From positions 1 through 51,538 of the IMG/VR virus record IMGVR_UViG_3300047453_000226: 51,538 nt of DNA. The stretch is one strand, 5' to 3'. Source of the DNA: a virus. Position numbers and translations under genes: made by a program. This document shows, one piece after another, positions 1-51,538 of the stretch. Within the stretch, counting starts at the first letter, position 1. The number at the start of each line of letters is the position of its first letter. The notes beneath the pieces are model-generated. The model was not told where the DNA came from and searched no databases. It was given only the letters and a program-made list of their open reading frames with translations.

Positions 1-1
1 A

Positions 2-574
2 GATCAAAACGAATACATATTACCAAATGAGATTATTGAAGTAAGAAAATTATATCGTAGATCTATAGGTTCACGTAGCGGCAACGCAGGCGGAAGTTCA
101 ATGTTTGAACCATTTAACTTAGCATTTACAAATACGTACCTACTTAGTGGTTCAACACAAATGGGCGGATTAGCAACATATGATATGTTTGCAGGTTATC
201 AAGAACTTGTAGGTAGAATGTTTGGTAGCTTTATTGAATTTAAATGGAATACAACAACTAAAAAATTAACAATACTACAACGTCCAAGAGGCGAAGAAGA
301 AGTGTTAATTTATGCATATAACTATAGACCAGATGACCAATTGTTCCAAGACTATCTTGCAAAACAATGGATCAAAGATTACACACTAGCATCATGCAAA
401 TATATGTTAGGTGAAGCACGTAGTAAGTTTGCAACAGTAGCAGGACCGCAAGGCGGAACATCTTTAAATGGTGATAGCCTTAAAGCAGAAGCACAATCCG
501 AAATGGATAAATTAGAACAAGATTTATCTCTACAAGTAGCAGGTGGTGTAGGCTACGGATTCTTAATTGGCTAA
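2..574 (+). CDS. gp13: Neck protein, gp13-like (5' end outside window)
   Basis: The reading frame is open from the left edge, so this is the C-terminal 190 residues of a longer protein. The end has the pattern of T4-type neck proteins: an aromatic/charged segment leading to K-W-I-K-D-Y-T, then a Gly-rich turn followed by S-L-N-G-D, an acidic amphipathic helix with E-M-D-K-L-E-Q-D, and a terminal G-F-L-I-G. In T4 the gp13/gp14 neck closes the filled head and receives the tail. Position upstream of sheath and tube genes fits. The internal Met at 101 is not the start, because the frame continues upstream without a stop. It could instead be another connector protein of the same block. Confidence 0.55.
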   Translation, partial: DQNEYILPNEIIEVRKLYRRSIGSRSGNAGGSSMFEPFNLAFTNTYLLSGSTQMGGLATYDMFAGYQELVGRMFGSFIEFKWNTTTKKLTILQRPRGEEEVLIYAYNYRPDDQLFQDYLAKQWIKDYTLASCKYMLGEARSKFATVAGPQGGTSLNGDSLKAEAQSEMDKLEQDLSLQVAGGVGYGFLIG

Positions 575-582
575 GCCATCTC

Positions 583-607
583 AAAAAGAAGCCTGTAGGC
601 TTTTTTA
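583..607 (+). terminator. Rho-independent terminator after neck gene
   Basis: An AAGCC/GGCTT stem with a TGTA loop is preceded by an A-run and followed by a run of T. It lies 9 nt past the neck gene stop codon. Confidence 0.75.
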
Positions 608-608
608 T

Positions 609-761
609 ATGGTTAAAGGCCATCTTCCAAATGATATGAAAACAATTTATGCCTGCTATGACGGCTACTTTAAGCGTCTATGGAATAATACCGAAAGTTA
701 TACGCACGAAGTAGGTTTCGAAGAAGAATATAAAAAAATGCTTGACAAACAATATAAATGA
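609..761 (+). CDS. Small hypothetical protein (50 aa)
   Basis: A short frame starts with ATG right after the terminator and encodes an aromatic, charged 50-residue protein (Y-A-C-Y-D-G-Y-F-K-R-L-W near the middle). No Shine-Dalgarno is visible because the terminator stem occupies that space; a TTG start at 567 would put the terminator inside the gene. The 3' end overlaps the -35 box of the next promoter. I do not recognise the family. The frame could be fortuitous, but the composition is protein-like. Confidence 0.4.
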   Translation: MVKGHLPNDMKTIYACYDGYFKRLWNNTESYTHEVGFEEEYKKMLDKQYK

Positions 762-770
762 CTTTATACT
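742..770 (+). promoter_or_regulatory. Sigma70-type promoter for dNMP-kinase-like gene
   Basis: TTGACA (742-747), 17-nt spacer, TATACT (765-770). The predicted start is near 777, followed by an AAGGAG ribosome site at 783-788. Confidence 0.8.
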
Positions 771-796
771 GTATAGATAATTAAGGAGTCATTATT

Positions 797-1357
797 TTGT
801 TGCCCAAACTATTAATTGTCGGTCACGGCCGCCATGGTAAAGACACTGTCTGTGAGTTACTAGAAAAATACAGTTATACATTTCAATCATCATCTAAATT
901 TTGTTCAGAACTTTTTATCTTTAATGATCTAAAAGACCAGTACGGATATGCTGACGAAGAAGAGTGTTATGCTGATAGACACAATCATCGCACAGAATGG
1001 TATAATATGATACACGACTATTGTAAAGATGATTTAGCAAAACTAGGACGTAACTTATTTGCAGAACACGACATATACTGTGGACTACGTAATAAGCGTG
1101 AATTCTTTGCAATGCAAAATGAAGAAATATTTGACTATGCTATTTGGGTAGATAGAGCAGACCATTTGCCCTTAGAAGATCCTAGTTCAATGAGCATTGA
1201 GCAATGGATGTGTGATTACACAATTGATAATAATGGCGACTTAGCACGTTTAGAAAAAAACGTAGATATACTAATTAAAACTATTTTTAAAAATCGGGGA
1301 CTAAGTCTCCCTGCTTCCACGCAACTCCCTCTTTTTGAAGAGTTCGCTGACAGTTAG
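797..1357 (+). CDS. Deoxynucleoside monophosphate kinase-like protein
   Basis: The 186-residue protein has an N-terminal P-loop, G-H-G-R-H-G-K-D-T (about residues 9-17), and a central segment G-L-R-N-K-R-E-F that resembles the substrate-binding loop of phage dNMP kinases (T4 gp1 type). Such enzymes phosphorylate dNMPs to feed DNA synthesis in the cytoplasm. The start is TTG, supported by AAGGAG 8 nt upstream; no ATG is available. It has its own sigma70 promoter, so early expression is expected although it sits among late genes. Its last 71 nt overlap the 3' end of the HNH gene on the other strand. It is shorter than T4 gp1 (241 aa), and substrate specificity is unproven. Confidence 0.6.
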   Translation: MLPKLLIVGHGRHGKDTVCELLEKYSYTFQSSSKFCSELFIFNDLKDQYGYADEEECYADRHNHRTEWYNMIHDYCKDDLAKLGRNLFAEHDIYCGLRNKREFFAMQNEEIFDYAIWVDRADHLPLEDPSSMSIEQWMCDYTIDNNGDLARLEKNVDILIKTIFKNRGLSLPASTQLPLFEEFADS

Positions 1358-1628
1358 CACAAATAGTTTTTAAATTAGTTGGTCGACAATTTTCAAGGCG
1401 CCCATCAATATGATACACATCAAATTGTTCACTGTGTTTTGATTTATATCCACACTTCTCGCATTCATTCTTTTTGACATAACCGTATTGTTGCCAACGA
1501 GGCAAACCTTTACCCGGCCCGCTATACCTAGCACAACTTTCGCATTTACTTCTATAGTAAGGTTTATTAGCCTTATAATAGTTTATAGCACATGGTTTAC
1601 TTTTACAATTCTTACACAACGGTCTCAT
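1287..1628 (-). CDS. HNH homing-type endonuclease
   Basis: The 113-residue protein carries two N-terminal CxxC pairs (C-K-N-C and C-E-S-C), a third pair C-E-K-C, and an HNH core: Y-H-I-D-G-R, then N-x-x-N-L, then C-A-N-C. The pattern is a zinc-stabilised HNH nuclease as found in free-standing homing endonucleases of marine T4-like phages. It is the only leftward gene in the structural block and converges on the dNMP-kinase gene with a 71-nt 3' overlap. The isolated antisense position fits a mobile intron-less homing gene. Cleavage site and activity are unknown. Confidence 0.85.
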   Translation of the reverse strand: MRPLCKNCKSKPCAINYYKANKPYYRSKCESCARYSGPGKGLPRWQQYGYVKKNECEKCGYKSKHSEQFDVYHIDGRLENCRPTNLKTICANCQRTLQKEGVAWKQGDLVPDF

Positions 1629-1696
1629 ACTAGTATTTACCTGCCCTTTTCGGTCCCTTTTTCTAGGTGTTTATCACGGTCGATTTATAAAATCTT

Positions 1697-1704
1697 GCTA
1701 AATA
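1697..1704 (+). promoter_or_regulatory. Late promoter for tail sheath gene
   Basis: A GCTAAATA box (T4 late consensus TATAAATA) lies 31 nt before the gp18 ATG, with AGGAG at 1724-1728 as ribosome site. Confidence 0.6.
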
Positions 1705-1735
1705 ACTATAACAACTACTCAACAGGAGAAAAAAA

Positions 1736-4700
1736 ATGGCATTATCATCACCAGGTGTAGAAGTCAAGGTAATAGACGAAAGTTTTTATACCCCAGCTGA
1801 ACCAGGCACCGTACCAATGATTTTTGTTGCTTCCGCAGAAAATAAAACAAACGGAAGTGGCACAGGAACAGCAGAAGGAACGCTAAAAGCAAACGCTGGC
1901 AAACCTTACTTGCTTACCTCACAAAGGGAATTAGCTGAAACATTCGGCGACCCAGTATTTTATACAGATTCAAATAACAACCCAGTACACGGCGGAGAGC
2001 TAAACGAATATGGTTTACAAGCTGCTTACTCGTTACTAGGTGTTAGCAATAGAGTTTATGTAACTCGTGCAGATATTGACTTAGGTGTTTTAACACCAAC
2101 AGCAGATGAACCAAAAGATAGTCCAGCAGATGGAACTAACTGGTTTGATACTAATGATAGTTCATATGGTATTTTTGAGTGGAACAGCTCACCAAAGAAC
2201 ATCACAGGCGGTCAGTCATTTAGCGTAAGAACTCCAATTGTTATTACAGATACAACTAAGTTAGACGGTAATGGAGATCCTAAAGAGTCAGTTGGAAATA
2301 TAGGTGATTATGCAGTAAAAGCAACAACAGATGTCCTAAGAGTATATTACAGAAACTACACAGGTAGTTGGGTTAAAGTTGGCTCAACAGCGTGGATTAA
2401 TTCACACTATGTAGCACAAGGTACAGCATCAAATCCAACACTGGGTGGTGCAACAAACTTAACTATTACTGTAGGGTCTGGTTCGCCAATTACAGTAGCA
2501 GAAGGTACAGACTTAGCAGATACAGTATCAACAGCAAACGCAGATGCAAGTTTCCAATCAGCAGGAATTAGTTTTGCTGCAATTGATGGCAAATTTAGCA
2601 TATTTAATGATGCGACAGGCGATGAAAGAATTACTATTTCTGACACAGACGGTTTGCTTGGCAAACTAGGTTTAACAGCAGGAACATTTGATGCACCTAA
2701 AACACAAATTAGTGCTCACACAAGTGTACCTGAATTTAAGTCAGGTGATACAACTCCACGCCCAACAGGCAGTGTTTGGTTAAAAACTACTGAGCCTAAT
2801 CAGGGTGCTAATTGGAAGTACAAGCGTTATAATGCTAACACAGCATTATTTGATAATGTTTCAGCACCAATTTACGGTTCAGCAGCAGCGGCGTTATATT
2901 GGTTAGACAGAAGCGGCGGCGGTGTTAACTTACCAGCAGGAACTACTTTTGTAAAATCAAATGCAGAAGATGCAACTTCAGTTGAAGGCGCATTTACAAT
3001 CTTTAGTCGTGCTAACACAGGCGCAACTACAATTACTGGTAGTGCTATTACAGCAAGTACATTTAGTGCTCAAGCATATGCATTTAATATTGCAGAAACA
3101 GACGCAGGTAAAACAGCGTTACAAAGTGCTGTAACAGTTAGCTTCACAGCAACAGGTGCTGTAGGCGATGCAGACTTAATGGCAGGTGCTATTAACAATT
3201 CAGCATTAGAAAATATTCAAGCAGAAGTAACAGCAGACAACAAACTAGTTGTTAAGCACACACAGGGTGGCGACTTTACTATTGTTGATTCAGACGGCGC
3301 ATTTGCAGCTGCTGGATTTGTAGCATTTGTAGTTGGCAACCCAAGCACAACAACTAACTTATACAACAGAAATAGTGTACTTACAGCAAGTAACTGGAAG
3401 AAGGCAGTATTCACAGCAAGTGATGATGCTCCAGGAGCATTGGCTGCACAAGGTGCATTATGGTACAACAGTATTGTTGACGAAGTTGACATGATGATAC
3501 ACAATGGTACTACATGGGTAGGCTATCAGAACTTTAGTTCAGATTATGCAGATACTAACCCAACTGGTCCTATGGTTTCAGCAACAGAGCCAACACAGCA
3601 AACAGATGCAACAGCATTAGTTGACGGTGACCTTTGGATTAGCACAGCAGATTTAGAAAACTATCCATTAGTTTATAGATATGACGGTGTTAACTTAGCA
3701 TGGGCAATAGTAGACGTTACAGACCAAACATCTGAAAACGGTGTACTATTTGCAGATGCACGTTATAATACAGCAGGTGCTAACGCAGACGAAGCTGGTA
3801 GTATTGTTGACTTATTAACAAATAACTACTTAGACCCAGATGCTCCAGATCCAGCACTATATCCAAAAGGTATGTTGTTATGGAACTTACGTAGAAGCGG
3901 ATTTAACGTTAAGCGTTTTGAACGTAACTATGTAGACATTAATGGTACAAATGGTAGATTTAACAATGACGAATCAATGGCTGGTTACTATCCACACAGA
4001 TGGGTAACTGAGTCAGGCAACCAAGCTGATGGTTCAGGTAGCTTTGGACGTAAAGCACAGCGTAAAGTTGTTATACAAGCGTTACAGGCTATGGTTAATA
4101 GTAATGATGATATTAGAGATGATGAATCAAGACTATTTAACATTATGGCAACACCAGCGTATCCAGAGCTAATTGGCGAAATGGTATCACTAAACTATGA
4201 TAGAGGACTAAGTGCATTTATCGTAGGTGATAGCCCAATGAGATTAACACCAGATGCTACTTCACTAAATGAATGGGCAACTAACGTTCGTAAGGCTGTA
4301 GAAGATAATGACGATGGCTTAGTAAGTTTTGATGAATACTTAGGCATTTACTATCCAGCAGGCTTTACAAGTGATAACGCAGGTAACAACATTGTTGTTC
4401 CAGCATCACACATGGCGTTAAGAACTATTGCACTAAGTGATCAGGTATCGTTCCCATGGTTTGCACCAGCAGGTACAAGACGTGGTGGTGTTACTAACGC
4501 AACAGCAGCAGGTTATATTAATAGCGAAGGCGAATTTACAAGTGTAGCACTTAACGAAGGTCAAAGAGATACACTTTACGCACAAGCAATTAACCCAGTT
4601 ACATTCCTAAGCGGAAGCGGATTGGTTGTATTTGGACAGAAAACAAGAGCAAGAAATGCAAGTGCATTGGATAGAATCAATGTAGCACGTTTAGTTGTAT

Positions 4701-4987
4701 ACTTACGTAGTCAACTTAACAAACTTGCAAAACCTTACTTGTTTGAACCAAATGACAAAATTACAAGAGATGAAATCAAAGGTGCAGCAGAAAGTCTAAT
4801 GTTAGAACTTGTTGGACAAAGAGCACTTTATGACTTCCTAGTTGTATGTGATGAATCAAACAACACACCAAGTAGAATAGATCGTAATGAACTATATCTT
4901 GACATTGCAATTGAACCAGTTAAGGCAGTAGAATTTATATTCATTCCACTTAGACTTAAAAATACAGGAGAAATTGCAGGACTTTAA
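1736..4987 (+). CDS. gp18: Tail sheath protein gp18
   Basis: The 1083-residue protein begins with the sheath-type A-L-S-S-P-G-V-E-V-K-V-I-D-E and ends with the strongly conserved sheath C-domain: N-P-V-T-F-L-S-G-S-G-L-V-V-F-G-Q-K-T, then R-I-N-V-A-R-L, R-D-E-I-K and P-V-K-A-V-E-F-I. Sheath subunits polymerise around the tube and contract on infection. T4 gp18 is 659 residues; the extra length lies in the middle (roughly residues 110-600), where Gly/Ala/Thr-rich segments with repeated G-x-x-W motifs look like surface-exposed inserted domains. The ATG has a good AGGAG and an upstream late box. gp19 follows immediately, as in T4. Confidence 0.95.
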   Translation: MALSSPGVEVKVIDESFYTPAEPGTVPMIFVASAENKTNGSGTGTAEGTLKANAGKPYLLTSQRELAETFGDPVFYTDSNNNPVHGGELNEYGLQAAYSLLGVSNRVYVTRADIDLGVLTPTADEPKDSPADGTNWFDTNDSSYGIFEWNSSPKNITGGQSFSVRTPIVITDTTKLDGNGDPKESVGNIGDYAVKATTDVLRVYYRNYTGSWVKVGSTAWINSHYVAQGTASNPTLGGATNLTITVGSGSPITVAEGTDLADTVSTANADASFQSAGISFAAIDGKFSIFNDATGDERITISDTDGLLGKLGLTAGTFDAPKTQISAHTSVPEFKSGDTTPRPTGSVWLKTTEPNQGANWKYKRYNANTALFDNVSAPIYGSAAAALYWLDRSGGGVNLPAGTTFVKSNAEDATSVEGAFTIFSRANTGATTITGSAITASTFSAQAYAFNIAETDAGKTALQSAVTVSFTATGAVGDADLMAGAINNSALENIQAEVTADNKLVVKHTQGGDFTIVDSDGAFAAAGFVAFVVGNPSTTTNLYNRNSVLTASNWKKAVFTASDDAPGALAAQGALWYNSIVDEVDMMIHNGTTWVGYQNFSSDYADTNPTGPMVSATEPTQQTDATALVDGDLWISTADLENYPLVYRYDGVNLAWAIVDVTDQTSENGVLFADARYNTAGANADEAGSIVDLLTNNYLDPDAPDPALYPKGMLLWNLRRSGFNVKRFERNYVDINGTNGRFNNDESMAGYYPHRWVTESGNQADGSGSFGRKAQRKVVIQALQAMVNSNDDIRDDESRLFNIMATPAYPELIGEMVSLNYDRGLSAFIVGDSPMRLTPDATSLNEWATNVRKAVEDNDDGLVSFDEYLGIYYPAGFTSDNAGNNIVVPASHMALRTIALSDQVSFPWFAPAGTRRGGVTNATAAGYINSEGEFTSVALNEGQRDTLYAQAINPVTFLSGSGLVVFGQKTRARNASALDRINVARLVVYLRSQLNKLAKPYLFEPNDKITRDEIKGAAESLMLELVGQRALYDFLVVCDESNNTPSRIDRNELYLDIAIEPVKAVEFIFIPLRLKNTGEIAGL

Positions 4988-4997
4988 TTAGGTGATA

Positions 4998-5017
4998 GAC
5001 CCCTGAAATATGGGGTC
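4998..5017 (+). terminator. Stem-loop between sheath and tube genes
   Basis: GACCCC and GGGGTC pair perfectly around an 8-nt loop, 10 nt after the gp18 stop. No T-tract follows, so it may attenuate or stabilise mRNA rather than terminate. Confidence 0.4.
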
Positions 5018-5025
5018 GACACTTT

Positions 5026-5033
5026 GATAAATA
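5026..5033 (+). promoter_or_regulatory. Late promoter for tail tube gene
   Basis: GATAAATA box, 22 nt before the gp19 ATG, followed by a CAGGAG ribosome site. Confidence 0.65.
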
Positions 5034-5055
5034 CTAGCAACAGGAGAAAAATAGA

Positions 5056-5682
5056 ATGGCAATCTCAACATTATCAAAAATTACAGTTCCTTTAGCGAGC
5101 GATACAAGCGCAAGCAACCAGGGACTTTTAATGCCGAAACTACAATATCGCTTTAGAGTGACATTGGAAAATTTTGGTGTAACAAACGCAACAACAGAAT
5201 TAACAAAACAAGTTATTGATGTTACCCGTCCTAACATAACATTTGAAGAAATTACACTAGACGTGTATAACTCCAGAAGTTACTTAGCAGGTAAACATAC
5301 TTGGGAACCAATTACATTGAATGTACGTGATGACGTAAGTAACAATGTACAGAAACAAGTAGGCGAGCAACTACAGAAACAGTTTGACTTCTTTGAACAG
5401 TCAAGTGCAGCAAGTGGTATTGACTACAAGTTCCTAACACGTATTGAAGTATTAGACGGTGGTAACGGTGCAAATGAAGTAGGTGTTTTAGAAACATTTG
5501 AACTTTATGGCTGTTTCCTAAATAATGCTAACTACAACACACTAAACTATGCAACAAGTGATGCAGCTACTATTGCACTATCAATTAGATATGATAACGC
5601 AATTCAAACTCCAGTAGGACAAGGAGTTGGTACAACGATTGGCAGAACAGTCAACTCGTTAGTAACAGGCGGCGGCGTATAA
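5056..5682 (+). CDS. gp19: Tail tube protein gp19
   Basis: The 208-residue protein has the tube-type layout: Y-R-F-R-V-T-L-E-N-F-G near the N-terminus, T-K-Q-V-I-D-V-T-R-P-N-I-T-F-E-E, a Y-L-A-G-K-H-T-W-E-P-I segment, and F-E-L-Y-G-C-F-L-N-N late in the chain. These are hallmarks of T4 gp19-family proteins, which stack as hexameric rings inside the sheath. Order (gp18 then gp19) and length near that of T4 gp19 (about 160-200 aa) support the call. A strong terminator follows, so this gene ends a sheath-tube unit. Confidence 0.92.
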   Translation: MAISTLSKITVPLASDTSASNQGLLMPKLQYRFRVTLENFGVTNATTELTKQVIDVTRPNITFEEITLDVYNSRSYLAGKHTWEPITLNVRDDVSNNVQKQVGEQLQKQFDFFEQSSAASGIDYKFLTRIEVLDGGNGANEVGVLETFELYGCFLNNANYNTLNYATSDAATIALSIRYDNAIQTPVGQGVGTTIGRTVNSLVTGGGV

Positions 5683-5713
5683 TAAACGCTAACTAGATTG
5701 CTATTCGAATAAG

Positions 5714-5746
5714 AAAAGGAAGTCGGAAACGTCTTCCTTTTTTTTA
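5714..5746 (+). terminator. Rho-independent terminator after gp19
   Basis: AAAAGGAAG pairs with CTTCCTTTT; the inner C-G pairs close a GAAA tetraloop, and eight T residues follow. Confidence 0.85.
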
Positions 5747-5767
5747 TATACGTACTTAATCCTAGAG

Positions 5768-5775
5768 GATAAATA
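5768..5775 (+). promoter_or_regulatory. Late promoter directly abutting ATG
   Basis: GATAAATA box, then only TTAGT before the ATG at 5781. The T4 late start site would fall on or next to the ATG, predicting a leaderless mRNA. No Shine-Dalgarno is present. Confidence 0.65.
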
Positions 5776-5780
5776 TTAGT

Positions 5781-6941
5781 ATGGGAAATAAGTTAAACGG
5801 ATTCTTAGATAATTTTTTCGGCGGTGCTCTAAACCCTAAGGGTAACTTAGGCGACTTTGCACATGCCTCTAGATTGTATGTAGACGATGCATTCAGGCTT
5901 GCCCCTAAAACAAAGTTTCTTTATTTTGTAAATTTTAACTTTTACAAAGATGACAAGCACGATGTTTTAGCAGGCTTTCCAAAAATGAAAAATAGACATA
6001 GAGCAGAATTAAATATGCTCGTAAAAAGTGTCGACCTTCCACAATACAGATCAGCTGTTGAAGTAAAAAATGCTTACAACAGAAAGAAGAATGTGCAAAC
6101 ACGTATAGACTATACTCCGGTTAGTCTTACAATGCATGATGACAATAACGGTATAACAACTATGTTGATGGAAGCATATTATAGATACTATTATAGAGAT
6201 AGCAACATATCAAATATTACAGCAAGTTATGACCCACGTTCAGCTTACAAAGAAGCAAATGGCAGAACATATAGATTTGGTCTTGACAACGATAAAATAG
6301 TACCGTTCTTTAAAGACATAAAACTATATCAATTCAGCAGACACGAATATACAGAATACACACTTGTTAATCCACTTATTGAAAGTTGGGGCCATGATAC
6401 TATGGATCAAACAGACGGTTCTGGTATAGCAGAAAACAAAATGACTATTAACTATGAAGCTGTATTGTATAGTAGAGGTAAAGTAGGCGAAGATAGTCCT
6501 GCAACATTTGCAACAGATCATTACGATACTTCACCAAGCCCATTAAGTGTAGCTGGTGGCGGAGTAGCCAGCTTGTTTGGCGGTGGCGGTGTACTAGATG
6601 GTGCATCAAGTGTGCTAGGTGATATTACTGGCGGTACTTTTGGTTTAGGTAGTGTACTTAAACTTGCTAACACTGTTAAGAATGCGAAAAAATTAAGTAG
6701 CGATAGTCTTAAATCAGAAGGTTTAAGTATTTTGACTGGCGCTATTACAGACGTAGGCAAAAAAGGCTTAGGTGGTTTACCAGGTATATCAGTTCCTAAG
6801 TCTAACGGTAACGGCGGCAGTTCAGATACTACAACTGCTACATCAAATAGTGCAACTAATAATTCTGCACTTTCAGCATCAAAAGTTGGTTCAGCACAAG
6901 CAGCAAATAACTTACCAGTAACAACAGGAGATGGCGGATAA
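5781..6941 (+). CDS. Tail-tube-fold virion protein (gp19/gp54-like)
   Basis: This 386-residue protein has an N-terminal half (to about residue 245) that follows the tube-protein plan: F-L-Y-F-V-N-F-N-F, L-V-K-S-V-D-L-P-Q-Y, R-I-D-Y-T-P-V-S-L-T-M-H-D-D, then P-L-I-E-S-W-G-H-D and N-Y-E-A-V-L-Y. The C-terminal third is Gly/Ser/Asn-rich and probably flexible. In T4, gp54 shares the gp19 fold and caps the baseplate to start the tube; a gp54-like role is possible but not shown. It ends ATGG-overlapped with the next gene. It is preceded by a late promoter and predicted to be translated from a leaderless message. Confidence 0.55.
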   Translation: MGNKLNGFLDNFFGGALNPKGNLGDFAHASRLYVDDAFRLAPKTKFLYFVNFNFYKDDKHDVLAGFPKMKNRHRAELNMLVKSVDLPQYRSAVEVKNAYNRKKNVQTRIDYTPVSLTMHDDNNGITTMLMEAYYRYYYRDSNISNITASYDPRSAYKEANGRTYRFGLDNDKIVPFFKDIKLYQFSRHEYTEYTLVNPLIESWGHDTMDQTDGSGIAENKMTINYEAVLYSRGKVGEDSPATFATDHYDTSPSPLSVAGGGVASLFGGGGVLDGASSVLGDITGGTFGLGSVLKLANTVKNAKKLSSDSLKSEGLSILTGAITDVGKKGLGGLPGISVPKSNGNGGSSDTTTATSNSATNNSALSASKVGSAQAANNLPVTTGDGG

Positions 6942-7321
6942 TGGCACAAGGAAATTTACCACAACGAGGTTACAACAATAGTGACGAGCCAGTTAGAGAA
7001 TTCTTTGATACATATTATCAAAACAAATTAGAATTTCCTAGCAATGATGTAGATGCTGTATTAGCATATTTTGGCAAACGTGGGTTTGAAGATAGAGCTA
7101 GTGCAAGTGTTGCTAGTACACTTTTACAACAAGCAAAAATAGACAATGTACCTGTATTTAGATTACTTGATACATTAAAAGGTTTAAATGAAAGTCAACT
7201 TAGTGCATTAGTTGCAGAAGTATTAAACTATGCTAGAGGAAAAACAAGTACTCTAGGTTTTCAAGTACCAATAGAAACTAACATCATAGAGTCCAGAAAC
7301 ATAGAAGTTTTTGAGGACTAG
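6941..7321 (+). CDS. Conserved T4-like structural-region protein (126 aa)
   Basis: The gene starts on the last base of the previous stop (TAATG), so translation is coupled. The protein has a segment A-Y-F-G-K-R-G-F followed by L-L-Q-Q-A-K-I-D-N-V-P-V-F and L-D-T-L-K-G-L-N, then A-L-V-A-E-V-L-N and K-T-S-T-L-G-F. I know this pattern from marine T4-like phages beside the gp4 gene, where the function is unassigned. It is mostly helical with no membrane segment. A head- or baseplate-assembly role is likely by location only. Confidence 0.7.
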   Translation: MAQGNLPQRGYNNSDEPVREFFDTYYQNKLEFPSNDVDAVLAYFGKRGFEDRASASVASTLLQQAKIDNVPVFRLLDTLKGLNESQLSALVAEVLNYARGKTSTLGFQVPIETNIIESRNIEVFED

Positions 7322-7323
7322 AA

Positions 7324-7761
7324 ATGGGCAGATTCGCTCAGGGTAAATTTAATCTAAAAAATCCTGACAAATACTCAGGCAACAAAACTCCTACATATAG
7401 AAGTAGTTGGGAATTTGCATTTATGCGTTTTTGTGACGAACATCCGAGTGTAGCTCAATGGGCTAGTGAAGCAATAAAAATTCCGTATAGACATCCTTTT
7501 ACAGGAAAGCATACTATATACGTACCTGACTTTTTTATAGTGTATGTAGACAGAAACGGCAAACAAAAAGTTGAACTAATAGAAGTTAAGCCAGCAAATC
7601 AAACAATTAAAGAAAAAGTAGGCAGATCAAAAGTAAATCAAGCGGCATGGGTAGTAAATCAAGCCAAATGGGGTGCAGCACAAGCATGGTGTAAACAAAA
7701 AGGTATCTTTTTTAGAATAGTAAACGAAGATGATATTTTCCACCAGGGCAAAAGAAGATAA
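7324..7761 (+). CDS. gp4: Head completion protein gp4 (TnsA-like nuclease fold)
   Basis: The 145-residue protein shows the gp4 arrangement: Y-R-S-S-W-E-F-A-F-M-R-F near residue 25, I-P-Y-R-H-P-F-T-G-K-H, Y-V-P-D-F-F, and V-E-L-I-E-V-K-P. The E...D-F...E-x-K set is the TnsA/restriction-type nuclease signature seen in this family. In T4 gp4 (gene 50/65) acts in head completion before tail joining. It follows its neighbour by 2 nt and is followed by a late promoter for terminase genes. Confidence 0.85.
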   Translation: MGRFAQGKFNLKNPDKYSGNKTPTYRSSWEFAFMRFCDEHPSVAQWASEAIKIPYRHPFTGKHTIYVPDFFIVYVDRNGKQKVELIEVKPANQTIKEKVGRSKVNQAAWVVNQAKWGAAQAWCKQKGIFFRIVNEDDIFHQGKRR

Positions 7762-7764
7762 ATA
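7757..7764 (+). promoter_or_regulatory. Late promoter for small terminase
   Basis: GATAAATA box overlapping the gp4 stop codon, 25 nt before the gp16 ATG; a TAGGAAG ribosome site follows. Confidence 0.65.
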
Positions 7765-7789
7765 ATACTAGTAGTTAATAGGAAGTACT

Positions 7790-8284
7790 ATGACGAAAAA
7801 ATTAGAAGAAATGTTAGATTTACCAGAGTCTAAAGAAATAATACAAGAAGCAAAGGCCAAAGAAGAGTCTAAGCCTATCGCACAGCATAAAGAAACATTA
7901 CGTGATATTGCTGAGTTTGATAAGATTAGTTCAGCATTACCTGCAGTAAAAGGGTTAGGCCAAATGGCAGATGTTGAACTTAATGACATTGCTGACAGAG
8001 CATTAACAGCATATGAAGATCTAATGGATCTTGGTATGAATGTTGAATCACGTTATAGTGGTCGTGTATTTGAAGTAGCAGGCGGCATGTTAAAAACAGG
8101 GCTTGATGCTAAGATAGCAAAACTAGACAAAAAACTAAAAATGGTTGATTTACAACTTAAAAAAGAGAAATTGGATAAAGACAGTGGCACCGGAGATGAC
8201 AGTATGGTGAACGGAGAAGGCTATGTTGTAACAGATCGCAACAGTCTATTAGAGAAACTAAAAAACGTCCAATCAGATAAATAA
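7790..8284 (+). CDS. gp16: Terminase small subunit gp16
   Basis: This 164-residue, highly charged protein has two helical parts: a central L-N-D-I-A-D-R-A-L-T-A-Y-E-D-L-M-D-L-G-M-N-V-E segment and a lysine-rich coiled coil (K-L-D-K-K-L-K-M-V-D-L-Q). This is the layout of T4 gp16, an oligomeric regulator that loads DNA onto gp17 for packaging. Length matches T4 gp16 (164 aa). gp17 lies 1.5 kb downstream with two small genes between, as in marine T4-like phages. Confidence 0.85.
   Translation: MTKKLEEMLDLPESKEIIQEAKAKEESKPIAQHKETLRDIAEFDKISSALPAVKGLGQMADVELNDIADRALTAYEDLMDLGMNVESRYSGRVFEVAGGMLKTGLDAKIAKLDKKLKMVDLQLKKEKLDKDSGTGDDSMVNGEGYVVTDRNSLLEKLKNVQSDK
8276..8283 (+). promoter_or_regulatory. 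Late promoter after gp16
   Basis: GATAAATA box spanning the gp16 stop codon, 20 nt before the next ATG; a TAGGAAAA ribosome site follows. Confidence 0.6.
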
Positions 8285-8303
8285 TATATATAGGAAAATT
8301 ACA

Positions 8304-8855
8304 ATGGCGTTTGAAAAATTTTTAGCAGAAGCAAAAAAGGTGTATCCTTTTAAAATCGGTATAGCTGGAGAACTTCCAGAAGGCTGTGAGGACATGTTGA
8401 AAACATGCTTAGAAAAGTATGGAGTTAACAACATAACTTCAGGTAAGAAAACACCTATTCAAGAACGTCCATTAGATTTTCCACAACTACAAAATATGGA
8501 AGTTACATATTTTGAAACAGAACTTAATTATCCAACAACAACTCAAGTACTACAAGAGTACTTAGGTCAATGCTGTGGTATAGATCAATCTTACATCATT
8601 GTTAGAAACCCAATGGAACCACAAGAGCAATATCAAGAAGAAACACAAGACGGTGAGTATGTTGCAAAACTAACTACCGAAGAACTAGAAAGTGTTGACG
8701 GCCAAAACGAAGTTGCAAGCAACAGAGTAATGGACTTATTAAAAGAGTTAGAAACAGCTCGTAAAGAGCGTAGTTTCGATACTGTCGACGGACCAGTTGG
8801 TGAGTCAAGTGATATCGACAACAGCGAAAACACTAAAAGCGCAATAGGGAGCTAA
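8304..8855 (+). CDS. Conserved T4-like virion-region protein (183 aa)
   Basis: The N-terminal 100 residues form a compact alpha/beta-looking domain (F-K-I-G-I-A-G-E-L-P-E near residue 16, then Q-E-R-P-L-D-F-P, Y-F-E-T-E-L-N-Y-P-T-T). The C-terminal part is acidic and low in complexity. Homologous proteins sit between gp16 and gp17 in marine T4-like phages, but I know no function. The high acidity suggests a scaffold or packaged internal protein; this is inference. The next gene follows after 2 nt. Confidence 0.7.
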   Translation: MAFEKFLAEAKKVYPFKIGIAGELPEGCEDMLKTCLEKYGVNNITSGKKTPIQERPLDFPQLQNMEVTYFETELNYPTTTQVLQEYLGQCCGIDQSYIIVRNPMEPQEQYQEETQDGEYVAKLTTEELESVDGQNEVASNRVMDLLKELETARKERSFDTVDGPVGESSDIDNSENTKSAIGS

Positions 8856-8857
8856 TT

Positions 8858-9667
8858 ATGAATATGAAAGATATGATTCAGCGAATGACAGATATCGAAG
8901 CTGAAAAACAACAATTAAATGAAAACGAAGCAGGTATGCCGCCTATGGATGCTCCAATGAGTGCTCCAGCAATGGACCAAGGCAATCCTGTAACAATTAA
9001 CGTATCAATGAATGCTAGTGGCAAAGAACACGTAGCAGACTTATTAGATATGATGAAAAATGCAGGGTTAAATGATGCAGAACCTGTAAGTGCAAAAACA
9101 CTTTCACCACGTATGGATATGGAACGTTTAGCAGGTATTATGGATGATCCAAAGATTCCAGGTAAAGACGAAGTACCAGGTGACGAAGATACAACAGATA
9201 GTAGTTGTAATGATGACATTGATGCAGACGATGAATCAGTAGAAGAATTTGCTAATTCACCTGAAGGGTCAGCAGGCGATCCAGAATACAAAGATCATCA
9301 CCACATGACAAAAGATTTAAGTGGCGGTATTAATCGTAAGAAGAAACAATACAAAGCTGCACAGCCAGGCGATAATGCAATGGCAATGGAAGGTATTAAA
9401 GAGCACCTTTATAACTTACTAGCTGAAAAGAAAGGCAAGCCAGACTTTTTAGATCTAGACAAAGACGGTGACAAGAAAGAGCCTATGAAAAAAGCTGCTA
9501 AAGACGCAGGCAAAGGCAAAGGTAGCAAACCTAAAAAAGGTAAAGTACCTCCACAGTTTCAAAAAGAAGCATACGAAGATAAAAAAGATAAAACAGAGAA
9601 GTGTCCAGAATGCGGTAAAACTGGAAAAGTTAAATTGATGGCTTGTGCCAGCTGCGGCTGTAAATAA
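8858..9667 (+). CDS. Acidic structural-region protein with C-terminal zinc ribbon
   Basis: The 269-residue protein begins with a short helical, Met-rich region, continues with a strongly acidic stretch (about residues 100-145, D-D-I-D-A-D-D-E-S), then a Lys/Gly-rich basic stretch, and ends in a four-cysteine zinc ribbon, C-P-E-C-G-K-T-G-K ... C-A-S-C-G-C. The split into acidic and basic tracts suggests an internal or scaffolding protein, and the ribbon may bind nucleic acid. I do not recognise a characterised homologue. It is coupled to the upstream gene (2-nt gap) and followed by a strong terminator. Confidence 0.7.
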   Translation: MNMKDMIQRMTDIEAEKQQLNENEAGMPPMDAPMSAPAMDQGNPVTINVSMNASGKEHVADLLDMMKNAGLNDAEPVSAKTLSPRMDMERLAGIMDDPKIPGKDEVPGDEDTTDSSCNDDIDADDESVEEFANSPEGSAGDPEYKDHHHMTKDLSGGINRKKKQYKAAQPGDNAMAMEGIKEHLYNLLAEKKGKPDFLDLDKDGDKKEPMKKAAKDAGKGKGSKPKKGKVPPQFQKEAYEDKKDKTEKCPECGKTGKVKLMACASCGCK

Positions 9668-9698
9668 GTAATAAAAAGACTACTAGCTCTCACAACTC

Positions 9699-9726
9699 AA
9701 ATAGCGACTCCGGTCGCTATTTTTTT
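9699..9726 (+). terminator. Rho-independent terminator before gp17
   Basis: AAATAGCGAC/GTCGCTATTT stem with TCCG tetraloop and seven T residues, ending just before the gp17 late promoter. Confidence 0.9.
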
Positions 9727-9727
9727 C

Positions 9728-9735
9728 ACTAAATA
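9728..9735 (+). promoter_or_regulatory. Late promoter directly abutting gp17 ATG
   Basis: An ACTAAATA box sits at the end of the terminator T-run; TTAAT is all that separates it from the ATG at 9741. A leaderless mRNA is predicted. Confidence 0.6.
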
Positions 9736-9740
9736 TTAAT

Positions 9741-11324
9741 ATGGCAACTAAAAGTTTAGATGGTGTTCTCACCAAGAAAGCAAATCAGAAAGAAACGTTT
9801 ACCGAGGCTCAGATTGAAGACCTTGCTAAATGTATGGACCCTGATTTAGGATATTTGTATTTTGCAGAGAAATTTGCATTTATTCAGCATCCTGTAAAAG
9901 GCAAACTATTGTTTGCTCCGTTTGAATACCAGTTACGATTAATGCACTCATATCACAGTTATCGTTTTAACATTAATATGATGCCTAGACAAACAGGCAA
10001 AACTACATGTGCTAGTATCTATCTTGCTTGGTATGCAATGTTTAACCCAGATCAAACTATTCTTGTTGCGGCACACAAGTACACAGGCGCACAAGAGATT
10101 ATGGCACGTATACGTTACGTATACGAAACTTGTCCAGATCATATTAGAGCAGGTGTTACCAGTTACAATAAAGGTAGTATTGAATTTGAAAATGGTTCAC
10201 GTATTGTAGCACAAACTACAACAGGCAACACAGGACGTGGTATGTCTATATCATTACTATACTGTGACGAGTTTGCATTTGTGCAACCTAATATTGCTGA
10301 AGAGTTTTGGACATCAATATCACCTACACTAGCAACAGGTGGTCGTGCTATTATTACTAGTACACCAAACAGTGACGAAGATACATTTGCAACTATTTGG
10401 AAGCAAGCAGAAGAAAAATTTGATGAACACGGTAACGAACAAGAGTTAGGTATAAACGGGTTTCATAGTTTTGTTGCCCAATGGGATGAACATCCTGATA
10501 GAGACGAAGAATGGAAAGTCCAAGAAATAGGACGTATAGGCGAAGAAAAGTTTAGACGTGAATATGGTTGTGAATTCTTAGTATTTGATGAAACATTAAT
10601 ATCAAGTATATATCTTGCAACCATGGAAGGTGTAAGCCCTATATTAAATATGGGGCAAACACGTTGGTACAAAAAGCCAACTTCAGAATATACATATGCT
10701 GTCGCACTTGACCCTAGTATGGGTACAGGTGGAGACTATGCCGCAATACAAGTGTTTGAACTACCTAGTTATACACAGGTAGCAGAATGGCAACACAACA
10801 CTACAGCAATACCTGGACAAATAAGAGTACTAGCAGACATTTGTAAGTACATACAGTCCGAGACTAATAACGAAAATGGTGTATATTGGTCTGTAGAAAA
10901 TAATGGTATTGGAGAAGCGGCACTAATCGTTATAAACGATTTCGGGGAAGAGAATATACCAGGCCTATTTGTGTCTGAACCAATTCGAAAAGGCCATGTA
11001 CGTAAATTCCGTAAAGGGTTTAACACAACACATGGCACAAAAATAACAGCATGTAGTAGATTAAAAACAATGGTTGAAGGCGACAAAATGATTGTGCATA
11101 GTAAACCATTGTTATCTGAACTAAAGGCATTTGTTGCTACAGGTTCTAGTTTCCAAGCAAAGGTAGGACATCATGATGATTTAATAAGTGCAACATTACT
11201 TGCTATAAGAATGATGGCTGTACTTAAAGACTGGGATCCTAGGATTTATAATACGTTTAATCAGGCAGAAGATTTAGAAGATTATGAACCACCAATGCCT
11301 ATCTTCGTTAGTAGCAACTATTGA
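9741..11324 (+). CDS. gp17: Terminase large subunit gp17
   Basis: The 527-residue packaging motor has the ATPase P-loop variant R-Q-T-G-K-T-T at 83-89, Walker B L-L-Y-C-D-E-F at 172-178, a coupling motif T-S-T-P-N, and an RNase-H-fold nuclease half starting at A-L-D-P-S-M-G-T-G-G-D-Y with a late V-G-H-H-D-D-L. gp17 translocates DNA into the prohead and cuts the concatemer. T4 gp17 is 610 aa, so this is a slightly compact version. No Shine-Dalgarno precedes the ATG, consistent with a leaderless late transcript. Confidence 0.97.
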   Translation: MATKSLDGVLTKKANQKETFTEAQIEDLAKCMDPDLGYLYFAEKFAFIQHPVKGKLLFAPFEYQLRLMHSYHSYRFNINMMPRQTGKTTCASIYLAWYAMFNPDQTILVAAHKYTGAQEIMARIRYVYETCPDHIRAGVTSYNKGSIEFENGSRIVAQTTTGNTGRGMSISLLYCDEFAFVQPNIAEEFWTSISPTLATGGRAIITSTPNSDEDTFATIWKQAEEKFDEHGNEQELGINGFHSFVAQWDEHPDRDEEWKVQEIGRIGEEKFRREYGCEFLVFDETLISSIYLATMEGVSPILNMGQTRWYKKPTSEYTYAVALDPSMGTGGDYAAIQVFELPSYTQVAEWQHNTTAIPGQIRVLADICKYIQSETNNENGVYWSVENNGIGEAALIVINDFGEENIPGLFVSEPIRKGHVRKFRKGFNTTHGTKITACSRLKTMVEGDKMIVHSKPLLSELKAFVATGSSFQAKVGHHDDLISATLLAIRMMAVLKDWDPRIYNTFNQAEDLEDYEPPMPIFVSSNY

Positions 11325-11330
11325 TAAATA
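11323..11330 (+). promoter_or_regulatory. Late promoter directly abutting ATG
   Basis: GATAAATA box overlapping the gp17 stop codon, with only CATT before the ATG at 11335. A leaderless mRNA is predicted. Confidence 0.65.
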
Positions 11331-11334
11331 CATT

Positions 11335-13227
11335 ATGCAGAATATAGATATCATAGCAGAAGAATTGTTTTCAAAAATCAGGGGTAGATTTCCTGGAGTA
11401 ACAATTGGCGACGAAGAAGGTAATGTTACACAAGAACCTAAACAAGCAAGATTCTTTGAATTTCCGTTTAGAGAAGCAGACGCTGATGTAGGCAAAGTAA
11501 GCATATCACTATCAGAAGAAGATGGTGTAGTTGTTATGCACAACAAAGACGTAGCAGAAAACAATGTAAGTAAAAGTACATGGTATGACTTCTTAAAAGA
11601 ATTAAGAACTTTTAGTAAAAAACGTTTACTAAATTTTACAACTAGAGACATAACAAAGTCTAACTTAGAGAAAAGAGACTATAAATATCTTGCACAGCGA
11701 TCCGGAGATAGCAACATGACAGAATCAAAATTATATGGCACATCTAAGATAAGTTATCAAGATGTTGGAGAAGCCAGACTAGTAATTAAGCACAACGAAA
11801 GTATTGACCAAACTTCACCTACAGGACGTAATAGAAGCATTGGTAGAATATATGTAGAATCACCACAAGGTGAGCGTTTCTTATATCCATACAAACATTT
11901 AAGTGGTGCAAGAGCAATGGCTCGTCACGTTGCAGAAGGCGGTAATGCTTATGATGATTTTGGTAAGCACATTACAAGCCTAAGCGAAGAATTAGCAAAA
12001 CTTAGAAAGTTCAAAAATTACATGGGTCGCTCTAGTGTAATGGCAGAAAGTCTAAGTGAATATATGGATGTTGTTAAAGAACGTGTTGCATCAGTTAAGA
12101 AGACAATTGAATCATTACAAAAGCCAAAGTTTTATGCAGAAGCATTTGAAGCATTTGCTCCAGTTGTATTAGAAGATGTTCCGGCAGACGTTGCTGAAAA
12201 TTGGATTGACCAATTAACTATTAGACAGTTTAATGAAGAACTATCAGATGTATTTCCATACATTTACAAACTAGTAAGTGAAGCAAGTAAAGCAGAAGAA
12301 ATTAATCCAGGTGACTTAGACGAGTCAGGCTTACAACGTTACACAGGTATTAAGAAGTACGGCAAAAAAGGTTTTGAAGAATTACAAAAAGCAGGACGTG
12401 AGGGCGCCGGCGAAGAAGAAAAAGGTAAAATTAAAGACAAGTATCTAAGTAAAGAAGAAATTGCATTAGAACAAGGCTTTGAAGATATGATGGGTCAGTT
12501 TGCTGAAGGCGAAATGAAATGGAAGCAAACTAGTATGTCACCAGAAGAAGCTGTAGCAAAGTACGGCAAAGAACACGTAAAAGTTAAAAAAGGCGGACTA
12601 CGCAACGGTGACGATATGGTATCAGTACATGTTGCAGATGAAAGTTTTGATCCAAGTTCGGAGCCAAGCAAAGCAGATATGATGGCAGACGAATTTATGT
12701 CAGCATATGAAAAAGGTGGTGAACCAGCACTAGCAAAAGCAATGGGCATAAGCGATCAAGAACTTGATCAAGAAATTACCGAGTACGGCATGGAACATGG
12801 CTTACATGCTGATGACGATAGAGATGATATTATCCAAGGTGTTATTGAACAAATGATCGATAACATGGACGAAGGCAATGCATATGCACACGCTGTAAAG
12901 AAAGCCAAAATGAATGGCAAGAAAAAAGGCGACAAAGTTGACGGACCAGACGGCGACGAAATAACACTTGAAAAGGACGAAAAGACACCATTAGGCGAGT
13001 TCATCCTTTCATACTATGATAGAGAAAACGGAAGTTTCCCTAAAGGTGAAACAGCAGTACTAACTATGATAGAAAAAGATTACGGTGAAGAGTTTATTGA
13101 ACCAGCAAAAACTTTCATCGAAAAGATCAATCAAACTTTTGAAGAGTTTCAAATGAGAAACAATCCTCAACAAATGGAAACAGACTCAGAGTATGATCGA
13201 ATGAGAGAATTAGCGGGACTCCGTTAA
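11335..13227 (+). CDS. Large conserved structural-region protein (630 aa)
   Basis: I chose the ATG at 11335 rather than an in-frame one inside gp17, because the late box lies just ahead of it. The protein is acidic, largely helical and lacks membrane segments. A folded N-terminal region carries F-F-E-F-P-F and S-W/T-Y-D-F-L-K-E-L-R-x-F followed by F-T-T-R-D-I-T-K-S-N-L-E-K-R-D-Y, a pattern I associate with uncharacterised marine T4-like phage proteins. The C-terminal half is rich in Glu/Lys/Met and resembles a long flexible or coiled region. A virion-internal or assembly role is plausible from location only. Confidence 0.7.
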   Translation: MQNIDIIAEELFSKIRGRFPGVTIGDEEGNVTQEPKQARFFEFPFREADADVGKVSISLSEEDGVVVMHNKDVAENNVSKSTWYDFLKELRTFSKKRLLNFTTRDITKSNLEKRDYKYLAQRSGDSNMTESKLYGTSKISYQDVGEARLVIKHNESIDQTSPTGRNRSIGRIYVESPQGERFLYPYKHLSGARAMARHVAEGGNAYDDFGKHITSLSEELAKLRKFKNYMGRSSVMAESLSEYMDVVKERVASVKKTIESLQKPKFYAEAFEAFAPVVLEDVPADVAENWIDQLTIRQFNEELSDVFPYIYKLVSEASKAEEINPGDLDESGLQRYTGIKKYGKKGFEELQKAGREGAGEEEKGKIKDKYLSKEEIALEQGFEDMMGQFAEGEMKWKQTSMSPEEAVAKYGKEHVKVKKGGLRNGDDMVSVHVADESFDPSSEPSKADMMADEFMSAYEKGGEPALAKAMGISDQELDQEITEYGMEHGLHADDDRDDIIQGVIEQMIDNMDEGNAYAHAVKKAKMNGKKKGDKVDGPDGDEITLEKDEKTPLGEFILSYYDRENGSFPKGETAVLTMIEKDYGEEFIEPAKTFIEKINQTFEEFQMRNNPQQMETDSEYDRMRELAGLR

Positions 13228-13255
13228 TTATTTCAAAATAAAGGCAAGAAAACGC

Positions 13256-13284
13256 TTGACTTTATAAATATATGAGTGTAACAT
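13256..13284 (+). promoter_or_regulatory. Overlapping early/late promoter for gp32
   Basis: TTGACT (13256-13261), 17-nt spacer, TAACAT (13279-13284). The spacer itself contains a perfect late box TATAAATA at 13263-13270. The two overlapping elements could give both middle and late transcription. Confidence 0.6.
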
Positions 13285-13295
13285 GTAATACATGT
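13281..13295 (+). promoter_or_regulatory. Perfect 15-bp palindrome upstream of gp32
   Basis: ACATGTA and TACATGT flank one A, a perfect dyad overlapping the -10 region and predicted start. It could be an operator or the start of a structured leader; T4 gp32 represses its own translation through leader RNA. Confidence 0.45.
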
Positions 13296-13350
13296 GTTAT
13301 ACTTTTTAGGCACATAAAATAACCATAAAGGCATATAGGAGGCATAAATT

Positions 13351-14349
13351 ATGGCATCATTAGCAGAAATCCGAGCAAAGCTCAAACAACAAGAAGCCAA
13401 TACTGGCGGAAACAGAGGACCACAAGGTCCCAACCCAATTTACCCATTTTGGAATATGAAAGAAGGCGAGAGTTCAACTCTACGTTTCCTTCCTGACGGT
13501 AACCCAGATAACACATTTTTCTGGGCAGAACGTTTGATGATCAAACTTCCATTTGCTGGAGTAAAAGGCGAAACAGACTCACGTCCTGTGCAAGTACAAA
13601 TTCCATGTATGGAAATGTACGGCGAAACATGTACTATTCTTAATGAAGTACGTGGTTGGTTTAAAGATCCATCATTAGAAGATATGGGTCGTAAGTATTG
13701 GAAAAAGCGTTCATACGTATTCCAAGGCTTTGTAACTGACAATCCAATCTCCGATGACGAAGCACCTGAAAATCCAGTCAGACGCTTTATTATTGGTCCG
13801 CAAATTTTCCAAATCATCAAGCAAGCATTGATGGACCCAGACATGGAAGAATTGCCAACAGATTACACAGCAGGTGTAGACTTCCGTCTTAACAAAACTA
13901 GCAAAGGTGGTTACGCAGACTATTCCACGTCAACATGGGCTCGTAGAGATCGTCCATTAGGCGATGCTGAAATGAATGCTGTTAACACACATGGCTTGTT
14001 TAATCTAAGTGACTTCTTACCTAAGAAGCCAGATGAGACAGCTGTCAAAGTTATGCAAGAGATGTTTGAAGCATCTGTAGACGGCGAAGCGTATGACGCA
14101 GAACGTTGGAGTCAATACTTCCGTCCTGCAGGTATGCAAGCACGTACAGGCGACCCGCAAGTAGCGGCAAGTGCTAATGCAACAGCAACATCTCGTTCAT
14201 CAGAGCCAGTAGCACCTGCGGCACCAGCTGCACCAGCACCGGCACCTGAACCAGTAGCAGAAGCGGCACCAGCTGCAGAAGCGACTCCTGCACCTGAAGG
14301 TAACGCAAGTGACATACTTGCAATGATTCGAAACAGACAGAGTCAATAA
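13351..14349 (+). CDS. gp32: Single-stranded DNA-binding protein gp32
   Basis: The 332-residue protein matches T4 gp32 in order: a short basic N-terminal LAST-like region (R-A-K-L-K-Q-Q-E), a core with Y-P-F-W-N-M-K-E-G-E and T-L-R-F-L-P-D-G, paired cysteines C86 and C94 in the zinc region, W-K-K-R-S-Y-V-F-Q-G-F, and an Ala/Pro/Glu-rich C-terminal tail for partner binding. gp32 coats ssDNA in replication and recombination and recruits UvsX/UvsY and the helicase. A TAGGAGG ribosome site precedes the ATG. uvsX and uvsY follow, forming a recombination cluster. Confidence 0.95.
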   Translation: MASLAEIRAKLKQQEANTGGNRGPQGPNPIYPFWNMKEGESSTLRFLPDGNPDNTFFWAERLMIKLPFAGVKGETDSRPVQVQIPCMEMYGETCTILNEVRGWFKDPSLEDMGRKYWKKRSYVFQGFVTDNPISDDEAPENPVRRFIIGPQIFQIIKQALMDPDMEELPTDYTAGVDFRLNKTSKGGYADYSTSTWARRDRPLGDAEMNAVNTHGLFNLSDFLPKKPDETAVKVMQEMFEASVDGEAYDAERWSQYFRPAGMQARTGDPQVAASANATATSRSSEPVAPAAPAAPAPAPEPVAEAAPAAEATPAPEGNASDILAMIRNRQSQ

Positions 14350-14356
14350 TACTTAA

Positions 14357-14428
14357 TGCTTCTACTAGTTAACCCGGATACAGAGATTCACGGTTTACCT
14401 GTCAACGTACCAAACGCTAGTAGAAGCA
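14357..14428 (+). other. Long-range stem-loop between gp32 and uvsX
   Basis: TGCTTCTACTAG (14357-14368) pairs perfectly with CTAGTAGAAGCA (14417-14428) across a 48-nt loop. A 28-codon frame (14356-14442) covers the same bases and would start at the ATG on the stem edge; I see no ribosome site for it. The element could regulate uvsX translation or process the mRNA. Confidence 0.5.
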
Positions 14429-14450
14429 AAACTTTCATATAGGAGATAAA

Positions 14451-15524
14451 ATGGCTAAATCATTTGACGTAAGTAAATTTAGAAAAGACTTAACAAAGTC
14501 TATTCAAGGCATGAGTAGTGGCTTTAACGATCCTACGGATTGGGTAAGCACAGGCTCTTATGCACTTAACTATCTTATTAGTGGCGACTTTAACAAAGGT
14601 GTTCCGCTAGGTAAGGTAACAGTGTTCGCAGGCGAATCTGGTGCAGGTAAAAGTTATTTTGCAGCAGGTAATATTGTAAGACACGCACAAGAACAAGGCA
14701 TCTATGTAGTTTTAATTGACTCAGAAAATGCACTTGATCAAGCATGGTTAGAAGCACTAGGTGTTGACTGTGACGAATCAAAACTACTCAAGTTAAGCAT
14801 GAGTATGATTGATGATGTTGCAAAAACTATTTCAACGTTTATGACAGACTACAAAGCAATGGATGAAGAAGATCGTCCTAAAGTGTTGTTTGTAATTGAT
14901 TCGTTGGGTATGTTACTAACACCAACAGATGTTGATCAGTTTAACAAAGGTGATATGAAAGGTGATATGGGTCGTAAGCCTAAAGCACTAACAGCACTTG
15001 TTAGAAATACTGTTAACATGATTGGTGCTCATAACGTAGGACTTGTTTGTACTAACCACACTTATGCATCGCAGGATATGTTTGATCCAGATGATAAAAT
15101 AAGTGGCGGACAGGGCTTTATATACGCTTCTAGCATTGTTGTAGCAATGAAGAAGATGAAGCTCAAAGAAGATGCAGACGGTAATAAAATCAGTCAAGTC
15201 ATGGGTATCCGTGCTGGCTGTAAAGTAATGAAAACACGTTACGCAAAACCGTTTGAAGGTGTACAAGTAAAGATTCCTTATGAAACAGGAATGAATCCTT
15301 ACAGTGGCATCGTAGAACTTTTTGAAGCAAAAGGCGTCATTGAGAAACAAGGAAACAGACTAAAATATATTACTATGGATGGAGAAGAGATCCTAGAATA
15401 CCGCAAAAATTGGTCAGGCGAATTATTAGACAAAGTAATGTCTGATTACGCTGTAAAAGAGTCAACTGTGGTAAATACCTCTGAAGCAGACGAACCATTA
15501 GAAGAAGCTGTAACAGAGGAGTAA
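14451..15524 (+). CDS. uvsX: UvsX RecA-like recombinase
   Basis: The 357-residue protein has the RecA core: Walker A G-E-S-G-A-G-K-S at 61-68, L-I-D-S-E-N-A-L-D following the first strand, Walker B V-L-F-V-I-D-S-L-G, and the loop region with S-G-G-Q-G-F-I-Y. UvsX forms filaments on ssDNA and drives strand invasion for recombination-dependent replication. Length is near T4 UvsX (391 aa). An ATAGGAG ribosome site lies 6 nt upstream. Its partners gp32 and UvsY flank it. Confidence 0.96.
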   Translation: MAKSFDVSKFRKDLTKSIQGMSSGFNDPTDWVSTGSYALNYLISGDFNKGVPLGKVTVFAGESGAGKSYFAAGNIVRHAQEQGIYVVLIDSENALDQAWLEALGVDCDESKLLKLSMSMIDDVAKTISTFMTDYKAMDEEDRPKVLFVIDSLGMLLTPTDVDQFNKGDMKGDMGRKPKALTALVRNTVNMIGAHNVGLVCTNHTYASQDMFDPDDKISGGQGFIYASSIVVAMKKMKLKEDADGNKISQVMGIRAGCKVMKTRYAKPFEGVQVKIPYETGMNPYSGIVELFEAKGVIEKQGNRLKYITMDGEEILEYRKNWSGELLDKVMSDYAVKESTVVNTSEADEPLEEAVTEE

Positions 15525-15526
15525 TT

Positions 15527-15760
15527 ATGGATTTGGAACAAGCGATTGACGTTTGGAATTTATTCAAAGAGTATGTTGACAAGAAACAAGTTGAATTAGT
15601 TGCCGAAAAGTTTGTTGATCACCTTGCCGATTACGGTGTAGACGATCAACAGATGAAAGAACTATTAGGCAACGATTCACATCTTGATGAAGCGATCGGC
15701 TACTATTTAGAAATAGATGACGTAGACGATTTTAATGACGAAGAGGAAGAGTGGGGTTAA
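15527..15760 (+). CDS. Small acidic conserved protein between uvsX and uvsY
   Basis: The 77-residue acidic helical protein (ending D-D-F-N-D-E-E-E-E-W-G) is separated from uvsX by 2 nt and from uvsY by 2 nt, so all three are probably cotranslated. I know similar uvsX-linked small proteins in marine T4-like phages but no function. Strong negative charge would suit a regulator of UvsX/UvsY or a DNA mimic; this is inference. Confidence 0.75.
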   Translation: MDLEQAIDVWNLFKEYVDKKQVELVAEKFVDHLADYGVDDQQMKELLGNDSHLDEAIGYYLEIDDVDDFNDEEEEWG

Positions 15761-15762
15761 GA

Positions 15763-16218
15763 ATGGGTTGGTATAGTGAAGTATCCAGAGACGTTGGCAA
15801 AATACCTGATGCTGTAGCATTTTTTGAAGCTGAATTAGATGATGCTAAAAAAGAATGTAAGTTAACAGGCAACGTTGAAAAGGCGGCCGCATCTATGCCA
15901 GGCATTGTTGAACATCGCTTTAATCAACTACAAGAGATTGAAGCGATCCTATTCTACTTGAACATAGAGCTACGCAGATTGCGTAGCTCTTATTTCAAAA
16001 AATATCTAGAAAATTATCAACGAGCTTTGTCTAGCCGTGACGTAGAAAAATATGTAGACGGTGAAGCAGACGTTGTTGATTATGAAAAGATTATCAATGA
16101 ATTTGCACTAATGCGTAACAAATGGTTAGGTGTACTTAAAGCACTTGATCAAAAGCAATGGCAAATTACAAACGTAGTTAAACTACGTGTGGCTGGAATG
16201 GAAGATGCCAGCCTTTAA
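15763..16218 (+). CDS. uvsY: UvsY recombination mediator
   Basis: The 151-residue helical protein aligns by pattern with UvsY: I-P-D-A-V-A-F-F-E-A-E-L near residue 13, a central S-M-P-G-I-V-E-H-R-F-N-Q-L-Q-E-I-E-A-I-L, then Y-F-K-K-Y-L and L-M-R-N-K-W-L. UvsY loads UvsX onto gp32-coated ssDNA. Length near T4 UvsY (137 aa). I place the start at the ATG after the upstream stop; a GTG at 15751 is an alternative. A 10-bp perfect hairpin lies inside the gene at 15966-15990. Confidence 0.93.
   Translation: MGWYSEVSRDVGKIPDAVAFFEAELDDAKKECKLTGNVEKAAASMPGIVEHRFNQLQEIEAILFYLNIELRRLRSSYFKKYLENYQRALSSRDVEKYVDGEADVVDYEKIINEFALMRNKWLGVLKALDQKQWQITNVVKLRVAGMEDASL
15966..15990 (+). terminator. Intragenic hairpin within uvsY
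   Basis: AGAGCTACGC and GCGTAGCTCT form a perfect 10-bp stem around AGATT, followed by TATTTC. It resembles a weak terminator or RNA-processing site embedded in coding sequence. Confidence 0.4.
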
Positions 16219-16870
16219 AAAAGACGACGATAAATTAATTTACGAATACATTTGCGACACAGCACCAGATAACATGACAATGTTAGATGTTGGCGCTCGC
16301 ACAGGTAAATGGTGTAAATCTTTTGTAACAGAATTTCCTAATGCAACATTTCATTGCTTTGAAGCATTACCAGAGCAATATGAAAGATGTGCAAATAGAT
16401 TTAGGAAACATAACAATGTTACAGTACACAACTTTGTTATAAGCAATAATTGTAACGAAACAACTTTCTACAAAGATACAGACAGATTAGGTTGGAGTGG
16501 TTTAAGAAAACACTCCTATATGGAAAATTTTGAGGCTTTAAAATTACCTAGTAAAACACTAGACAGTTTTTATTTGCAACCTTATTTTATTAAACTTGAT
16601 GTAGAAGGTGCAGAATTACTAGCACTACAAGGTGCATCATTTACAGTTAAATCAGCAAAAGTAATTTACTTTGAGTGTAACGAAATACACACAAAAGATT
16701 ACTTATATGGTACTGACCAAATATACAATCAACTACGTAACTACGGTTTTACAGTACATGACAAACATCTAAATGAATTAACAAAAGACGAATTTGTACA
16801 TCGTACAGCCGATGCAAGACGGTACGAAGATCCAAAAGGCTATGAATCTAATTTTATAGCATTGCATTAA
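16205..16870 (+). CDS. FkbM-family methyltransferase
   Basis: The 221-residue protein has a class I SAM-binding motif, L-D-V-G-A-R-T-G-K-W, near residue 23 and the FkbM signature F-I-K-L-D-V-E-G-A-E-L near residue 130. FkbM enzymes O-methylate sugars in lipid- or capsule-linked glycans, among other substrates. It overlaps the end of uvsY by 14 nt in a different frame and opens a roughly 10-kb run of glycan-related genes. The actual acceptor is unknown. Confidence 0.85.
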   Translation: MPAFKKDDDKLIYEYICDTAPDNMTMLDVGARTGKWCKSFVTEFPNATFHCFEALPEQYERCANRFRKHNNVTVHNFVISNNCNETTFYKDTDRLGWSGLRKHSYMENFEALKLPSKTLDSFYLQPYFIKLDVEGAELLALQGASFTVKSAKVIYFECNEIHTKDYLYGTDQIYNQLRNYGFTVHDKHLNELTKDEFVHRTADARRYEDPKGYESNFIALH

Positions 16871-16877
16871 CTGCGTA

Positions 16878-16885
16878 CATAAATA
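16878..16885 (+). promoter_or_regulatory. Late promoter directly abutting ATG
   Basis: CATAAATA box with only TCTAT before the ATG at 16891. A leaderless late transcript of the glycan island is predicted. Confidence 0.6.
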
Positions 16886-16890
16886 TCTAT

Positions 16891-17667
16891 ATGGAACGCA
16901 TTGTATTAGTCACTGGTGGCTTTGATCCACTACACTCAGGGCATATCGCCTACTTTAAAGAAGCAAAAAAACTTGGCACCAAATTAGTTGTTGGTGTTAA
17001 CTCAGACGAATGGCTTGCTAGAAAGAAAGGCAAACACTTTATGCCTTTTCATGAAAGATGTTCTATTATAGAAGAACTATCCGTTGTTGATCAAGTTATA
17101 GGATTTAACGATGAAGATGATAGTGCATGTAATGCAATCTTTCAAACACTTAGTACACATAGCAACATTGAATTAATCTTTGCCAATGGCGGAGATAGAA
17201 CTAACACAACAACACCTGAATATAAAACATATGGTGATATGCCAAATGTAGAATTTGTATTTGGCGTTGGCGGCGAACACAAAATGAATTCAAGTAGTTG
17301 GATACTTGAAGAATGGAAGAATCCAAAAACTGTAAGAAACTGGGGTTGGTATAGAGTATTAGATGATCAACCTGAAAAAGGATACAAAGTCAAAGAGCTT
17401 GTAATACTTCCTGGCAAAAGTCTAAGCGATCAAAGACACAAATATAGATCAGAGATGTGGTATGTTACACAAGGACAAGTAACTATGGCTATTCAAATTG
17501 AAGGCGACCCTATTTCAGGGTTTGAGTTGCCTGCATTAACTAATAGTTACAATATTGGTAGTAACGTATGGCACAAGGCAATGAATAATAAAGATGTACC
17601 AGCACATGTTATTGAAGTACAGTTTGGTGAAAAGTGTGTTGAAGAAGATATAGAAAGAAGAGATTAA
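16891..17667 (+). CDS. Cytidylyltransferase-cupin fusion
   Basis: Residues 1 to about 145 form a nucleotidyltransferase domain of the glycerol-3-phosphate/heptose cytidylyltransferase type: V-T-G-G-F-D-P-L-H-S-G-H (HxGH-type site), V-V-G-V-N-S-D-E-W and a late S-S-S-W-I-L segment. Residues about 150-258 form a cupin resembling the C-terminus of type II mannose-6-phosphate isomerases (W-G-W-Y-R-V-L, K-Y-R-S-E-M-W-Y-V-T-Q-G). The fusion suggests activation of a sugar or polyol phosphate coupled to isomerisation. It begins the late-transcribed part of the island and overlaps the next start by one base (TAATG). Confidence 0.8.
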   Translation: MERIVLVTGGFDPLHSGHIAYFKEAKKLGTKLVVGVNSDEWLARKKGKHFMPFHERCSIIEELSVVDQVIGFNDEDDSACNAIFQTLSTHSNIELIFANGGDRTNTTTPEYKTYGDMPNVEFVFGVGGEHKMNSSSWILEEWKNPKTVRNWGWYRVLDDQPEKGYKVKELVILPGKSLSDQRHKYRSEMWYVTQGQVTMAIQIEGDPISGFELPALTNSYNIGSNVWHKAMNNKDVPAHVIEVQFGEKCVEEDIERRD

Positions 17668-18338
17668 TGAAAGTATTCATAGGCTACGACCCAAGAGAAG
17701 ATATGGCTTACCAAGTGTGTAAGCATAGCATATTAAAGCATCAACCTGATGCAGATGTACGCCCATTAGTACAAAAAGAATTAAGACAAGCAGGATGGTA
17801 CAAGCGTCCTGAAGATAAACTCGCATCAACAGAATTTACGTTTACACGCTTTCTTGTGCCAGAGCTTACTAACTTCAAAGGTTGGGCAGTGTTTATGGAT
17901 TGCGATATGATCCTTACCACAGACATTAAAAAATTATTTGATCAAGCAGATGACAAGTATGCTGTTATGTGTGTGCAACATGATTACACACCTAAAGAAG
18001 GTATTAAGATGGATGGACAAAAGCAAACTATCTATCCACGTAAGAACTGGTCAAGTGTTGTGTTATGGAACTGTGGTCATCCTAGTAATAGAGTTGTTGA
18101 CCAAGATCAAGTTAACAGTTTAGAATTAAATGGTGCATACTTTCATAGGTTTAGTTGGCTACAAGATGAAGAAATTGGCGAACTAGATCATACATGGAAC
18201 TACTTAGTAGGTGTGTACAACGATATTGAAAAACCTAAATTAATTCATTATACTGAAGGCGGCCCGTGGTTTGAAAATTATCGCGATTGTGAGTTTAATG
18301 AATTATGGAAACAAGAATTGTATGATATGTTTAAGTAA
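17667..18338 (+). CDS. Glycosyltransferase (GT8-like, DxD)
   Basis: The 223-residue protein starts M-K-V-F-I-G-Y-D-P-R-E and has the metal/nucleotide-sugar motif F-M-D-C-D-M-I-L near residue 80, then W-S-S-V-V-L-W-N-C and a final histidine-rich H-Y-T-E-G-G-P-W segment. This is the order found in small GT8-like transferases that move sugars from UDP donors. It is coupled to both neighbours (TAATG upstream, 17-nt overlap downstream). Donor and acceptor cannot be read from sequence. Confidence 0.8.
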   Translation: MKVFIGYDPREDMAYQVCKHSILKHQPDADVRPLVQKELRQAGWYKRPEDKLASTEFTFTRFLVPELTNFKGWAVFMDCDMILTTDIKKLFDQADDKYAVMCVQHDYTPKEGIKMDGQKQTIYPRKNWSSVVLWNCGHPSNRVVDQDQVNSLELNGAYFHRFSWLQDEEIGELDHTWNYLVGVYNDIEKPKLIHYTEGGPWFENYRDCEFNELWKQELYDMFK

Positions 18339-19113
18339 AAACAAAACAGATGAGTATGTAAACATGTATGCCAAAGGAGCAAAACTTCCTATATATGACT
18401 ACACTTATGCTCACGAAAATAAAAAAGAACCTATACTAATACGTAGTTTAGCAAAGCGAAAACTTATCTGGAAATGTTTAGAAACTAAAAGAGAGTTTTA
18501 TTATATGGACAGTGGTTACCTTGGTAATTACAAAAGTCCAATAAATGAAGGTGGATGGAAAATATTTCATCGTATAGTTAGAAACGGTCTACAACATAAT
18601 GCAATAATTGAACGTCCTAGTGATAGATGGGAACAACTAGGAATGAAAATTGCAAAAAGAAAGAAGACAGGACGAAACATTTTACTTGTTATGCCTAGTG
18701 AAAAACCTTGCAAGTATTATGGTATAGACGCAGAACAGTGGAAACAAGAAACAATAGATCAAATCAAAATGCATACTGATCGTCCTATTGTTATTAGAGA
18801 AAAACCACCAAGACATATACGAATGACAAATACTATATACAACGAGTTAGACAATGCATTTGCAATGGTAACATATCAAAGTATTGCCGCTGTAGAAAGT
18901 GTACTGTATGGAGTTCCAGCATTTACACTTGCTCCTACAGCCGCTGATCCTGTTGCAAATAAGTATTTGTACAATTTAGAAAACCCAGAGCGATACGACA
19001 AAGAGTATATATACAGTTGGGCATGCCACCTAGCGTATGGTCAGTTTCATATTGGCGAAATGAAAAATGGAACAGCTCACGACATGATAATGGAGGAACA
19101 TTATGGCAGTTAA
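18322..19113 (+). CDS. Capsule-type glycosyltransferase paralogue A
   Basis: I chose the ATG at 18322, which gives 263 residues beginning M-I-C-L-S-K. The body carries F-Y-Y-M-D-S-G-Y-L-G-N, H-R-I-V-R-N-G-L-Q-H-N, and the family signature T-D-R-P-I-V-I-R-E-K-P-P followed by A-M-V-T-Y-Q-S-I-A-A-V-E-S-V-L-Y-G-V-P-A. This second part is the hallmark of capsule-synthesis (KpsC/KpsS-like) transferases that bind CMP-Kdo or related donors. Three other copies of this signature occur in the window. It is the most divergent copy in having K-P-P in place of H-P. Confidence 0.65.
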   Translation: MICLSKNKTDEYVNMYAKGAKLPIYDYTYAHENKKEPILIRSLAKRKLIWKCLETKREFYYMDSGYLGNYKSPINEGGWKIFHRIVRNGLQHNAIIERPSDRWEQLGMKIAKRKKTGRNILLVMPSEKPCKYYGIDAEQWKQETIDQIKMHTDRPIVIREKPPRHIRMTNTIYNELDNAFAMVTYQSIAAVESVLYGVPAFTLAPTAADPVANKYLYNLENPERYDKEYIYSWACHLAYGQFHIGEMKNGTAHDMIMEEHYGS

Positions 19114-20020
19114 GTACGTAGTAGTTCATAGAGCTGATAAAAACAATCTCGGTGATATGTCAAGTAACCCGTTGCAATATTATTTGCCGGAACACGAATA
19201 CCAAGTAGTAGATATATTAGATCTTGCAACAGACAACTATCCAAGCGATGTCCCGTTAATTGCAGGAGGCGGTGGCCTTATTGCAAATGACTTCCTAGGA
19301 AATGACTTACAGTATGCTCTTAACAATAGTGATCAAAATGCACTAATGACACTTTGGAAAGAGTCTTGGAATGTTGTAAATCACAATAATATAGAAGCAC
19401 GTGATGGATTTTTACGCAAATTACAACCACTTGTAAAAGAATATTTAGACAAGTTAGACAACAGTACAGCACCACGTATTGTATGGGGAGCAGGACATAA
19501 CCAAGATACTAATAAAAGAGTTAAACGACCTGAGTGGCCAGATTGGTTAAGTAATTTTGATTTAGTTGGCGTAAGAGATTTTGGTCAACCATTCGAATGG
19601 GTACCTTGTGCAAGTTGTTTAGATGCAGCATTTGATAAAAATTATAGAATCAAAAATGATATAATTTGGTACGAACATAAAAAGCAATTAATAAAATCAA
19701 ACCATTTTGGAAAAACACCAATACCAAGATATATTAATAGTGGTGCTAACATGGAGCAAACTATTGAACTTTTAGCTAGTGCAAATACTATTATAACAAA
19801 CAGTTATCACGGTGCATATTGGGGTACATTGCTTGGTAAAAAAGTAATTGTAGCAGGACCTTGGAGTAGTAAATTCCATACACTAAAGCATAGAGTAACA
19901 TTTATAAATCCTCAAGATAACTTTGAATACTTGTTAGACAGTGTTGCAACATACCCCGAGGCATTACAAGAATGTAGAGATGCAAACAATAATCATTGGC
20001 GGAAAATACAGCAATTATGA
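19103..20020 (+). CDS. Polysaccharide pyruvyl transferase-like protein
   Basis: The 305-residue protein begins with a G-D-M-S-S-N-P segment, then L-I-A-G-G-G-G-L-I-A-N-D near residue 53, R-I-V-W-G-A-G-H-N near 128, V-G-V-R-D near 150, and a late I-I-T-N-S-Y-H-G-A-Y-W-G-T-L-L-G-K-K. This succession matches polysaccharide pyruvyl-transferase (CsaB-like) proteins, which add ketal pyruvate to surface glycans. A GGAGG ribosome site lies inside the previous gene. It is coupled to paralogue B by ATGA. Confidence 0.75.
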   Translation: MAVKYVVVHRADKNNLGDMSSNPLQYYLPEHEYQVVDILDLATDNYPSDVPLIAGGGGLIANDFLGNDLQYALNNSDQNALMTLWKESWNVVNHNNIEARDGFLRKLQPLVKEYLDKLDNSTAPRIVWGAGHNQDTNKRVKRPEWPDWLSNFDLVGVRDFGQPFEWVPCASCLDAAFDKNYRIKNDIIWYEHKKQLIKSNHFGKTPIPRYINSGANMEQTIELLASANTIITNSYHGAYWGTLLGKKVIVAGPWSSKFHTLKHRVTFINPQDNFEYLLDSVATYPEALQECRDANNNHWRKIQQL

Positions 20021-20931
20021 AGACAGTAGTAGGATATGCATCGGGTATACCAAACCCACACAAGAACCCACATAAGGTAGATATATTAAAAAGATATATT
20101 GACGGCGTACAAAAACACGGCGACAAAGGTATATTACATTATGGTAATAATATAATCGACAGTGACGTTAATTTAATACAAGGGTGGGTACATGCAGGCA
20201 GTCCATCTAGTCAACATTTAATTTTACGTAAACGTGCCCATGAGCAAAACATAAACAAAGGTAAACATAGTTTTATTGCTGACAGTAATCTTTTTAACTA
20301 TGCTGTAGGAAAAATGCACAACATGCAATATTTACGATACAGCATGGACGGTGTATTCCCTACAACAGGTAACTACTTTCAAGACACAGTTAACCCAAAA
20401 CGTTGGACACAAATACGCAAAGATCTTGGTATTAAAATGAAAGATTGGCGTCAATCGGGTGTACATGTATTGATATGTACACAACGTAATGGCGGCTGGA
20501 GTATGGGCGGACTTGATGTTGTTAGTTGGTTAAAGAACACAATTAACGAAGTTAGACAGCATACAGATAGGCCTATTGTTGTTAGAGGACACCCAGGAGA
20601 CAAACATGCACCTAAGTATCTTAAAAGCAAAGATTGGCAAGTAAGTACAGCACCTGGACTAACACAGGACTTACTCAACGCACATTGCACTATAACGTAC
20701 AACAGCAGTCCTAGTGTTGCAAGTGTTATCGAAGGCATACCTACGTATGTTACAGATCCTAATCCTCGTATTAGTCAAGCACATGCTGTTGCAAACACAG
20801 ATTTGTCTACAATAGAAACTCCGCAAACATTTGAAAGACAAGATTGGATAGAAAAACTTGCTATGTGTCACTGGAACTTTGACGAGCTAAGTTCGGGAGA
20901 GGCATGGGCACACATGAGAGATTACGTATGA
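20017..20931 (+). CDS. Capsule-type glycosyltransferase paralogue B
   Basis: The 304-residue protein starts at the ATG overlapping the upstream stop (ATGA). The C-terminal half has H-T-D-R-P-I-V-V-R-G-H-P-G-D, A-H-C-T-I-T-Y-N-S-S-P-S-V-A-S-V-I-E-G-I-P-T and A-H-A-V-A-N-T-D-L-S, the same scaffold as paralogues C and D. A W-x-x-S-G-V-H-V-L-I-C segment marks the start of the nucleotide-binding half. The fold is probably GT-B with a KpsS/KpsC-like donor site; specificity is unknown. Confidence 0.65.
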   Translation: MKTVVGYASGIPNPHKNPHKVDILKRYIDGVQKHGDKGILHYGNNIIDSDVNLIQGWVHAGSPSSQHLILRKRAHEQNINKGKHSFIADSNLFNYAVGKMHNMQYLRYSMDGVFPTTGNYFQDTVNPKRWTQIRKDLGIKMKDWRQSGVHVLICTQRNGGWSMGGLDVVSWLKNTINEVRQHTDRPIVVRGHPGDKHAPKYLKSKDWQVSTAPGLTQDLLNAHCTITYNSSPSVASVIEGIPTYVTDPNPRISQAHAVANTDLSTIETPQTFERQDWIEKLAMCHWNFDELSSGEAWAHMRDYV

Positions 20932-21878
20932 TAACAATGGTAGGGTTTCCCCCTCCTGCATCAAAGCCTTATTTTCATTGGGCAAAAGGTATGGAAAGAG
21001 TTGGCGACCAATATGTGGTATGTGACGACTTGCTTAGTAAAACTGTGCGTAGAGCTGATGCTTATTACCAAACAAACGAACTAAAGCCAAAGTTCCTACA
21101 TGGCGGCAGACACGCTTGGCACGGCAAGTATATGCTACACATACAGCAAGCAAACAAACCTTACATAGTCAGTGAAAGCGAACCATTTCGTGAATGTCCT
21201 GGCTGGTTACGATTTGGCTGGAATAGCTATCGTTGGTGCGATGCTAACTGGAATAATGAGAATGTAGGTCCTGAAAGATGGAATAGATTCCAAAGCCTCA
21301 CAGGATTAAAATTTAAAGACTGGCACAGCCCGGGTCAGAATATATTAATAATGGGACAAAAAGAAGGTGACAGTAGTTTGGTAAGTATATACAAAGCAGG
21401 GTATGCAAGTATATACGACTACATTGCAGAACAATGTAAACTTATTAGACAATACACCGATCGTCCTATAGTTATTAGACCACATCCTCGTAACTTAGAT
21501 AGAGGCGCAAAATTTGTTAATAAGATGTTGCAAGAGGTAAATGTTAAAAATATCTCAATGAGTCAAAACTTAACAAGAGGTGGATCACAAGGCGGAGAAG
21601 GACTAGATGCAGATCTAAGAAATGCTCATTGTGTTGTTACATATAACAGTTTGAGCGGAGTAGAAGCTGTAGTAAGAGGCATACCAGTGTTTGCACTAGA
21701 TGGCGGAAGTATGGCATATCCAGTAGCACACACAGATTTATCACAAATAGAAAATTTAAATTACGATATAGATTTGCAGGAATGGAAAAACAAGATTGCA
21801 TATTCTATGTGGAACAAAGAGGACGTACAAACAGGTGAATGTTGGTCTCATTTGAAGCAAGTATACTTTAAGGATTAA
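20928..21878 (+). CDS. Capsule-type glycosyltransferase paralogue C
   Basis: The 316-residue protein (ATGA start coupled to B) has Y-T-D-R-P-I-V-I-R-P-H-P-R-N, then A-H-C-V-V-T-Y-N-S-L-S-G-V-E-A-V-V-R-G-I-P-V and Y-P-V-A-H-T-D-L-S-Q-I-E. These motifs correspond to the donor-binding half of the capsule-synthesis family. The N-terminal half, presumed acceptor domain, differs widely from B, so the copies may act on different acceptors. Adjacent tandem placement suggests duplication within the phage lineage. Confidence 0.7.
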   Translation: MITMVGFPPPASKPYFHWAKGMERVGDQYVVCDDLLSKTVRRADAYYQTNELKPKFLHGGRHAWHGKYMLHIQQANKPYIVSESEPFRECPGWLRFGWNSYRWCDANWNNENVGPERWNRFQSLTGLKFKDWHSPGQNILIMGQKEGDSSLVSIYKAGYASIYDYIAEQCKLIRQYTDRPIVIRPHPRNLDRGAKFVNKMLQEVNVKNISMSQNLTRGGSQGGEGLDADLRNAHCVVTYNSLSGVEAVVRGIPVFALDGGSMAYPVAHTDLSQIENLNYDIDLQEWKNKIAYSMWNKEDVQTGECWSHLKQVYFKD

Positions 21879-21880
21879 GA

Positions 21881-22564
21881 ATGTTAAGAGAAATATTTAC
21901 TAGGTTAACTAAAAGATGTGATAAGTTTCAACACTACTTTCCGTTATATGAAAAGCACTTTAACAAGTACGTAGGCAAAAGTCCACGCATACTAGAGATA
22001 GGTGTACGTGGAGGCGGCAGTTTACAAATGTGGCAAAAATACTTTGGCGAAGGTACATATGTACATGGTATTGACATAGATGCAAAGTGCAAAGCACACG
22101 AAGACATAGACAATAACATACATGTTACAATAGGAGATGCTACAGATCCTGTGTTTGTTGAAAGAGAAATGAAAGCACTTAACATAAGAGAATTTGATAT
22201 TATAATTGATGACGGAAGTCACGAAAACCAAGATCAAATTACAACATTAAAACTATTTTACAGTTTATTAAAATCAGAAGGTGTATACTGGTGTGAAGAT
22301 ACTCACACAAGTTATTATCCAAATAGAGAAGACGGCGGCTACGGTAATCCAAAAAGTTTTACAAGTTATGTTAAGAATGTAGTAGACGTATTAAGTCATC
22401 ATCATACAAGTCATGCTATAGGACACGGACCTATAGACGGACCACATGTACCAAAAAAGTTTGTAAAACCATTTAACGATATACAATGCGTAAGTTTTTA
22501 TGACAGTGTAATTGTAATTGACAAAGGACCAAGATTGCATTTTAAACGGATTGTTAAAAAATGA
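21881..22564 (+). CDS. Class I SAM-dependent methyltransferase
   Basis: The 227-residue protein has motif I R-I-L-E-I-G-V-R-G-G-G-S near residue 37, an acidic loop H-G-I-D-I-D, and I-I-D-D-G-S-H near residue 108, followed by Y-W-C-E-D-T-H-T-S-Y. The I-D-D-G-S-H plus E-D segment is typical of metal-dependent sugar O-methyltransferases (macrocin/MycE-type). It lies 2 nt after paralogue C and overlaps the next gene by ATGA, so it probably modifies the product of the same glycan pathway. Confidence 0.75.
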   Translation: MLREIFTRLTKRCDKFQHYFPLYEKHFNKYVGKSPRILEIGVRGGGSLQMWQKYFGEGTYVHGIDIDAKCKAHEDIDNNIHVTIGDATDPVFVEREMKALNIREFDIIIDDGSHENQDQITTLKLFYSLLKSEGVYWCEDTHTSYYPNREDGGYGNPKSFTSYVKNVVDVLSHHHTSHAIGHGPIDGPHVPKKFVKPFNDIQCVSFYDSVIVIDKGPRLHFKRIVKK

Positions 22565-23787
22565 ATTCATGGGATGTCTTTGATACACTAATTGGAAGAT
22601 TACATTTCCATCCGCACTCTATTTTTGACGAAGTAAGTAGTCGAATAGGTGATGCAAGTTTTAAAGACAAACGTATATCTGCATGGAAACAAGTTAAGAA
22701 AACATGCACTGATAAAACCTACAAAGAGATATATGACATACTAACTGAGTACGATCCACAAGTAGAATTAGACGTAGAGTTTGAACATAACTTTCCTATA
22801 TATGAAAATATTATGAAGGTTAAAGACGGAGATCTATTGATAAGCGACATGTACTTGCCAGCAGACTTCATAATGAAAATGTTACGTAATGCCGGACTAA
22901 CAGCAGATGTAAAGATAGTTGTTACAGCAGACGGCAAGAAAAAAGGTTGGATTTGGGATAGTATAAATGAAAACTATAACATCGATAATCACTACGGTGA
23001 CAATGAAAAAAGCGATGTTAAGTCTGCACAAGCACACGGCATAAATGGTGTACTGTACACAGGATACAAACTTAACGATATAGAAAACTTTGTTTACAAG
23101 TACGATAGACAACTTGCATGTTGGATGCGTAGTGTAAGATTGATGTGTCCATTCAACGATGAAAGACATATTAAATTTTGGAACGATCAAGCAAATATTA
23201 ACTTACCTGTACTAGCATTAGCAACATTAGAATTACCTGATACACCTATTGCATTTACATATAGAGATTGTTATAACTGGCAAAAGATATACGAAGCAAT
23301 GACTGGTAAGCAAGGTCACAGACTAGATGTATCACGTAAAATGTATCTTACACCAAACGAACACTTTGCAAAATATATGGAGTTTGTTAAAGATATAGGC
23401 GCAACTATTGTAGATATGCAAGGTAAAGGTCGTAGTATACAAAGTTTTTATAATGGTAATCCTCCAAGCACAACATACATAGGAGGAAAGCCTCCACCAT
23501 ATGTAACACGTCTAGTAAACTACCAAACAAAAAGTATGGAAAAACATAATTGTTTTGAAGAAGGTCCTATTGTAGATTGGAATGAAAATGGTCCAATAAG
23601 AGGCAATAATGATCATCCTGCTGATGTAGCAGACATACATAAAAAAGCAGGTCAAGCCGCTACACGTTATATAAGACATTTTAATTTTAAAAAAGATACA
23701 AACTTATTGACAGAATTAGTTAAGTTATATGATACACATAATTTTACTAATAAGAATGTTAAATGGGAAAAATATAACGGTGCATGA
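22561..23787 (+). CDS. HAD-superfamily hydrolase-like protein
   Basis: The 408-residue protein starts M-N-S-W-D-V-F-D-T-L-I-G-R, the D-x-F-D-T HAD motif I, and has D-L-L-I-S-D-M-Y-L-P (motif II region) and V-T-A-D-G-K-K-K-G-W (motif III Lys). The remaining 230 residues are unfamiliar and may form a second domain. Proteins of this shape occur in surface-polysaccharide loci. A phosphatase acting on a sugar phosphate, possibly Kdo-8-phosphate (no KdsC was seen), is conceivable but speculative. The gene is coupled on both sides. Confidence 0.65.
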   Translation: MNSWDVFDTLIGRLHFHPHSIFDEVSSRIGDASFKDKRISAWKQVKKTCTDKTYKEIYDILTEYDPQVELDVEFEHNFPIYENIMKVKDGDLLISDMYLPADFIMKMLRNAGLTADVKIVVTADGKKKGWIWDSINENYNIDNHYGDNEKSDVKSAQAHGINGVLYTGYKLNDIENFVYKYDRQLACWMRSVRLMCPFNDERHIKFWNDQANINLPVLALATLELPDTPIAFTYRDCYNWQKIYEAMTGKQGHRLDVSRKMYLTPNEHFAKYMEFVKDIGATIVDMQGKGRSIQSFYNGNPPSTTYIGGKPPPYVTRLVNYQTKSMEKHNCFEEGPIVDWNENGPIRGNNDHPADVADIHKKAGQAATRYIRHFNFKKDTNLLTELVKLYDTHNFTNKNVKWEKYNGA

Positions 23788-24298
23788 TGTTACAAGACAT
23801 AGACTTACAAAGGACTTTTGGTCTAATGAAGTAGAGTGTTATCGTAGATTACAGTCTTGCGATAATGTTCCTAATCTAATTAATGCCAACGAAAAAGACT
23901 TAACAATAACAACAGCATATGCAGGAACAAGTTTGTTTATCTTAACAGCAGTACAAAAAAGACAAGGTAAAAAACTTATAATAGATAACCCAGTACAACA
24001 AGTTAGAACTTTTATCGATGCTTGTAAAGAACAAAACATTGTACATTTAGATTGTCATCCAGGTAATATATTACTACAAAATGGCAAACTTTCTTTTATA
24101 GATTTTGAAAAAGTTGCAATAGACGAAAAGACATTAACTACAAAATTACAAAAGAAATATTCAAAGTTTAAAACAAGAGGCGGTTGGGGCTGGATACTAA
24201 ATAGATATACACAGTACTTCGAAACGTTCGACAATCGTATATGGTATAGGGACGATATACTAGAAAAAGGAATTAGGAAATATGGCCAAGCACTATAG
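23756..24298 (+). CDS. Small kinase-like (APH/RIO-type) protein
   Basis: I take the ATG at 23756 inside the HAD gene's end, giving 180 residues. The catalytic loop H-L-D-C-H-P-G-N-I-L-L (near residue 99) and the metal motif F-I-D-F-E (near 117) match aminoglycoside-phosphotransferase and lipopolysaccharide-kinase proteins. The N-lobe is short: a helix with N-E-V-E-C-Y is visible, but no clear glycine-rich loop. It could phosphorylate a glycan core. It overlaps the following methyltransferase by 17 nt. Confidence 0.65.
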   Translation: MLNGKNITVHDVTRHRLTKDFWSNEVECYRRLQSCDNVPNLINANEKDLTITTAYAGTSLFILTAVQKRQGKKLIIDNPVQQVRTFIDACKEQNIVHLDCHPGNILLQNGKLSFIDFEKVAIDEKTLTTKLQKKYSKFKTRGGWGWILNRYTQYFETFDNRIWYRDDILEKGIRKYGQAL

Positions 24299-24824
24299 TA
24301 AATTTACAAATAATTATACTAAAATTTATTACAAAGGTAAACTAATATCAGAAGGTTCACGTGATCCATTAGAACGTATACAAGCAATGCCTATTGACTT
24401 TAAAGATAAAACTCTATTAGACTTAGGTTGTAATTGTGGCGGTACAATGTTTGCTGTTGCAGATCAAATTAAACAAGGTTGGGGCTGTGATATTAATCCT
24501 GATGCAATTAGTTTTGCAAACAATTTAGCAAAAGAAAATAATATTGACAATGTTAGTTTTAGTGTTGCAGATTTAAACAATTGGCAAAAATATAATTTGC
24601 CTAAAACAGATATATTATTTGCACTAGCAATAGCAAAATGGGTTCCTACATGGAAAGAAATAATTACACACCTTGATCCTAAAGTATGTGTGTTTGAAGC
24701 ACACGGCAAAGGAAGTATGGTACCTGATCAAGTTGCTTGGTTAACTAATCATTTTAAAAGTGTAAAAGTAATACTTGATGGATACGAAGCAGGCAAACGT
24801 AGACTTTATCTTTGTGTCCAGTAA
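24282..24824 (+). CDS. Class I SAM methyltransferase (180 aa)
   Basis: The SAM motif L-L-D-L-G-C-N-C-G-G-T is near residue 46, followed by G-C-D-I-N-P-D-A-I (adenosine-ribose acidic residue) and I-L-F-A-L-A-I-A-K-W. This is a complete minimal Rossmann methyltransferase. No substrate clue exists beyond its place at the end of the rightward glycan operon. It converges with the next gene, overlapping its 3' end by 19 nt. Confidence 0.75.
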   Translation: MAKHYSKFTNNYTKIYYKGKLISEGSRDPLERIQAMPIDFKDKTLLDLGCNCGGTMFAVADQIKQGWGCDINPDAISFANNLAKENNIDNVSFSVADLNNWQKYNLPKTDILFALAIAKWVPTWKEIITHLDPKVCVFEAHGKGSMVPDQVAWLTNHFKSVKVILDGYEAGKRRLYLCVQ

Positions 24825-25651
24825 CTTTCTTTTCTATTAACCATTATATCTGAACGCTTACTTCTACCAGCATTCTTACGGGCACCTTTCATATGATCCA
24901 TCCATTTACCTAGTTCGGTATTAATTAATGGATGTCCGCCACCGCCTGACTTTGCTTCACGCAAATACATTTGGGCACTGTAATCGTGACTTGGAAACTC
25001 TTTATATTTGTTAAGTACTTCTCCAAAGATATAACTGTCATGCCATTCTGGTAGTGTAAACATGCCGTTGTCTGCATCTTCATACATGCGTTCAAACTCT
25101 TTTAAGAATTCGTGTGCTACAGGATGATTAAGATTCAATCCATAGAAGCCGCACTCAGGCCATGTCTGTGAACCTTTGCCTCTGCCTACATATGTAATGT
25201 AATCATGTTGTGGTAATAAGTTTTTAAATTCTTTGTGCTTCCACGGTGAATGTATAAAAGTATCTGCGTCCATCCACACAACCCATTTACCTAGTTTACG
25301 TTCACATGCATCAAACACAGCATATACTTTATTAGCAAAACGTACAGCGTCCCACTTAAATTGTTTTTGCCAATCCTTACGTCCATTACGTGCAGGATGA
25401 CTTGTAATATCTCCGTTTGCATGCGGTACGTCTTTGTATTTTTCTTTAAATGCATTTAGTTTTGGTAACACTTCTTTTGCATCTAATATTGTAATTTGTT
25501 CTGGATTTGGATTAGTAGGACTACAATTTTCTGCATACACAACTAACTTAACTTTGTGTTCAACATTCTCAGCAAAACTATCTATAAATCTTTGTCCATA
25601 CAAACTTAGCCCAGGTTGATGGAAAGTTGTAACCACAGTTATATCATTCAT
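24806..25651 (-). CDS. Glycosyltransferase (DxD family, copy 1)
   Basis: The 281-residue protein starts M-N-D-I-T-V-V-T-T-F and has W-V-V-W-M-D-A-D-T-F-I (DxD) near residue 126, then C-G-F-Y-G-L-N-L and a final basic tail. The opening T-T-F ... L-Y-G-Q-R-F-I-D-S-F and V-Y-A-E-N match a second gene at 39193-39921, so the two are paralogues. It is the only leftward gene of the island and is read from a late-type box in the divergent 25.66-25.69 kb spacer. A Shine-Dalgarno AAAAGGA precedes the ATG. Confidence 0.75.
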   Translation of the reverse strand: MNDITVVTTFHQPGLSLYGQRFIDSFAENVEHKVKLVVYAENCSPTNPNPEQITILDAKEVLPKLNAFKEKYKDVPHANGDITSHPARNGRKDWQKQFKWDAVRFANKVYAVFDACERKLGKWVVWMDADTFIHSPWKHKEFKNLLPQHDYITYVGRGKGSQTWPECGFYGLNLNHPVAHEFLKEFERMYEDADNGMFTLPEWHDSYIFGEVLNKYKEFPSHDYSAQMYLREAKSGGGGHPLINTELGKWMDHMKGARKNAGRSKRSDIMVNRKESYWTQR

Positions 25652-25662
25652 GTACGATTCCT

Positions 25663-25670
25663 TTTAAATA
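25663..25670 (+). promoter_or_regulatory. Late promoter for paralogue D
   Basis: TTTAAATA box 21 nt before the ATG at 25692, with TAGGA in between. Confidence 0.5.
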
Positions 25671-25681
25671 CTTATATAGGA

Positions 25682-25688
25682 TATTTAA
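25682..25688 (-). promoter_or_regulatory. Late promoter for leftward glycosyltransferase
   Basis: On the minus strand this reads TTAAATA, 30 nt before the ATG at 25651. It forms a divergent pair with the rightward box. Confidence 0.45.
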
Positions 25689-25691
25689 CAA

Positions 25692-26564
25692 ATGATTTTC
25701 TGCTTATACACTGATTATGGCGCACTAAACAGCCAACCTGTATTCCATGCATTCGCTAAGAGTGTTGCTGATGCCGGCCACACCGTTATCTATAATGAAC
25801 CTTATAGAGTATTCGATCATTACGATAATTATGACGTTGCTGTTATATGGAGTGTGTTATGGAACGGTCGTATGGCAAATAACAAAACAGTTTGGGAACA
25901 AAATCGCATGTTAGGTAAACCTGTAATTGTGTTAGAAGTAGGGGCATTAAACAGAGGTACTATGTGGAAAGTAGGAGTAAACGGCATTAATAGAGATGCT
26001 TATTTTGCTCCTAAGAATAACACTGACGAACGTGCAAAGATGTTAGGTTTAAAATTGCAACCATGGACAAACAATGAAGACGGACCAATTGTTATTTGTT
26101 TGCAACATAACAAAAGTCAACAGTGGGCAAATATGCCGCCACAAGACAAATGGTTAGATAAAACTTTGTCGATTATACGTAAACGTACTGATAAACAAAT
26201 TATTATAAGACCGCACCCAAGATGTTTAATACCTCCTTTTTCAGACAAATACAAAGATGTAAAAGTACAAAATCCAGTACGTGATAACGCAACATATGAC
26301 GACTTTGACTTTGATATGTCCAATGCATATGCTGTTATTAGTTGGAGTAGTAACCCTGCTATACGAGCAATACTACAAGGTGTGCCAGCGTTTGTAGGGC
26401 CTAGTAGTTTAGCATATGATGTAGCACAACATGACATAAAACAAATAAACAACCCTATAAGACCTGACAGAACGCAATGGCTTAATGACCTTGCACATAC
26501 TGAGTACAGCACACATGAAATAGCTGCAGGTTACCCATTAAAACACTTGACATCAAAACTATAA
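25692..26564 (+). CDS. Capsule-type glycosyltransferase paralogue D
   Basis: The 290-residue protein shares with paralogues B and C the signature R-T-D-K-Q-I-I-I-R-P-H-P-R-C, A-Y-A-V-I-S-W-S-S-N-P-A-I-R-A-I-L-Q-G-V-P-A and S-L-A-Y-D-V-A-Q-H-D. Its N-terminal half begins F-C-L-Y-T-D-Y-G-A-L and differs from the others. It is transcribed separately, divergent from the leftward glycosyltransferase. A strong sigma70 promoter for the next gene overlaps its end. Confidence 0.65.
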   Translation: MIFCLYTDYGALNSQPVFHAFAKSVADAGHTVIYNEPYRVFDHYDNYDVAVIWSVLWNGRMANNKTVWEQNRMLGKPVIVLEVGALNRGTMWKVGVNGINRDAYFAPKNNTDERAKMLGLKLQPWTNNEDGPIVICLQHNKSQQWANMPPQDKWLDKTLSIIRKRTDKQIIIRPHPRCLIPPFSDKYKDVKVQNPVRDNATYDDFDFDMSNAYAVISWSSNPAIRAILQGVPAFVGPSSLAYDVAQHDIKQINNPIRPDRTQWLNDLAHTEYSTHEIAAGYPLKHLTSKL

Positions 26565-26575
26565 TACGCTATAAT
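26547..26575 (+). promoter_or_regulatory. Consensus sigma70 promoter
   Basis: TTGACA (26547-26552), 17-nt spacer, TATAAT (26570-26575): a perfect match in all 12 positions. The predicted start is near 26582, with TAGGAG before the TTG start at 26601. Confidence 0.85.
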
Positions 26576-26600
26576 ATAGTATATACATAGGAGAACACCC

Positions 26601-27830
26601 TTGAAGCATACTATCGAAGATTGCCTTGAAATTGTTGCAGGACTAAGAGATGTGCCTGACCCTATCAGTATCAAGAAAGAAGATGCAACAATTATGTTTA
26701 GCATTGCAAAGCAAGTCCTTAGAGGATTAGGGCTCAGTGATAAACAACATGCACTTATGAAAACTAAGTTATTGAATTATAGCGATCAGCTGTTGGCAAA
26801 TAATATTATTGTTGAAGAAACATTTAATAATCTAAGATATCCTTTACGCAGTATTGATAGAGCAAAGTATATAAAACTTGTTACTAAAGACGATATATTT
26901 ACAGAACCAAAAAGCGAACGTTGGAAAGAGCAACTGTCAAATTTACCTTGGGTTAAAGTACGTTTCCCATTTAGTAAAAAATTAATTGTAAGATTGCAAC
27001 AAATACCTATGTCAGCAAGTACATATGTTCATCCAAAAGGATCACATACACACTTTTTTGCACTTACCGAAAACGTAGTGTATGAAGTTATAGAAGCATT
27101 TAAAGATAATCATTTTGAAATTGATCAAGAGATATTTGACATCTATGATGAAATAGTTACTTGGAACAGAGAAGATTATGTGCCGGGTGTATTTAATGGT
27201 GAACTTAAAAACTTACCTCAAAACGTTATAGATGAAATTACTAATAGGTTAGGAAAACCAACAGCAAATAATATTCATTTGTATTATGACAAAAGGTTTG
27301 AATACGGCATTGTCGATATAGACGAGCCTATTAATGTTAATGGACAGTTAGTAACAGACATTGCTACTAGAGAAACACTATACAAATATATTAATAGTAA
27401 AGAAACCCCATTACAAGAGGTATTCAAAGCACTTAACGAGTTGGACAGTTATCCAATTAATATACTTGTTGACGATGAAAGTGCATTTGATATACTAACA
27501 CAAACACACCAACTAGTGCGTAACTATATTCCTAACGAACAAATTACTGTATTGTATAGAAAGGATTCGCACTCAGATAAAAACGGTTATAACCAATATA
27601 TTAAAGATAACAATTTAAATACTCCGGTTGACAAAGACACAAAAATAGTGTATACTCTAAAGAGTAAGGTAAACAAGCCACTTGCTAAGAGTGACTGTTT
27701 GCCTAATACCGCGTTATCCTTTTCTACAGAACGACATTCTATTTCGGGTGATATATCCAAAGATGTTACTTTGTATATTGAGTATAGCGATAAAGAACCT
27801 ATTTGGAGAGACTGGAGAATGAATCCTTAA
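26601..27830 (+). CDS. Conserved uvsW-linked protein (409 aa)
   Basis: The start codon is TTG, chosen because the TAGGAG site and the consensus promoter lie just upstream and no ATG is near. The protein looks soluble, with an N-terminal helical region and a C-terminal part with I-V-Y-T-L-K-S-K-V-N-K-P-L and a run of alternating strands near the end. Proteins of this pattern accompany uvsW in marine T4-like phages; function unknown. It ends TAATG with uvsW, so the two are coupled. Early or middle expression is predicted. Confidence 0.7.
   Translation: MKHTIEDCLEIVAGLRDVPDPISIKKEDATIMFSIAKQVLRGLGLSDKQHALMKTKLLNYSDQLLANNIIVEETFNNLRYPLRSIDRAKYIKLVTKDDIFTEPKSERWKEQLSNLPWVKVRFPFSKKLIVRLQQIPMSASTYVHPKGSHTHFFALTENVVYEVIEAFKDNHFEIDQEIFDIYDEIVTWNREDYVPGVFNGELKNLPQNVIDEITNRLGKPTANNIHLYYDKRFEYGIVDIDEPINVNGQLVTDIATRETLYKYINSKETPLQEVFKALNELDSYPINILVDDESAFDILTQTHQLVRNYIPNEQITVLYRKDSHSDKNGYNQYIKDNNLNTPVDKDTKIVYTLKSKVNKPLAKSDCLPNTALSFSTERHSISGDISKDVTLYIEYSDKEPIWRDWRMNP
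27628..27656 (+). promoter_or_regulatory. Internal sigma70 promoter upstream of uvsW
   Basis: TTGACA (27628-27633), 17-nt spacer, TATACT (27651-27656) lies within the previous coding region, about 170 nt ahead of uvsW. It would let uvsW be expressed independently. Confidence 0.65.
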
Positions 27831-29293
27831 TGGCAACATGTAGACTAATAATTGAAGATGAAGTAAACATTAAACTAGAAGGCCTAGAGGTTGACGTACG
27901 AAGGAAACTTTCTAATGCTCTTAAGTTTGAAGTGCCATATGCAAAGTATATGCCACAATATAAACTTGGTCGTTGGGATGGTAAAGTTGCTTTCTTTGGT
28001 ATCGGCGGCACTGGTTACGTTAATCATCTTGATACTGTTGTTGAAGTATTGCAAAAGAATAATGTACAAATAGCAGACATTGATGACAGACGTATACCTG
28101 TACAATTAAACTTTCCACAAATTACAGAACGTTATTGGGCCGACCAAGATGTAGTGTGGCCTAAAGGACATCCAGCAGAAGGCGAAGAAATTATTCTACG
28201 TGATTATCAAGTAGAAGCAATTAACAATTTTTTAAAGCACCCGCAAAGTTTACAAGAAATTGCAACTGGTGCAGGTAAAACTATTACAACAGCAACATTA
28301 TCACATATAAGTGAGCCATACGGACGTAGTCTTATTATTGTGCCTAACAAAAGCCTTGTTACACAAACAGAAGAAGATTATGTTAACTGTGGCTTAGACG
28401 TAGGGGTGTACTTCGGCGACAGGAAACAATTAGGTAAGACTCATACTATCTGTACTTGGCAAAGTTTAAACATACTTGACAAGAAGCACAAGGATGGCTC
28501 GGCTGTATTAAGTCTAGCAGAGTTCCTAGATGGTGTAAGCACGATCATTGTCGACGAAGTACACCAAGCGAAAGCAGAAGTACTTAAAAATTTACTTACA
28601 CGTAATTTAAAGAATGCTCCAATCCGTTGGGGACTAACAGGAACAGTACCTAAAGAAAAATTTGAATTTGAAAGTATTCATGCTAGTTTAGGTCCTGTAA
28701 TTGGAAATATTACAGCAAAGGAATTACAAGACAAAGGTGTACTATCTTCGTGTCATGTTAACGTTTGTCAATTAATTGACACTGTTGCACACAGAGATTA
28801 TCAATCAGAATTAAAGTACTTAACAACAGACACAGCACGTTTAGAGTACGTAGGCAAATTATTAAACACAGTAAAAGATTCAGGCAACACACTTATATTA
28901 GTAGATAGAATTAGTGCAGGTGAAGCACTAGCAGAATTGATCCCAGGATCAGTTTTTGTGAAAGGCGATGTTAAATTAAAAGATCGCAAGGAGGCATATG
29001 ATGAAATCAATGAAGGAACTAACCATGTGGTTATCGCAACATACGGGGTCGCGGCTGTTGGTATTAACATACCGCGTATTTTTAATCTTGTTCTCATTGA
29101 GCCTGGCAAAAGTTTTGTCAGGGTAATACAAAGTATAGGCAGAGGCGTTAGAAAGGCAAAGGACAAGGACTTCGTACAGATATGGGACATTACATCAACA
29201 TGTAAGTTTGCGAAGAGACATTTAACACAACGAAAAAAATTCTATAAGGAAGCCCAATATCCTTTCACAATAGAAAAAATTGACTGGAACTAA
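27830..29293 (+). CDS. uvsW: UvsW ATP-dependent helicase
   Basis: The 487-residue SF2 helicase starts at the ATG overlapping the upstream stop. An N-terminal UvsW DNA-binding region (E-V-P-Y-A-K-Y-M-P-Q-Y, K-L-G-R-W-D-G-K) precedes Q motif R-D-Y-Q, Walker A A-T-G-A-G-K-T (145-151), D-E-V-H (242-245), G-L-T-G-T, and motif VI Q-S-I-G-R-G-V-R-K. UvsW unwinds branched DNA and R-loops, shifting replication from origins to recombination. Length is close to T4 UvsW (about 500 aa). Confidence 0.96.
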   Translation: MATCRLIIEDEVNIKLEGLEVDVRRKLSNALKFEVPYAKYMPQYKLGRWDGKVAFFGIGGTGYVNHLDTVVEVLQKNNVQIADIDDRRIPVQLNFPQITERYWADQDVVWPKGHPAEGEEIILRDYQVEAINNFLKHPQSLQEIATGAGKTITTATLSHISEPYGRSLIIVPNKSLVTQTEEDYVNCGLDVGVYFGDRKQLGKTHTICTWQSLNILDKKHKDGSAVLSLAEFLDGVSTIIVDEVHQAKAEVLKNLLTRNLKNAPIRWGLTGTVPKEKFEFESIHASLGPVIGNITAKELQDKGVLSSCHVNVCQLIDTVAHRDYQSELKYLTTDTARLEYVGKLLNTVKDSGNTLILVDRISAGEALAELIPGSVFVKGDVKLKDRKEAYDEINEGTNHVVIATYGVAAVGINIPRIFNLVLIEPGKSFVRVIQSIGRGVRKAKDKDFVQIWDITSTCKFAKRHLTQRKKFYKEAQYPFTIEKIDWN

Positions 29294-29296
29294 CAT

Positions 29297-29803
29297 ATGA
29301 GAATACTAACACTTGAAGACAAAACATTTCATCTAGATAAACTGCCAGATGAAATTGACGAAGATATACGTTTTAGTGTGCTTGACAATTCAGATCCAAA
29401 GGAACCAGATTTCTTTTTTATTCCTTTGATATTCCTAGAGTCGTTCAGCGCACCTGCAATGGTACTTAATATAAACGGACACGAAATTACATTACCGGTT
29501 GATTGGCATATTGCTGTTGGCGATTCGGAAGCTGGTATGGATTTAGAAGTACTACCACTAACAAGTTTAAATGACAGAGGCTTTGAAGCATGGCTGTTTA
29601 ATCCATTGTCAGGATTTAAATCAGACTACGGTAAAATAGAAATAGTAAACTTTTACAATGATGTAAAATGGTATTTCCCTAAAATGAAAAACGGACAACT
29701 ATTAAGTATGCCACTTACTAATAATGATCAATCAGAGTGCATATTTGTTGCCAAAGATATTACAAGACAGAGTGAAGTTATTGAATACGCTTCGTTAATA
29801 TAG
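29297..29803 (+). CDS. Conserved T4-like protein, unknown function (168 aa)
   Basis: The gene starts 3 nt after uvsW. The protein has F-F-F-I-P-L-I-F-L-E-S-F, L-P-V-D-W-H-I-A-V-G-D, L-E-V-L-P-L-T-S-L-N-D-R-G-F and D-V-K-W-Y-F-P-K. I know the same motif order in cyanophage proteins near uvsW and the regulatory genes, where it lacks a named function. It looks soluble and beta-rich. Confidence 0.7.
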   Translation: MRILTLEDKTFHLDKLPDEIDEDIRFSVLDNSDPKEPDFFFIPLIFLESFSAPAMVLNINGHEITLPVDWHIAVGDSEAGMDLEVLPLTSLNDRGFEAWLFNPLSGFKSDYGKIEIVNFYNDVKWYFPKMKNGQLLSMPLTNNDQSECIFVAKDITRQSEVIEYASLI

Positions 29804-29813
29804 GAGAATAACA

Positions 29814-30164
29814 ATGGGAATAAAAGCAGGTAAAGTATGGGGATCAACAGAGCTTATACATGCCAACGGTGTACTAGAGTTTCACCGTATAGAATATAAA
29901 GCAGGCTATAAATGTTCAGAACATGAACACCAGTTTAAATGGAATGGCTTCTTTGTAGAATCAGGCAAAATGATTGTACGTGTTTGGCAAGAGGATCAAG
30001 GACTGTTAGATGAAACAATTCTTGAAGCAGGAGACTTTACACAAGTTAAGCCAGGCAAGATACATCAGTTTGAAGGCTTAGAAGATGGTGTAGCATTTGA
30101 GCTATACTGGGCAGAATTCAATCACGATGATATCGTAAGGCGTACAGCAGGGTCCGAAGTGTAG
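29814..30164 (+). CDS. Single-domain cupin
   Basis: The 116-residue protein is one cupin barrel: motif 1 C-S-E-H-E-H-Q-F-K-W-N-G-F-F-V-E-S-G (metal His/Glu) and motif 2 V-K-P-G-K-I-H-Q-F-E-G. Cupins of this size are common in marine T4-like phages, and no reaction is known. It has a TAGGAG ribosome site and starts the second metabolic island; the next gene begins 1 nt after its stop. Confidence 0.85.
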   Translation: MGIKAGKVWGSTELIHANGVLEFHRIEYKAGYKCSEHEHQFKWNGFFVESGKMIVRVWQEDQGLLDETILEAGDFTQVKPGKIHQFEGLEDGVAFELYWAEFNHDDIVRRTAGSEV

Positions 30165-30165
30165 A

Positions 30166-30693
30166 ATGTATTCACTGAAGTATATCGAAGAGCTTCGTGT
30201 AATACATGCTGATCGCAGTCGAATAAAAGGCTTCGGTGGAAAGACCAAAAACCTTGGCAAGTTCCACAAGTATGTTGAACAATGGCAACCTTTGTCGCTA
30301 CTGGATTACGGATGCGGCAAGGGCGGTATACTATCTGACTTAGAAACACGTTATAGAAATATTAAATGTGTAGGCTACGATCCTGCTGTTCTTATGTTTA
30401 GTAATGAACCTACAACTGTAGAGTGTGTGTTTAGTAATGATGTACTAGAACACATTGAACCCGAATATCTGAATCAAGTTCTTGATCATATAAACCAATT
30501 AAGTACAAAGTATGTATGGTTACGTATTGACACAAAACCAGCACGTAAGAGATTAAGTGACGGCAGGAATGCACATTTAATATTAGAAGATCAAACATGG
30601 TGGACAGAACAAATTAGTAGATATATAGACGGTACTGTGGTTTATAATAATTTGAATAATAAAGGAAAATTAGATGTCGCAATCGAAAAATAA
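30166..30693 (+). CDS. SAM-dependent methyltransferase-like protein
   Basis: The 175-residue protein has L-L-D-Y-G-C-G-K-G-G near residue 44, V-G-Y-D-P-A and the downstream F-S-N-D-V-L-E-H-I motif of class I methyltransferases. Small stand-alone methyltransferases next to cupins occur in marine T4-like phages. Substrate unknown; the gene is coupled to the next by a 20-nt overlap. Confidence 0.75.
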   Translation: MYSLKYIEELRVIHADRSRIKGFGGKTKNLGKFHKYVEQWQPLSLLDYGCGKGGILSDLETRYRNIKCVGYDPAVLMFSNEPTTVECVFSNDVLEHIEPEYLNQVLDHINQLSTKYVWLRIDTKPARKRLSDGRNAHLILEDQTWWTEQISRYIDGTVVYNNLNNKGKLDVAIEK

Positions 30694-30949
30694 AATGATT
30701 CCTGGAGAAGCATTAATATACGAAAGAGCAGACGGAGTTGTATATGCAAGATATAGAGATGCTCCGCATAGAGATATTCCACGTTGGATTATAGGTGGCG
30801 ATCCTGCAGGTGTTGCCAGAGCACAAGGTGACTTGTTAAGTTATGCCGAGTGGCAAGAACTATGTGAGCTGTCTTTGACTTATCCAACTTTAAAGAAGTT
30901 ATTAGACCAAGTAGTAACAACTTACTATACTGTTAAGGATACACATTGA
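30674..30949 (+). CDS. Conserved small protein (91 aa)
   Basis: It contains I-Y-E-R-A-D-G-V-V-Y-A-R-Y-R-D followed by R-W-I-I-G-G-D-P, a pattern I associate with conserved T4-like cyanophage proteins of unknown function, and a C-terminal helix. It overlaps the methyltransferase before it and the oxygenase after it (TTGA). No enzyme motif is visible. Confidence 0.7.
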   Translation: MSQSKNKMIPGEALIYERADGVVYARYRDAPHRDIPRWIIGGDPAGVARAQGDLLSYAEWQELCELSLTYPTLKKLLDQVVTTYYTVKDTH

Positions 30950-31539
30950 TACATCATGAACCATGTGTGTCTAAGTTGACACTTATACAATTAGAGCGTA
31001 GTAGTAAACTTCTAGCACAAGAAGTATCGCAACGATTTGATGAGTTCTATCAAACATTTCCTACAGGGTATATGAAGTTTGCAGAAGGTAGCCGTAGTAC
31101 AGAGTTGTATGAAGCATACAATGTGTTCCTATGTCATTACCCAGGGTTTACTGATCTATATAGGCAAATTGTAACTACAATTAAATCAAAGATACCGAAC
31201 TATCAAGATTATGCTCTAGCAGGTTGGGTCAACATTTATAACAAAGGTGGCTACTTAAATTGGCACAAACACGGTCCTGAGAATCAAGTACATGATGGCA
31301 GATGGCACGGGTATGTTGCTGTTAATACTGAGCCTAGTCAAACTCTTTATAGAGATAAAGAAGAAATTATTAAAACAATTGATAACAAAGATGGTTACAT
31401 AACACTTAGCCCAGCAGGACTATATCATCGTGTTAGCGAATGGGAAAAGGATCAACCTCGTATTACAATAGCGTTTGATGTTATTAAACGTGAACAGATA
31501 GATCCTTTATTATTAAACAGATGGATACCAATAATATGA
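30946..31539 (+). CDS. 2-oxoglutarate/Fe(II) oxygenase-like protein
   Basis: The 197-residue protein uses TTG at the upstream stop (TTGA). A double-stranded beta-helix is suggested by W-V-N-I-Y-N-K-G-G-Y, L-N-W-H-K-H (metal His), a central W-H-G-Y-V-A-V-N-T, and a later L-Y-H-R-V-S-E-W with P-R-I-T-I-A-F-D. The arrangement H...H plus distal R fits phage 2OG oxygenases, which hydroxylate proteins, nucleotides or metabolites. The second metal ligand is not certain. Confidence 0.65.
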   Translation: MIHHEPCVSKLTLIQLERSSKLLAQEVSQRFDEFYQTFPTGYMKFAEGSRSTELYEAYNVFLCHYPGFTDLYRQIVTTIKSKIPNYQDYALAGWVNIYNKGGYLNWHKHGPENQVHDGRWHGYVAVNTEPSQTLYRDKEEIIKTIDNKDGYITLSPAGLYHRVSEWEKDQPRITIAFDVIKREQIDPLLLNRWIPII

Positions 31540-31760
31540 GACATAAATTAGCAGGCGTACTATTCTTACTATTAGGAATATACTTTTTAATACCAGACTT
31601 AATGCCACCTTCAATGGGTGCAGGTGCGGCAATGGAACACGAAATGACGACACATAATAATACATTATTAGGCATTGGCGAAATGACTTGGATGTGGTTT
31701 ACAATGGCACTAGTACATTTTATTATACGTGATTGTAACTGTAAGGAGTGTTGTAAGTGA
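31536..31760 (+). CDS. Small membrane protein (74 aa)
   Basis: Starting at the ATGA overlap with the oxygenase, the protein has one hydrophobic segment at about 5-24 (G-V-L-F-L-L-L-G-I-Y-F) and a second near 50-65 (M-T-W-M-W-F-T-M-A-L-V), then C-N-C-K-E-C-C at the end. The two helices would form a hairpin, and the terminal cysteine cluster could bind metal or form disulfides. The family is not recognised. It is coupled to kdsA by GTGA. Confidence 0.65.
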   Translation: MRHKLAGVLFLLLGIYFLIPDLMPPSMGAGAAMEHEMTTHNNTLLGIGEMTWMWFTMALVHFIIRDCNCKECCK

Positions 31761-32530
31761 GAATAATTGCAGGACCATGTCAGCACGAATCATTACCACA
31801 AAGTTTAGAGATTGCTAAAGAGTGTAAACGAGTATGTGACAAGTACGGCATTGAATACTACTTCAAAGCAAGTTACGATAAAGCTAACCGTACAAGCGCA
31901 AATGGTGTTCGTGGTCTAGGATTAGAAACAACACTAACAGACTTCTTAGCACTTAAAGTAGAACTAGGTGTAAAGACACTAACTGATGTACACGACTACG
32001 TACAAGTAAACCGTATTGAACGTGAGTTTAAAGATGCTGTTGACGTTTATCAAATACCAGCATTTCTTTGTAGACAGACTGACTTAATACAAGCAGCTTG
32101 TGCTACAGATAAAATTGTTAATATTAAGAAAGGCCAGTTTATGGCGCCTTGGGATATGAAAGGTGTGATAAGTAAAACTGAAGAAGCAAAAGAAGTTTGG
32201 ATAACTGAACGAGGAACTAGTTTTGGATATAATACTCTTGTCGTGGATTTCACTGGTCTACAGTATATGCTTGATAATTATGATGTGCCTATCGTGTTGG
32301 ATGGTACTCACGCCGTACAAAAGCCGGGAGGACAAGGTGACTCTAGTGGCGGTAATCGTAATTATGTGCCTGGGATCACTCGTGCTGGGGCTGCTATTGG
32401 GATCGACTCCTTCTTTATGGAAGTACATGCTGAGCCTGATGTAGCACCAAGTGACGGACCTAACATGCTATACCTAAAAGACTTTGAGGAGGTAGTACGT
32501 GACATCATCAGCTATTCTTATACCCGCTAG
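31757..32530 (+). CDS. kdsA: 3-deoxy-D-manno-octulosonate 8-phosphate synthase KdsA
   Basis: The 257-residue enzyme starts with GTG and carries the KdsA motifs in order: I-A-G-P-C-Q-H-E-S, F-K-A-S-Y-D-K-A-N-R-T-S, Y-Q-I-P-A-F-L-C-R-Q-T-D-L, N-I-K-K-G-Q-F-M-A-P, D-G-T-H-A-V-Q-K-P-G-G and M-E-V-H-A-E-P. It condenses arabinose-5-phosphate with phosphoenolpyruvate to Kdo-8-phosphate, the committed step to Kdo for LPS or capsule. The retained loops suggest an active enzyme; it is about 27 residues shorter than E. coli KdsA. kdsB overlaps its 3' end. Confidence 0.95.
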   Translation: MRIIAGPCQHESLPQSLEIAKECKRVCDKYGIEYYFKASYDKANRTSANGVRGLGLETTLTDFLALKVELGVKTLTDVHDYVQVNRIEREFKDAVDVYQIPAFLCRQTDLIQAACATDKIVNIKKGQFMAPWDMKGVISKTEEAKEVWITERGTSFGYNTLVVDFTGLQYMLDNYDVPIVLDGTHAVQKPGGQGDSSGGNRNYVPGITRAGAAIGIDSFFMEVHAEPDVAPSDGPNMLYLKDFEEVVRDIISYSYTR

Positions 32531-33194
32531 ATACGGTAGTACACGTTTTCCAGGAAAGCCACTAGCACCACTACATAACATTCCAATGGTACGTATGGTG
32601 TACGAACAATGTCGTAAGTCTGGCATTGATACATATGTTCTAACAGACGACATGCGTATCTTTAACAGGTTTGGTCCTGAAGTATGTTGGATCGAAGAAG
32701 AACATATTGCACCTTATAAGAACGGTACTGAACGATGTGCAGGTGCTATTACTAAATGGGACAAACTAAAAAAGTATGACCAATTTATTAATGTGCAAGG
32801 CGATATGCCTGACGTATCAGCTTATATGATACAAAGTGTATACCATCAATTAAAACATTATCAAGTAACAACAGCATTTACAGATATGCCTCCATGTATG
32901 CAAGGTGATCCTAATACAGTTAAGATGATACGTGCTGGAGATCAAGCACTATGGTTTGCTAGAGGTATTACAGGATACGGTGATTGGCACTTAGGCATAT
33001 ACGGATACAAACGTAAAGCATTAGAAATGTACCCTAGCCTTGCTGTCCCAGAAGAGGAAACTATAGAACAATTAGAACAACTCCGTTGGTTAAAAAACGG
33101 TTGTAATATTGGCTGTTTGAGTGTACAATATAATGGAGTAGAAATAAATTCACCAGAGGACGTAGAAACATGGCACAACAAAAACTCCCAATAA
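32499..33194 (+). CDS. kdsB: CMP-Kdo synthetase KdsB
   Basis: The 231-residue enzyme starts with GTG inside kdsA (32-nt overlap). It has the cytidylyltransferase N-terminus I-P-A-R-Y-G-S-T-R-F-P-G-K-P-L, N-G-T-E-R-C-A (usual form S-G-T-D-R), and N-V-Q-G-D-M-P-D-V. KdsB activates Kdo with CTP, giving the donor for Kdo transferases. The pair kdsA-kdsB suggests the phage supplies CMP-Kdo; the Kdo-8-phosphate phosphatase and arabinose-5-phosphate isomerase were not seen and would be host-provided. A substitution at the usual Glu after Q-G-D (Met here) is worth noting. Confidence 0.9.
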   Translation: MTSSAILIPARYGSTRFPGKPLAPLHNIPMVRMVYEQCRKSGIDTYVLTDDMRIFNRFGPEVCWIEEEHIAPYKNGTERCAGAITKWDKLKKYDQFINVQGDMPDVSAYMIQSVYHQLKHYQVTTAFTDMPPCMQGDPNTVKMIRAGDQALWFARGITGYGDWHLGIYGYKRKALEMYPSLAVPEEETIEQLEQLRWLKNGCNIGCLSVQYNGVEINSPEDVETWHNKNSQ

Positions 33195-33625
33195 AAGATG
33201 TACTAGCAGCTATTGACATGGGTGCAAAGTCTGTATGGGATGAACTAAGTGACGAAGAACGCAAGGCAGTTGGCTTCTGGTTGTTAAACAGATATGTGAG
33301 TAGTGTTAAAGGCAATAGAGAAAAACAAGAACTTGCTGTTTTTAAAACAAATGAATTCTATAACAAGAACTGGAATGAACTAGGAATGAAACATCCTAAA
33401 TTGCAATGGCAACTTATATGCCAAGCAGGCAATACAGGAAAGATAGAGTTTCATCCTTGGATCGGCTTTAAAAAGAAAAACGGCGACAACGGCAAAGGTA
33501 TTAAATTATTAAAACAAATTTATCCAAACATGAAGGAAGATGAAATTGAGCTCCTTGCTAACCTCTCTACAAAAAAAGAACTCAAACAATTGGCTGAAGA
33601 ACATGACATCGAAATCAAGCTCTAA
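33170..33625 (+). CDS. Conserved T4-like protein, possibly clamp-loader gp62-like
   Basis: This 151-residue helical protein has W-L-L-N-R-Y-V-S-S-V-K near residue 28 followed by F-K-T-N-E-F and L-Q-W-Q-L, and ends in a Lys/Glu helix (K-K-E-L-K-Q-L-A-E-E). The order resembles cyanophage gp62 (N-x-x-L-S-Y ... N-E-M-N ... L-Q-F-D), but similarity is weak and no gp44 is next to it. I regard gp62 as only a suggestion. It overlaps kdsB by 25 nt and the following gene by 23 nt. Confidence 0.4.
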   Translation: MAQQKLPIKDVLAAIDMGAKSVWDELSDEERKAVGFWLLNRYVSSVKGNREKQELAVFKTNEFYNKNWNELGMKHPKLQWQLICQAGNTGKIEFHPWIGFKKKNGDNGKGIKLLKQIYPNMKEDEIELLANLSTKKELKQLAEEHDIEIKL

Positions 33626-34301
33626 TAAACCTTACGTATGTGAATACTGTGGTACAGGATATACAAGAGAAAAAACTCTTGCTGTACATATGTGTGAGCA
33701 AAAACGTAGGCATTTACAAAAAAATGAAAAGAGAGTTACACTAGGGTTTTATGCATTCAATCAGTTTTACAAATTAAGTGCAGGAGCAAGAAAAGATAAA
33801 ACGTATCAAGAGTTTTGTAAAAGTCCTTACTACAATGCGTTTGTAAAGTTTGGTAGTTTTGTAAACAATGTTAAACCAATGTATCCAGAGAAGTATGTTG
33901 ATCATGTTGTAACATCAGGTGTTAAACTTGACCACTGGTGTAAAGAAGAAATGTATGAAAAGTATGCTATTGATCTTATACGTAAAGAAGGTGTACAAAC
34001 AGCGTTAGAACGTAGTGTTATGACTATGATGGAATGGGCTGAAGAAAATAATAGCTCATGGAATCATTATTTCTTTTATTGTAGTTTAAATCGTGCGGCG
34101 TGGCACATTAAAGATGGCAAGATAAGTCCTTGGCTTGTATTAAACTGTAAGAGCGGAAAAGAGATGCTAAGTAAGTTTAGTGACGAGCAATTAAATATTG
34201 TCTTTCATATTATGGATCCTCAGCATTGGGCTATGCGATTCAAACGTAATCCTGCTGATGTTGCTTTAGTAAAAGAAGTAGCAAAAGAATCAAATCTATG
34301 A
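33603..34301 (+). CDS. C2H2 zinc-finger protein, unknown role (232 aa)
   Basis: The ATG at 33603 gives an N-terminal classical finger, Y-V-C-E-Y-C-G-T-G-Y-T-R-E-K-T-L, with A-V-H-M-C-E-Q-K-R-R-H supplying the histidines. The rest is an alpha-helical domain with W-N-H-Y-F-F-Y-C and I-M-D-P-Q-H-W. Related proteins occur in marine T4-like phages without an assigned role. A DNA- or RNA-binding activity is likely from the finger and basic stretch; this is inference. Confidence 0.7.
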   Translation: MTSKSSSNKPYVCEYCGTGYTREKTLAVHMCEQKRRHLQKNEKRVTLGFYAFNQFYKLSAGARKDKTYQEFCKSPYYNAFVKFGSFVNNVKPMYPEKYVDHVVTSGVKLDHWCKEEMYEKYAIDLIRKEGVQTALERSVMTMMEWAEENNSSWNHYFFYCSLNRAAWHIKDGKISPWLVLNCKSGKEMLSKFSDEQLNIVFHIMDPQHWAMRFKRNPADVALVKEVAKESNL

Positions 34302-34930
34302 ATCCAGAAAAACAAAAAGCATTAAAAAAACAAATAGATCGTAAATGTGCATTTATTATAAGTCAGCCAAAAGCAGGAACTTATTTGTGTGCTAACTTAC
34401 TTGCAAACTTTGGCATGTACTCAACAGGCTGGCATGTAAAAAGTGGCAAGTATAGAGAATACGATATAACACAACCTCTTCCAAAATTCGAAAAGAAAAA
34501 CGAACTTAAAAAATATATACAAAGTGTAACACATCAAGTAGGTAGCTTTAGTAGTATAATAAAAACTATTCCAACTAACGGGTTTGCACAAGGTCACTTA
34601 GAGTACCAGGGCAAGTATATCAAGGGACTAAGAGGAGTTAAAAAGATTTTGTTAACACGACCACATGATCAGCACATGCAATCTATAAAAAGATTTCAAG
34701 ATGAGATGCATGGTGATACGGCTGTTACAGAAGAAGCATATCATAATATAGCAGGGTGGGCAGAACATGACGATGTTTTTCATTTAACATTTAACGATCT
34801 TATCAAACCTAAATATGCAAAGTTAAGAAAACTTCAAACGTTTTTGTTTGGAGAAATAATTTGTGATGAAGTACAAGCAATACACAAAGCACTTGCAAGT
34901 CCATCACCAACCAAGAGCAGTATAAGATGA
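34298..34930 (+). CDS. Sulfotransferase-like protein
   Basis: The 210-residue protein has a P-K-A-G-T-Y-L motif near residue 24, which corresponds to the PAPS 5'-phosphosulfate loop of sulfotransferases (P-K-S-G-T-x-L), and I-L-L-T-R-P-H-D-Q-H-M-Q-S-I near residue 118, in the place of the 3'-phosphate loop (R-N-P-x-D-x-x-x-S). It is coupled by ATGA to an APS-kinase-like gene that would make the donor PAPS. A surface-glycan sulfation role is inferred. The family is divergent, so PAPS use is not certain. Confidence 0.6.
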   Translation: MNPEKQKALKKQIDRKCAFIISQPKAGTYLCANLLANFGMYSTGWHVKSGKYREYDITQPLPKFEKKNELKKYIQSVTHQVGSFSSIIKTIPTNGFAQGHLEYQGKYIKGLRGVKKILLTRPHDQHMQSIKRFQDEMHGDTAVTEEAYHNIAGWAEHDDVFHLTFNDLIKPKYAKLRKLQTFLFGEIICDEVQAIHKALASPSPTKSSIR

Positions 34931-35352
34931 AAATATTAATTTTTGGTCTGCCAGGTAGCGGTAAGAGTACACTAGCAAAACCATTTGCAGACTTAATAGG
35001 CGGCGTACACATAAACGCAGACGAAGTGCGTACTAAGTATGATGATTGGGACTTTACACCAGAAGGACGTATGCGCCAAGCACAACGTATGAAGCATCTA
35101 GCAGACGGTGTTGTAATGGCAGGCAAGATTGCTGTAGCAGACTTTGTATGTCCTACTGAAAAAGCACGTTTAGAGTTTAACCCAAATTATACAGTATGGA
35201 TGGATACTATTTCTCGTGGCCGTTTTGAAGACACAAATGATATGTTTGAAACGCCTGAAGGCGTAGACTATCATGTAGCAGATTGGTTTGATGATACACA
35301 TACACAACTTATGCCTGTTGTACAAAGATGGATGGAGAAGAATAATGTTTGA
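34927..35352 (+). CDS. Adenylylsulfate kinase-like P-loop kinase
   Basis: The 141-residue protein has P-loop G-L-P-G-S-G-K-S-T at 7-15, then H-I-N-A-D-E-V-R (the usual L-D-G-D-N-V-R position), R-M-R-Q-A-Q-R-M-K-H-L-A-D-G and A-D-F-V-C-P-T. This is APS kinase (CysC) order, shorter than the usual 200 residues. CysC makes PAPS from APS and ATP. It overlaps the upstream sulfotransferase-like gene (ATGA) and the downstream nucleotidyltransferase by 8 nt. An alternative is another small-molecule kinase of the same superfamily. Confidence 0.65.
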   Translation: MKILIFGLPGSGKSTLAKPFADLIGGVHINADEVRTKYDDWDFTPEGRMRQAQRMKHLADGVVMAGKIAVADFVCPTEKARLEFNPNYTVWMDTISRGRFEDTNDMFETPEGVDYHVADWFDDTHTQLMPVVQRWMEKNNV

Positions 35353-35755
35353 TACAAGTAAACCAACAACACAAATGCTAGGTAGATGGCAACCTTGGCA
35401 TGCTGGTCACACAGAACTATTTAAACGTGCATATGCAGAAACAGGACAAGTTGTAATAATGGTACGTACAGTATTTGGTTACATAGGACAAGACGCAGGT
35501 GCAGGACGTACAGTAGTTCAAGATGACAATCCATTTAACTTCCAAGACGTTGTAGACGGTATTAAATCAGGATTGTCAAAAGCAGGCTTTTTTATTAACG
35601 AAGACTACATGATTATGCAAGTGCCTAACATTGTAGATATAAGTTATGGTAGAGGTGTAGGATATACATTTACAGAACACGACTTAGGCAAAGAAGTACA
35701 CGACATTAGTGCTACAAAGATTAGAGCACAGATGCGTAAGGAAGGAAAATTATAA
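35345..35755 (+). CDS. HxGH nucleotidyltransferase
   Basis: This 136-residue protein starts with M-L-G-R-W-Q-P-W-H-A-G-H in the first 25 residues (HxGH nucleotide site) and has the I-S-A-T-K-I-R motif near the C-terminus (ISSTxxR of adenylyl-/cytidylyltransferases). The fold is the same as NMN/phosphopantetheine adenylyltransferases and ATP sulfurylase. Next to an APS-kinase-like gene, an ATP-sulfurylase-like role is attractive but unproven; a cytidylyltransferase acting on a glycan precursor is equally possible. Confidence 0.7.
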   Translation: MFDTSKPTTQMLGRWQPWHAGHTELFKRAYAETGQVVIMVRTVFGYIGQDAGAGRTVVQDDNPFNFQDVVDGIKSGLSKAGFFINEDYMIMQVPNIVDISYGRGVGYTFTEHDLGKEVHDISATKIRAQMRKEGKL

Positions 35756-36264
35756 TGCAAGTTTTCGATAACTTCTTGCCACATGCTGAATGGCAACAGT
35801 TACACGATACGTTAACAAGTGACACCTTTCCATGGATGATGGGTGACGCTGTTAGACAGGGAACAGAAACAGTTCCTGATAAGTACAATTGGCAGATGTA
35901 CCATTTGTTTTATTACAATCCAAATATTATATCAGAGGCAATGCCAGTACTAAATGATCTCTACACTAAACTTAGAGTAGGAACATTTATGAAAGCAAAA
36001 GCAAATGTAAATTTTGTTACTAGCGAAATAATTGAACACGGGTTACATATAGACATTGAACCACATAGCCTAGGTGAAGCAATGACTACAGCAATTTATT
36101 ATGTAAACTCTAATGATGGTTATACACTTTTTGAAGACGGCACAAAAGTAGAAAGTGTAGCAAACAGATTAGTAAAGTTTCCGTGCAATACAAAACACAC
36201 AGGTACATCATGTACAGACCAAAGATACAGAATGGTCATAAATTTAAATTATATAGAGGTATAA
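35755..36264 (+). CDS. 2OG-Fe(II) oxygenase-like protein (169 aa)
   Basis: The protein starts on the previous stop (TAATG). It has H-G-L-H-I-D-I-E (the H-x-D metal pair), T-A-I-Y-Y-V-N-S-N-D-G-Y-T, then K-F-P-C-N-T-K-H-T-G-T (distal His) and R-Y-R-M-V-I-N (2OG-binding Arg). This is the standard small phage oxygenase seen in marine T4-like phages. Substrate unknown. It may hydroxylate an acceptor in the glycan pathway, but it could also act on nucleotides. Confidence 0.8.
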   Translation: MQVFDNFLPHAEWQQLHDTLTSDTFPWMMGDAVRQGTETVPDKYNWQMYHLFYYNPNIISEAMPVLNDLYTKLRVGTFMKAKANVNFVTSEIIEHGLHIDIEPHSLGEAMTTAIYYVNSNDGYTLFEDGTKVESVANRLVKFPCNTKHTGTSCTDQRYRMVINLNYIEV

Positions 36265-36265
36265 A

Positions 36266-37405
36266 ATGGATACTCGTATACACGAGATTTTAGATAAAGA
36301 AGTAGATAGACAGGCTACTACAATCGAATTAATAGCAAGTGAAAACTTTGCAAGCAACAGCGTTATGGAACTAAGTGGCAGTGTGTTTACAAACAAATAC
36401 GCTGAGGGTTATCCAGGCAAGCGTTACTACAACGGCTGTGAACATATGGATGAAATAGAAGCACTTGCTGTAGATGAACTATGCAAATTGTTTAAGTGTG
36501 ACTATGCTAACGTACAACCACACTGTGGTGCAAATGCTAACACGGCAGTGTACCAAGCATTCCTAAAGCCGGGTGATACTATACTAGGTATGGACCTAGC
36601 AAGTGGAGGTCACCTAAGTCACGGTAGTCCGCCAAACATCTCAGGCAAAGTGTATAGTGCCTGTAGTTACAAAGTAAAAGCAGACGGCTACTTAGACTAT
36701 GATCAGATTGAACAACTGTGTAAAGACTATCGTCCTAAGATGATTGTTGCTGGTGCAAGTGCGTATCCAAGACAAATTAATTGGGAAGTATTTAGAAAAC
36801 TAGCAGACAAATACAATGCATTACTACTGGTTGATATGGCGCACTACAGCGGTCTTATAGCAGGCGGAGCATACCAGTCGCCACTAGCATATGCGGATGT
36901 GGTAACAAGTACAACACACAAGACCTTACGCGGTCCTAGAGGTGGTATTATACTGTGGAACAACCCAGACTATACAAAGCGTATTAATAGTGCAATCTTC
37001 CCTGGCACACAAGGCGGACCATTGATGCATCAAATTGCAGCCAAGGCACAATGTTTCATAGAAGCAAACACACCCGAGTTTAAAGATTATGCAAAGCAAG
37101 TAGTAGTTAATGCAAAAGCAATGTGTGCTGTGTTTAAGGACAAAGGATTTAAATGCTTGACAAATGGAACAGATTCGCATATAATATTACTAGACTTGAG
37201 TGATAGCAAATACAGCGGAAGAGAGGCTGCTGACTTGTTGGAAGAAAATGGTATTACTGTAAACAAAAATGGTGTACCAAATGATCCAAGAAGTTTTGTT
37301 GAAACAAGCGGTATTAGAATTGGAACAGCAGCAGAAACAACTCGTGGTCATAACGAGCAATGGTTTAAGGAACTAGCGGAAAACATATGCCAGATATTGA
37401 CATAG
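36266..37405 (+). CDS. glyA: Serine hydroxymethyltransferase GlyA
   Basis: The 379-residue PLP enzyme matches bacterial SHMT through I-E-L-I-A-S-E-N-F, E-G-Y-P-G-K-R-Y-Y-N-G-C, V-Q-P-H-C-G-A-N-A-N, H-L-S-H-G, V-D-M-A-H-Y-S-G-L-I-A-G and T-S-T-T-H-K-T-L-R-G-P-R-G-G, with K219 as the PLP lysine. It interconverts serine and glycine and makes methylene-tetrahydrofolate for thymidylate. Bacterial SHMT is about 417 aa; the short end is mainly C-terminal. No other one-carbon gene is in the window. An RBS (AGAGGT) precedes the ATG. The last 19 nt overlap the next gene. Confidence 0.95.
   Translation: MDTRIHEILDKEVDRQATTIELIASENFASNSVMELSGSVFTNKYAEGYPGKRYYNGCEHMDEIEALAVDELCKLFKCDYANVQPHCGANANTAVYQAFLKPGDTILGMDLASGGHLSHGSPPNISGKVYSACSYKVKADGYLDYDQIEQLCKDYRPKMIVAGASAYPRQINWEVFRKLADKYNALLLVDMAHYSGLIAGGAYQSPLAYADVVTSTTHKTLRGPRGGIILWNNPDYTKRINSAIFPGTQGGPLMHQIAAKAQCFIEANTPEFKDYAKQVVVNAKAMCAVFKDKGFKCLTNGTDSHIILLDLSDSKYSGREAADLLEENGITVNKNGVPNDPRSFVETSGIRIGTAAETTRGHNEQWFKELAENICQILT
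37157..37185 (+). promoter_or_regulatory. Consensus sigma70 promoter inside glyA
   Basis: TTGACA (37157-37162), 17-nt spacer, TATAAT (37180-37185): 12 of 12 match. It lies about 200 nt upstream of the mini-PolIII-alpha gene and could drive it early. Confidence 0.65.
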
Positions 37406-37953
37406 ACTTTGCAGACAGAGATGTTATCTTATCTAAGATAGAACATCGTGTGGCAAAATTAGATACAGGTAAAAAACATAATACAGGGGTCTACGTAACA
37501 GAGGCCCCTCATAATCCTGTAGACAATCTATGTACAATCGATCACAAAACAGCAGATGATAGAGGTTATTTCAAACTAGATTTTTTAAATGTGTCTATAT
37601 ACAAAGATGTTAAAAATGAGGCACATTTACAAGAACTTATGGAAAGGAAACCAATATGGCAACTACTGGAGCACAAAGACTTCGTCGACAAAGTATTTCA
37701 TCTAAGCGGGCACAGCAATCTATTAAAACAATTGAAGCCTACTTCGGTACAGCAATTGGCGGCTACACTAGCAATAATACGTCCAGCCAAGAGACACTTA
37801 GCAGACAAGAGCTGGAACGAAATATTAAACGAAGTGTGGGTCAAACCAACAAACGGTGAATACTACTTTAAGAAAGCACATGCGTTTAGTTACGCAATGG
37901 CTGTTGTTGTGCATATAAATTTACTATGTGAGCAACTAAATAGACAAACGTAA
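37387..37953 (+). CDS. Miniature DNA polymerase III alpha (DnaE)-like protein
   Basis: This 188-residue protein follows the bacterial DnaE/PolC palm and fingers in miniature. Residues 2-8 are P-D-I-D-I-D-F (catalytic Asp pair of P-D-F-D-V-D-F). Residues 31-70 mimic N-A-G-x-H-A-G-G-V and lead to F-K-L-D-F-L (third catalytic Asp, D65). Residues 110-134 have L-K-Q-L-K-P-T-S-V-Q-Q-L-A and A-I-I-R-P, and residues 161-180 have F-K-K-A-H-A-F-S-Y-A (DnaE F-N-K-S-H-S-A-A-Y-A). Full DnaE is about 1160 aa, so PHP, most of the fingers, beta-binding and OB domains are absent. Whether it is a polymerase, an inhibitor or a clamp factor is unknown. Confidence 0.8.
   Translation: MPDIDIDFADRDVILSKIEHRVAKLDTGKKHNTGVYVTEAPHNPVDNLCTIDHKTADDRGYFKLDFLNVSIYKDVKNEAHLQELMERKPIWQLLEHKDFVDKVFHLSGHSNLLKQLKPTSVQQLAATLAIIRPAKRHLADKSWNEILNEVWVKPTNGEYYFKKAHAFSYAMAVVVHINLLCEQLNRQT
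37656..37859 (+). CDS. Possible nested gene within mini-DnaE gene (67 aa)
   Basis: An open frame in a different reading frame starts ATG at 37656, preceded by AAAGGAAACC, and encodes a basic, Gln/Arg/Ser-rich 67-residue protein (A-T-T-G-A-Q-R-L-R-R-Q near the start). The good ribosome site suggests real translation, but overlapping-frame composition can mislead. No family recognised. Confidence 0.3.
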   Translation: MATTGAQRLRRQSISSKRAQQSIKTIEAYFGTAIGGYTSNNTSSQETLSRQELERNIKRSVGQTNKR

Positions 37954-38015
37954 AGATACACTCACGGCGATGGATGCCTCAGCGGACATGACATCGACTT
38001 TCTCGGAGTATCAGT

Positions 38016-38384
38016 TTATTTGACTTTTCTTACTAGTTGAACGTTCTTACGTTTAACTCGCTTTACACTTAGATTACCTAAGTTTACACATGGCCCTGAT
38101 ACGATACGAACATCTTTTGAGTTCATTGTTATAATTGCGTGTCGAAAAACTTCCATTTCTTGTTTTAAGAAAATATTAATAGGTATAAGCCTATTAGACT
38201 CCCACCACCAAGCTTCGCCTAATTCTAAAAATTGTTTCTTAGCTTCTTCGGTTCGTAGGTTATTAAAGACGTACATACTGGTAACAGCCTGGTCTTGGTT
38301 AATAACAATACCCACGTATTCGAGGCCGCCATAGCCCACAATGCTTATGAACGGAAATTTTTCTTGTATGTCTTTTGTTAGCAT
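38016..38384 (-). CDS. Conserved T4-like protein (122 aa), unknown
   Basis: This leftward gene encodes a soluble alpha/beta protein with I-S-I-V-G-Y-G-G-L-E-Y-V-G-I-V near residue 12, E-A-W-W-W-E-S-N-R-L-I-P-I-N-I-F-L and F-R-H-A-I-I-T-M-N-S, and a basic C-terminus. Similar proteins occur in marine T4-like phages; I know no function. It is flanked by rightward genes, and the 62-nt spacer 37954-38015 shows only a weak dyad (CGATG/CATCG). Confidence 0.6.
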   Translation of the reverse strand: MLTKDIQEKFPFISIVGYGGLEYVGIVINQDQAVTSMYVFNNLRTEEAKKQFLELGEAWWWESNRLIPINIFLKQEMEVFRHAIITMNSKDVRIVSGPCVNLGNLSVKRVKRKNVQLVRKVK

Positions 38385-38403
38385 TCGTTAGTTGTAATTC
38401 CTA

Positions 38404-38411
38404 TATAAATA
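38404..38411 (+). promoter_or_regulatory. Consensus late promoter directly abutting ATG
   Basis: A perfect TATAAATA box with CAGT before the ATG at 38416. A leaderless mRNA is predicted. Confidence 0.75.
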
Positions 38412-38415
38412 CAGT

Positions 38416-39192
38416 ATGTCACTTATACCTAGATATTTAGTCAATAACAGAACCAGCCTTGTTACCAATGTGACAGGATTCACAACGGAGTATAGACCAG
38501 TGTACCAAAGAAACATACCAATATATAGTGGAATAGATAATAAATTAGAATTCCAATTATTCAATCCAGATCAAAAGCCAATTAATCCAACTGGCTCAAC
38601 AATACATTTTGTAGCATTTGATGAAGCAAACAATCAAGTAATTAAACATACCGGAACAGTAACGATTGCCAACAAAGGTTTGTTTACAGTTACAATTACA
38701 GATCAGGACACTCTTAATTTAAAGCAACAGTATTTGTCTTACGCAATTTACTTAACAGACGACACAACTAATGCTGACACTATTACATATGCAGACGAGC
38801 AACTAAATGCATCAGGTACAATCTATGTTAGTAAAGAAGCATTCCCTGGTCCACGTGAAACTTCTGAAGTAACAAACTTTACACAAGACAGTGGTGACGT
38901 TGATGTATACAACAGCGATGCTATATCAGCAGAGCCAGGTATAAATGGTAACGAAGCATTACACACTGTTGCAATATACAGTGACAACTATGTAGGTGAT
39001 GTAGAACTACAAGTAACACTTGATAATCAAATTACAAATCAAAGTAACTGGGCAACAATTACTACACTTACATTAGACGGTACTGAAACAGAACCTACGG
39101 TAAGTAGTTTTAATGGTGTTTACAACTACATTAGATTCTCTACTTCAACAAACCCAGCAGAGAAAATTTCTAAGATTTTAGTAAGAAACTAA
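38416..39192 (+). CDS. Virion adhesin/baseplate-associated protein (258 aa)
   Basis: The N-terminal 130 residues have an Ig-like, BppU-type plan (R-N-I-P-I-Y-S-G-I-D-N-K-L-E-F-Q-L-F-N, then V-K-H-T-G-T-V-T, L-S-Y-A-I-Y-L-T-D-D), and the second part is a beta-rich Asn/Thr-rich domain (H-T-V-A-I-Y-S-D-N-Y-V-G-D-V-E-L-Q-V-T). It looks like a tail or fibre accessory protein, and late expression is supported by a consensus promoter. The start codon has no Shine-Dalgarno. A glycosyltransferase gene follows with no gap. Confidence 0.6.
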   Translation: MSLIPRYLVNNRTSLVTNVTGFTTEYRPVYQRNIPIYSGIDNKLEFQLFNPDQKPINPTGSTIHFVAFDEANNQVIKHTGTVTIANKGLFTVTITDQDTLNLKQQYLSYAIYLTDDTTNADTITYADEQLNASGTIYVSKEAFPGPRETSEVTNFTQDSGDVDVYNSDAISAEPGINGNEALHTVAIYSDNYVGDVELQVTLDNQITNQSNWATITTLTLDGTETEPTVSSFNGVYNYIRFSTSTNPAEKISKILVRN

Positions 39193-39921
39193 ATGTCAAC
39201 TACATATGTTACTACATTTTCTAAAGATCACCTTGAGCTTTATGGTAATAGATTTCTACAAAGTTTTACTAATTTTAGTAATGACCCATTAGTTTTATAT
39301 GCAGAAGAATTTACTTGGAACAATAGTTTAGATTTTAATTCTACTATTCCTGAACATATAGAATTTAAAAAGCATATAGACTATCTTCTATCTAAAACAA
39401 AAGATAAAAAAGAAATTGCGAGATTAAAAAAAGCTCTTAGGTGGAGTTATAAAAGTTTTGCAATTATACATGCCTTGGAAAATTTAAACACTGATTATGT
39501 AATATGGATAGACGGTGATGTTGAAACTGTAGGGAAAGTACCTAAAGATCTTGCAAAAAAATTATGCGGTGACAAACTATTGTTTGGATACAAACAGAAA
39601 ATTAAACAAGAGCTACATATAGAATCAGGATTTGTAGTGTTTAATTTGAAACATCCTAGAATAAAAAGAATATTACAAATGTATAAATTAGGATATTATT
39701 TTAAACAAGTTCTTGATTTGCCAAAGCCATGGGACGGATTTTGGTTAGCGCATATGTGCGAAATTAAAAAAATTAGAAAAGAGGCAATACTTTCTAATGC
39801 ACCTTTTAAGAGTATTAAAAATAGTTTTGTACATCATGTAGGTAAAGATAAATTTAAAGATTTAGATTTCGACAAATATTTAGTCGACAAATATTTAGGA
39901 AGAAATAACTTGACAAAGTAA
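39193..39921 (+). CDS. Glycosyltransferase (DxD family, copy 2)
   Basis: The 242-residue protein starts T-T-Y-V-T-T-F-S, has L-Y-G-N-R-F-L-Q-S-F and L-Y-A-E, and a Y-V-I-W-I-D-G-D-V-E (DxD) segment near residue 111. It is a paralogue of the leftward gene at 24806-25651. It begins directly after the adhesin stop, so it is cotranscribed with a virion gene and may glycosylate a virion protein or the host surface. The -35 box of the receptor promoter lies in its last codons. Confidence 0.7.
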   Translation: MSTTYVTTFSKDHLELYGNRFLQSFTNFSNDPLVLYAEEFTWNNSLDFNSTIPEHIEFKKHIDYLLSKTKDKKEIARLKKALRWSYKSFAIIHALENLNTDYVIWIDGDVETVGKVPKDLAKKLCGDKLLFGYKQKIKQELHIESGFVVFNLKHPRIKRILQMYKLGYYFKQVLDLPKPWDGFWLAHMCEIKKIRKEAILSNAPFKSIKNSFVHHVGKDKFKDLDFDKYLVDKYLGRNNLTK

Positions 39922-39938
39922 TATAATTACGTTATAAT
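39910..39938 (+). promoter_or_regulatory. Consensus sigma70 promoter fused to receptor ATG
   Basis: TTGACA (39910-39915), 17-nt spacer, TATAAT (39933-39938), 12 of 12 match. The ATG at 39945 is 6 nt past the -10 box, where transcription should start, so a leaderless mRNA is predicted. Confidence 0.85.
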
Positions 39939-39944
39939 AAGCGT

Positions 39945-41681
39945 ATGAAAAATAAATATAACCTCGTAGCTGCATTCTGTGCGGCTTTTTTAATGACCCC
40001 AGTATATGCAACAGAGCTAGTAATATATGTATACGCTGACCGAACACCTTCATCTGTTGCTAGTGCTACATATTCGTATGATGCAGTTGAAGTAGAAGAC
40101 CTTGAAGAAGTATCTAGTTTAGATATTTTGAGAAGTGGACCAAAAGGACAAATGAGTTCCTTATATATAAGAGGCGCTGATAGCGATCAGAGTCTTATAA
40201 CCCTAAATGGTATTTCCATTAAAGACCAGAGTAGCCCAACAGGCACAGACGATCTTGGACAACACAACTTTACAGGAATTAGTCTTGTTGAAGTATACAA
40301 AGGTCCAATGAGCAGTTTGTATGGTGCTAATGCCGCAGGTGGTGTAGTTAACCTTGTGTCTGATGTTACAGGAAGATCATATGTATCATCTACAATAGGT
40401 AGTAACAATTTGCTACTCGGCGAAACACAACTATCTGGTAAAGTAGAAGATATAAATTATTCGCTTACACTTGGAAAGGAAACTAGTGATGGCATAAGTG
40501 TATATCCAAACGGTGAAGAAACTGATCCTTACGATAATGAAAATATTAATTTAAACTTATTGTATGCAACTGATACTACTAATGTAAAATTAAATTATAT
40601 TAACGAAACTAATTTTACAAACTTAGATTCTATGTATGACACATTAAATTATACAGGTAAGTGGAATTGGACAAATACACAACTTGACATAAGCAACGAA
40701 ACATCAAGATTTGTTTTAAACAATTCATCGCATAACAGAGTTTACACAAAAGATAATTTAGTAGAAGGAGACTACGACAGCACAGTAAACACATTATACG
40801 GTTCACGTTTAATTAAACTATCTAATACAGATTTAATAGTTGGCGCAGAGCTTGAAGAAATAGATGCTACATTTTTAACTAACATAAGAGGCATGTGGCC
40901 TTACACAAGTAGTGTAGATAAAGAACGTACTTCGAAAGGTGTGTTTGCTAATACTAATACAATGATGTTAAATTCTACAATAATATCTGCAGGTGTTAGA
41001 CATGATAGTGTCGACGGCTTTGGCGATCGTACTACAGGTAGATTAGGTGTGTATAAAGATAATGTGAGAGCTAGTATAGCAACTGGTTATAGAATACCTA
41101 CACTGTATGAAATGTACGGACAAGACAACTACGGCTTTAGTGGCAATCCTAATTTACAAGAAGAAAGCACACTTAGTTACGAAGTAGGTTATCAAACAAA
41201 CTATACTAACACAGCATTGTTTATTACAAAAGAAACAGATGCAATAATATATAACGGAACATATGTTAATGACATTGATACTAGTTACACCAAAGGTATT
41301 GAAAATAAAATATCATTCGAACTAAATGACTTCTTTATTACAAATAGTTTTAGTTACATAGAAGCAAAACAAAGTAACGGAAACGAAAAGTTAAGACGTC
41401 CTAAGTTTAATAATAATTTAAAAGTAGCAAAACTAGTTAACGATATTGCATATTCGTTTGCTGTAGACTATTACGGTAAGCACAAAGATATCGATAGTAC
41501 AACATATCAAACTATTGATGTAGGAAGTGTAATAACGTATAACTCAGAAATAAAGTACAATAAAAATAATTTAGAAGTCTTTGCTGGGATATATAATATT
41601 AGTAATGAACAATATGAAAGACCAGACGGGTATAGTCAATTAGGACGAAACTTTAAGTTGGGCTTCAGGAAATACTTTTAA
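39945..41681 (+). CDS. BtuB-like TonB-dependent outer-membrane receptor
   Basis: The 578-residue protein has a signal peptide (hydrophobic A-A-F-C-A-A-F-L-M with V-Y-A cleavage site near 22), a TonB-box-like E-L-V-I-Y-V, and a plug domain with S-L-Y-I-R-G-A-D, T-L-N-G-I-S-I and G-P-M-S-S-L-Y-G-A-N-A-A-G-G-V-V-N-L. A full barrel follows (Y-R-I-P-T-L-Y-E-M-Y-G, G-N-P-N-L-Q-E-E, L-R-R-P-K, N-I-S-N-E-Q-Y-E, R-K-Y-F at the end). Segment order matches E. coli BtuB, the vitamin B12 receptor (mature 594 aa). It appears intact. A perfect sigma70 promoter precedes it. Ligand is unproven. Confidence 0.9.
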   Translation: MKNKYNLVAAFCAAFLMTPVYATELVIYVYADRTPSSVASATYSYDAVEVEDLEEVSSLDILRSGPKGQMSSLYIRGADSDQSLITLNGISIKDQSSPTGTDDLGQHNFTGISLVEVYKGPMSSLYGANAAGGVVNLVSDVTGRSYVSSTIGSNNLLLGETQLSGKVEDINYSLTLGKETSDGISVYPNGEETDPYDNENINLNLLYATDTTNVKLNYINETNFTNLDSMYDTLNYTGKWNWTNTQLDISNETSRFVLNNSSHNRVYTKDNLVEGDYDSTVNTLYGSRLIKLSNTDLIVGAELEEIDATFLTNIRGMWPYTSSVDKERTSKGVFANTNTMMLNSTIISAGVRHDSVDGFGDRTTGRLGVYKDNVRASIATGYRIPTLYEMYGQDNYGFSGNPNLQEESTLSYEVGYQTNYTNTALFITKETDAIIYNGTYVNDIDTSYTKGIENKISFELNDFFITNSFSYIEAKQSNGNEKLRRPKFNNNLKVAKLVNDIAYSFAVDYYGKHKDIDSTTYQTIDVGSVITYNSEIKYNKNNLEVFAGIYNISNEQYERPDGYSQLGRNFKLGFRKYF

Positions 41682-41806
41682 TGAAAGATTTAACAAAACA
41701 ACCTGCCTTTTGGGCAGGTTTACTCTTAGCATCACCAGTTATCTATTATGTATTATATAGACTAGCATTAGAAATTTGGTGTATTGCTTACGGATTAATT
41801 TACTAA
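41681..41806 (+). CDS. Small single-span membrane protein (41 aa)
   Basis: The frame starts TAATG at the receptor stop and encodes one hydrophobic helix (about residues 10-28, F-W-A-G-L-L-L-A-S-P-V-I-Y-Y) with a short aromatic tail. A terminator-like hairpin is embedded in it, which could mean the ORF is accidental, but the composition is strongly membrane-like and the start is coupled. Confidence 0.45.
   Translation: MKDLTKQPAFWAGLLLASPVIYYVLYRLALEIWCIAYGLIY
41700..41724 (+). terminator. Terminator-like hairpin after receptor gene
   Basis: AACCTGCC and GGCAGGTT form an 8-bp perfect stem with a TTTTG loop, followed by a weak T-run. Confidence 0.5.
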
Positions 41807-41814
41807 AAAAACAC

Positions 41815-41843
41815 TTGACTTTTAACCTGCACGAGTATATAAT
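41815..41843 (+). promoter_or_regulatory. Sigma70 promoter fused to primase ATG
   Basis: TTGACT (41815-41820), 17-nt spacer, TATAAT (41838-41843); ATG at 41850 is 6 nt after the -10. Same geometry as the receptor promoter; leaderless mRNA predicted. Confidence 0.8.
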
Positions 41844-41849
41844 GATACT

Positions 41850-42830
41850 ATGAGTGTAGTCATTGAAACAGTTCTGACATATCTGCCTGCTAAGAGGAAA
41901 ACAACTCCTAGCGGCTGGACTTCATTCAATGCACCTTGCTGTATTCATAACGGTGAGACCCGTGATCAGAAACAGCGTGGAGGTGTAATTCAAGAAGGTG
42001 GCGGCATCAGTTATCATTGTTTTAACTGTGGCTTTAAGTCTTCTTGGCAACCAGGCAGACCATTCTCTCATAAATTGCGTAAACTCCTACAATGGTTAGG
42101 AGCACCTGATGACGTAGTCAACAAGGTTGCATTTGATGTTATGAGAGAGAACGAGGGTGTTGAAGTAAAGCAAAGACTTGCTGAGCTTCCTACGTTTGAT
42201 ACAGTGCCATTGCCCGATGATGCTATAAAGATTACAGACATTACAAACTTTGACAAGTACAGTATGGCTGTTCTCGAATACATGGCCGCACGTAACCTTA
42301 ACACTGATGATACCAATTACTATTGGTCACCTAGTTTAGGTTATCGTGATAGACTAATCATACCATTCTATTATGAAGATAGAGTTGTAGGCTGGACTGG
42401 GCGTAGTGTACTTCCGGATAAGAAACCTAAATACTTAACGGAAGTACAACCTGGATTTGTTTACGGACTAGATGAGCAACGCTATTCTAAAATGTTTGCA
42501 ATAGTATGCGAAGGACAACTAGATGCTATACACGTAGAAGGTTGTGCATTAGGTGGCAGTGAAATAAGCGACCAACAAGCAATGCTATTAGGTAAACTAC
42601 AAAAAGATATTATAGTAGTTCCTGATAGAGATAAAGCAGGTAGCAAGTTAGTAGAACGTGCTATTGAACTAGGGTATAGTGTTAGCATGCCCGAATGGAA
42701 ACAAGGCATCAACGATATAGGTGATGCTGTACATGAATATGGAAGACTGTATGCACTACACAGCATAGCAGCTGTAGCAGAAGAGTCTCCTTTGAAAATA
42801 AGACTGAGAGCAAAGAAATGGTTCGATTAA
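41850..42830 (+). CDS. gp61: DNA primase gp61
   Basis: The 326-residue protein has a zinc-binding module (C30-C31, H33, then C57-F-N-C60) and a TOPRIM centre near residue 212 (A-I-V-C-E-G-Q-L-D-A-I) with V-P-D-R-D-K-A-G downstream. This is the T7/T4-type primase core. It makes RNA primers for the lagging strand together with helicase gp41 encoded downstream. Length near T4 gp61 (342 aa). No Shine-Dalgarno; the promoter abuts the ATG. The stop overlaps the next small gene. Confidence 0.92.
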   Translation: MSVVIETVLTYLPAKRKTTPSGWTSFNAPCCIHNGETRDQKQRGGVIQEGGGISYHCFNCGFKSSWQPGRPFSHKLRKLLQWLGAPDDVVNKVAFDVMRENEGVEVKQRLAELPTFDTVPLPDDAIKITDITNFDKYSMAVLEYMAARNLNTDDTNYYWSPSLGYRDRLIIPFYYEDRVVGWTGRSVLPDKKPKYLTEVQPGFVYGLDEQRYSKMFAIVCEGQLDAIHVEGCALGGSEISDQQAMLLGKLQKDIIVVPDRDKAGSKLVERAIELGYSVSMPEWKQGINDIGDAVHEYGRLYALHSIAAVAEESPLKIRLRAKKWFD

Positions 42831-42985
42831 GGATAAGTGCATTAATATTATTTTGTGGTTTATTCGGATACTCACTAGTAGTGTTGTATCAACAAGAGTC
42901 AAAGCCAAAAGACGGATATACGATATATCAACCAAGCATAATTACAGTAGAAGAACTACCACCAGTGAGGGCAGAGAATAAATGA
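42818..42985 (+). CDS. Small signal-anchored protein between primase and helicase
   Basis: This 55-residue protein starts inside the primase end and overlaps the helicase start by ATGA, so it is coupled on both sides. It has R-L-R at the N-terminus, a hydrophobic stretch (I-S-A-L-I-L-F-C-G-L-F-G-Y-S-L-V-V-L, about 6-23) and a polar tail. It looks membrane-anchored or secreted. T4 has the periplasmic Spackle gene (61.3) in the same interval; that is a positional parallel only. Confidence 0.65.
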   Translation: MVRLRISALILFCGLFGYSLVVLYQQESKPKDGYTIYQPSIITVEELPPVRAENK

Positions 42986-44421
42986 GTACACGACAGAATA
43001 CAGACTACGGATATGATATACAAAAAGTATATCTAGAAATGATGATGACAGACGCTGAAACATTTGTAAGGTGTCAGACTGTGTTTGACCCGGGTGCATT
43101 TGATAGACGTTTAGAAGCGCCTGCTAAATTTTTAAATGATTATGTAACTGAACACAATGCAATGCCTACATTTGATATGGTTAATGCAGCAACAGATGCA
43201 CAACTTAAACACCCAGGCGAATTACAAGAGAATCATTATGATTGGCTACTACTAGAATTTGAAACGTTTAGTAGACACAAGGCACTTGAAGCGGCAATTC
43301 TTAAAGGGGCTGACTTACTAGAGCAAGGCGAGTATGGTCCTGTTGAAGAACTAGTTAAGAAGGCTGTACAAATTGGTTTGCAAAAAGACTTGGGTACAAA
43401 CTATTTTGCTGACCCTAGAGCAAGACTTGAAGGCATTAAGAGTACAAACGGACAAGTAAGCACAGGCTGGGCCGCTATTGATAAGAAACTATTTGGTGGG
43501 TTCAACAGAGGCGAACTGAATATCTTTGCAGGTGGTTCGGGTGCAGGTAAGAGTTTGTTCTTGGCTAACCTAGGAGTTAACTGGGCTCTTGCAGGAATGA
43601 ATGTATTGTACTTGACCCTAGAGCTTAGTGAGAGCTTGGTTAGTATGAGGGTGGACAGTATGGTCACTGGCATACCTAGTAGAGATGTATTTAAGAGCAT
43701 TGATGATGTTGAGATGAAGGTTAAGATGATTGGCAAGAAGTCAGGGGCCTTCCAAGTTAAGTATATGCCATCAGGTAAAACGCCCAATGACGTAAGAAGT
43801 TATATCAAAGAGTTTGAAATTAAAACAGGCAAGAAGATTGACGTACTGTTGATTGACTACTTAGACTTGCTTATGCCTAATGGTGCAAAGGTTAGTGCAG
43901 AGAACTTGTACATCAAAGACAAGTATGTATCGGAAGAGTTACGTAACCTAGCAATGGAATTGAACACAGTATTTGTTACAGCGGCACAGTTGAACAGGGG
44001 TGCTGTAGAAGAAATTGAATTTGATCACTCGCACATATCAGGTGGACTTAGTAAGATTCAAACAGCAGATAACGTACTAGGTATCTTTACTAGTAGAGCT
44101 ATGCGTGAGCGTGGACGTTATCAATTACAGTTAATGAAAACACGTAACAGTGGTGGCGTAGGACAAAAGATTGATCTAGGCTTTGATGTAGACACACTAC
44201 GTATTGTAGACATTGATGAAGATGATGAAGACAACAACTATGGTTCAGCACCAAGTGGTGGAGCAAACAGTATTGTAGACAGTCTCAAACGCAACCCAAC
44301 TAACGCACCCGCAGATAGTGTAAGAGAAGATCCTAGTGAAGGCACAACAGGTCCTAAGATCAAAGCAGAAGCAGATAGTACAAAACTAAAACAGTTTCTC
44401 AATAATCTAGGCGATGATTAA
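42982..44421 (+). CDS. gp41: Replicative DNA helicase gp41 (DnaB-like)
   Basis: The 479-residue helicase has an N-terminal helical domain (to about 140), Walker A G-G-S-G-A-G-K-S at 184-191, L-Y-L-T-L-E-L-S-E, Walker B V-L-L-I-D-Y-L-D-L, F-V-T-A-A-Q-L-N-R-G (Q/R motif) and I-S-G-G-L-S-K-I-Q. It forms a hexamer that unwinds DNA ahead of the fork and stimulates primase. It is coupled to the small membrane gene. The tail is acidic and Ser-rich. Close in size to T4 gp41 (475 aa). Confidence 0.96.
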   Translation: MSTRQNTDYGYDIQKVYLEMMMTDAETFVRCQTVFDPGAFDRRLEAPAKFLNDYVTEHNAMPTFDMVNAATDAQLKHPGELQENHYDWLLLEFETFSRHKALEAAILKGADLLEQGEYGPVEELVKKAVQIGLQKDLGTNYFADPRARLEGIKSTNGQVSTGWAAIDKKLFGGFNRGELNIFAGGSGAGKSLFLANLGVNWALAGMNVLYLTLELSESLVSMRVDSMVTGIPSRDVFKSIDDVEMKVKMIGKKSGAFQVKYMPSGKTPNDVRSYIKEFEIKTGKKIDVLLIDYLDLLMPNGAKVSAENLYIKDKYVSEELRNLAMELNTVFVTAAQLNRGAVEEIEFDHSHISGGLSKIQTADNVLGIFTSRAMRERGRYQLQLMKTRNSGGVGQKIDLGFDVDTLRIVDIDEDDEDNNYGSAPSGGANSIVDSLKRNPTNAPADSVREDPSEGTTGPKIKAEADSTKLKQFLNNLGDD

Positions 44422-44428
44422 TTGCGAG

Positions 44429-44436
44429 GTTAAATA
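44429..44436 (+). promoter_or_regulatory. Late-type promoter after gp41
   Basis: GTTAAATA box with GGAAGGA downstream near 44451-44457, ahead of the ATG at 44469. Confidence 0.5.
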
Positions 44437-44468
44437 CGCATATAACAACGGAAGGACTATGCCATTTA

Positions 44469-44915
44469 ATGATTACACTACTACGCAAACAGCACTACAG
44501 TTTTTTAAAAGATGATCCAGTAAGGCCGCACTTGCCAAGTGAATGGCGTACACAGTATCCACGTGAAGTATATGCACTCTACGAAGACAAGTATGCACAG
44601 TATGATGAACCGCTAACAGAAGATCCTCTAGCAATCATATGTGTAGCCTACACCAACAGTGTACCAACTACAGAAGCAGACCTTGACAACCTAGGTACTG
44701 ATGTTGCTGTGTTCTATACAGTGTGGAGTTATTCACGAGGTGCAGGCCGTGATTTAGTAAACGGTGTAGCACAGATCATCAAAGACACTCATCAGTGTAG
44801 TCGCTACGTAACACTAAGTCCGTTAACAGCAATGGCTGAACGGTTTCATCTAACCAACGGAGCAGAGTTCATAGCACGATACGACACCTGTCAGAACTTT
44901 GAATACCACCTATGA
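44469..44915 (+). CDS. Small protein with GNAT-like C-terminus (148 aa)
   Basis: The middle part has P-L-A-I-I-C-V-A-Y-T-N-S and V-A-V-F-Y-T-V-W-S-Y-S-R-G-A-G-R-D-L-V, and the end Y-V-T-L-S-P-L-T-A-M-A-E-R-F-H-L-T-N-G-A resembles the last motif of GNAT-like phage proteins. An acetyl-CoA site is not clear, so acetyltransferase function is only possible. An ATG at 44459 gives only an 18-codon frame and is not preferred. The gene overlaps the next by 4 nt (ATGA). Confidence 0.6.
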   Translation: MITLLRKQHYSFLKDDPVRPHLPSEWRTQYPREVYALYEDKYAQYDEPLTEDPLAIICVAYTNSVPTTEADLDNLGTDVAVFYTVWSYSRGAGRDLVNGVAQIIKDTHQCSRYVTLSPLTAMAERFHLTNGAEFIARYDTCQNFEYHL

Positions 44916-45169
44916 AGTTGTATTGTGGACACATAGAATGCAAGTGGACGCACAATGAACGACTAGAGCATATATACTTCCGTCAAAAGTACGGAGATGA
45001 ATTGACACAAGCAATAAATTCAGCAGGCGAAGTATCAGTAAGACGCAGCAACTCACTCACACTACCTTCAGACATGTACAAGCGTGTAGACTTTTATCTT
45101 ACAACCAACAGTGGCAAAGCCGCAACACTATTCCTGCTCAAATGGGCATGGCGACTGGATAAATCATAA
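44912..45169 (+). CDS. Small conserved-type protein (85 aa)
   Basis: The 85-residue protein starts M-K-L-Y-C-G-H-I-E-C-K-W and ends in a helix (F-L-L-K-W-A-W-R-L). ATGA overlap upstream and TAATG overlap downstream indicate an operon. One C-x-x-x-x-C-like pair and a His at the start could bind metal, but nothing is recognised. Confidence 0.6.
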   Translation: MKLYCGHIECKWTHNERLEHIYFRQKYGDELTQAINSAGEVSVRRSNSLTLPSDMYKRVDFYLTTNSGKAATLFLLKWAWRLDKS

Positions 45170-45360
45170 TGGGACCTTTTGACATACAACGACAACGTGA
45201 ACGCAAACAGCGACTAGAACGACTAGCACGTGAGCCCGACCTTAATCCTGAGGTTGCACGTATATGGCAACGACTAGCAGACGAAGTTACGTTTGACGAA
45301 GCAGAATACAATCAACGATGTGTAGATGTATACAGCGGTGTTAAGGACACTGTTTCCTAG
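45169..45360 (+). CDS. Small basic/acidic helical protein (63 aa)
   Basis: The 63-residue protein starts with a strongly basic helix (I-Q-R-Q-R-E-R-K-Q-R-L-E-R) and continues acidic. It is coupled to the upstream gene. Its last 20 nt overlap the 3' end of the leftward gene at 45341. No family recognised. Confidence 0.55.
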   Translation: MGPFDIQRQRERKQRLERLAREPDLNPEVARIWQRLADEVTFDEAEYNQRCVDVYSGVKDTVS

Positions 45361-45901
45361 CACTACGTATAGCTTCATAGTTGTTGATCACAACCATTCC
45401 CATCATACCTGTAGCAACCGCTAGTTCCTCATCAGTAACAGTTTGAATGTCACCGTGTAGTGCATACAAGGGCAACAGTTTCAACAACAGCATTTGTTCT
45501 ACACTGGGCCTTGTGGGCAACAATGGATTCTGTTCTTCTACACAACGAAAGTTTGAAGTTGCATAGTATGTAGAGTAGACATCAAGAGCCTGCAGTAGAT
45601 AGTATATAGTGATGTGACCTCGTGAAGCAGGTTCATGAAATTCAAACTCTGGCAGTACGGGTTCACCAGTGCTGTACCAATCAACACCTATAAAGTCAGC
45701 ATCACTCAGTGGAGTACGATCTTGCTCTAGGGAGTATAAAGGATTGAGATCAAATGTGTGTCTTACATCTTGTGGTGCTGTCCACACATCAGGTTGTGGT
45801 ATATCTATTTGATCTAGTTGTACACCGTCGATTGCAGGTTCTGTAGCAAGTGCCACTGAACTCAACAGTGTTAGGAATAGTATGTTGATTCCCTTGCCCA
45901 C
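45341..45901 (-). CDS. Exported/periplasmic protein, DUF5658-like (186 aa)
   Basis: I chose GTG at 45901, which gives a signal peptide (G-K-G-I-N-I-L-F-L-T-L-L-S-S-V-A-L-A) with an Ala-x-Ala site. The C-terminal half has L-Q-A-L-D-V-Y-S-T-Y-Y, C-V-E-E-Q-N-P-L-L and two hydrophobic segments (M-L-L-L-K-L-L-P-L-Y-A; V-A-T-G-M-M-G-M-V-V). This resembles DUF5658-type small membrane proteins. A longer upstream frame runs through a GC-rich dyad region and is less likely to be translated. A late-type CTAAATA lies upstream on the minus strand. Confidence 0.6.
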   Translation of the reverse strand: MGKGINILFLTLLSSVALATEPAIDGVQLDQIDIPQPDVWTAPQDVRHTFDLNPLYSLEQDRTPLSDADFIGVDWYSTGEPVLPEFEFHEPASRGHITIYYLLQALDVYSTYYATSNFRCVEEQNPLLPTRPSVEQMLLLKLLPLYALHGDIQTVTDEELAVATGMMGMVVINNYEAIRSARKQCP

Positions 45902-45924
45902 AAAGTATTTAGCGAGAAAGCCTG

Positions 45925-46003
45925 AAAGGTCGGCGCCTAGAAAAGCCGCGAAGCGGTTAACGCAGAAAGCGCGAAGCGCAAGCGATAGCGTAGCGGTTAA
46001 GCA
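45925..46003. repeat. Cluster of GC-rich dyads and direct repeats
   Basis: Two perfect dyads with a GAA loop, CCGC-GAA-GCGG (45946-45956) and GCGC-GAA-GCGC (45969-45979), are flanked by a direct repeat AGCGGTTAA (45952-45960 and 45992-46000). It stands out against the AT-rich background. Confidence 0.65.
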
Positions 46004-46213
46004 GATTTTAGTATCAACATACACACTAGCCTATAACGATCGAGTTTTAGTCAAACCATGCATACAGACATACTGCAACGTGTTGCTTTCAGTCTAAAAC
46101 AACGGTTAAGGAAAAGATGACGTTTTAAAACAATAACTAGAGCGTATCTAACGTATTTGTCGCGCATACTAGTTCAAACGTAGCACATAGATCACAATCA
46201 CGCTGTATGACGC

Positions 46214-46423
46214 TTATATGCACTCTAAGACACCAGTTCCAGTGTATGCAAGTGTAGCATACATGCGCTCTCGTTCGCTGTCAAACACTAGTGTACACGA
46301 GTCTGACTGTTCAGTGTATATGCCACGTAGTAACAAGTCTGTAGCAAATGAAAATGTGTTTATGTCTGCTATAAAGTCCGTGACACTGTCATCATAGTTA
46401 ATGTTGAGTAAATACATATACAT
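46214..46423 (-). CDS. Small hypothetical protein (up to 69 aa)
   Basis: An acidic, beta-rich frame (I-N-Y-D-D-S-V-T-D-F-I-A-D-I, then T-L-V-F-D-S-E-R-E-R-M-Y-A-T-L-A-Y) begins at ATG 46423 or 46417. No ribosome site or promoter is visible on this strand. The composition is protein-like, but I do not recognise it. Confidence 0.4.
   Translation of the reverse strand: MYMYLLNINYDDSVTDFIADINTFSFATDLLLRGIYTEQSDSCTLVFDSERERMYATLAYTGTGVLECI
46407..46414 (+). promoter_or_regulatory. Late-type promoter for 55-aa gene
   Basis: AGTAAATA box 26 nt before the ATG at 46441, with AAAGGAA as ribosome site. Confidence 0.45.
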
Positions 46424-46440
46424 ACTTATAAAGGAACGCT

Positions 46441-46608
46441 ATGTACACACTAGAACAACTGAACGCTTATCAACAATGGCTACAACATCAACAAGGTCAT
46501 CCTACTGAGCCACAACACTTCCTTACCATTCTTATGAGAGACTTTGCACTTACTAGCGGACAAGCACAAACCGTATACGACAGCCTAAGAGACTGGGAAC
46601 TAAAGTAA
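46441..46608 (+). CDS. Small Gln/Leu-rich protein (55 aa)
   Basis: This rightward frame has AAAGGA upstream and encodes a soluble helical protein (Y-T-L-E-Q-L-N-A-Y-Q-Q-W-L-Q-H-Q-Q at the start; T-S-G-Q-A-Q-T-V-Y-D-S-L-R-D later). It is the last rightward gene before the convergent early region. No homologue recognised, but coding signals are good. Confidence 0.6.
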   Translation: MYTLEQLNAYQQWLQHQQGHPTEPQHFLTILMRDFALTSGQAQTVYDSLRDWELK

Positions 46609-47054
46609 GCACACTATAAGCACACTGTACACGAGCAAGCTCGTAACGCTTTCGCTAGTCGCTCTAGCGTGTGTTGCTTCGCATACTATATAAGAGGAAC
46701 AGTCCGAAATGGGTTCTACAGGATAAAAAAATAGTTGCGCAGTTTTTTTAGGTGAAGTACTTACAGAAGTGAGGTGGTGATTGCTACTGCACCGTTTTTA
46801 AAAAGTTGCCATTAACGCTAAGTGCTTGTTTTTGTTATATATTTTTTATAAGCCCCGACCCCCCTCGAGAAAAAAATAAAATATTTTTTTTATTAATGTC
46901 AAAAAAAATCCCTTGTATTGCTACAAAGGATTCTCCCCACACTAAGTTCTTTATGTCGATACAGTCTAGCCGTCTAGTGTGTTGTATACTACAACTGTAC
47001 CTGTACTAGTCAGTGGGCGTGTCCTACACTGTCCCCACACAGCCTAGCCTGCTG
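46609..47054. other. Non-coding convergence region
   Basis: 446 nt lie between the rightward 55-aa gene and the leftward early operon. It holds ACGAGCAAGCTCGT (46631-46644, palindrome), homopolymeric A and T tracts (46730-46900), and the early-region terminator. Frames here are short and low-complexity. The A/T-rich stretch could be a replication or recombination site, but I see no initiator repeats. Confidence 0.5.
46901..46932 (-). terminator. Terminator of leftward early operon
   Basis: Read leftward: AATCCTTTGTA, loop GCAA, TACAAGGGATT with one mismatch, then eight T. It lies about 120 nt beyond the stop of the 47055 gene. Confidence 0.85.
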
Positions 47055-47405
47055 TTAGTCTAAGCGACTGCCTGCATAAGCAGTAAAGCCGTAGCCTTCT
47101 AACACTCTAGCATATGCTTGAGCACCAGCTTCTTTGATATCAATGTTCTGTCCACTGTACCAATTGCACCACTGGCTAAACACTCTGTTCCAGTTCTGCT
47201 CTATGCCTGCGGCCTTAAGAGCCTTGCCAGCTTTGGTGTTGCCCTTGAGCTTCTTGCCTTCAAACGCATGTATGTCTACCCACGCAAAGCCGCATGCACC
47301 AATGTGGTCCGTGCCGTACTTGTTGTAGACTTGCTCACTTGCGTTCTTAGCTGCTTGCTCTGCCTTAGCTAGGATTACTTTAAGATCATTTACTGTATAG
47401 TTCAT
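47055..47405 (-). CDS. Conserved phage early protein (116 aa)
   Basis: The protein contains G-A-C-G-F-A-W-V-D near residue 37, G-K-A-L-K-A-A-G-I near 60, and E-A-G-A-Q-A-Y-A-R-V-L-E-G-Y-G-F-T-A-Y at the end. This last pattern is widespread in phage early proteins of unknown function. It has its own cassette promoter and the GAGGGCA leader before the ATG. Confidence 0.75.
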   Translation of the reverse strand: MNYTVNDLKVILAKAEQAAKNASEQVYNKYGTDHIGACGFAWVDIHAFEGKKLKGNTKAGKALKAAGIEQNWNRVFSQWCNWYSGQNIDIKEAGAQAYARVLEGYGFTAYAGSRLD

Positions 47406-47440
47406 ATTGTGCCCTCGTTGTTTAATTAACTTACTCTACT

Positions 47441-47469
47441 AGTATAGCCTCAGTGGCTATGTTTGTCAA
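47441..47469 (-). promoter_or_regulatory. Early cassette promoter 1
   Basis: Leftward TTGACA (47464-47469), 17-nt spacer, TATACT (47441-47446), preceded by TAGGGG carrying the stop codon of the gene upstream. Confidence 0.85.
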
Positions 47470-47472
47470 CCC

Positions 47473-47652
47473 CTAATTTGGAAAGTCTGCAGGTTGCAAT
47501 TCAATTGCTTCTTCTACATCCATCCACAGCTCATACACATGTGATGTGAGTCGCTTCTTGTGTTGGCTGCTTATTGGTAGCTCTCTTATGAGCTCGTCTA
47601 CTACATCTAGAGTGTTGTCTAGACGTTCCATTGTGTCTGCTACTGTTCGCAT
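47473..47652 (-). CDS. Small helical protein (59 aa)
   Basis: I chose ATG 47652, which overlaps the zinc-knuckle gene by 13 nt and has GGAGGAGATGGG upstream. The protein is a single charged helix (A-D-T-M-E-R-L-D-N-T-L-D-V-V-D-E-L-I-R-E-L). It ends with the TAG that merges into the next cassette promoter. No family recognised. Confidence 0.6.
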   Translation of the reverse strand: MRTVADTMERLDNTLDVVDELIRELPISSQHKKRLTSHVYELWMDVEEAIELQPADFPN

Positions 47653-47780
47653 GGTACTGTCCCATCTCCTCCGCACCAAGAGCAATCCTCTTCTGTGCCT
47701 TGTTCATATAGTGTGTCGAGGTCAAAGCCTTCGCCGCAACACTCAACACACTCTGTCAACTTGACTTCAGGTACTAGCAT
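47640..47780 (-). CDS. Micro-protein with DnaJ-type zinc knuckle (46 aa)
   Basis: Leftward ATG 47780 overlaps the stop of the preceding gene (TAATG). The 46 residues contain two cysteine pairs in DnaJ style, C-V-E-C-C-G-E-G-F and C-S-W-C-G-G-D-G-T-V-P-C, which would bind zinc. Such domains bridge chaperones or nucleic acids. The start coupling and cysteine spacing make it a real gene despite the small size. Confidence 0.7.
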   Translation of the reverse strand: MLVPEVKLTECVECCGEGFDLDTLYEQGTEEDCSWCGGDGTVPCEQ

Positions 47781-48172
47781 TATGCCAGCACCGAAGTAGT
47801 ATCAAATGTCTGTGCATCAACTATGTCATAGCTGATTGCATCACATGGTTCAAAGCCAAAGCCTGCTACTTTGAATGTATCAACAAAGCCTTCGCCATCG
47901 TCTACGATCATCACATCGCCAACTGAAGTTGATCTCAGTCCGTATGCTTTGCCGTTGTGTTGGATCAGGGGTGCAATGACTTCTACATCATCATTAGCAT
48001 CTTCACCAATCTTCATGCTCCAGCTACCATCAACATTGTTGGTGTATCTGTAAGCGTATTCTGTTGCTTGGAACAAGTCTAGACCTGAGGTCTTCACCTT
48101 AGCTACTGCTTTGGGAGTCTCTCCTTCTTCTAGGAAACTTGCATGGATTACGGTTATAGTAAAGTTTTTCAT
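47780..48172 (-). CDS. YodL-like early protein (130 aa)
   Basis: I chose ATG 48172, right after the GAGGGCA leader, over an upstream GTG. The protein contains Y-G-L-R-S-T-S-V-G-D-V-M-I-V near residue 86, the core of YodL-type phage/plasmid domains, and a helical N-terminus. Function unknown. It begins a three-gene unit with the zinc-knuckle and helical micro-proteins. Confidence 0.7.
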   Translation of the reverse strand: MKNFTITVIHASFLEEGETPKAVAKVKTSGLDLFQATEYAYRYTNNVDGSWSMKIGEDANDDVEVIAPLIQHNGKAYGLRSTSVGDVMIVDDGEGFVDTFKVAGFGFEPCDAISYDIVDAQTFDTTSVLA

Positions 48173-48209
48173 ATTCTGTGCCCTCACACTTTTTAATTAA
48201 TATACAACT

Positions 48210-48238
48210 ATTATAAGGTCTAGCCTCTCGTTTGTCAA
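48210..48238 (-). promoter_or_regulatory. Early cassette promoter 2
   Basis: Leftward TTGACA (48233-48238), 17-nt spacer, TATAAT (48210-48215), preceded by TAGGGG carrying the stop codon of the 48242 gene. Confidence 0.88.
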
Positions 48239-48241
48239 CCC

Positions 48242-48478
48242 CTAATTTAGTTGTTCCAACACAGCTTCTCTCACAGCAGTATCAGTTGCTTCTTCAAAGC
48301 CTGACTTCTTGCTGAGTGCATACAGCTCATTGATTGCCCAGTCCAGCACTAGTTGTACAGGACCTTCGTTGATGTCGTTCAGTTGCTGTGCGTCCTTTAC
48401 GATCTCAGCCACGGCCAAGTTGCCCTCTTCAGAAAACATTTCAAACTGAACGGATTTGTTTTGAGTTATCATTTGCAT
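48242..48478 (-). CDS. Small early protein (78 aa)
   Basis: The 78-residue protein starts M-Q-M-I-T-Q-N-K behind GAGGGCAAACT and looks soluble, acidic and helical (A-V-A-E-I-V-K-D-A-Q-Q-L-N-D). It is a single-gene unit between two cassettes. Family not recognised. Confidence 0.65.
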   Translation of the reverse strand: MQMITQNKSVQFEMFSEEGNLAVAEIVKDAQQLNDINEGPVQLVLDWAINELYALSKKSGFEEATDTAVREAVLEQLN

Positions 48479-48508
48479 AGTTTGCCCTCTTTGCGTTAAT
48501 ATATGTAT

Positions 48509-48537
48509 ATTATACTGTCATTCGAGGTAGTTGTCAA
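48509..48537 (-). promoter_or_regulatory. Early cassette promoter 3
   Basis: Leftward TTGACA (48532-48537), 17-nt spacer, TATAAT (48509-48514), preceded by TTAGGGG. Confidence 0.88.
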
Positions 48538-48559
48538 CCCCTAATGGTGAAATTCAGCC

Positions 48560-48722
48560 AAAGAAAAACCCCGCATATAGCGAGGTTCTTCCCGGTGTTG
48601 TGCAGAGCGTGAGGGCTACGCTTTACCTGCTCCACCTAGGCTCGTGGATGAGGGCGGTCCACTTGCCTTACTGACCGCTTGGGGAGGGCACCCGTACGCG
48701 GCCTTGTCCAGTGAGAGGAGCA
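48560..48722 (-). ncRNA. GC-rich structured RNA candidate
   Basis: The stretch between the AAA+ stop codon and a terminator is clearly GC-rich against an AT-rich genome and has no coding frame. Listed on the plus strand, complementary arms are GGAGCA (48717-48722) with TGCTCC (48628-48633), GCGGTC (48654-48659) with GACCGC (48673-48678), AGCGT (48606-48610) with ACGCT (48618-48622), and TCCAC (48631-48635) with GTGGA (48644-48648). It ends in the terminator at 48561-48588. I could not assign it to tRNA, 6S or another known class. It may be a stable sRNA or a processed 3' end of the AAA+ mRNA. Confidence 0.6.
48561..48588 (-). terminator. Leftward terminator after AAA+/ncRNA
   Basis: Leftward AACCTCGC, TATAT loop, GCGGGGTT with one G-T wobble only on this strand, then a T-run. 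Confidence 0.85.
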
Positions 48723-49730
48723 TCATGCTCGACTCATCACTGTGTTCTCAGCCATTGCTTCCCACTTGGTAGGAAATGCTTTGGCCAAATCAGCTACCTT
48801 GAGTACCGTTCTTAGCGATAGCTCACGAAGCTTTGACTTGTTGATGTCGATGAAGTCTACGATGTCTTGTACAACTTCTTCGCCTAGCTCGTATGGATCG
48901 AGCATACCATCTGTAGTGATCTGCTTTATACGTAACATTTTCTCTCTGTCCGTATCAATAGTTAGATCAATGTAATGACAACGACTTTCAAGTGCTGTTA
49001 GATGATCACGCATCTTCTTGCTCTTAACGTTATCGAACTTGATGTTGGTAATAAAGATAGCACTGCCTTTGAATGTGAAACTGTCTGGCACTCCTTCATT
49101 ACGTAATTTGAAACTGTCTGTGTTCCAATGGATAGTTCTGTTCTTCTTGCTGTCTAGTGCAGCCTTAAGAATGTTAAGACTAAGCTCATCACTGAACACG
49201 CTATCACAGTCATCGAACACCAGTACATTGTCTTTGTCTGCATAGTTGAACAGCTTGCAGTAGAGTCCAATAGCACTCATAGCACCTTTGACAACCTGAT
49301 ACTTGCTGGGCATGTCTCCTAGTGTAGCGATTAGGTCATGTTTGCCTAGTACTTTTTCTACACCATGTGACTTACCTACACCCGGAGGACCGGAGACGAT
49401 CATAGCTCTTACATCACCGCGCTTGCACGCCTTGGTCATGTCTTCGAGCATATCAAAACGCTCGCGCATTCTTTCGATCGTCTCTTCGTCGGTCTCCTCT
49501 CGGGTGGTGGTGGCTACGGAGCTATCTACCAGCTCATAGCTTGACGGGCCTTCGCACTTGATCTTGATGTTGCGATCAGGAAAGCCTGCTACCGCAGATC
49601 CATCCACTGTGACGTAGCCACCACCGGCGCCAACCTTAAATTCTGACACCATTGGAAATACCATTCCGTTCATGTCAACATCTTTGCCTCTAATCTTGTA
49701 GAAGCCCTCTTTCATTTTTACTTTTTGCAT
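48723..49730 (-). CDS. AAA+ ATPase (335 aa)
   Basis: The ATG at 49730 follows GAGGGCAAACT; an in-frame TTG upstream is less likely. After a beta-rich N-terminal part (about 1-70) the protein has Walker A G-P-P-G-V-G-K-S at 114-121, Walker B V-L-V-F-D-D-C-D at 169-176, sensor-1-like A-I-F-I-T-N and an R-finger region E-S-R-C. The N-terminal region may bind a partner or DNA. AAA+ proteins of this size occur in phage early regions without a clear role; remodelling of replication or a host complex is possible. Confidence 0.8.
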   Translation of the reverse strand: MQKVKMKEGFYKIRGKDVDMNGMVFPMVSEFKVGAGGGYVTVDGSAVAGFPDRNIKIKCEGPSSYELVDSSVATTTREETDEETIERMRERFDMLEDMTKACKRGDVRAMIVSGPPGVGKSHGVEKVLGKHDLIATLGDMPSKYQVVKGAMSAIGLYCKLFNYADKDNVLVFDDCDSVFSDELSLNILKAALDSKKNRTIHWNTDSFKLRNEGVPDSFTFKGSAIFITNIKFDNVKSKKMRDHLTALESRCHYIDLTIDTDREKMLRIKQITTDGMLDPYELGEEVVQDIVDFIDINKSKLRELSLRTVLKVADLAKAFPTKWEAMAENTVMSRA

Positions 49731-49766
49731 AGTTTGCCCTCTTCGCAATGTTTAATTTATGTATAC

Positions 49767-49795
49767 AGTATATGGTCTATCTGCATGCATGTCAA
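49767..49795 (-). promoter_or_regulatory. Early cassette promoter 4 for AAA+ gene
   Basis: Leftward TTGACA (49790-49795), 17-nt spacer, TATACT (49767-49772); preceding bases are AATGG rather than AGGGG. Confidence 0.8.
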
Positions 49796-49803
49796 CCATT
49801 AAT

Positions 49804-49968
49804 TTAACTTATTAACCAAAAAAATCCTATGAATGCTGTTAGCGTTATGACTCCATAGAGTACACTGTACATGCATTGCACAAGGAAAGGTATCCGGGTG
49901 TTACAAGCGTGACAGGTGCTCGCAAAGAACTCTTTATCAGTTTTGAAACACGCCGGACACAAAGCCAT
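49804..49968 (-). CDS. Zinc-ribbon plus membrane-span micro-protein (54 aa)
   Basis: Leftward ATG 49968 overlaps the preceding stop (TAATG). Residues 4-22 form C-P-A-C-F ... C-H-A-C, a four-cysteine ribbon, and residues about 33-53 (Y-S-V-L-Y-G-V-I-T-L-T-A-F-I-G-F-F-W) form one membrane helix. A zinc-ribbon anchored to the inner membrane is a shape seen in small phage effectors. No family assigned. Confidence 0.7.
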   Translation of the reverse strand: MALCPACFKTDKEFFASTCHACNTRIPFLVQCMYSVLYGVITLTAFIGFFWLIS

Positions 49969-50321
49969 TATGCAAATTCCTTATCAAGCGTTTCTTGGTC
50001 GACATCTTCGAACATCTGACCTTCAAAGGCTTCTTCGATTGCGGCCTGTGGTACTTGTACCTGCTCCACTCTCTTGAAGAACCTTACTGGGCATGTCTCC
50101 CAGTTCTTGCCTTGCTTGGTTATCACTTGAACACCAGCCGCTGTCTGAGCGTTGATGTACAAGCCCGCATCACAGTCCTCTTCGAGGTATGTGGTCTTGC
50201 CTTTGTAGAACGAATAGCTGGATATCTTATCCGCAATGCCTAGCTCTACCAGTTCTTTGGTCTTCACCGCTAGCCATCCGTGACCAGCATCCGCATGTAT
50301 CATTTTGATTACAGTCTTCAT
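49968..50321 (-). CDS. Conserved phage early protein (117 aa)
   Basis: The protein has H-A-D-A-G-H-G-W-L-A-V-K, G-I-A-D-K-I-S-S-Y-S-F-Y-K-G and Y-L-E-E-D-C-D-A-G-L, a highly conserved pattern in diverse phages without a function I know. It starts on the last base of the upstream stop and ends coupled to the zinc-ribbon micro-protein. Confidence 0.75.
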   Translation of the reverse strand: MKTVIKMIHADAGHGWLAVKTKELVELGIADKISSYSFYKGKTTYLEEDCDAGLYINAQTAAGVQVITKQGKNWETCPVRFFKRVEQVQVPQAAIEEAFEGQMFEDVDQETLDKEFA

Positions 50322-50656
50322 TATTGTACTCCCTTCTTTGAAAAGTTACGACCTGTTTCAGGACTTACATGGTATGCTGACGACACTAGGAAGTCAGAAT
50401 AGTCTTTGTCCTCTGGAAGGTCATTTGCCCACTCCGCATAGGTCTTCACACCCATCGGAAACTCTTTTTGCCCTAGGTCATTAGCACCAAAGGCAGCCAT
50501 AACGAATGCCATAGCATCCGCAGGACGATCTACACCGTCCACGATGTAGTCGGAACCACCCTTGAACTTCCAGTACGAATGTCCATCGGAGTGCTTACCT
50601 GACTCACAGTGTGCGCCATAGTTCTCTAAATATTGTGTGGTTACTACGTATTTCAT
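50321..50656 (-). CDS. Small conserved-type early protein (111 aa)
   Basis: The protein starts M-K-Y-V-V-T-T-Q-Y-L-E-N-Y-G-A-H behind the GAGGGCA leader and has Y-W-K-F-K-G-G and V-D-R-P-A-D-A-M-A-F. Soluble alpha/beta; I know similar uncharacterised early proteins. First gene of a three-gene unit (50656 to 49804). Confidence 0.7.
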   Translation of the reverse strand: MKYVVTTQYLENYGAHCESGKHSDGHSYWKFKGGSDYIVDGVDRPADAMAFVMAAFGANDLGQKEFPMGVKTYAEWANDLPEDKDYSDFLVSSAYHVSPETGRNFSKKGVQ

Positions 50657-50694
50657 TTGCTGCCCTCTTTGCTGTTTGCCCTAACTATACATAT

Positions 50695-50722
50695 AGTATA
50701 GCATCAATTATTCTTTTGTCAA
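50695..50722 (-). promoter_or_regulatory. Early cassette promoter 5
   Basis: Leftward TTGACA (50717-50722), 16-nt spacer, TATACT (50695-50700), preceded by TAGGGG carrying the stop of the 50726 gene. Confidence 0.85.
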
Positions 50723-50725
50723 CCC

Positions 50726-50920
50726 CTATTTCACCCAAACATGATGAAATTTTGCAGGCATATTCTCACATGAGAAGTTCGTGTCTGCATAGTTGATCAC
50801 CTCTACACATGCACCAGTCTCATAAGACATATGTACATCTGGAAGTGAGAAGCTATAGTCTACTGCCCATACTAGACCTGCTGTTGCGATTGTCACTGTT
50901 GCGATAATTGTTTTTAACAT
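50726..50920 (-). CDS. Small exported protein with conserved cysteines (64 aa)
   Basis: From ATG 50920 the protein starts L-K-T-I-I-A-T-V-T-I-A-T-A-G-L-V-W-A, a typical signal peptide with cleavage at A near 18. The mature part has two cysteines (G-A-C and F-S-C) that could form a disulfide. The leader before it is AAAGGGCA. A periplasmic early effector is inferred. Confidence 0.65.
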   Translation of the reverse strand: MLKTIIATVTIATAGLVWAVDYSFSLPDVHMSYETGACVEVINYADTNFSCENMPAKFHHVWVK

Positions 50921-50951
50921 TTTATTTGCCCTTTCCCTAATTGTTATATAC

Positions 50952-50980
50952 ATTATATGATCAATAACAACAGATGTCAA
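50952..50980 (-). promoter_or_regulatory. Early cassette promoter 6
   Basis: Leftward TTGACA (50975-50980), 17-nt spacer, TATAAT (50952-50957), preceded by TAGGGG carrying the stop of the 50984 gene. Confidence 0.88.
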
Positions 50981-50983
50981 CCC

Positions 50984-51265
50984 CTAATTTAGATATTCTG
51001 TATTCTTTTTTAGGAACCAACGCTCTAGCACAGGACCGCCTTCGTCCTCGTCTACTATAATATAGCACACAGTCTTCTTGACGTTCGCATAGCGGTAGCC
51101 TTGCTGTCCGCCTATTTGTTGGTCGCCTACCCAAACGATGTGCGGGTAGTGTTCGCGATTGCCTTCGAACGCCGGACAGTCATTGACTGAATACTCAAAG
51201 TAATTGCCCACATCTTTCTCAACGAAGCATCCGACTGGATCTTTGGTATAGGTATAGTATCCCAT
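50984..51265 (-). CDS. Small early protein (93 aa)
   Basis: I chose ATG 51265 overlapping the upstream stop (TAATG), with GGGAGG before it; an upstream start in another gene's end is less likely. The protein has M-G-Y-Y-T-Y-T-K and H-I-V-W-V-G-D-Q-Q-I-G-G with many aromatics. Soluble, unknown. Confidence 0.65.
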   Translation of the reverse strand: MGYYTYTKDPVGCFVEKDVGNYFEYSVNDCPAFEGNREHYPHIVWVGDQQIGGQQGYRYANVKKTVCYIIVDEDEGGPVLERWFLKKNTEYLN

Positions 51266-51516
51266 TATTCTACCTCCCAATCTATTTCACGACCTTCTGC
51301 GAACAACAACAATTCTGTTGCCAACATCCGTGCTTGGTGCTTGGTTAATTGTAATGAGTTGAAGAAGCCATCTCCTGCATTAGGTTTTTCAAAGCCTCGT
51401 GGCTTGCGCTGTGTGACCTGTATGCAAGTCATTCGATCCTTGCCACCCCAGAAGCGTGTCTGAGTCAATTCGTTCTGTGCTACACAGTCTGGAACGTTTC
51501 TTAATTCTGTTGACAT
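51265..51516 (-). CDS. Small early protein (83 aa)
   Basis: The protein starts behind GAGGGCAAAC at ATG 51516; the promoter lies beyond the window. It contains F-W-G-G-K-D-R-M-T-C-I-Q-V-T-Q and Q-A-R-M-L-A-T-E-L-L-L-F, suggesting a compact alpha/beta fold. It is coupled to the 51265 gene. Not recognised. Confidence 0.65.
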   Translation of the reverse strand: MSTELRNVPDCVAQNELTQTRFWGGKDRMTCIQVTQRKPRGFEKPNAGDGFFNSLQLTKHQARMLATELLLFAEGREIDWEVE

Positions 51517-51538
51517 TGTTTGCCCTCTCTGTCATTGC

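Follow-up and report, generated by a model that had tools for sequence, protein, structure and literature searches.

A BtuB-like outer-membrane receptor gene in a marine phage and its possible part in corrinoid import

Introduction

BtuB, the vitamin B12 receptor, is one of the TonB-dependent receptors (TBDRs) that serve as receptors for phages and colicins, and a study of how phage Gifsy-1 targets receptors reportedly names it often (PMC12312913). The calcium cage of BtuB is made up of five aspartates, and loops L2-L5 have a role (PMC7360065). On the phage side, the cobS gene of marine T4-like phages is an auxiliary metabolic gene annotated to B12 metabolism (PMC9301287). The literature that we searched yielded no phage-encoded BtuB. 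The only BtuB-length matches among 50,697 records of named phages were bacterial contigs, misfiled or probably so, and a library of predicted viral proteins held only one other TBDR, the 805-aa SusC-like protein A0A8D9FQQ5 of an uncultured marine phage.

Here we describe a receptor gene in a 51,538-nucleotide stretch of viral DNA (IMG/VR record IMGVR_UViG_3300047453_000226), the whole of which is referred to as the window. A sequence-only reading had proposed that a phage-carried, BtuB-like receptor is encoded there, and this is now backed by its sequence and fold, by synteny and by a large number of independent contigs. The gene has its own promoter and is coupled to that of a 41-aa peptide, the pair lying between two conserved phage genes. 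We put at roughly 70% the probability that this arrangement is a cassette, carried by the phage and expressed early, for the import of corrinoid (vitamin B12).

Results

The features of the locus are collected in Table 1. The gene encodes a complete outer-membrane receptor, as had been claimed, with a signal-peptide-like start, a Ton-box-like segment, a plug, 22 strands and a phenylalanine as its C-terminal residue. Both Pfam domains scored over their cut-offs (Plug PF07715, 53 bits; TonB_dep_Rec_b-barrel PF00593, 87 bits) and the top PDB sequence matches were BtuB (E about 1e-22). The top NCBIfam model was TIGR01779 (TonB-B12), which gave 160 bits where the cut-off is 600; because this score lies under the equivalog cut-off, the receptor is BtuB-like and not a BtuB equivalog. 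Models of haemin and siderophore TBDRs matched it too, weakly. In the alignment with BtuB the segment ELVIYVYA appears to line up with DTLVVTA, and the Ton-box-like segment has a mean pairwise identity of 0.41 among 22 phage members. The AlphaFold2 model, for which 30 homologues were the input, had a mean pLDDT of 84 and a pTM of 0.85, with residues 1-30 disordered. The claimed likeness to BtuB held up in this model: it has a plug, DSSP counted exactly 22 strands in the barrel, and the first 11 Foldseek matches in the PDB were all BtuB, with TM-scores mostly of 0.77-0.84 (about 0.82-0.84 for the top ones).

Table 1. Features of the receptor locus, with positions counted from the first nucleotide of the window.
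Feature	Position	Strand	Basis or remark
Left slot flank, beta-sandwich / virion-structural-like gene	38416..39192	+	PHROG 14467; left neighbour in 79 loci
Extra slot gene, glycosyltransferase-like by eye	39193..39921	+	Weak similarity to W24806-25651 homologues
Consensus sigma-70 promoter TTGACA-17-TATAAT	39910..39938	+	6 bases before receptor ATG
BtuB-like TonB-dependent outer-membrane receptor (TBDR), 578 aa	39945..41681	+	ATG start; Pfam, NCBIfam, PDB, AlphaFold2, Foldseek
Signal-peptide-like N-terminus MKNKYNLVAAFCAAFLMTPVYAT, residues about 1-23	39945..40013	+	Cleavage site placed by eye; ends at 40013, Ton-box-like part from 40014 onward
Ton-box-like segment ELVIYVYADRTPS, residues 24-36	40014..40052	+	Alignment with BtuB DTLVVTANR
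Plug domain, residues 45-140	40077..40364	+	Pfam PF07715 over residues 53-134; model
22-strand beta-barrel, residues 146-577	40380..41675	+	PF00593; DSSP strand count
Extracellular loop 2 and first residue of strand 4, residues 185-194	40497..40526	+	Alignment with BtuB
Extracellular loop 3, residues 227-235	40623..40649	+	Alignment with BtuB
41-aa single-transmembrane peptide MKDLTKQPAFWAGLLLASPVIYYVLYRLALEIWCIAYGLIY	41681..41806	+	ATG overlaps receptor stop codon (TAATG)
Primase promoter TTGACT-17-TATAAT	41815..41843	+	Same leaderless geometry as receptor promoter
Right slot flank, DNA primase	41850..42830	+	TIGR01391, phrog_47

The window carries genes for a tail sheath, a tail tube, terminase, a gp32-like protein, UvsX, UvsY, primase and helicase. 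Its earlier description as a T4-like phage stands as far as the phage is concerned; the close kinship with T4 does not, since terminase and UvsX are nearest to those of jumbo phages. The terminase is 53% identical to that of Pseudomonas jumbo phage PA5oct, the closest being 287-kb Pseudomonas phages, and for the UvsX homologue the identity is 66%, to the protein of Sinorhizobium phage Phosso (469 kb). Near relatives of the window measure 262 and 358 kb, so that the window most likely represents part of the genome of a marine jumbo-type myovirus. At least 47 IMG/VR viral contigs were found to have relatives of the receptor, with identities of 31-94%, and further ones were located via the small peptide. 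The window also has a set of surface-sugar genes (31757-32530, 32499-33194 and 16187-24824), encoding a member of the DAHP/KDO8P-synthase family, a cytidylyltransferase (KdsB-like by order), an FkbM methyltransferase, a polysaccharide pyruvyl transferase, glycosyltransferases and a WaaP-like kinase fragment; this set suggests that the phage remodels the polysaccharide of the cell surface.

The positions of the BtuB calcium cage, which we take to be 179, 193, 195, 230 and 241 of the mature E. coli protein, could be followed in the receptor. E192 and D194 align with D193 and D195 in the region of extracellular loop 2, and D228 and D232, both invariant in 30 members, align with D230 and D241 in loop 3; S185 aligns with D179, making the fifth position a serine. 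An acidic residue occupies positions 193, 195, 230 and 241, four of the five, in 18 of 18 phage members compared. Among 22 divergent members no part of the barrel is better conserved than the extracellular loops, whose mean pairwise identity is 0.57 as against 0.38 in the strands and 0.22 in the periplasmic turns (0.54 in the plug). Between pairs of receptors dN/dS is 0.06-0.17, and for window pairs it is 0.09-0.13 over the extracellular loops.

This pattern bears on the possibility, raised in the sequence-only reading, that the protein blocks competing phages or colicin-like agents. It might do so as a BtuB-like decoy at the cell surface, or by titrating TonB in a form of superinfection exclusion. 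The use of BtuB and other TBDRs as receptors by such agents, the early-type promoter and the place of the gene in a variable cassette slot would all suit a decoy. However, the conserved loops, the retained cage acids and the low dN/dS favour import of a ligand over a decoy, as judged from these alignments, because the reverse would be expected of a surface decoy caught in an arms race, which should vary in the very loops that purifying selection has conserved here. The Ton-box-like segment and the plug have been kept as well, and a coupled membrane-protein gene of a kind drawn from cobalamin operons would have no role in exclusion. Blocking of other phages or colicins is thus not favoured, and we consider it improbable.

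The coupled gene is a consistent feature of these loci. Either DUF6580 or a small transmembrane peptide of 36-41 aa adjoins or overlaps the TBDR gene in 43 of 44 loci, the single locus without such a partner being one where the contig is cut near the gene, and the two are never found together beside one TBDR. The sister phages have DUF6580 next to the TBDR and the window does not: DUF6580 lies downstream of the TBDR at L032-L040 and L054 and upstream of it at L048-L053, L057, L059-L061 and L063, while the peptide lies downstream in the window clade and upstream at L041-L046 and L056. In the tree the window clade is sister to the phages with DUF6580 downstream, and the L041 clade falls among those with DUF6580 upstream; the simplest reading would be that, on two or more occasions, one partner took the position of the other. 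The peptide was rejected as a fragment of DUF6580 when hhalign found no homology between the two, and that of the window matched no Pfam or PHROG family. It was also rejected as an exclusive partner of the TBDR, being common in phages that have no TBDR: its motif LELWC[IL][AT]YG was found at over 100 viral loci (L188-L267 included), podovirus-like contigs without a TBDR among them.

DUF6580 itself is predicted to have six to seven helices. A fold search gave no significant PDB match, and its identity as an ECF S-component was not supported (PanT, TM 0.48, E about 6). It occurs in 8 of 13 TBDR-positive records and in one of 16 relatives that had been selected through their primase (Fisher p 0.003), a comparison that is uncorrected for phage phylogeny, draws on records that may be fragments and is not strictly with TBDR-free phages, as G052 of the second group carries a divergent TBDR. 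In one phage contig (L161:5124-5962) the same slot has DUF6580 and a 120-aa exported protein in place of the TBDR. There is also a second, very divergent type of phage TBDR of 467-529 aa (L160:4466-5957, L222, L257 and L259), likewise coupled to a small LELWC peptide; the L160 copy is about 23% identical and sits in the same slot.

Bacteria supply a context for DUF6580, which is present in 185 of the 295 Bacteroidia genomes sampled. We inspected the 12-kb neighbourhoods of 20 Bacteroidia DUF6580 genes, picked mostly from high-scoring matches on long contigs and not at random, and found a cobalamin riboswitch less than 6 kb from DUF6580 at nine of them; about 0.07 such cases were expected by chance because the 20 genomes have only 24 cobalamin riboswitches in all (binomial p about 1e-17). 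The other 11 loci had no riboswitch nearby. The usual order is riboswitch, BtuB-like TBDR and DUF6580, followed by BtuF-like, CobU, Dph6-like or CobT genes, these later ones being named by eye. Its place in riboswitch operons, whose order of TBDR then DUF6580 recurs in sister phages, is the strongest pointer to a corrinoid substrate, though an indirect one, and the DUF6580 partner together with the Bacteroidota cobalamin-riboswitch operons lends strong indirect support to the proposal that the phage receptor takes up B12.

The same operons weigh against a receptor for some other scarce nutrient (haem, a siderophore or another cofactor) that would feed phage enzymes rich in iron, for instance radical-SAM proteins and 2OG-Fe oxygenases. 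Sister phages with up to nine radical-SAM genes, the 2OG-Fe(II) oxygenase encoded in the window and the weak matches to haemin and siderophore models are in keeping with such a role, but BtuB is the top match in both sequence and fold, the calcium-site acids are common to the receptor and BtuB, and DUF6580 is tied to cobalamin riboswitches. Import of a different nutrient is accordingly a rather unlikely function.

Corrinoid import raises the question of a consumer, for which the sequence-only reading had proposed a B12-dependent phage enzyme. Those relatives that have a ribonucleotide reductase encode nrdA and nrdB, a B12-independent class I enzyme, and a search for the B12-dependent class II enzyme as consumer found none among these phages. 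Proteins with a B12-binding domain are encoded in 8 of 17 TBDR-positive records and in 1 of the 16 primase-chosen relatives, counts that are uncorrected for phylogeny and come from records that may be fragments; the ones examined also have radical-SAM domains. Radical-SAM genes are clustered, with 5-9 to a phage, in the records of L040, L054, L045, L056, L057 and L060 (G020, G029, G023, G031, G032 and G034), most of which have at least one B12-binding domain. The available sequence of the window and of its 115-kb relative G006 has no B12-binding domain, and for the window the likeliest beneficiaries are B12 enzymes of the host such as methionine synthase. A full-length serine hydroxymethyltransferase is encoded at 36266-37405 (Pfam E 5e-149); it would suit a phage that makes demands on folate and methyl metabolism, and proves nothing.

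The strict promoter pattern has two matches in the window, at the receptor and primase genes, where 0.02 were expected. Fifteen window-clade loci have the same arrangement 5' of the TBDR, and at L032-L040 and L054 the receptor gene is preceded by near-consensus versions. Because the promoter sits only six bases from the ATG, the receptor mRNA would be nearly or fully leaderless, and we infer that it is transcribed early by the polymerase of the host. The primase has a promoter of its own, which shows that the cassette is inserted between two independent units. Consensus sigma-70 promoters 5-6 bp before an ATG recur in this phage group (39910-39947 and 41815-41852 in the window; also G006 and G029), implying that leaderless early mRNAs may be common to it. 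The TTGACA/TATAAT promoter differs from the known Bacteroidota consensus, and for this reason the host of the window's phage is probably not a member of the Bacteroidota. Riboswitch control of the phage receptor was rejected, as Rfam had no match to the cobalamin riboswitch (RF00174) within the window.

The closest large relative, G006, is syntenic with the window across the whole region. In 79 close-relative loci with both flanking genes the slot is almost empty (no more than 60 bp) in 56, holds a TBDR and the small peptide in four and has other or no large inserts in 19; the extra gene beside the receptor in the window has no Pfam or PHROG match. That the DNA is phage sequence and not a host contaminant was borne out by these loci. 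The probability that the receptor gene reflects host contamination or chimeric assembly, or is a passenger in decay that does nothing for the phage, is negligible: the records are metagenomic and one relative lies in a Flavobacteriaceae-binned contig, yet the same slot with phage genes on both sides recurs in contigs of several samples, promoter and gene coupling are conserved, dN/dS is low (0.06-0.17) and, in the phylogeny that the sequence-only reading had called for, 98% of bootstrap trees separate 22 phage rows from 10 bacterial ones, the bacteria being sampled in Bacteroidia only and the phage records, all metagenomic, being possibly incomplete. The genome-contig scans for a nearest bacterial relative gave only that binned contig, L063 (PACV01000025.1, from a Flavobacteriaceae MAG bin), whose neighbours (phage-like structural fragments, a radical-SAM gene and a DUF6580-TBDR pair) look like those of a phage contig in a MAG; it is probably a misbinned phage contig.

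Discussion

Our findings suggest a pathway in which host RNA polymerase would transcribe the receptor gene early in infection. The receptor would then be exported to the outer membrane, where cobalamin would be bound in a calcium-ordered extracellular pocket and, by way of the host's TonB, handed to the periplasm. In the sister phages DUF6580, a multi-pass membrane protein, may carry the cobalamin into the cytoplasm; in the phage of the window this step would fall to an inner-membrane transporter of the host, assisted by the peptide or not. The extra B12 would feed the methionine synthase, folate and SAM metabolism of the host while the phage replicates in B12-poor seawater, and in several sister phages it may also reach cobalamin-binding radical-SAM proteins. 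Counting against such an import cassette are the score below the BtuB equivalog level, the replacement of D179 by serine, the lack of a riboswitch in the window and, in the available sequence, the lack of DUF6580 or a B12-binding protein in the window clade.

A bolder proposal is that a jumbo phage lineage has a complete vitamin import route across both membranes, in which a 36-41-aa peptide replaced DUF6580 in at least two branches and a single helix is able to take over or recruit inner-membrane corrinoid transport. This we regard as doubtful.

Phage auxiliary genes are mostly those of cytoplasmic enzymes; here there is a putative outer-membrane importer together with a membrane-protein gene. 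If the import reading is true, a phage of lytic type gives its host new means of scavenging a vitamin whose synthesis is beyond many marine bacteria, and viral infection is tied to B12 limitation in the sea. The reading also supplies DUF6580, a family with no assigned function, with a substrate that can be tested, and points to a repeatedly selected role for the 41-aa membrane peptide.

Among known systems, BtuB (TIGR01779; PDB 1NQG, 1NQH and 2GSK) shares with the phage receptor the 22-strand barrel and the plug and, to judge by alignment, may also share a Ton box at the N-terminus and the calcium-cage acids at four of five positions, in loops 2 and 3. The two differ in that the phage protein has about 20% identity to BtuB in structural alignment, falls under the equivalog cut-off and has serine for D179; unlike BtuB, it is phage-borne, has no riboswitch and is coupled to a membrane peptide. 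The order of TBDR then DUF6580 in the Bacteroidota cobalamin operon is common to sister phages G029, G017, G018, G016 and G020, but where that operon runs from TBDR and DUF6580 to BtuF-like, CobU and CobT genes the phage version is cut down to the receptor and one membrane gene. A sigma-70-type promoter stands in the phage cassette where the operon has its riboswitch, and in the window the 41-aa peptide takes the place of DUF6580. TBDR-like proteins had appeared in phage sequence before, in the form of A0A8D9FQQ5 (TonB-dependent receptor SusC) and PHROG 5687; the former is SusC-like, 805 aa long and 13% identical to the window receptor, and the latter is a 760-position profile annotated as of unknown function. 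Like cobS, the phage receptor is a marine-phage gene annotated to B12 metabolism, but cobS belongs by annotation to biosynthesis in the cytoplasm, whereas the receptor belongs to uptake at the outer membrane.
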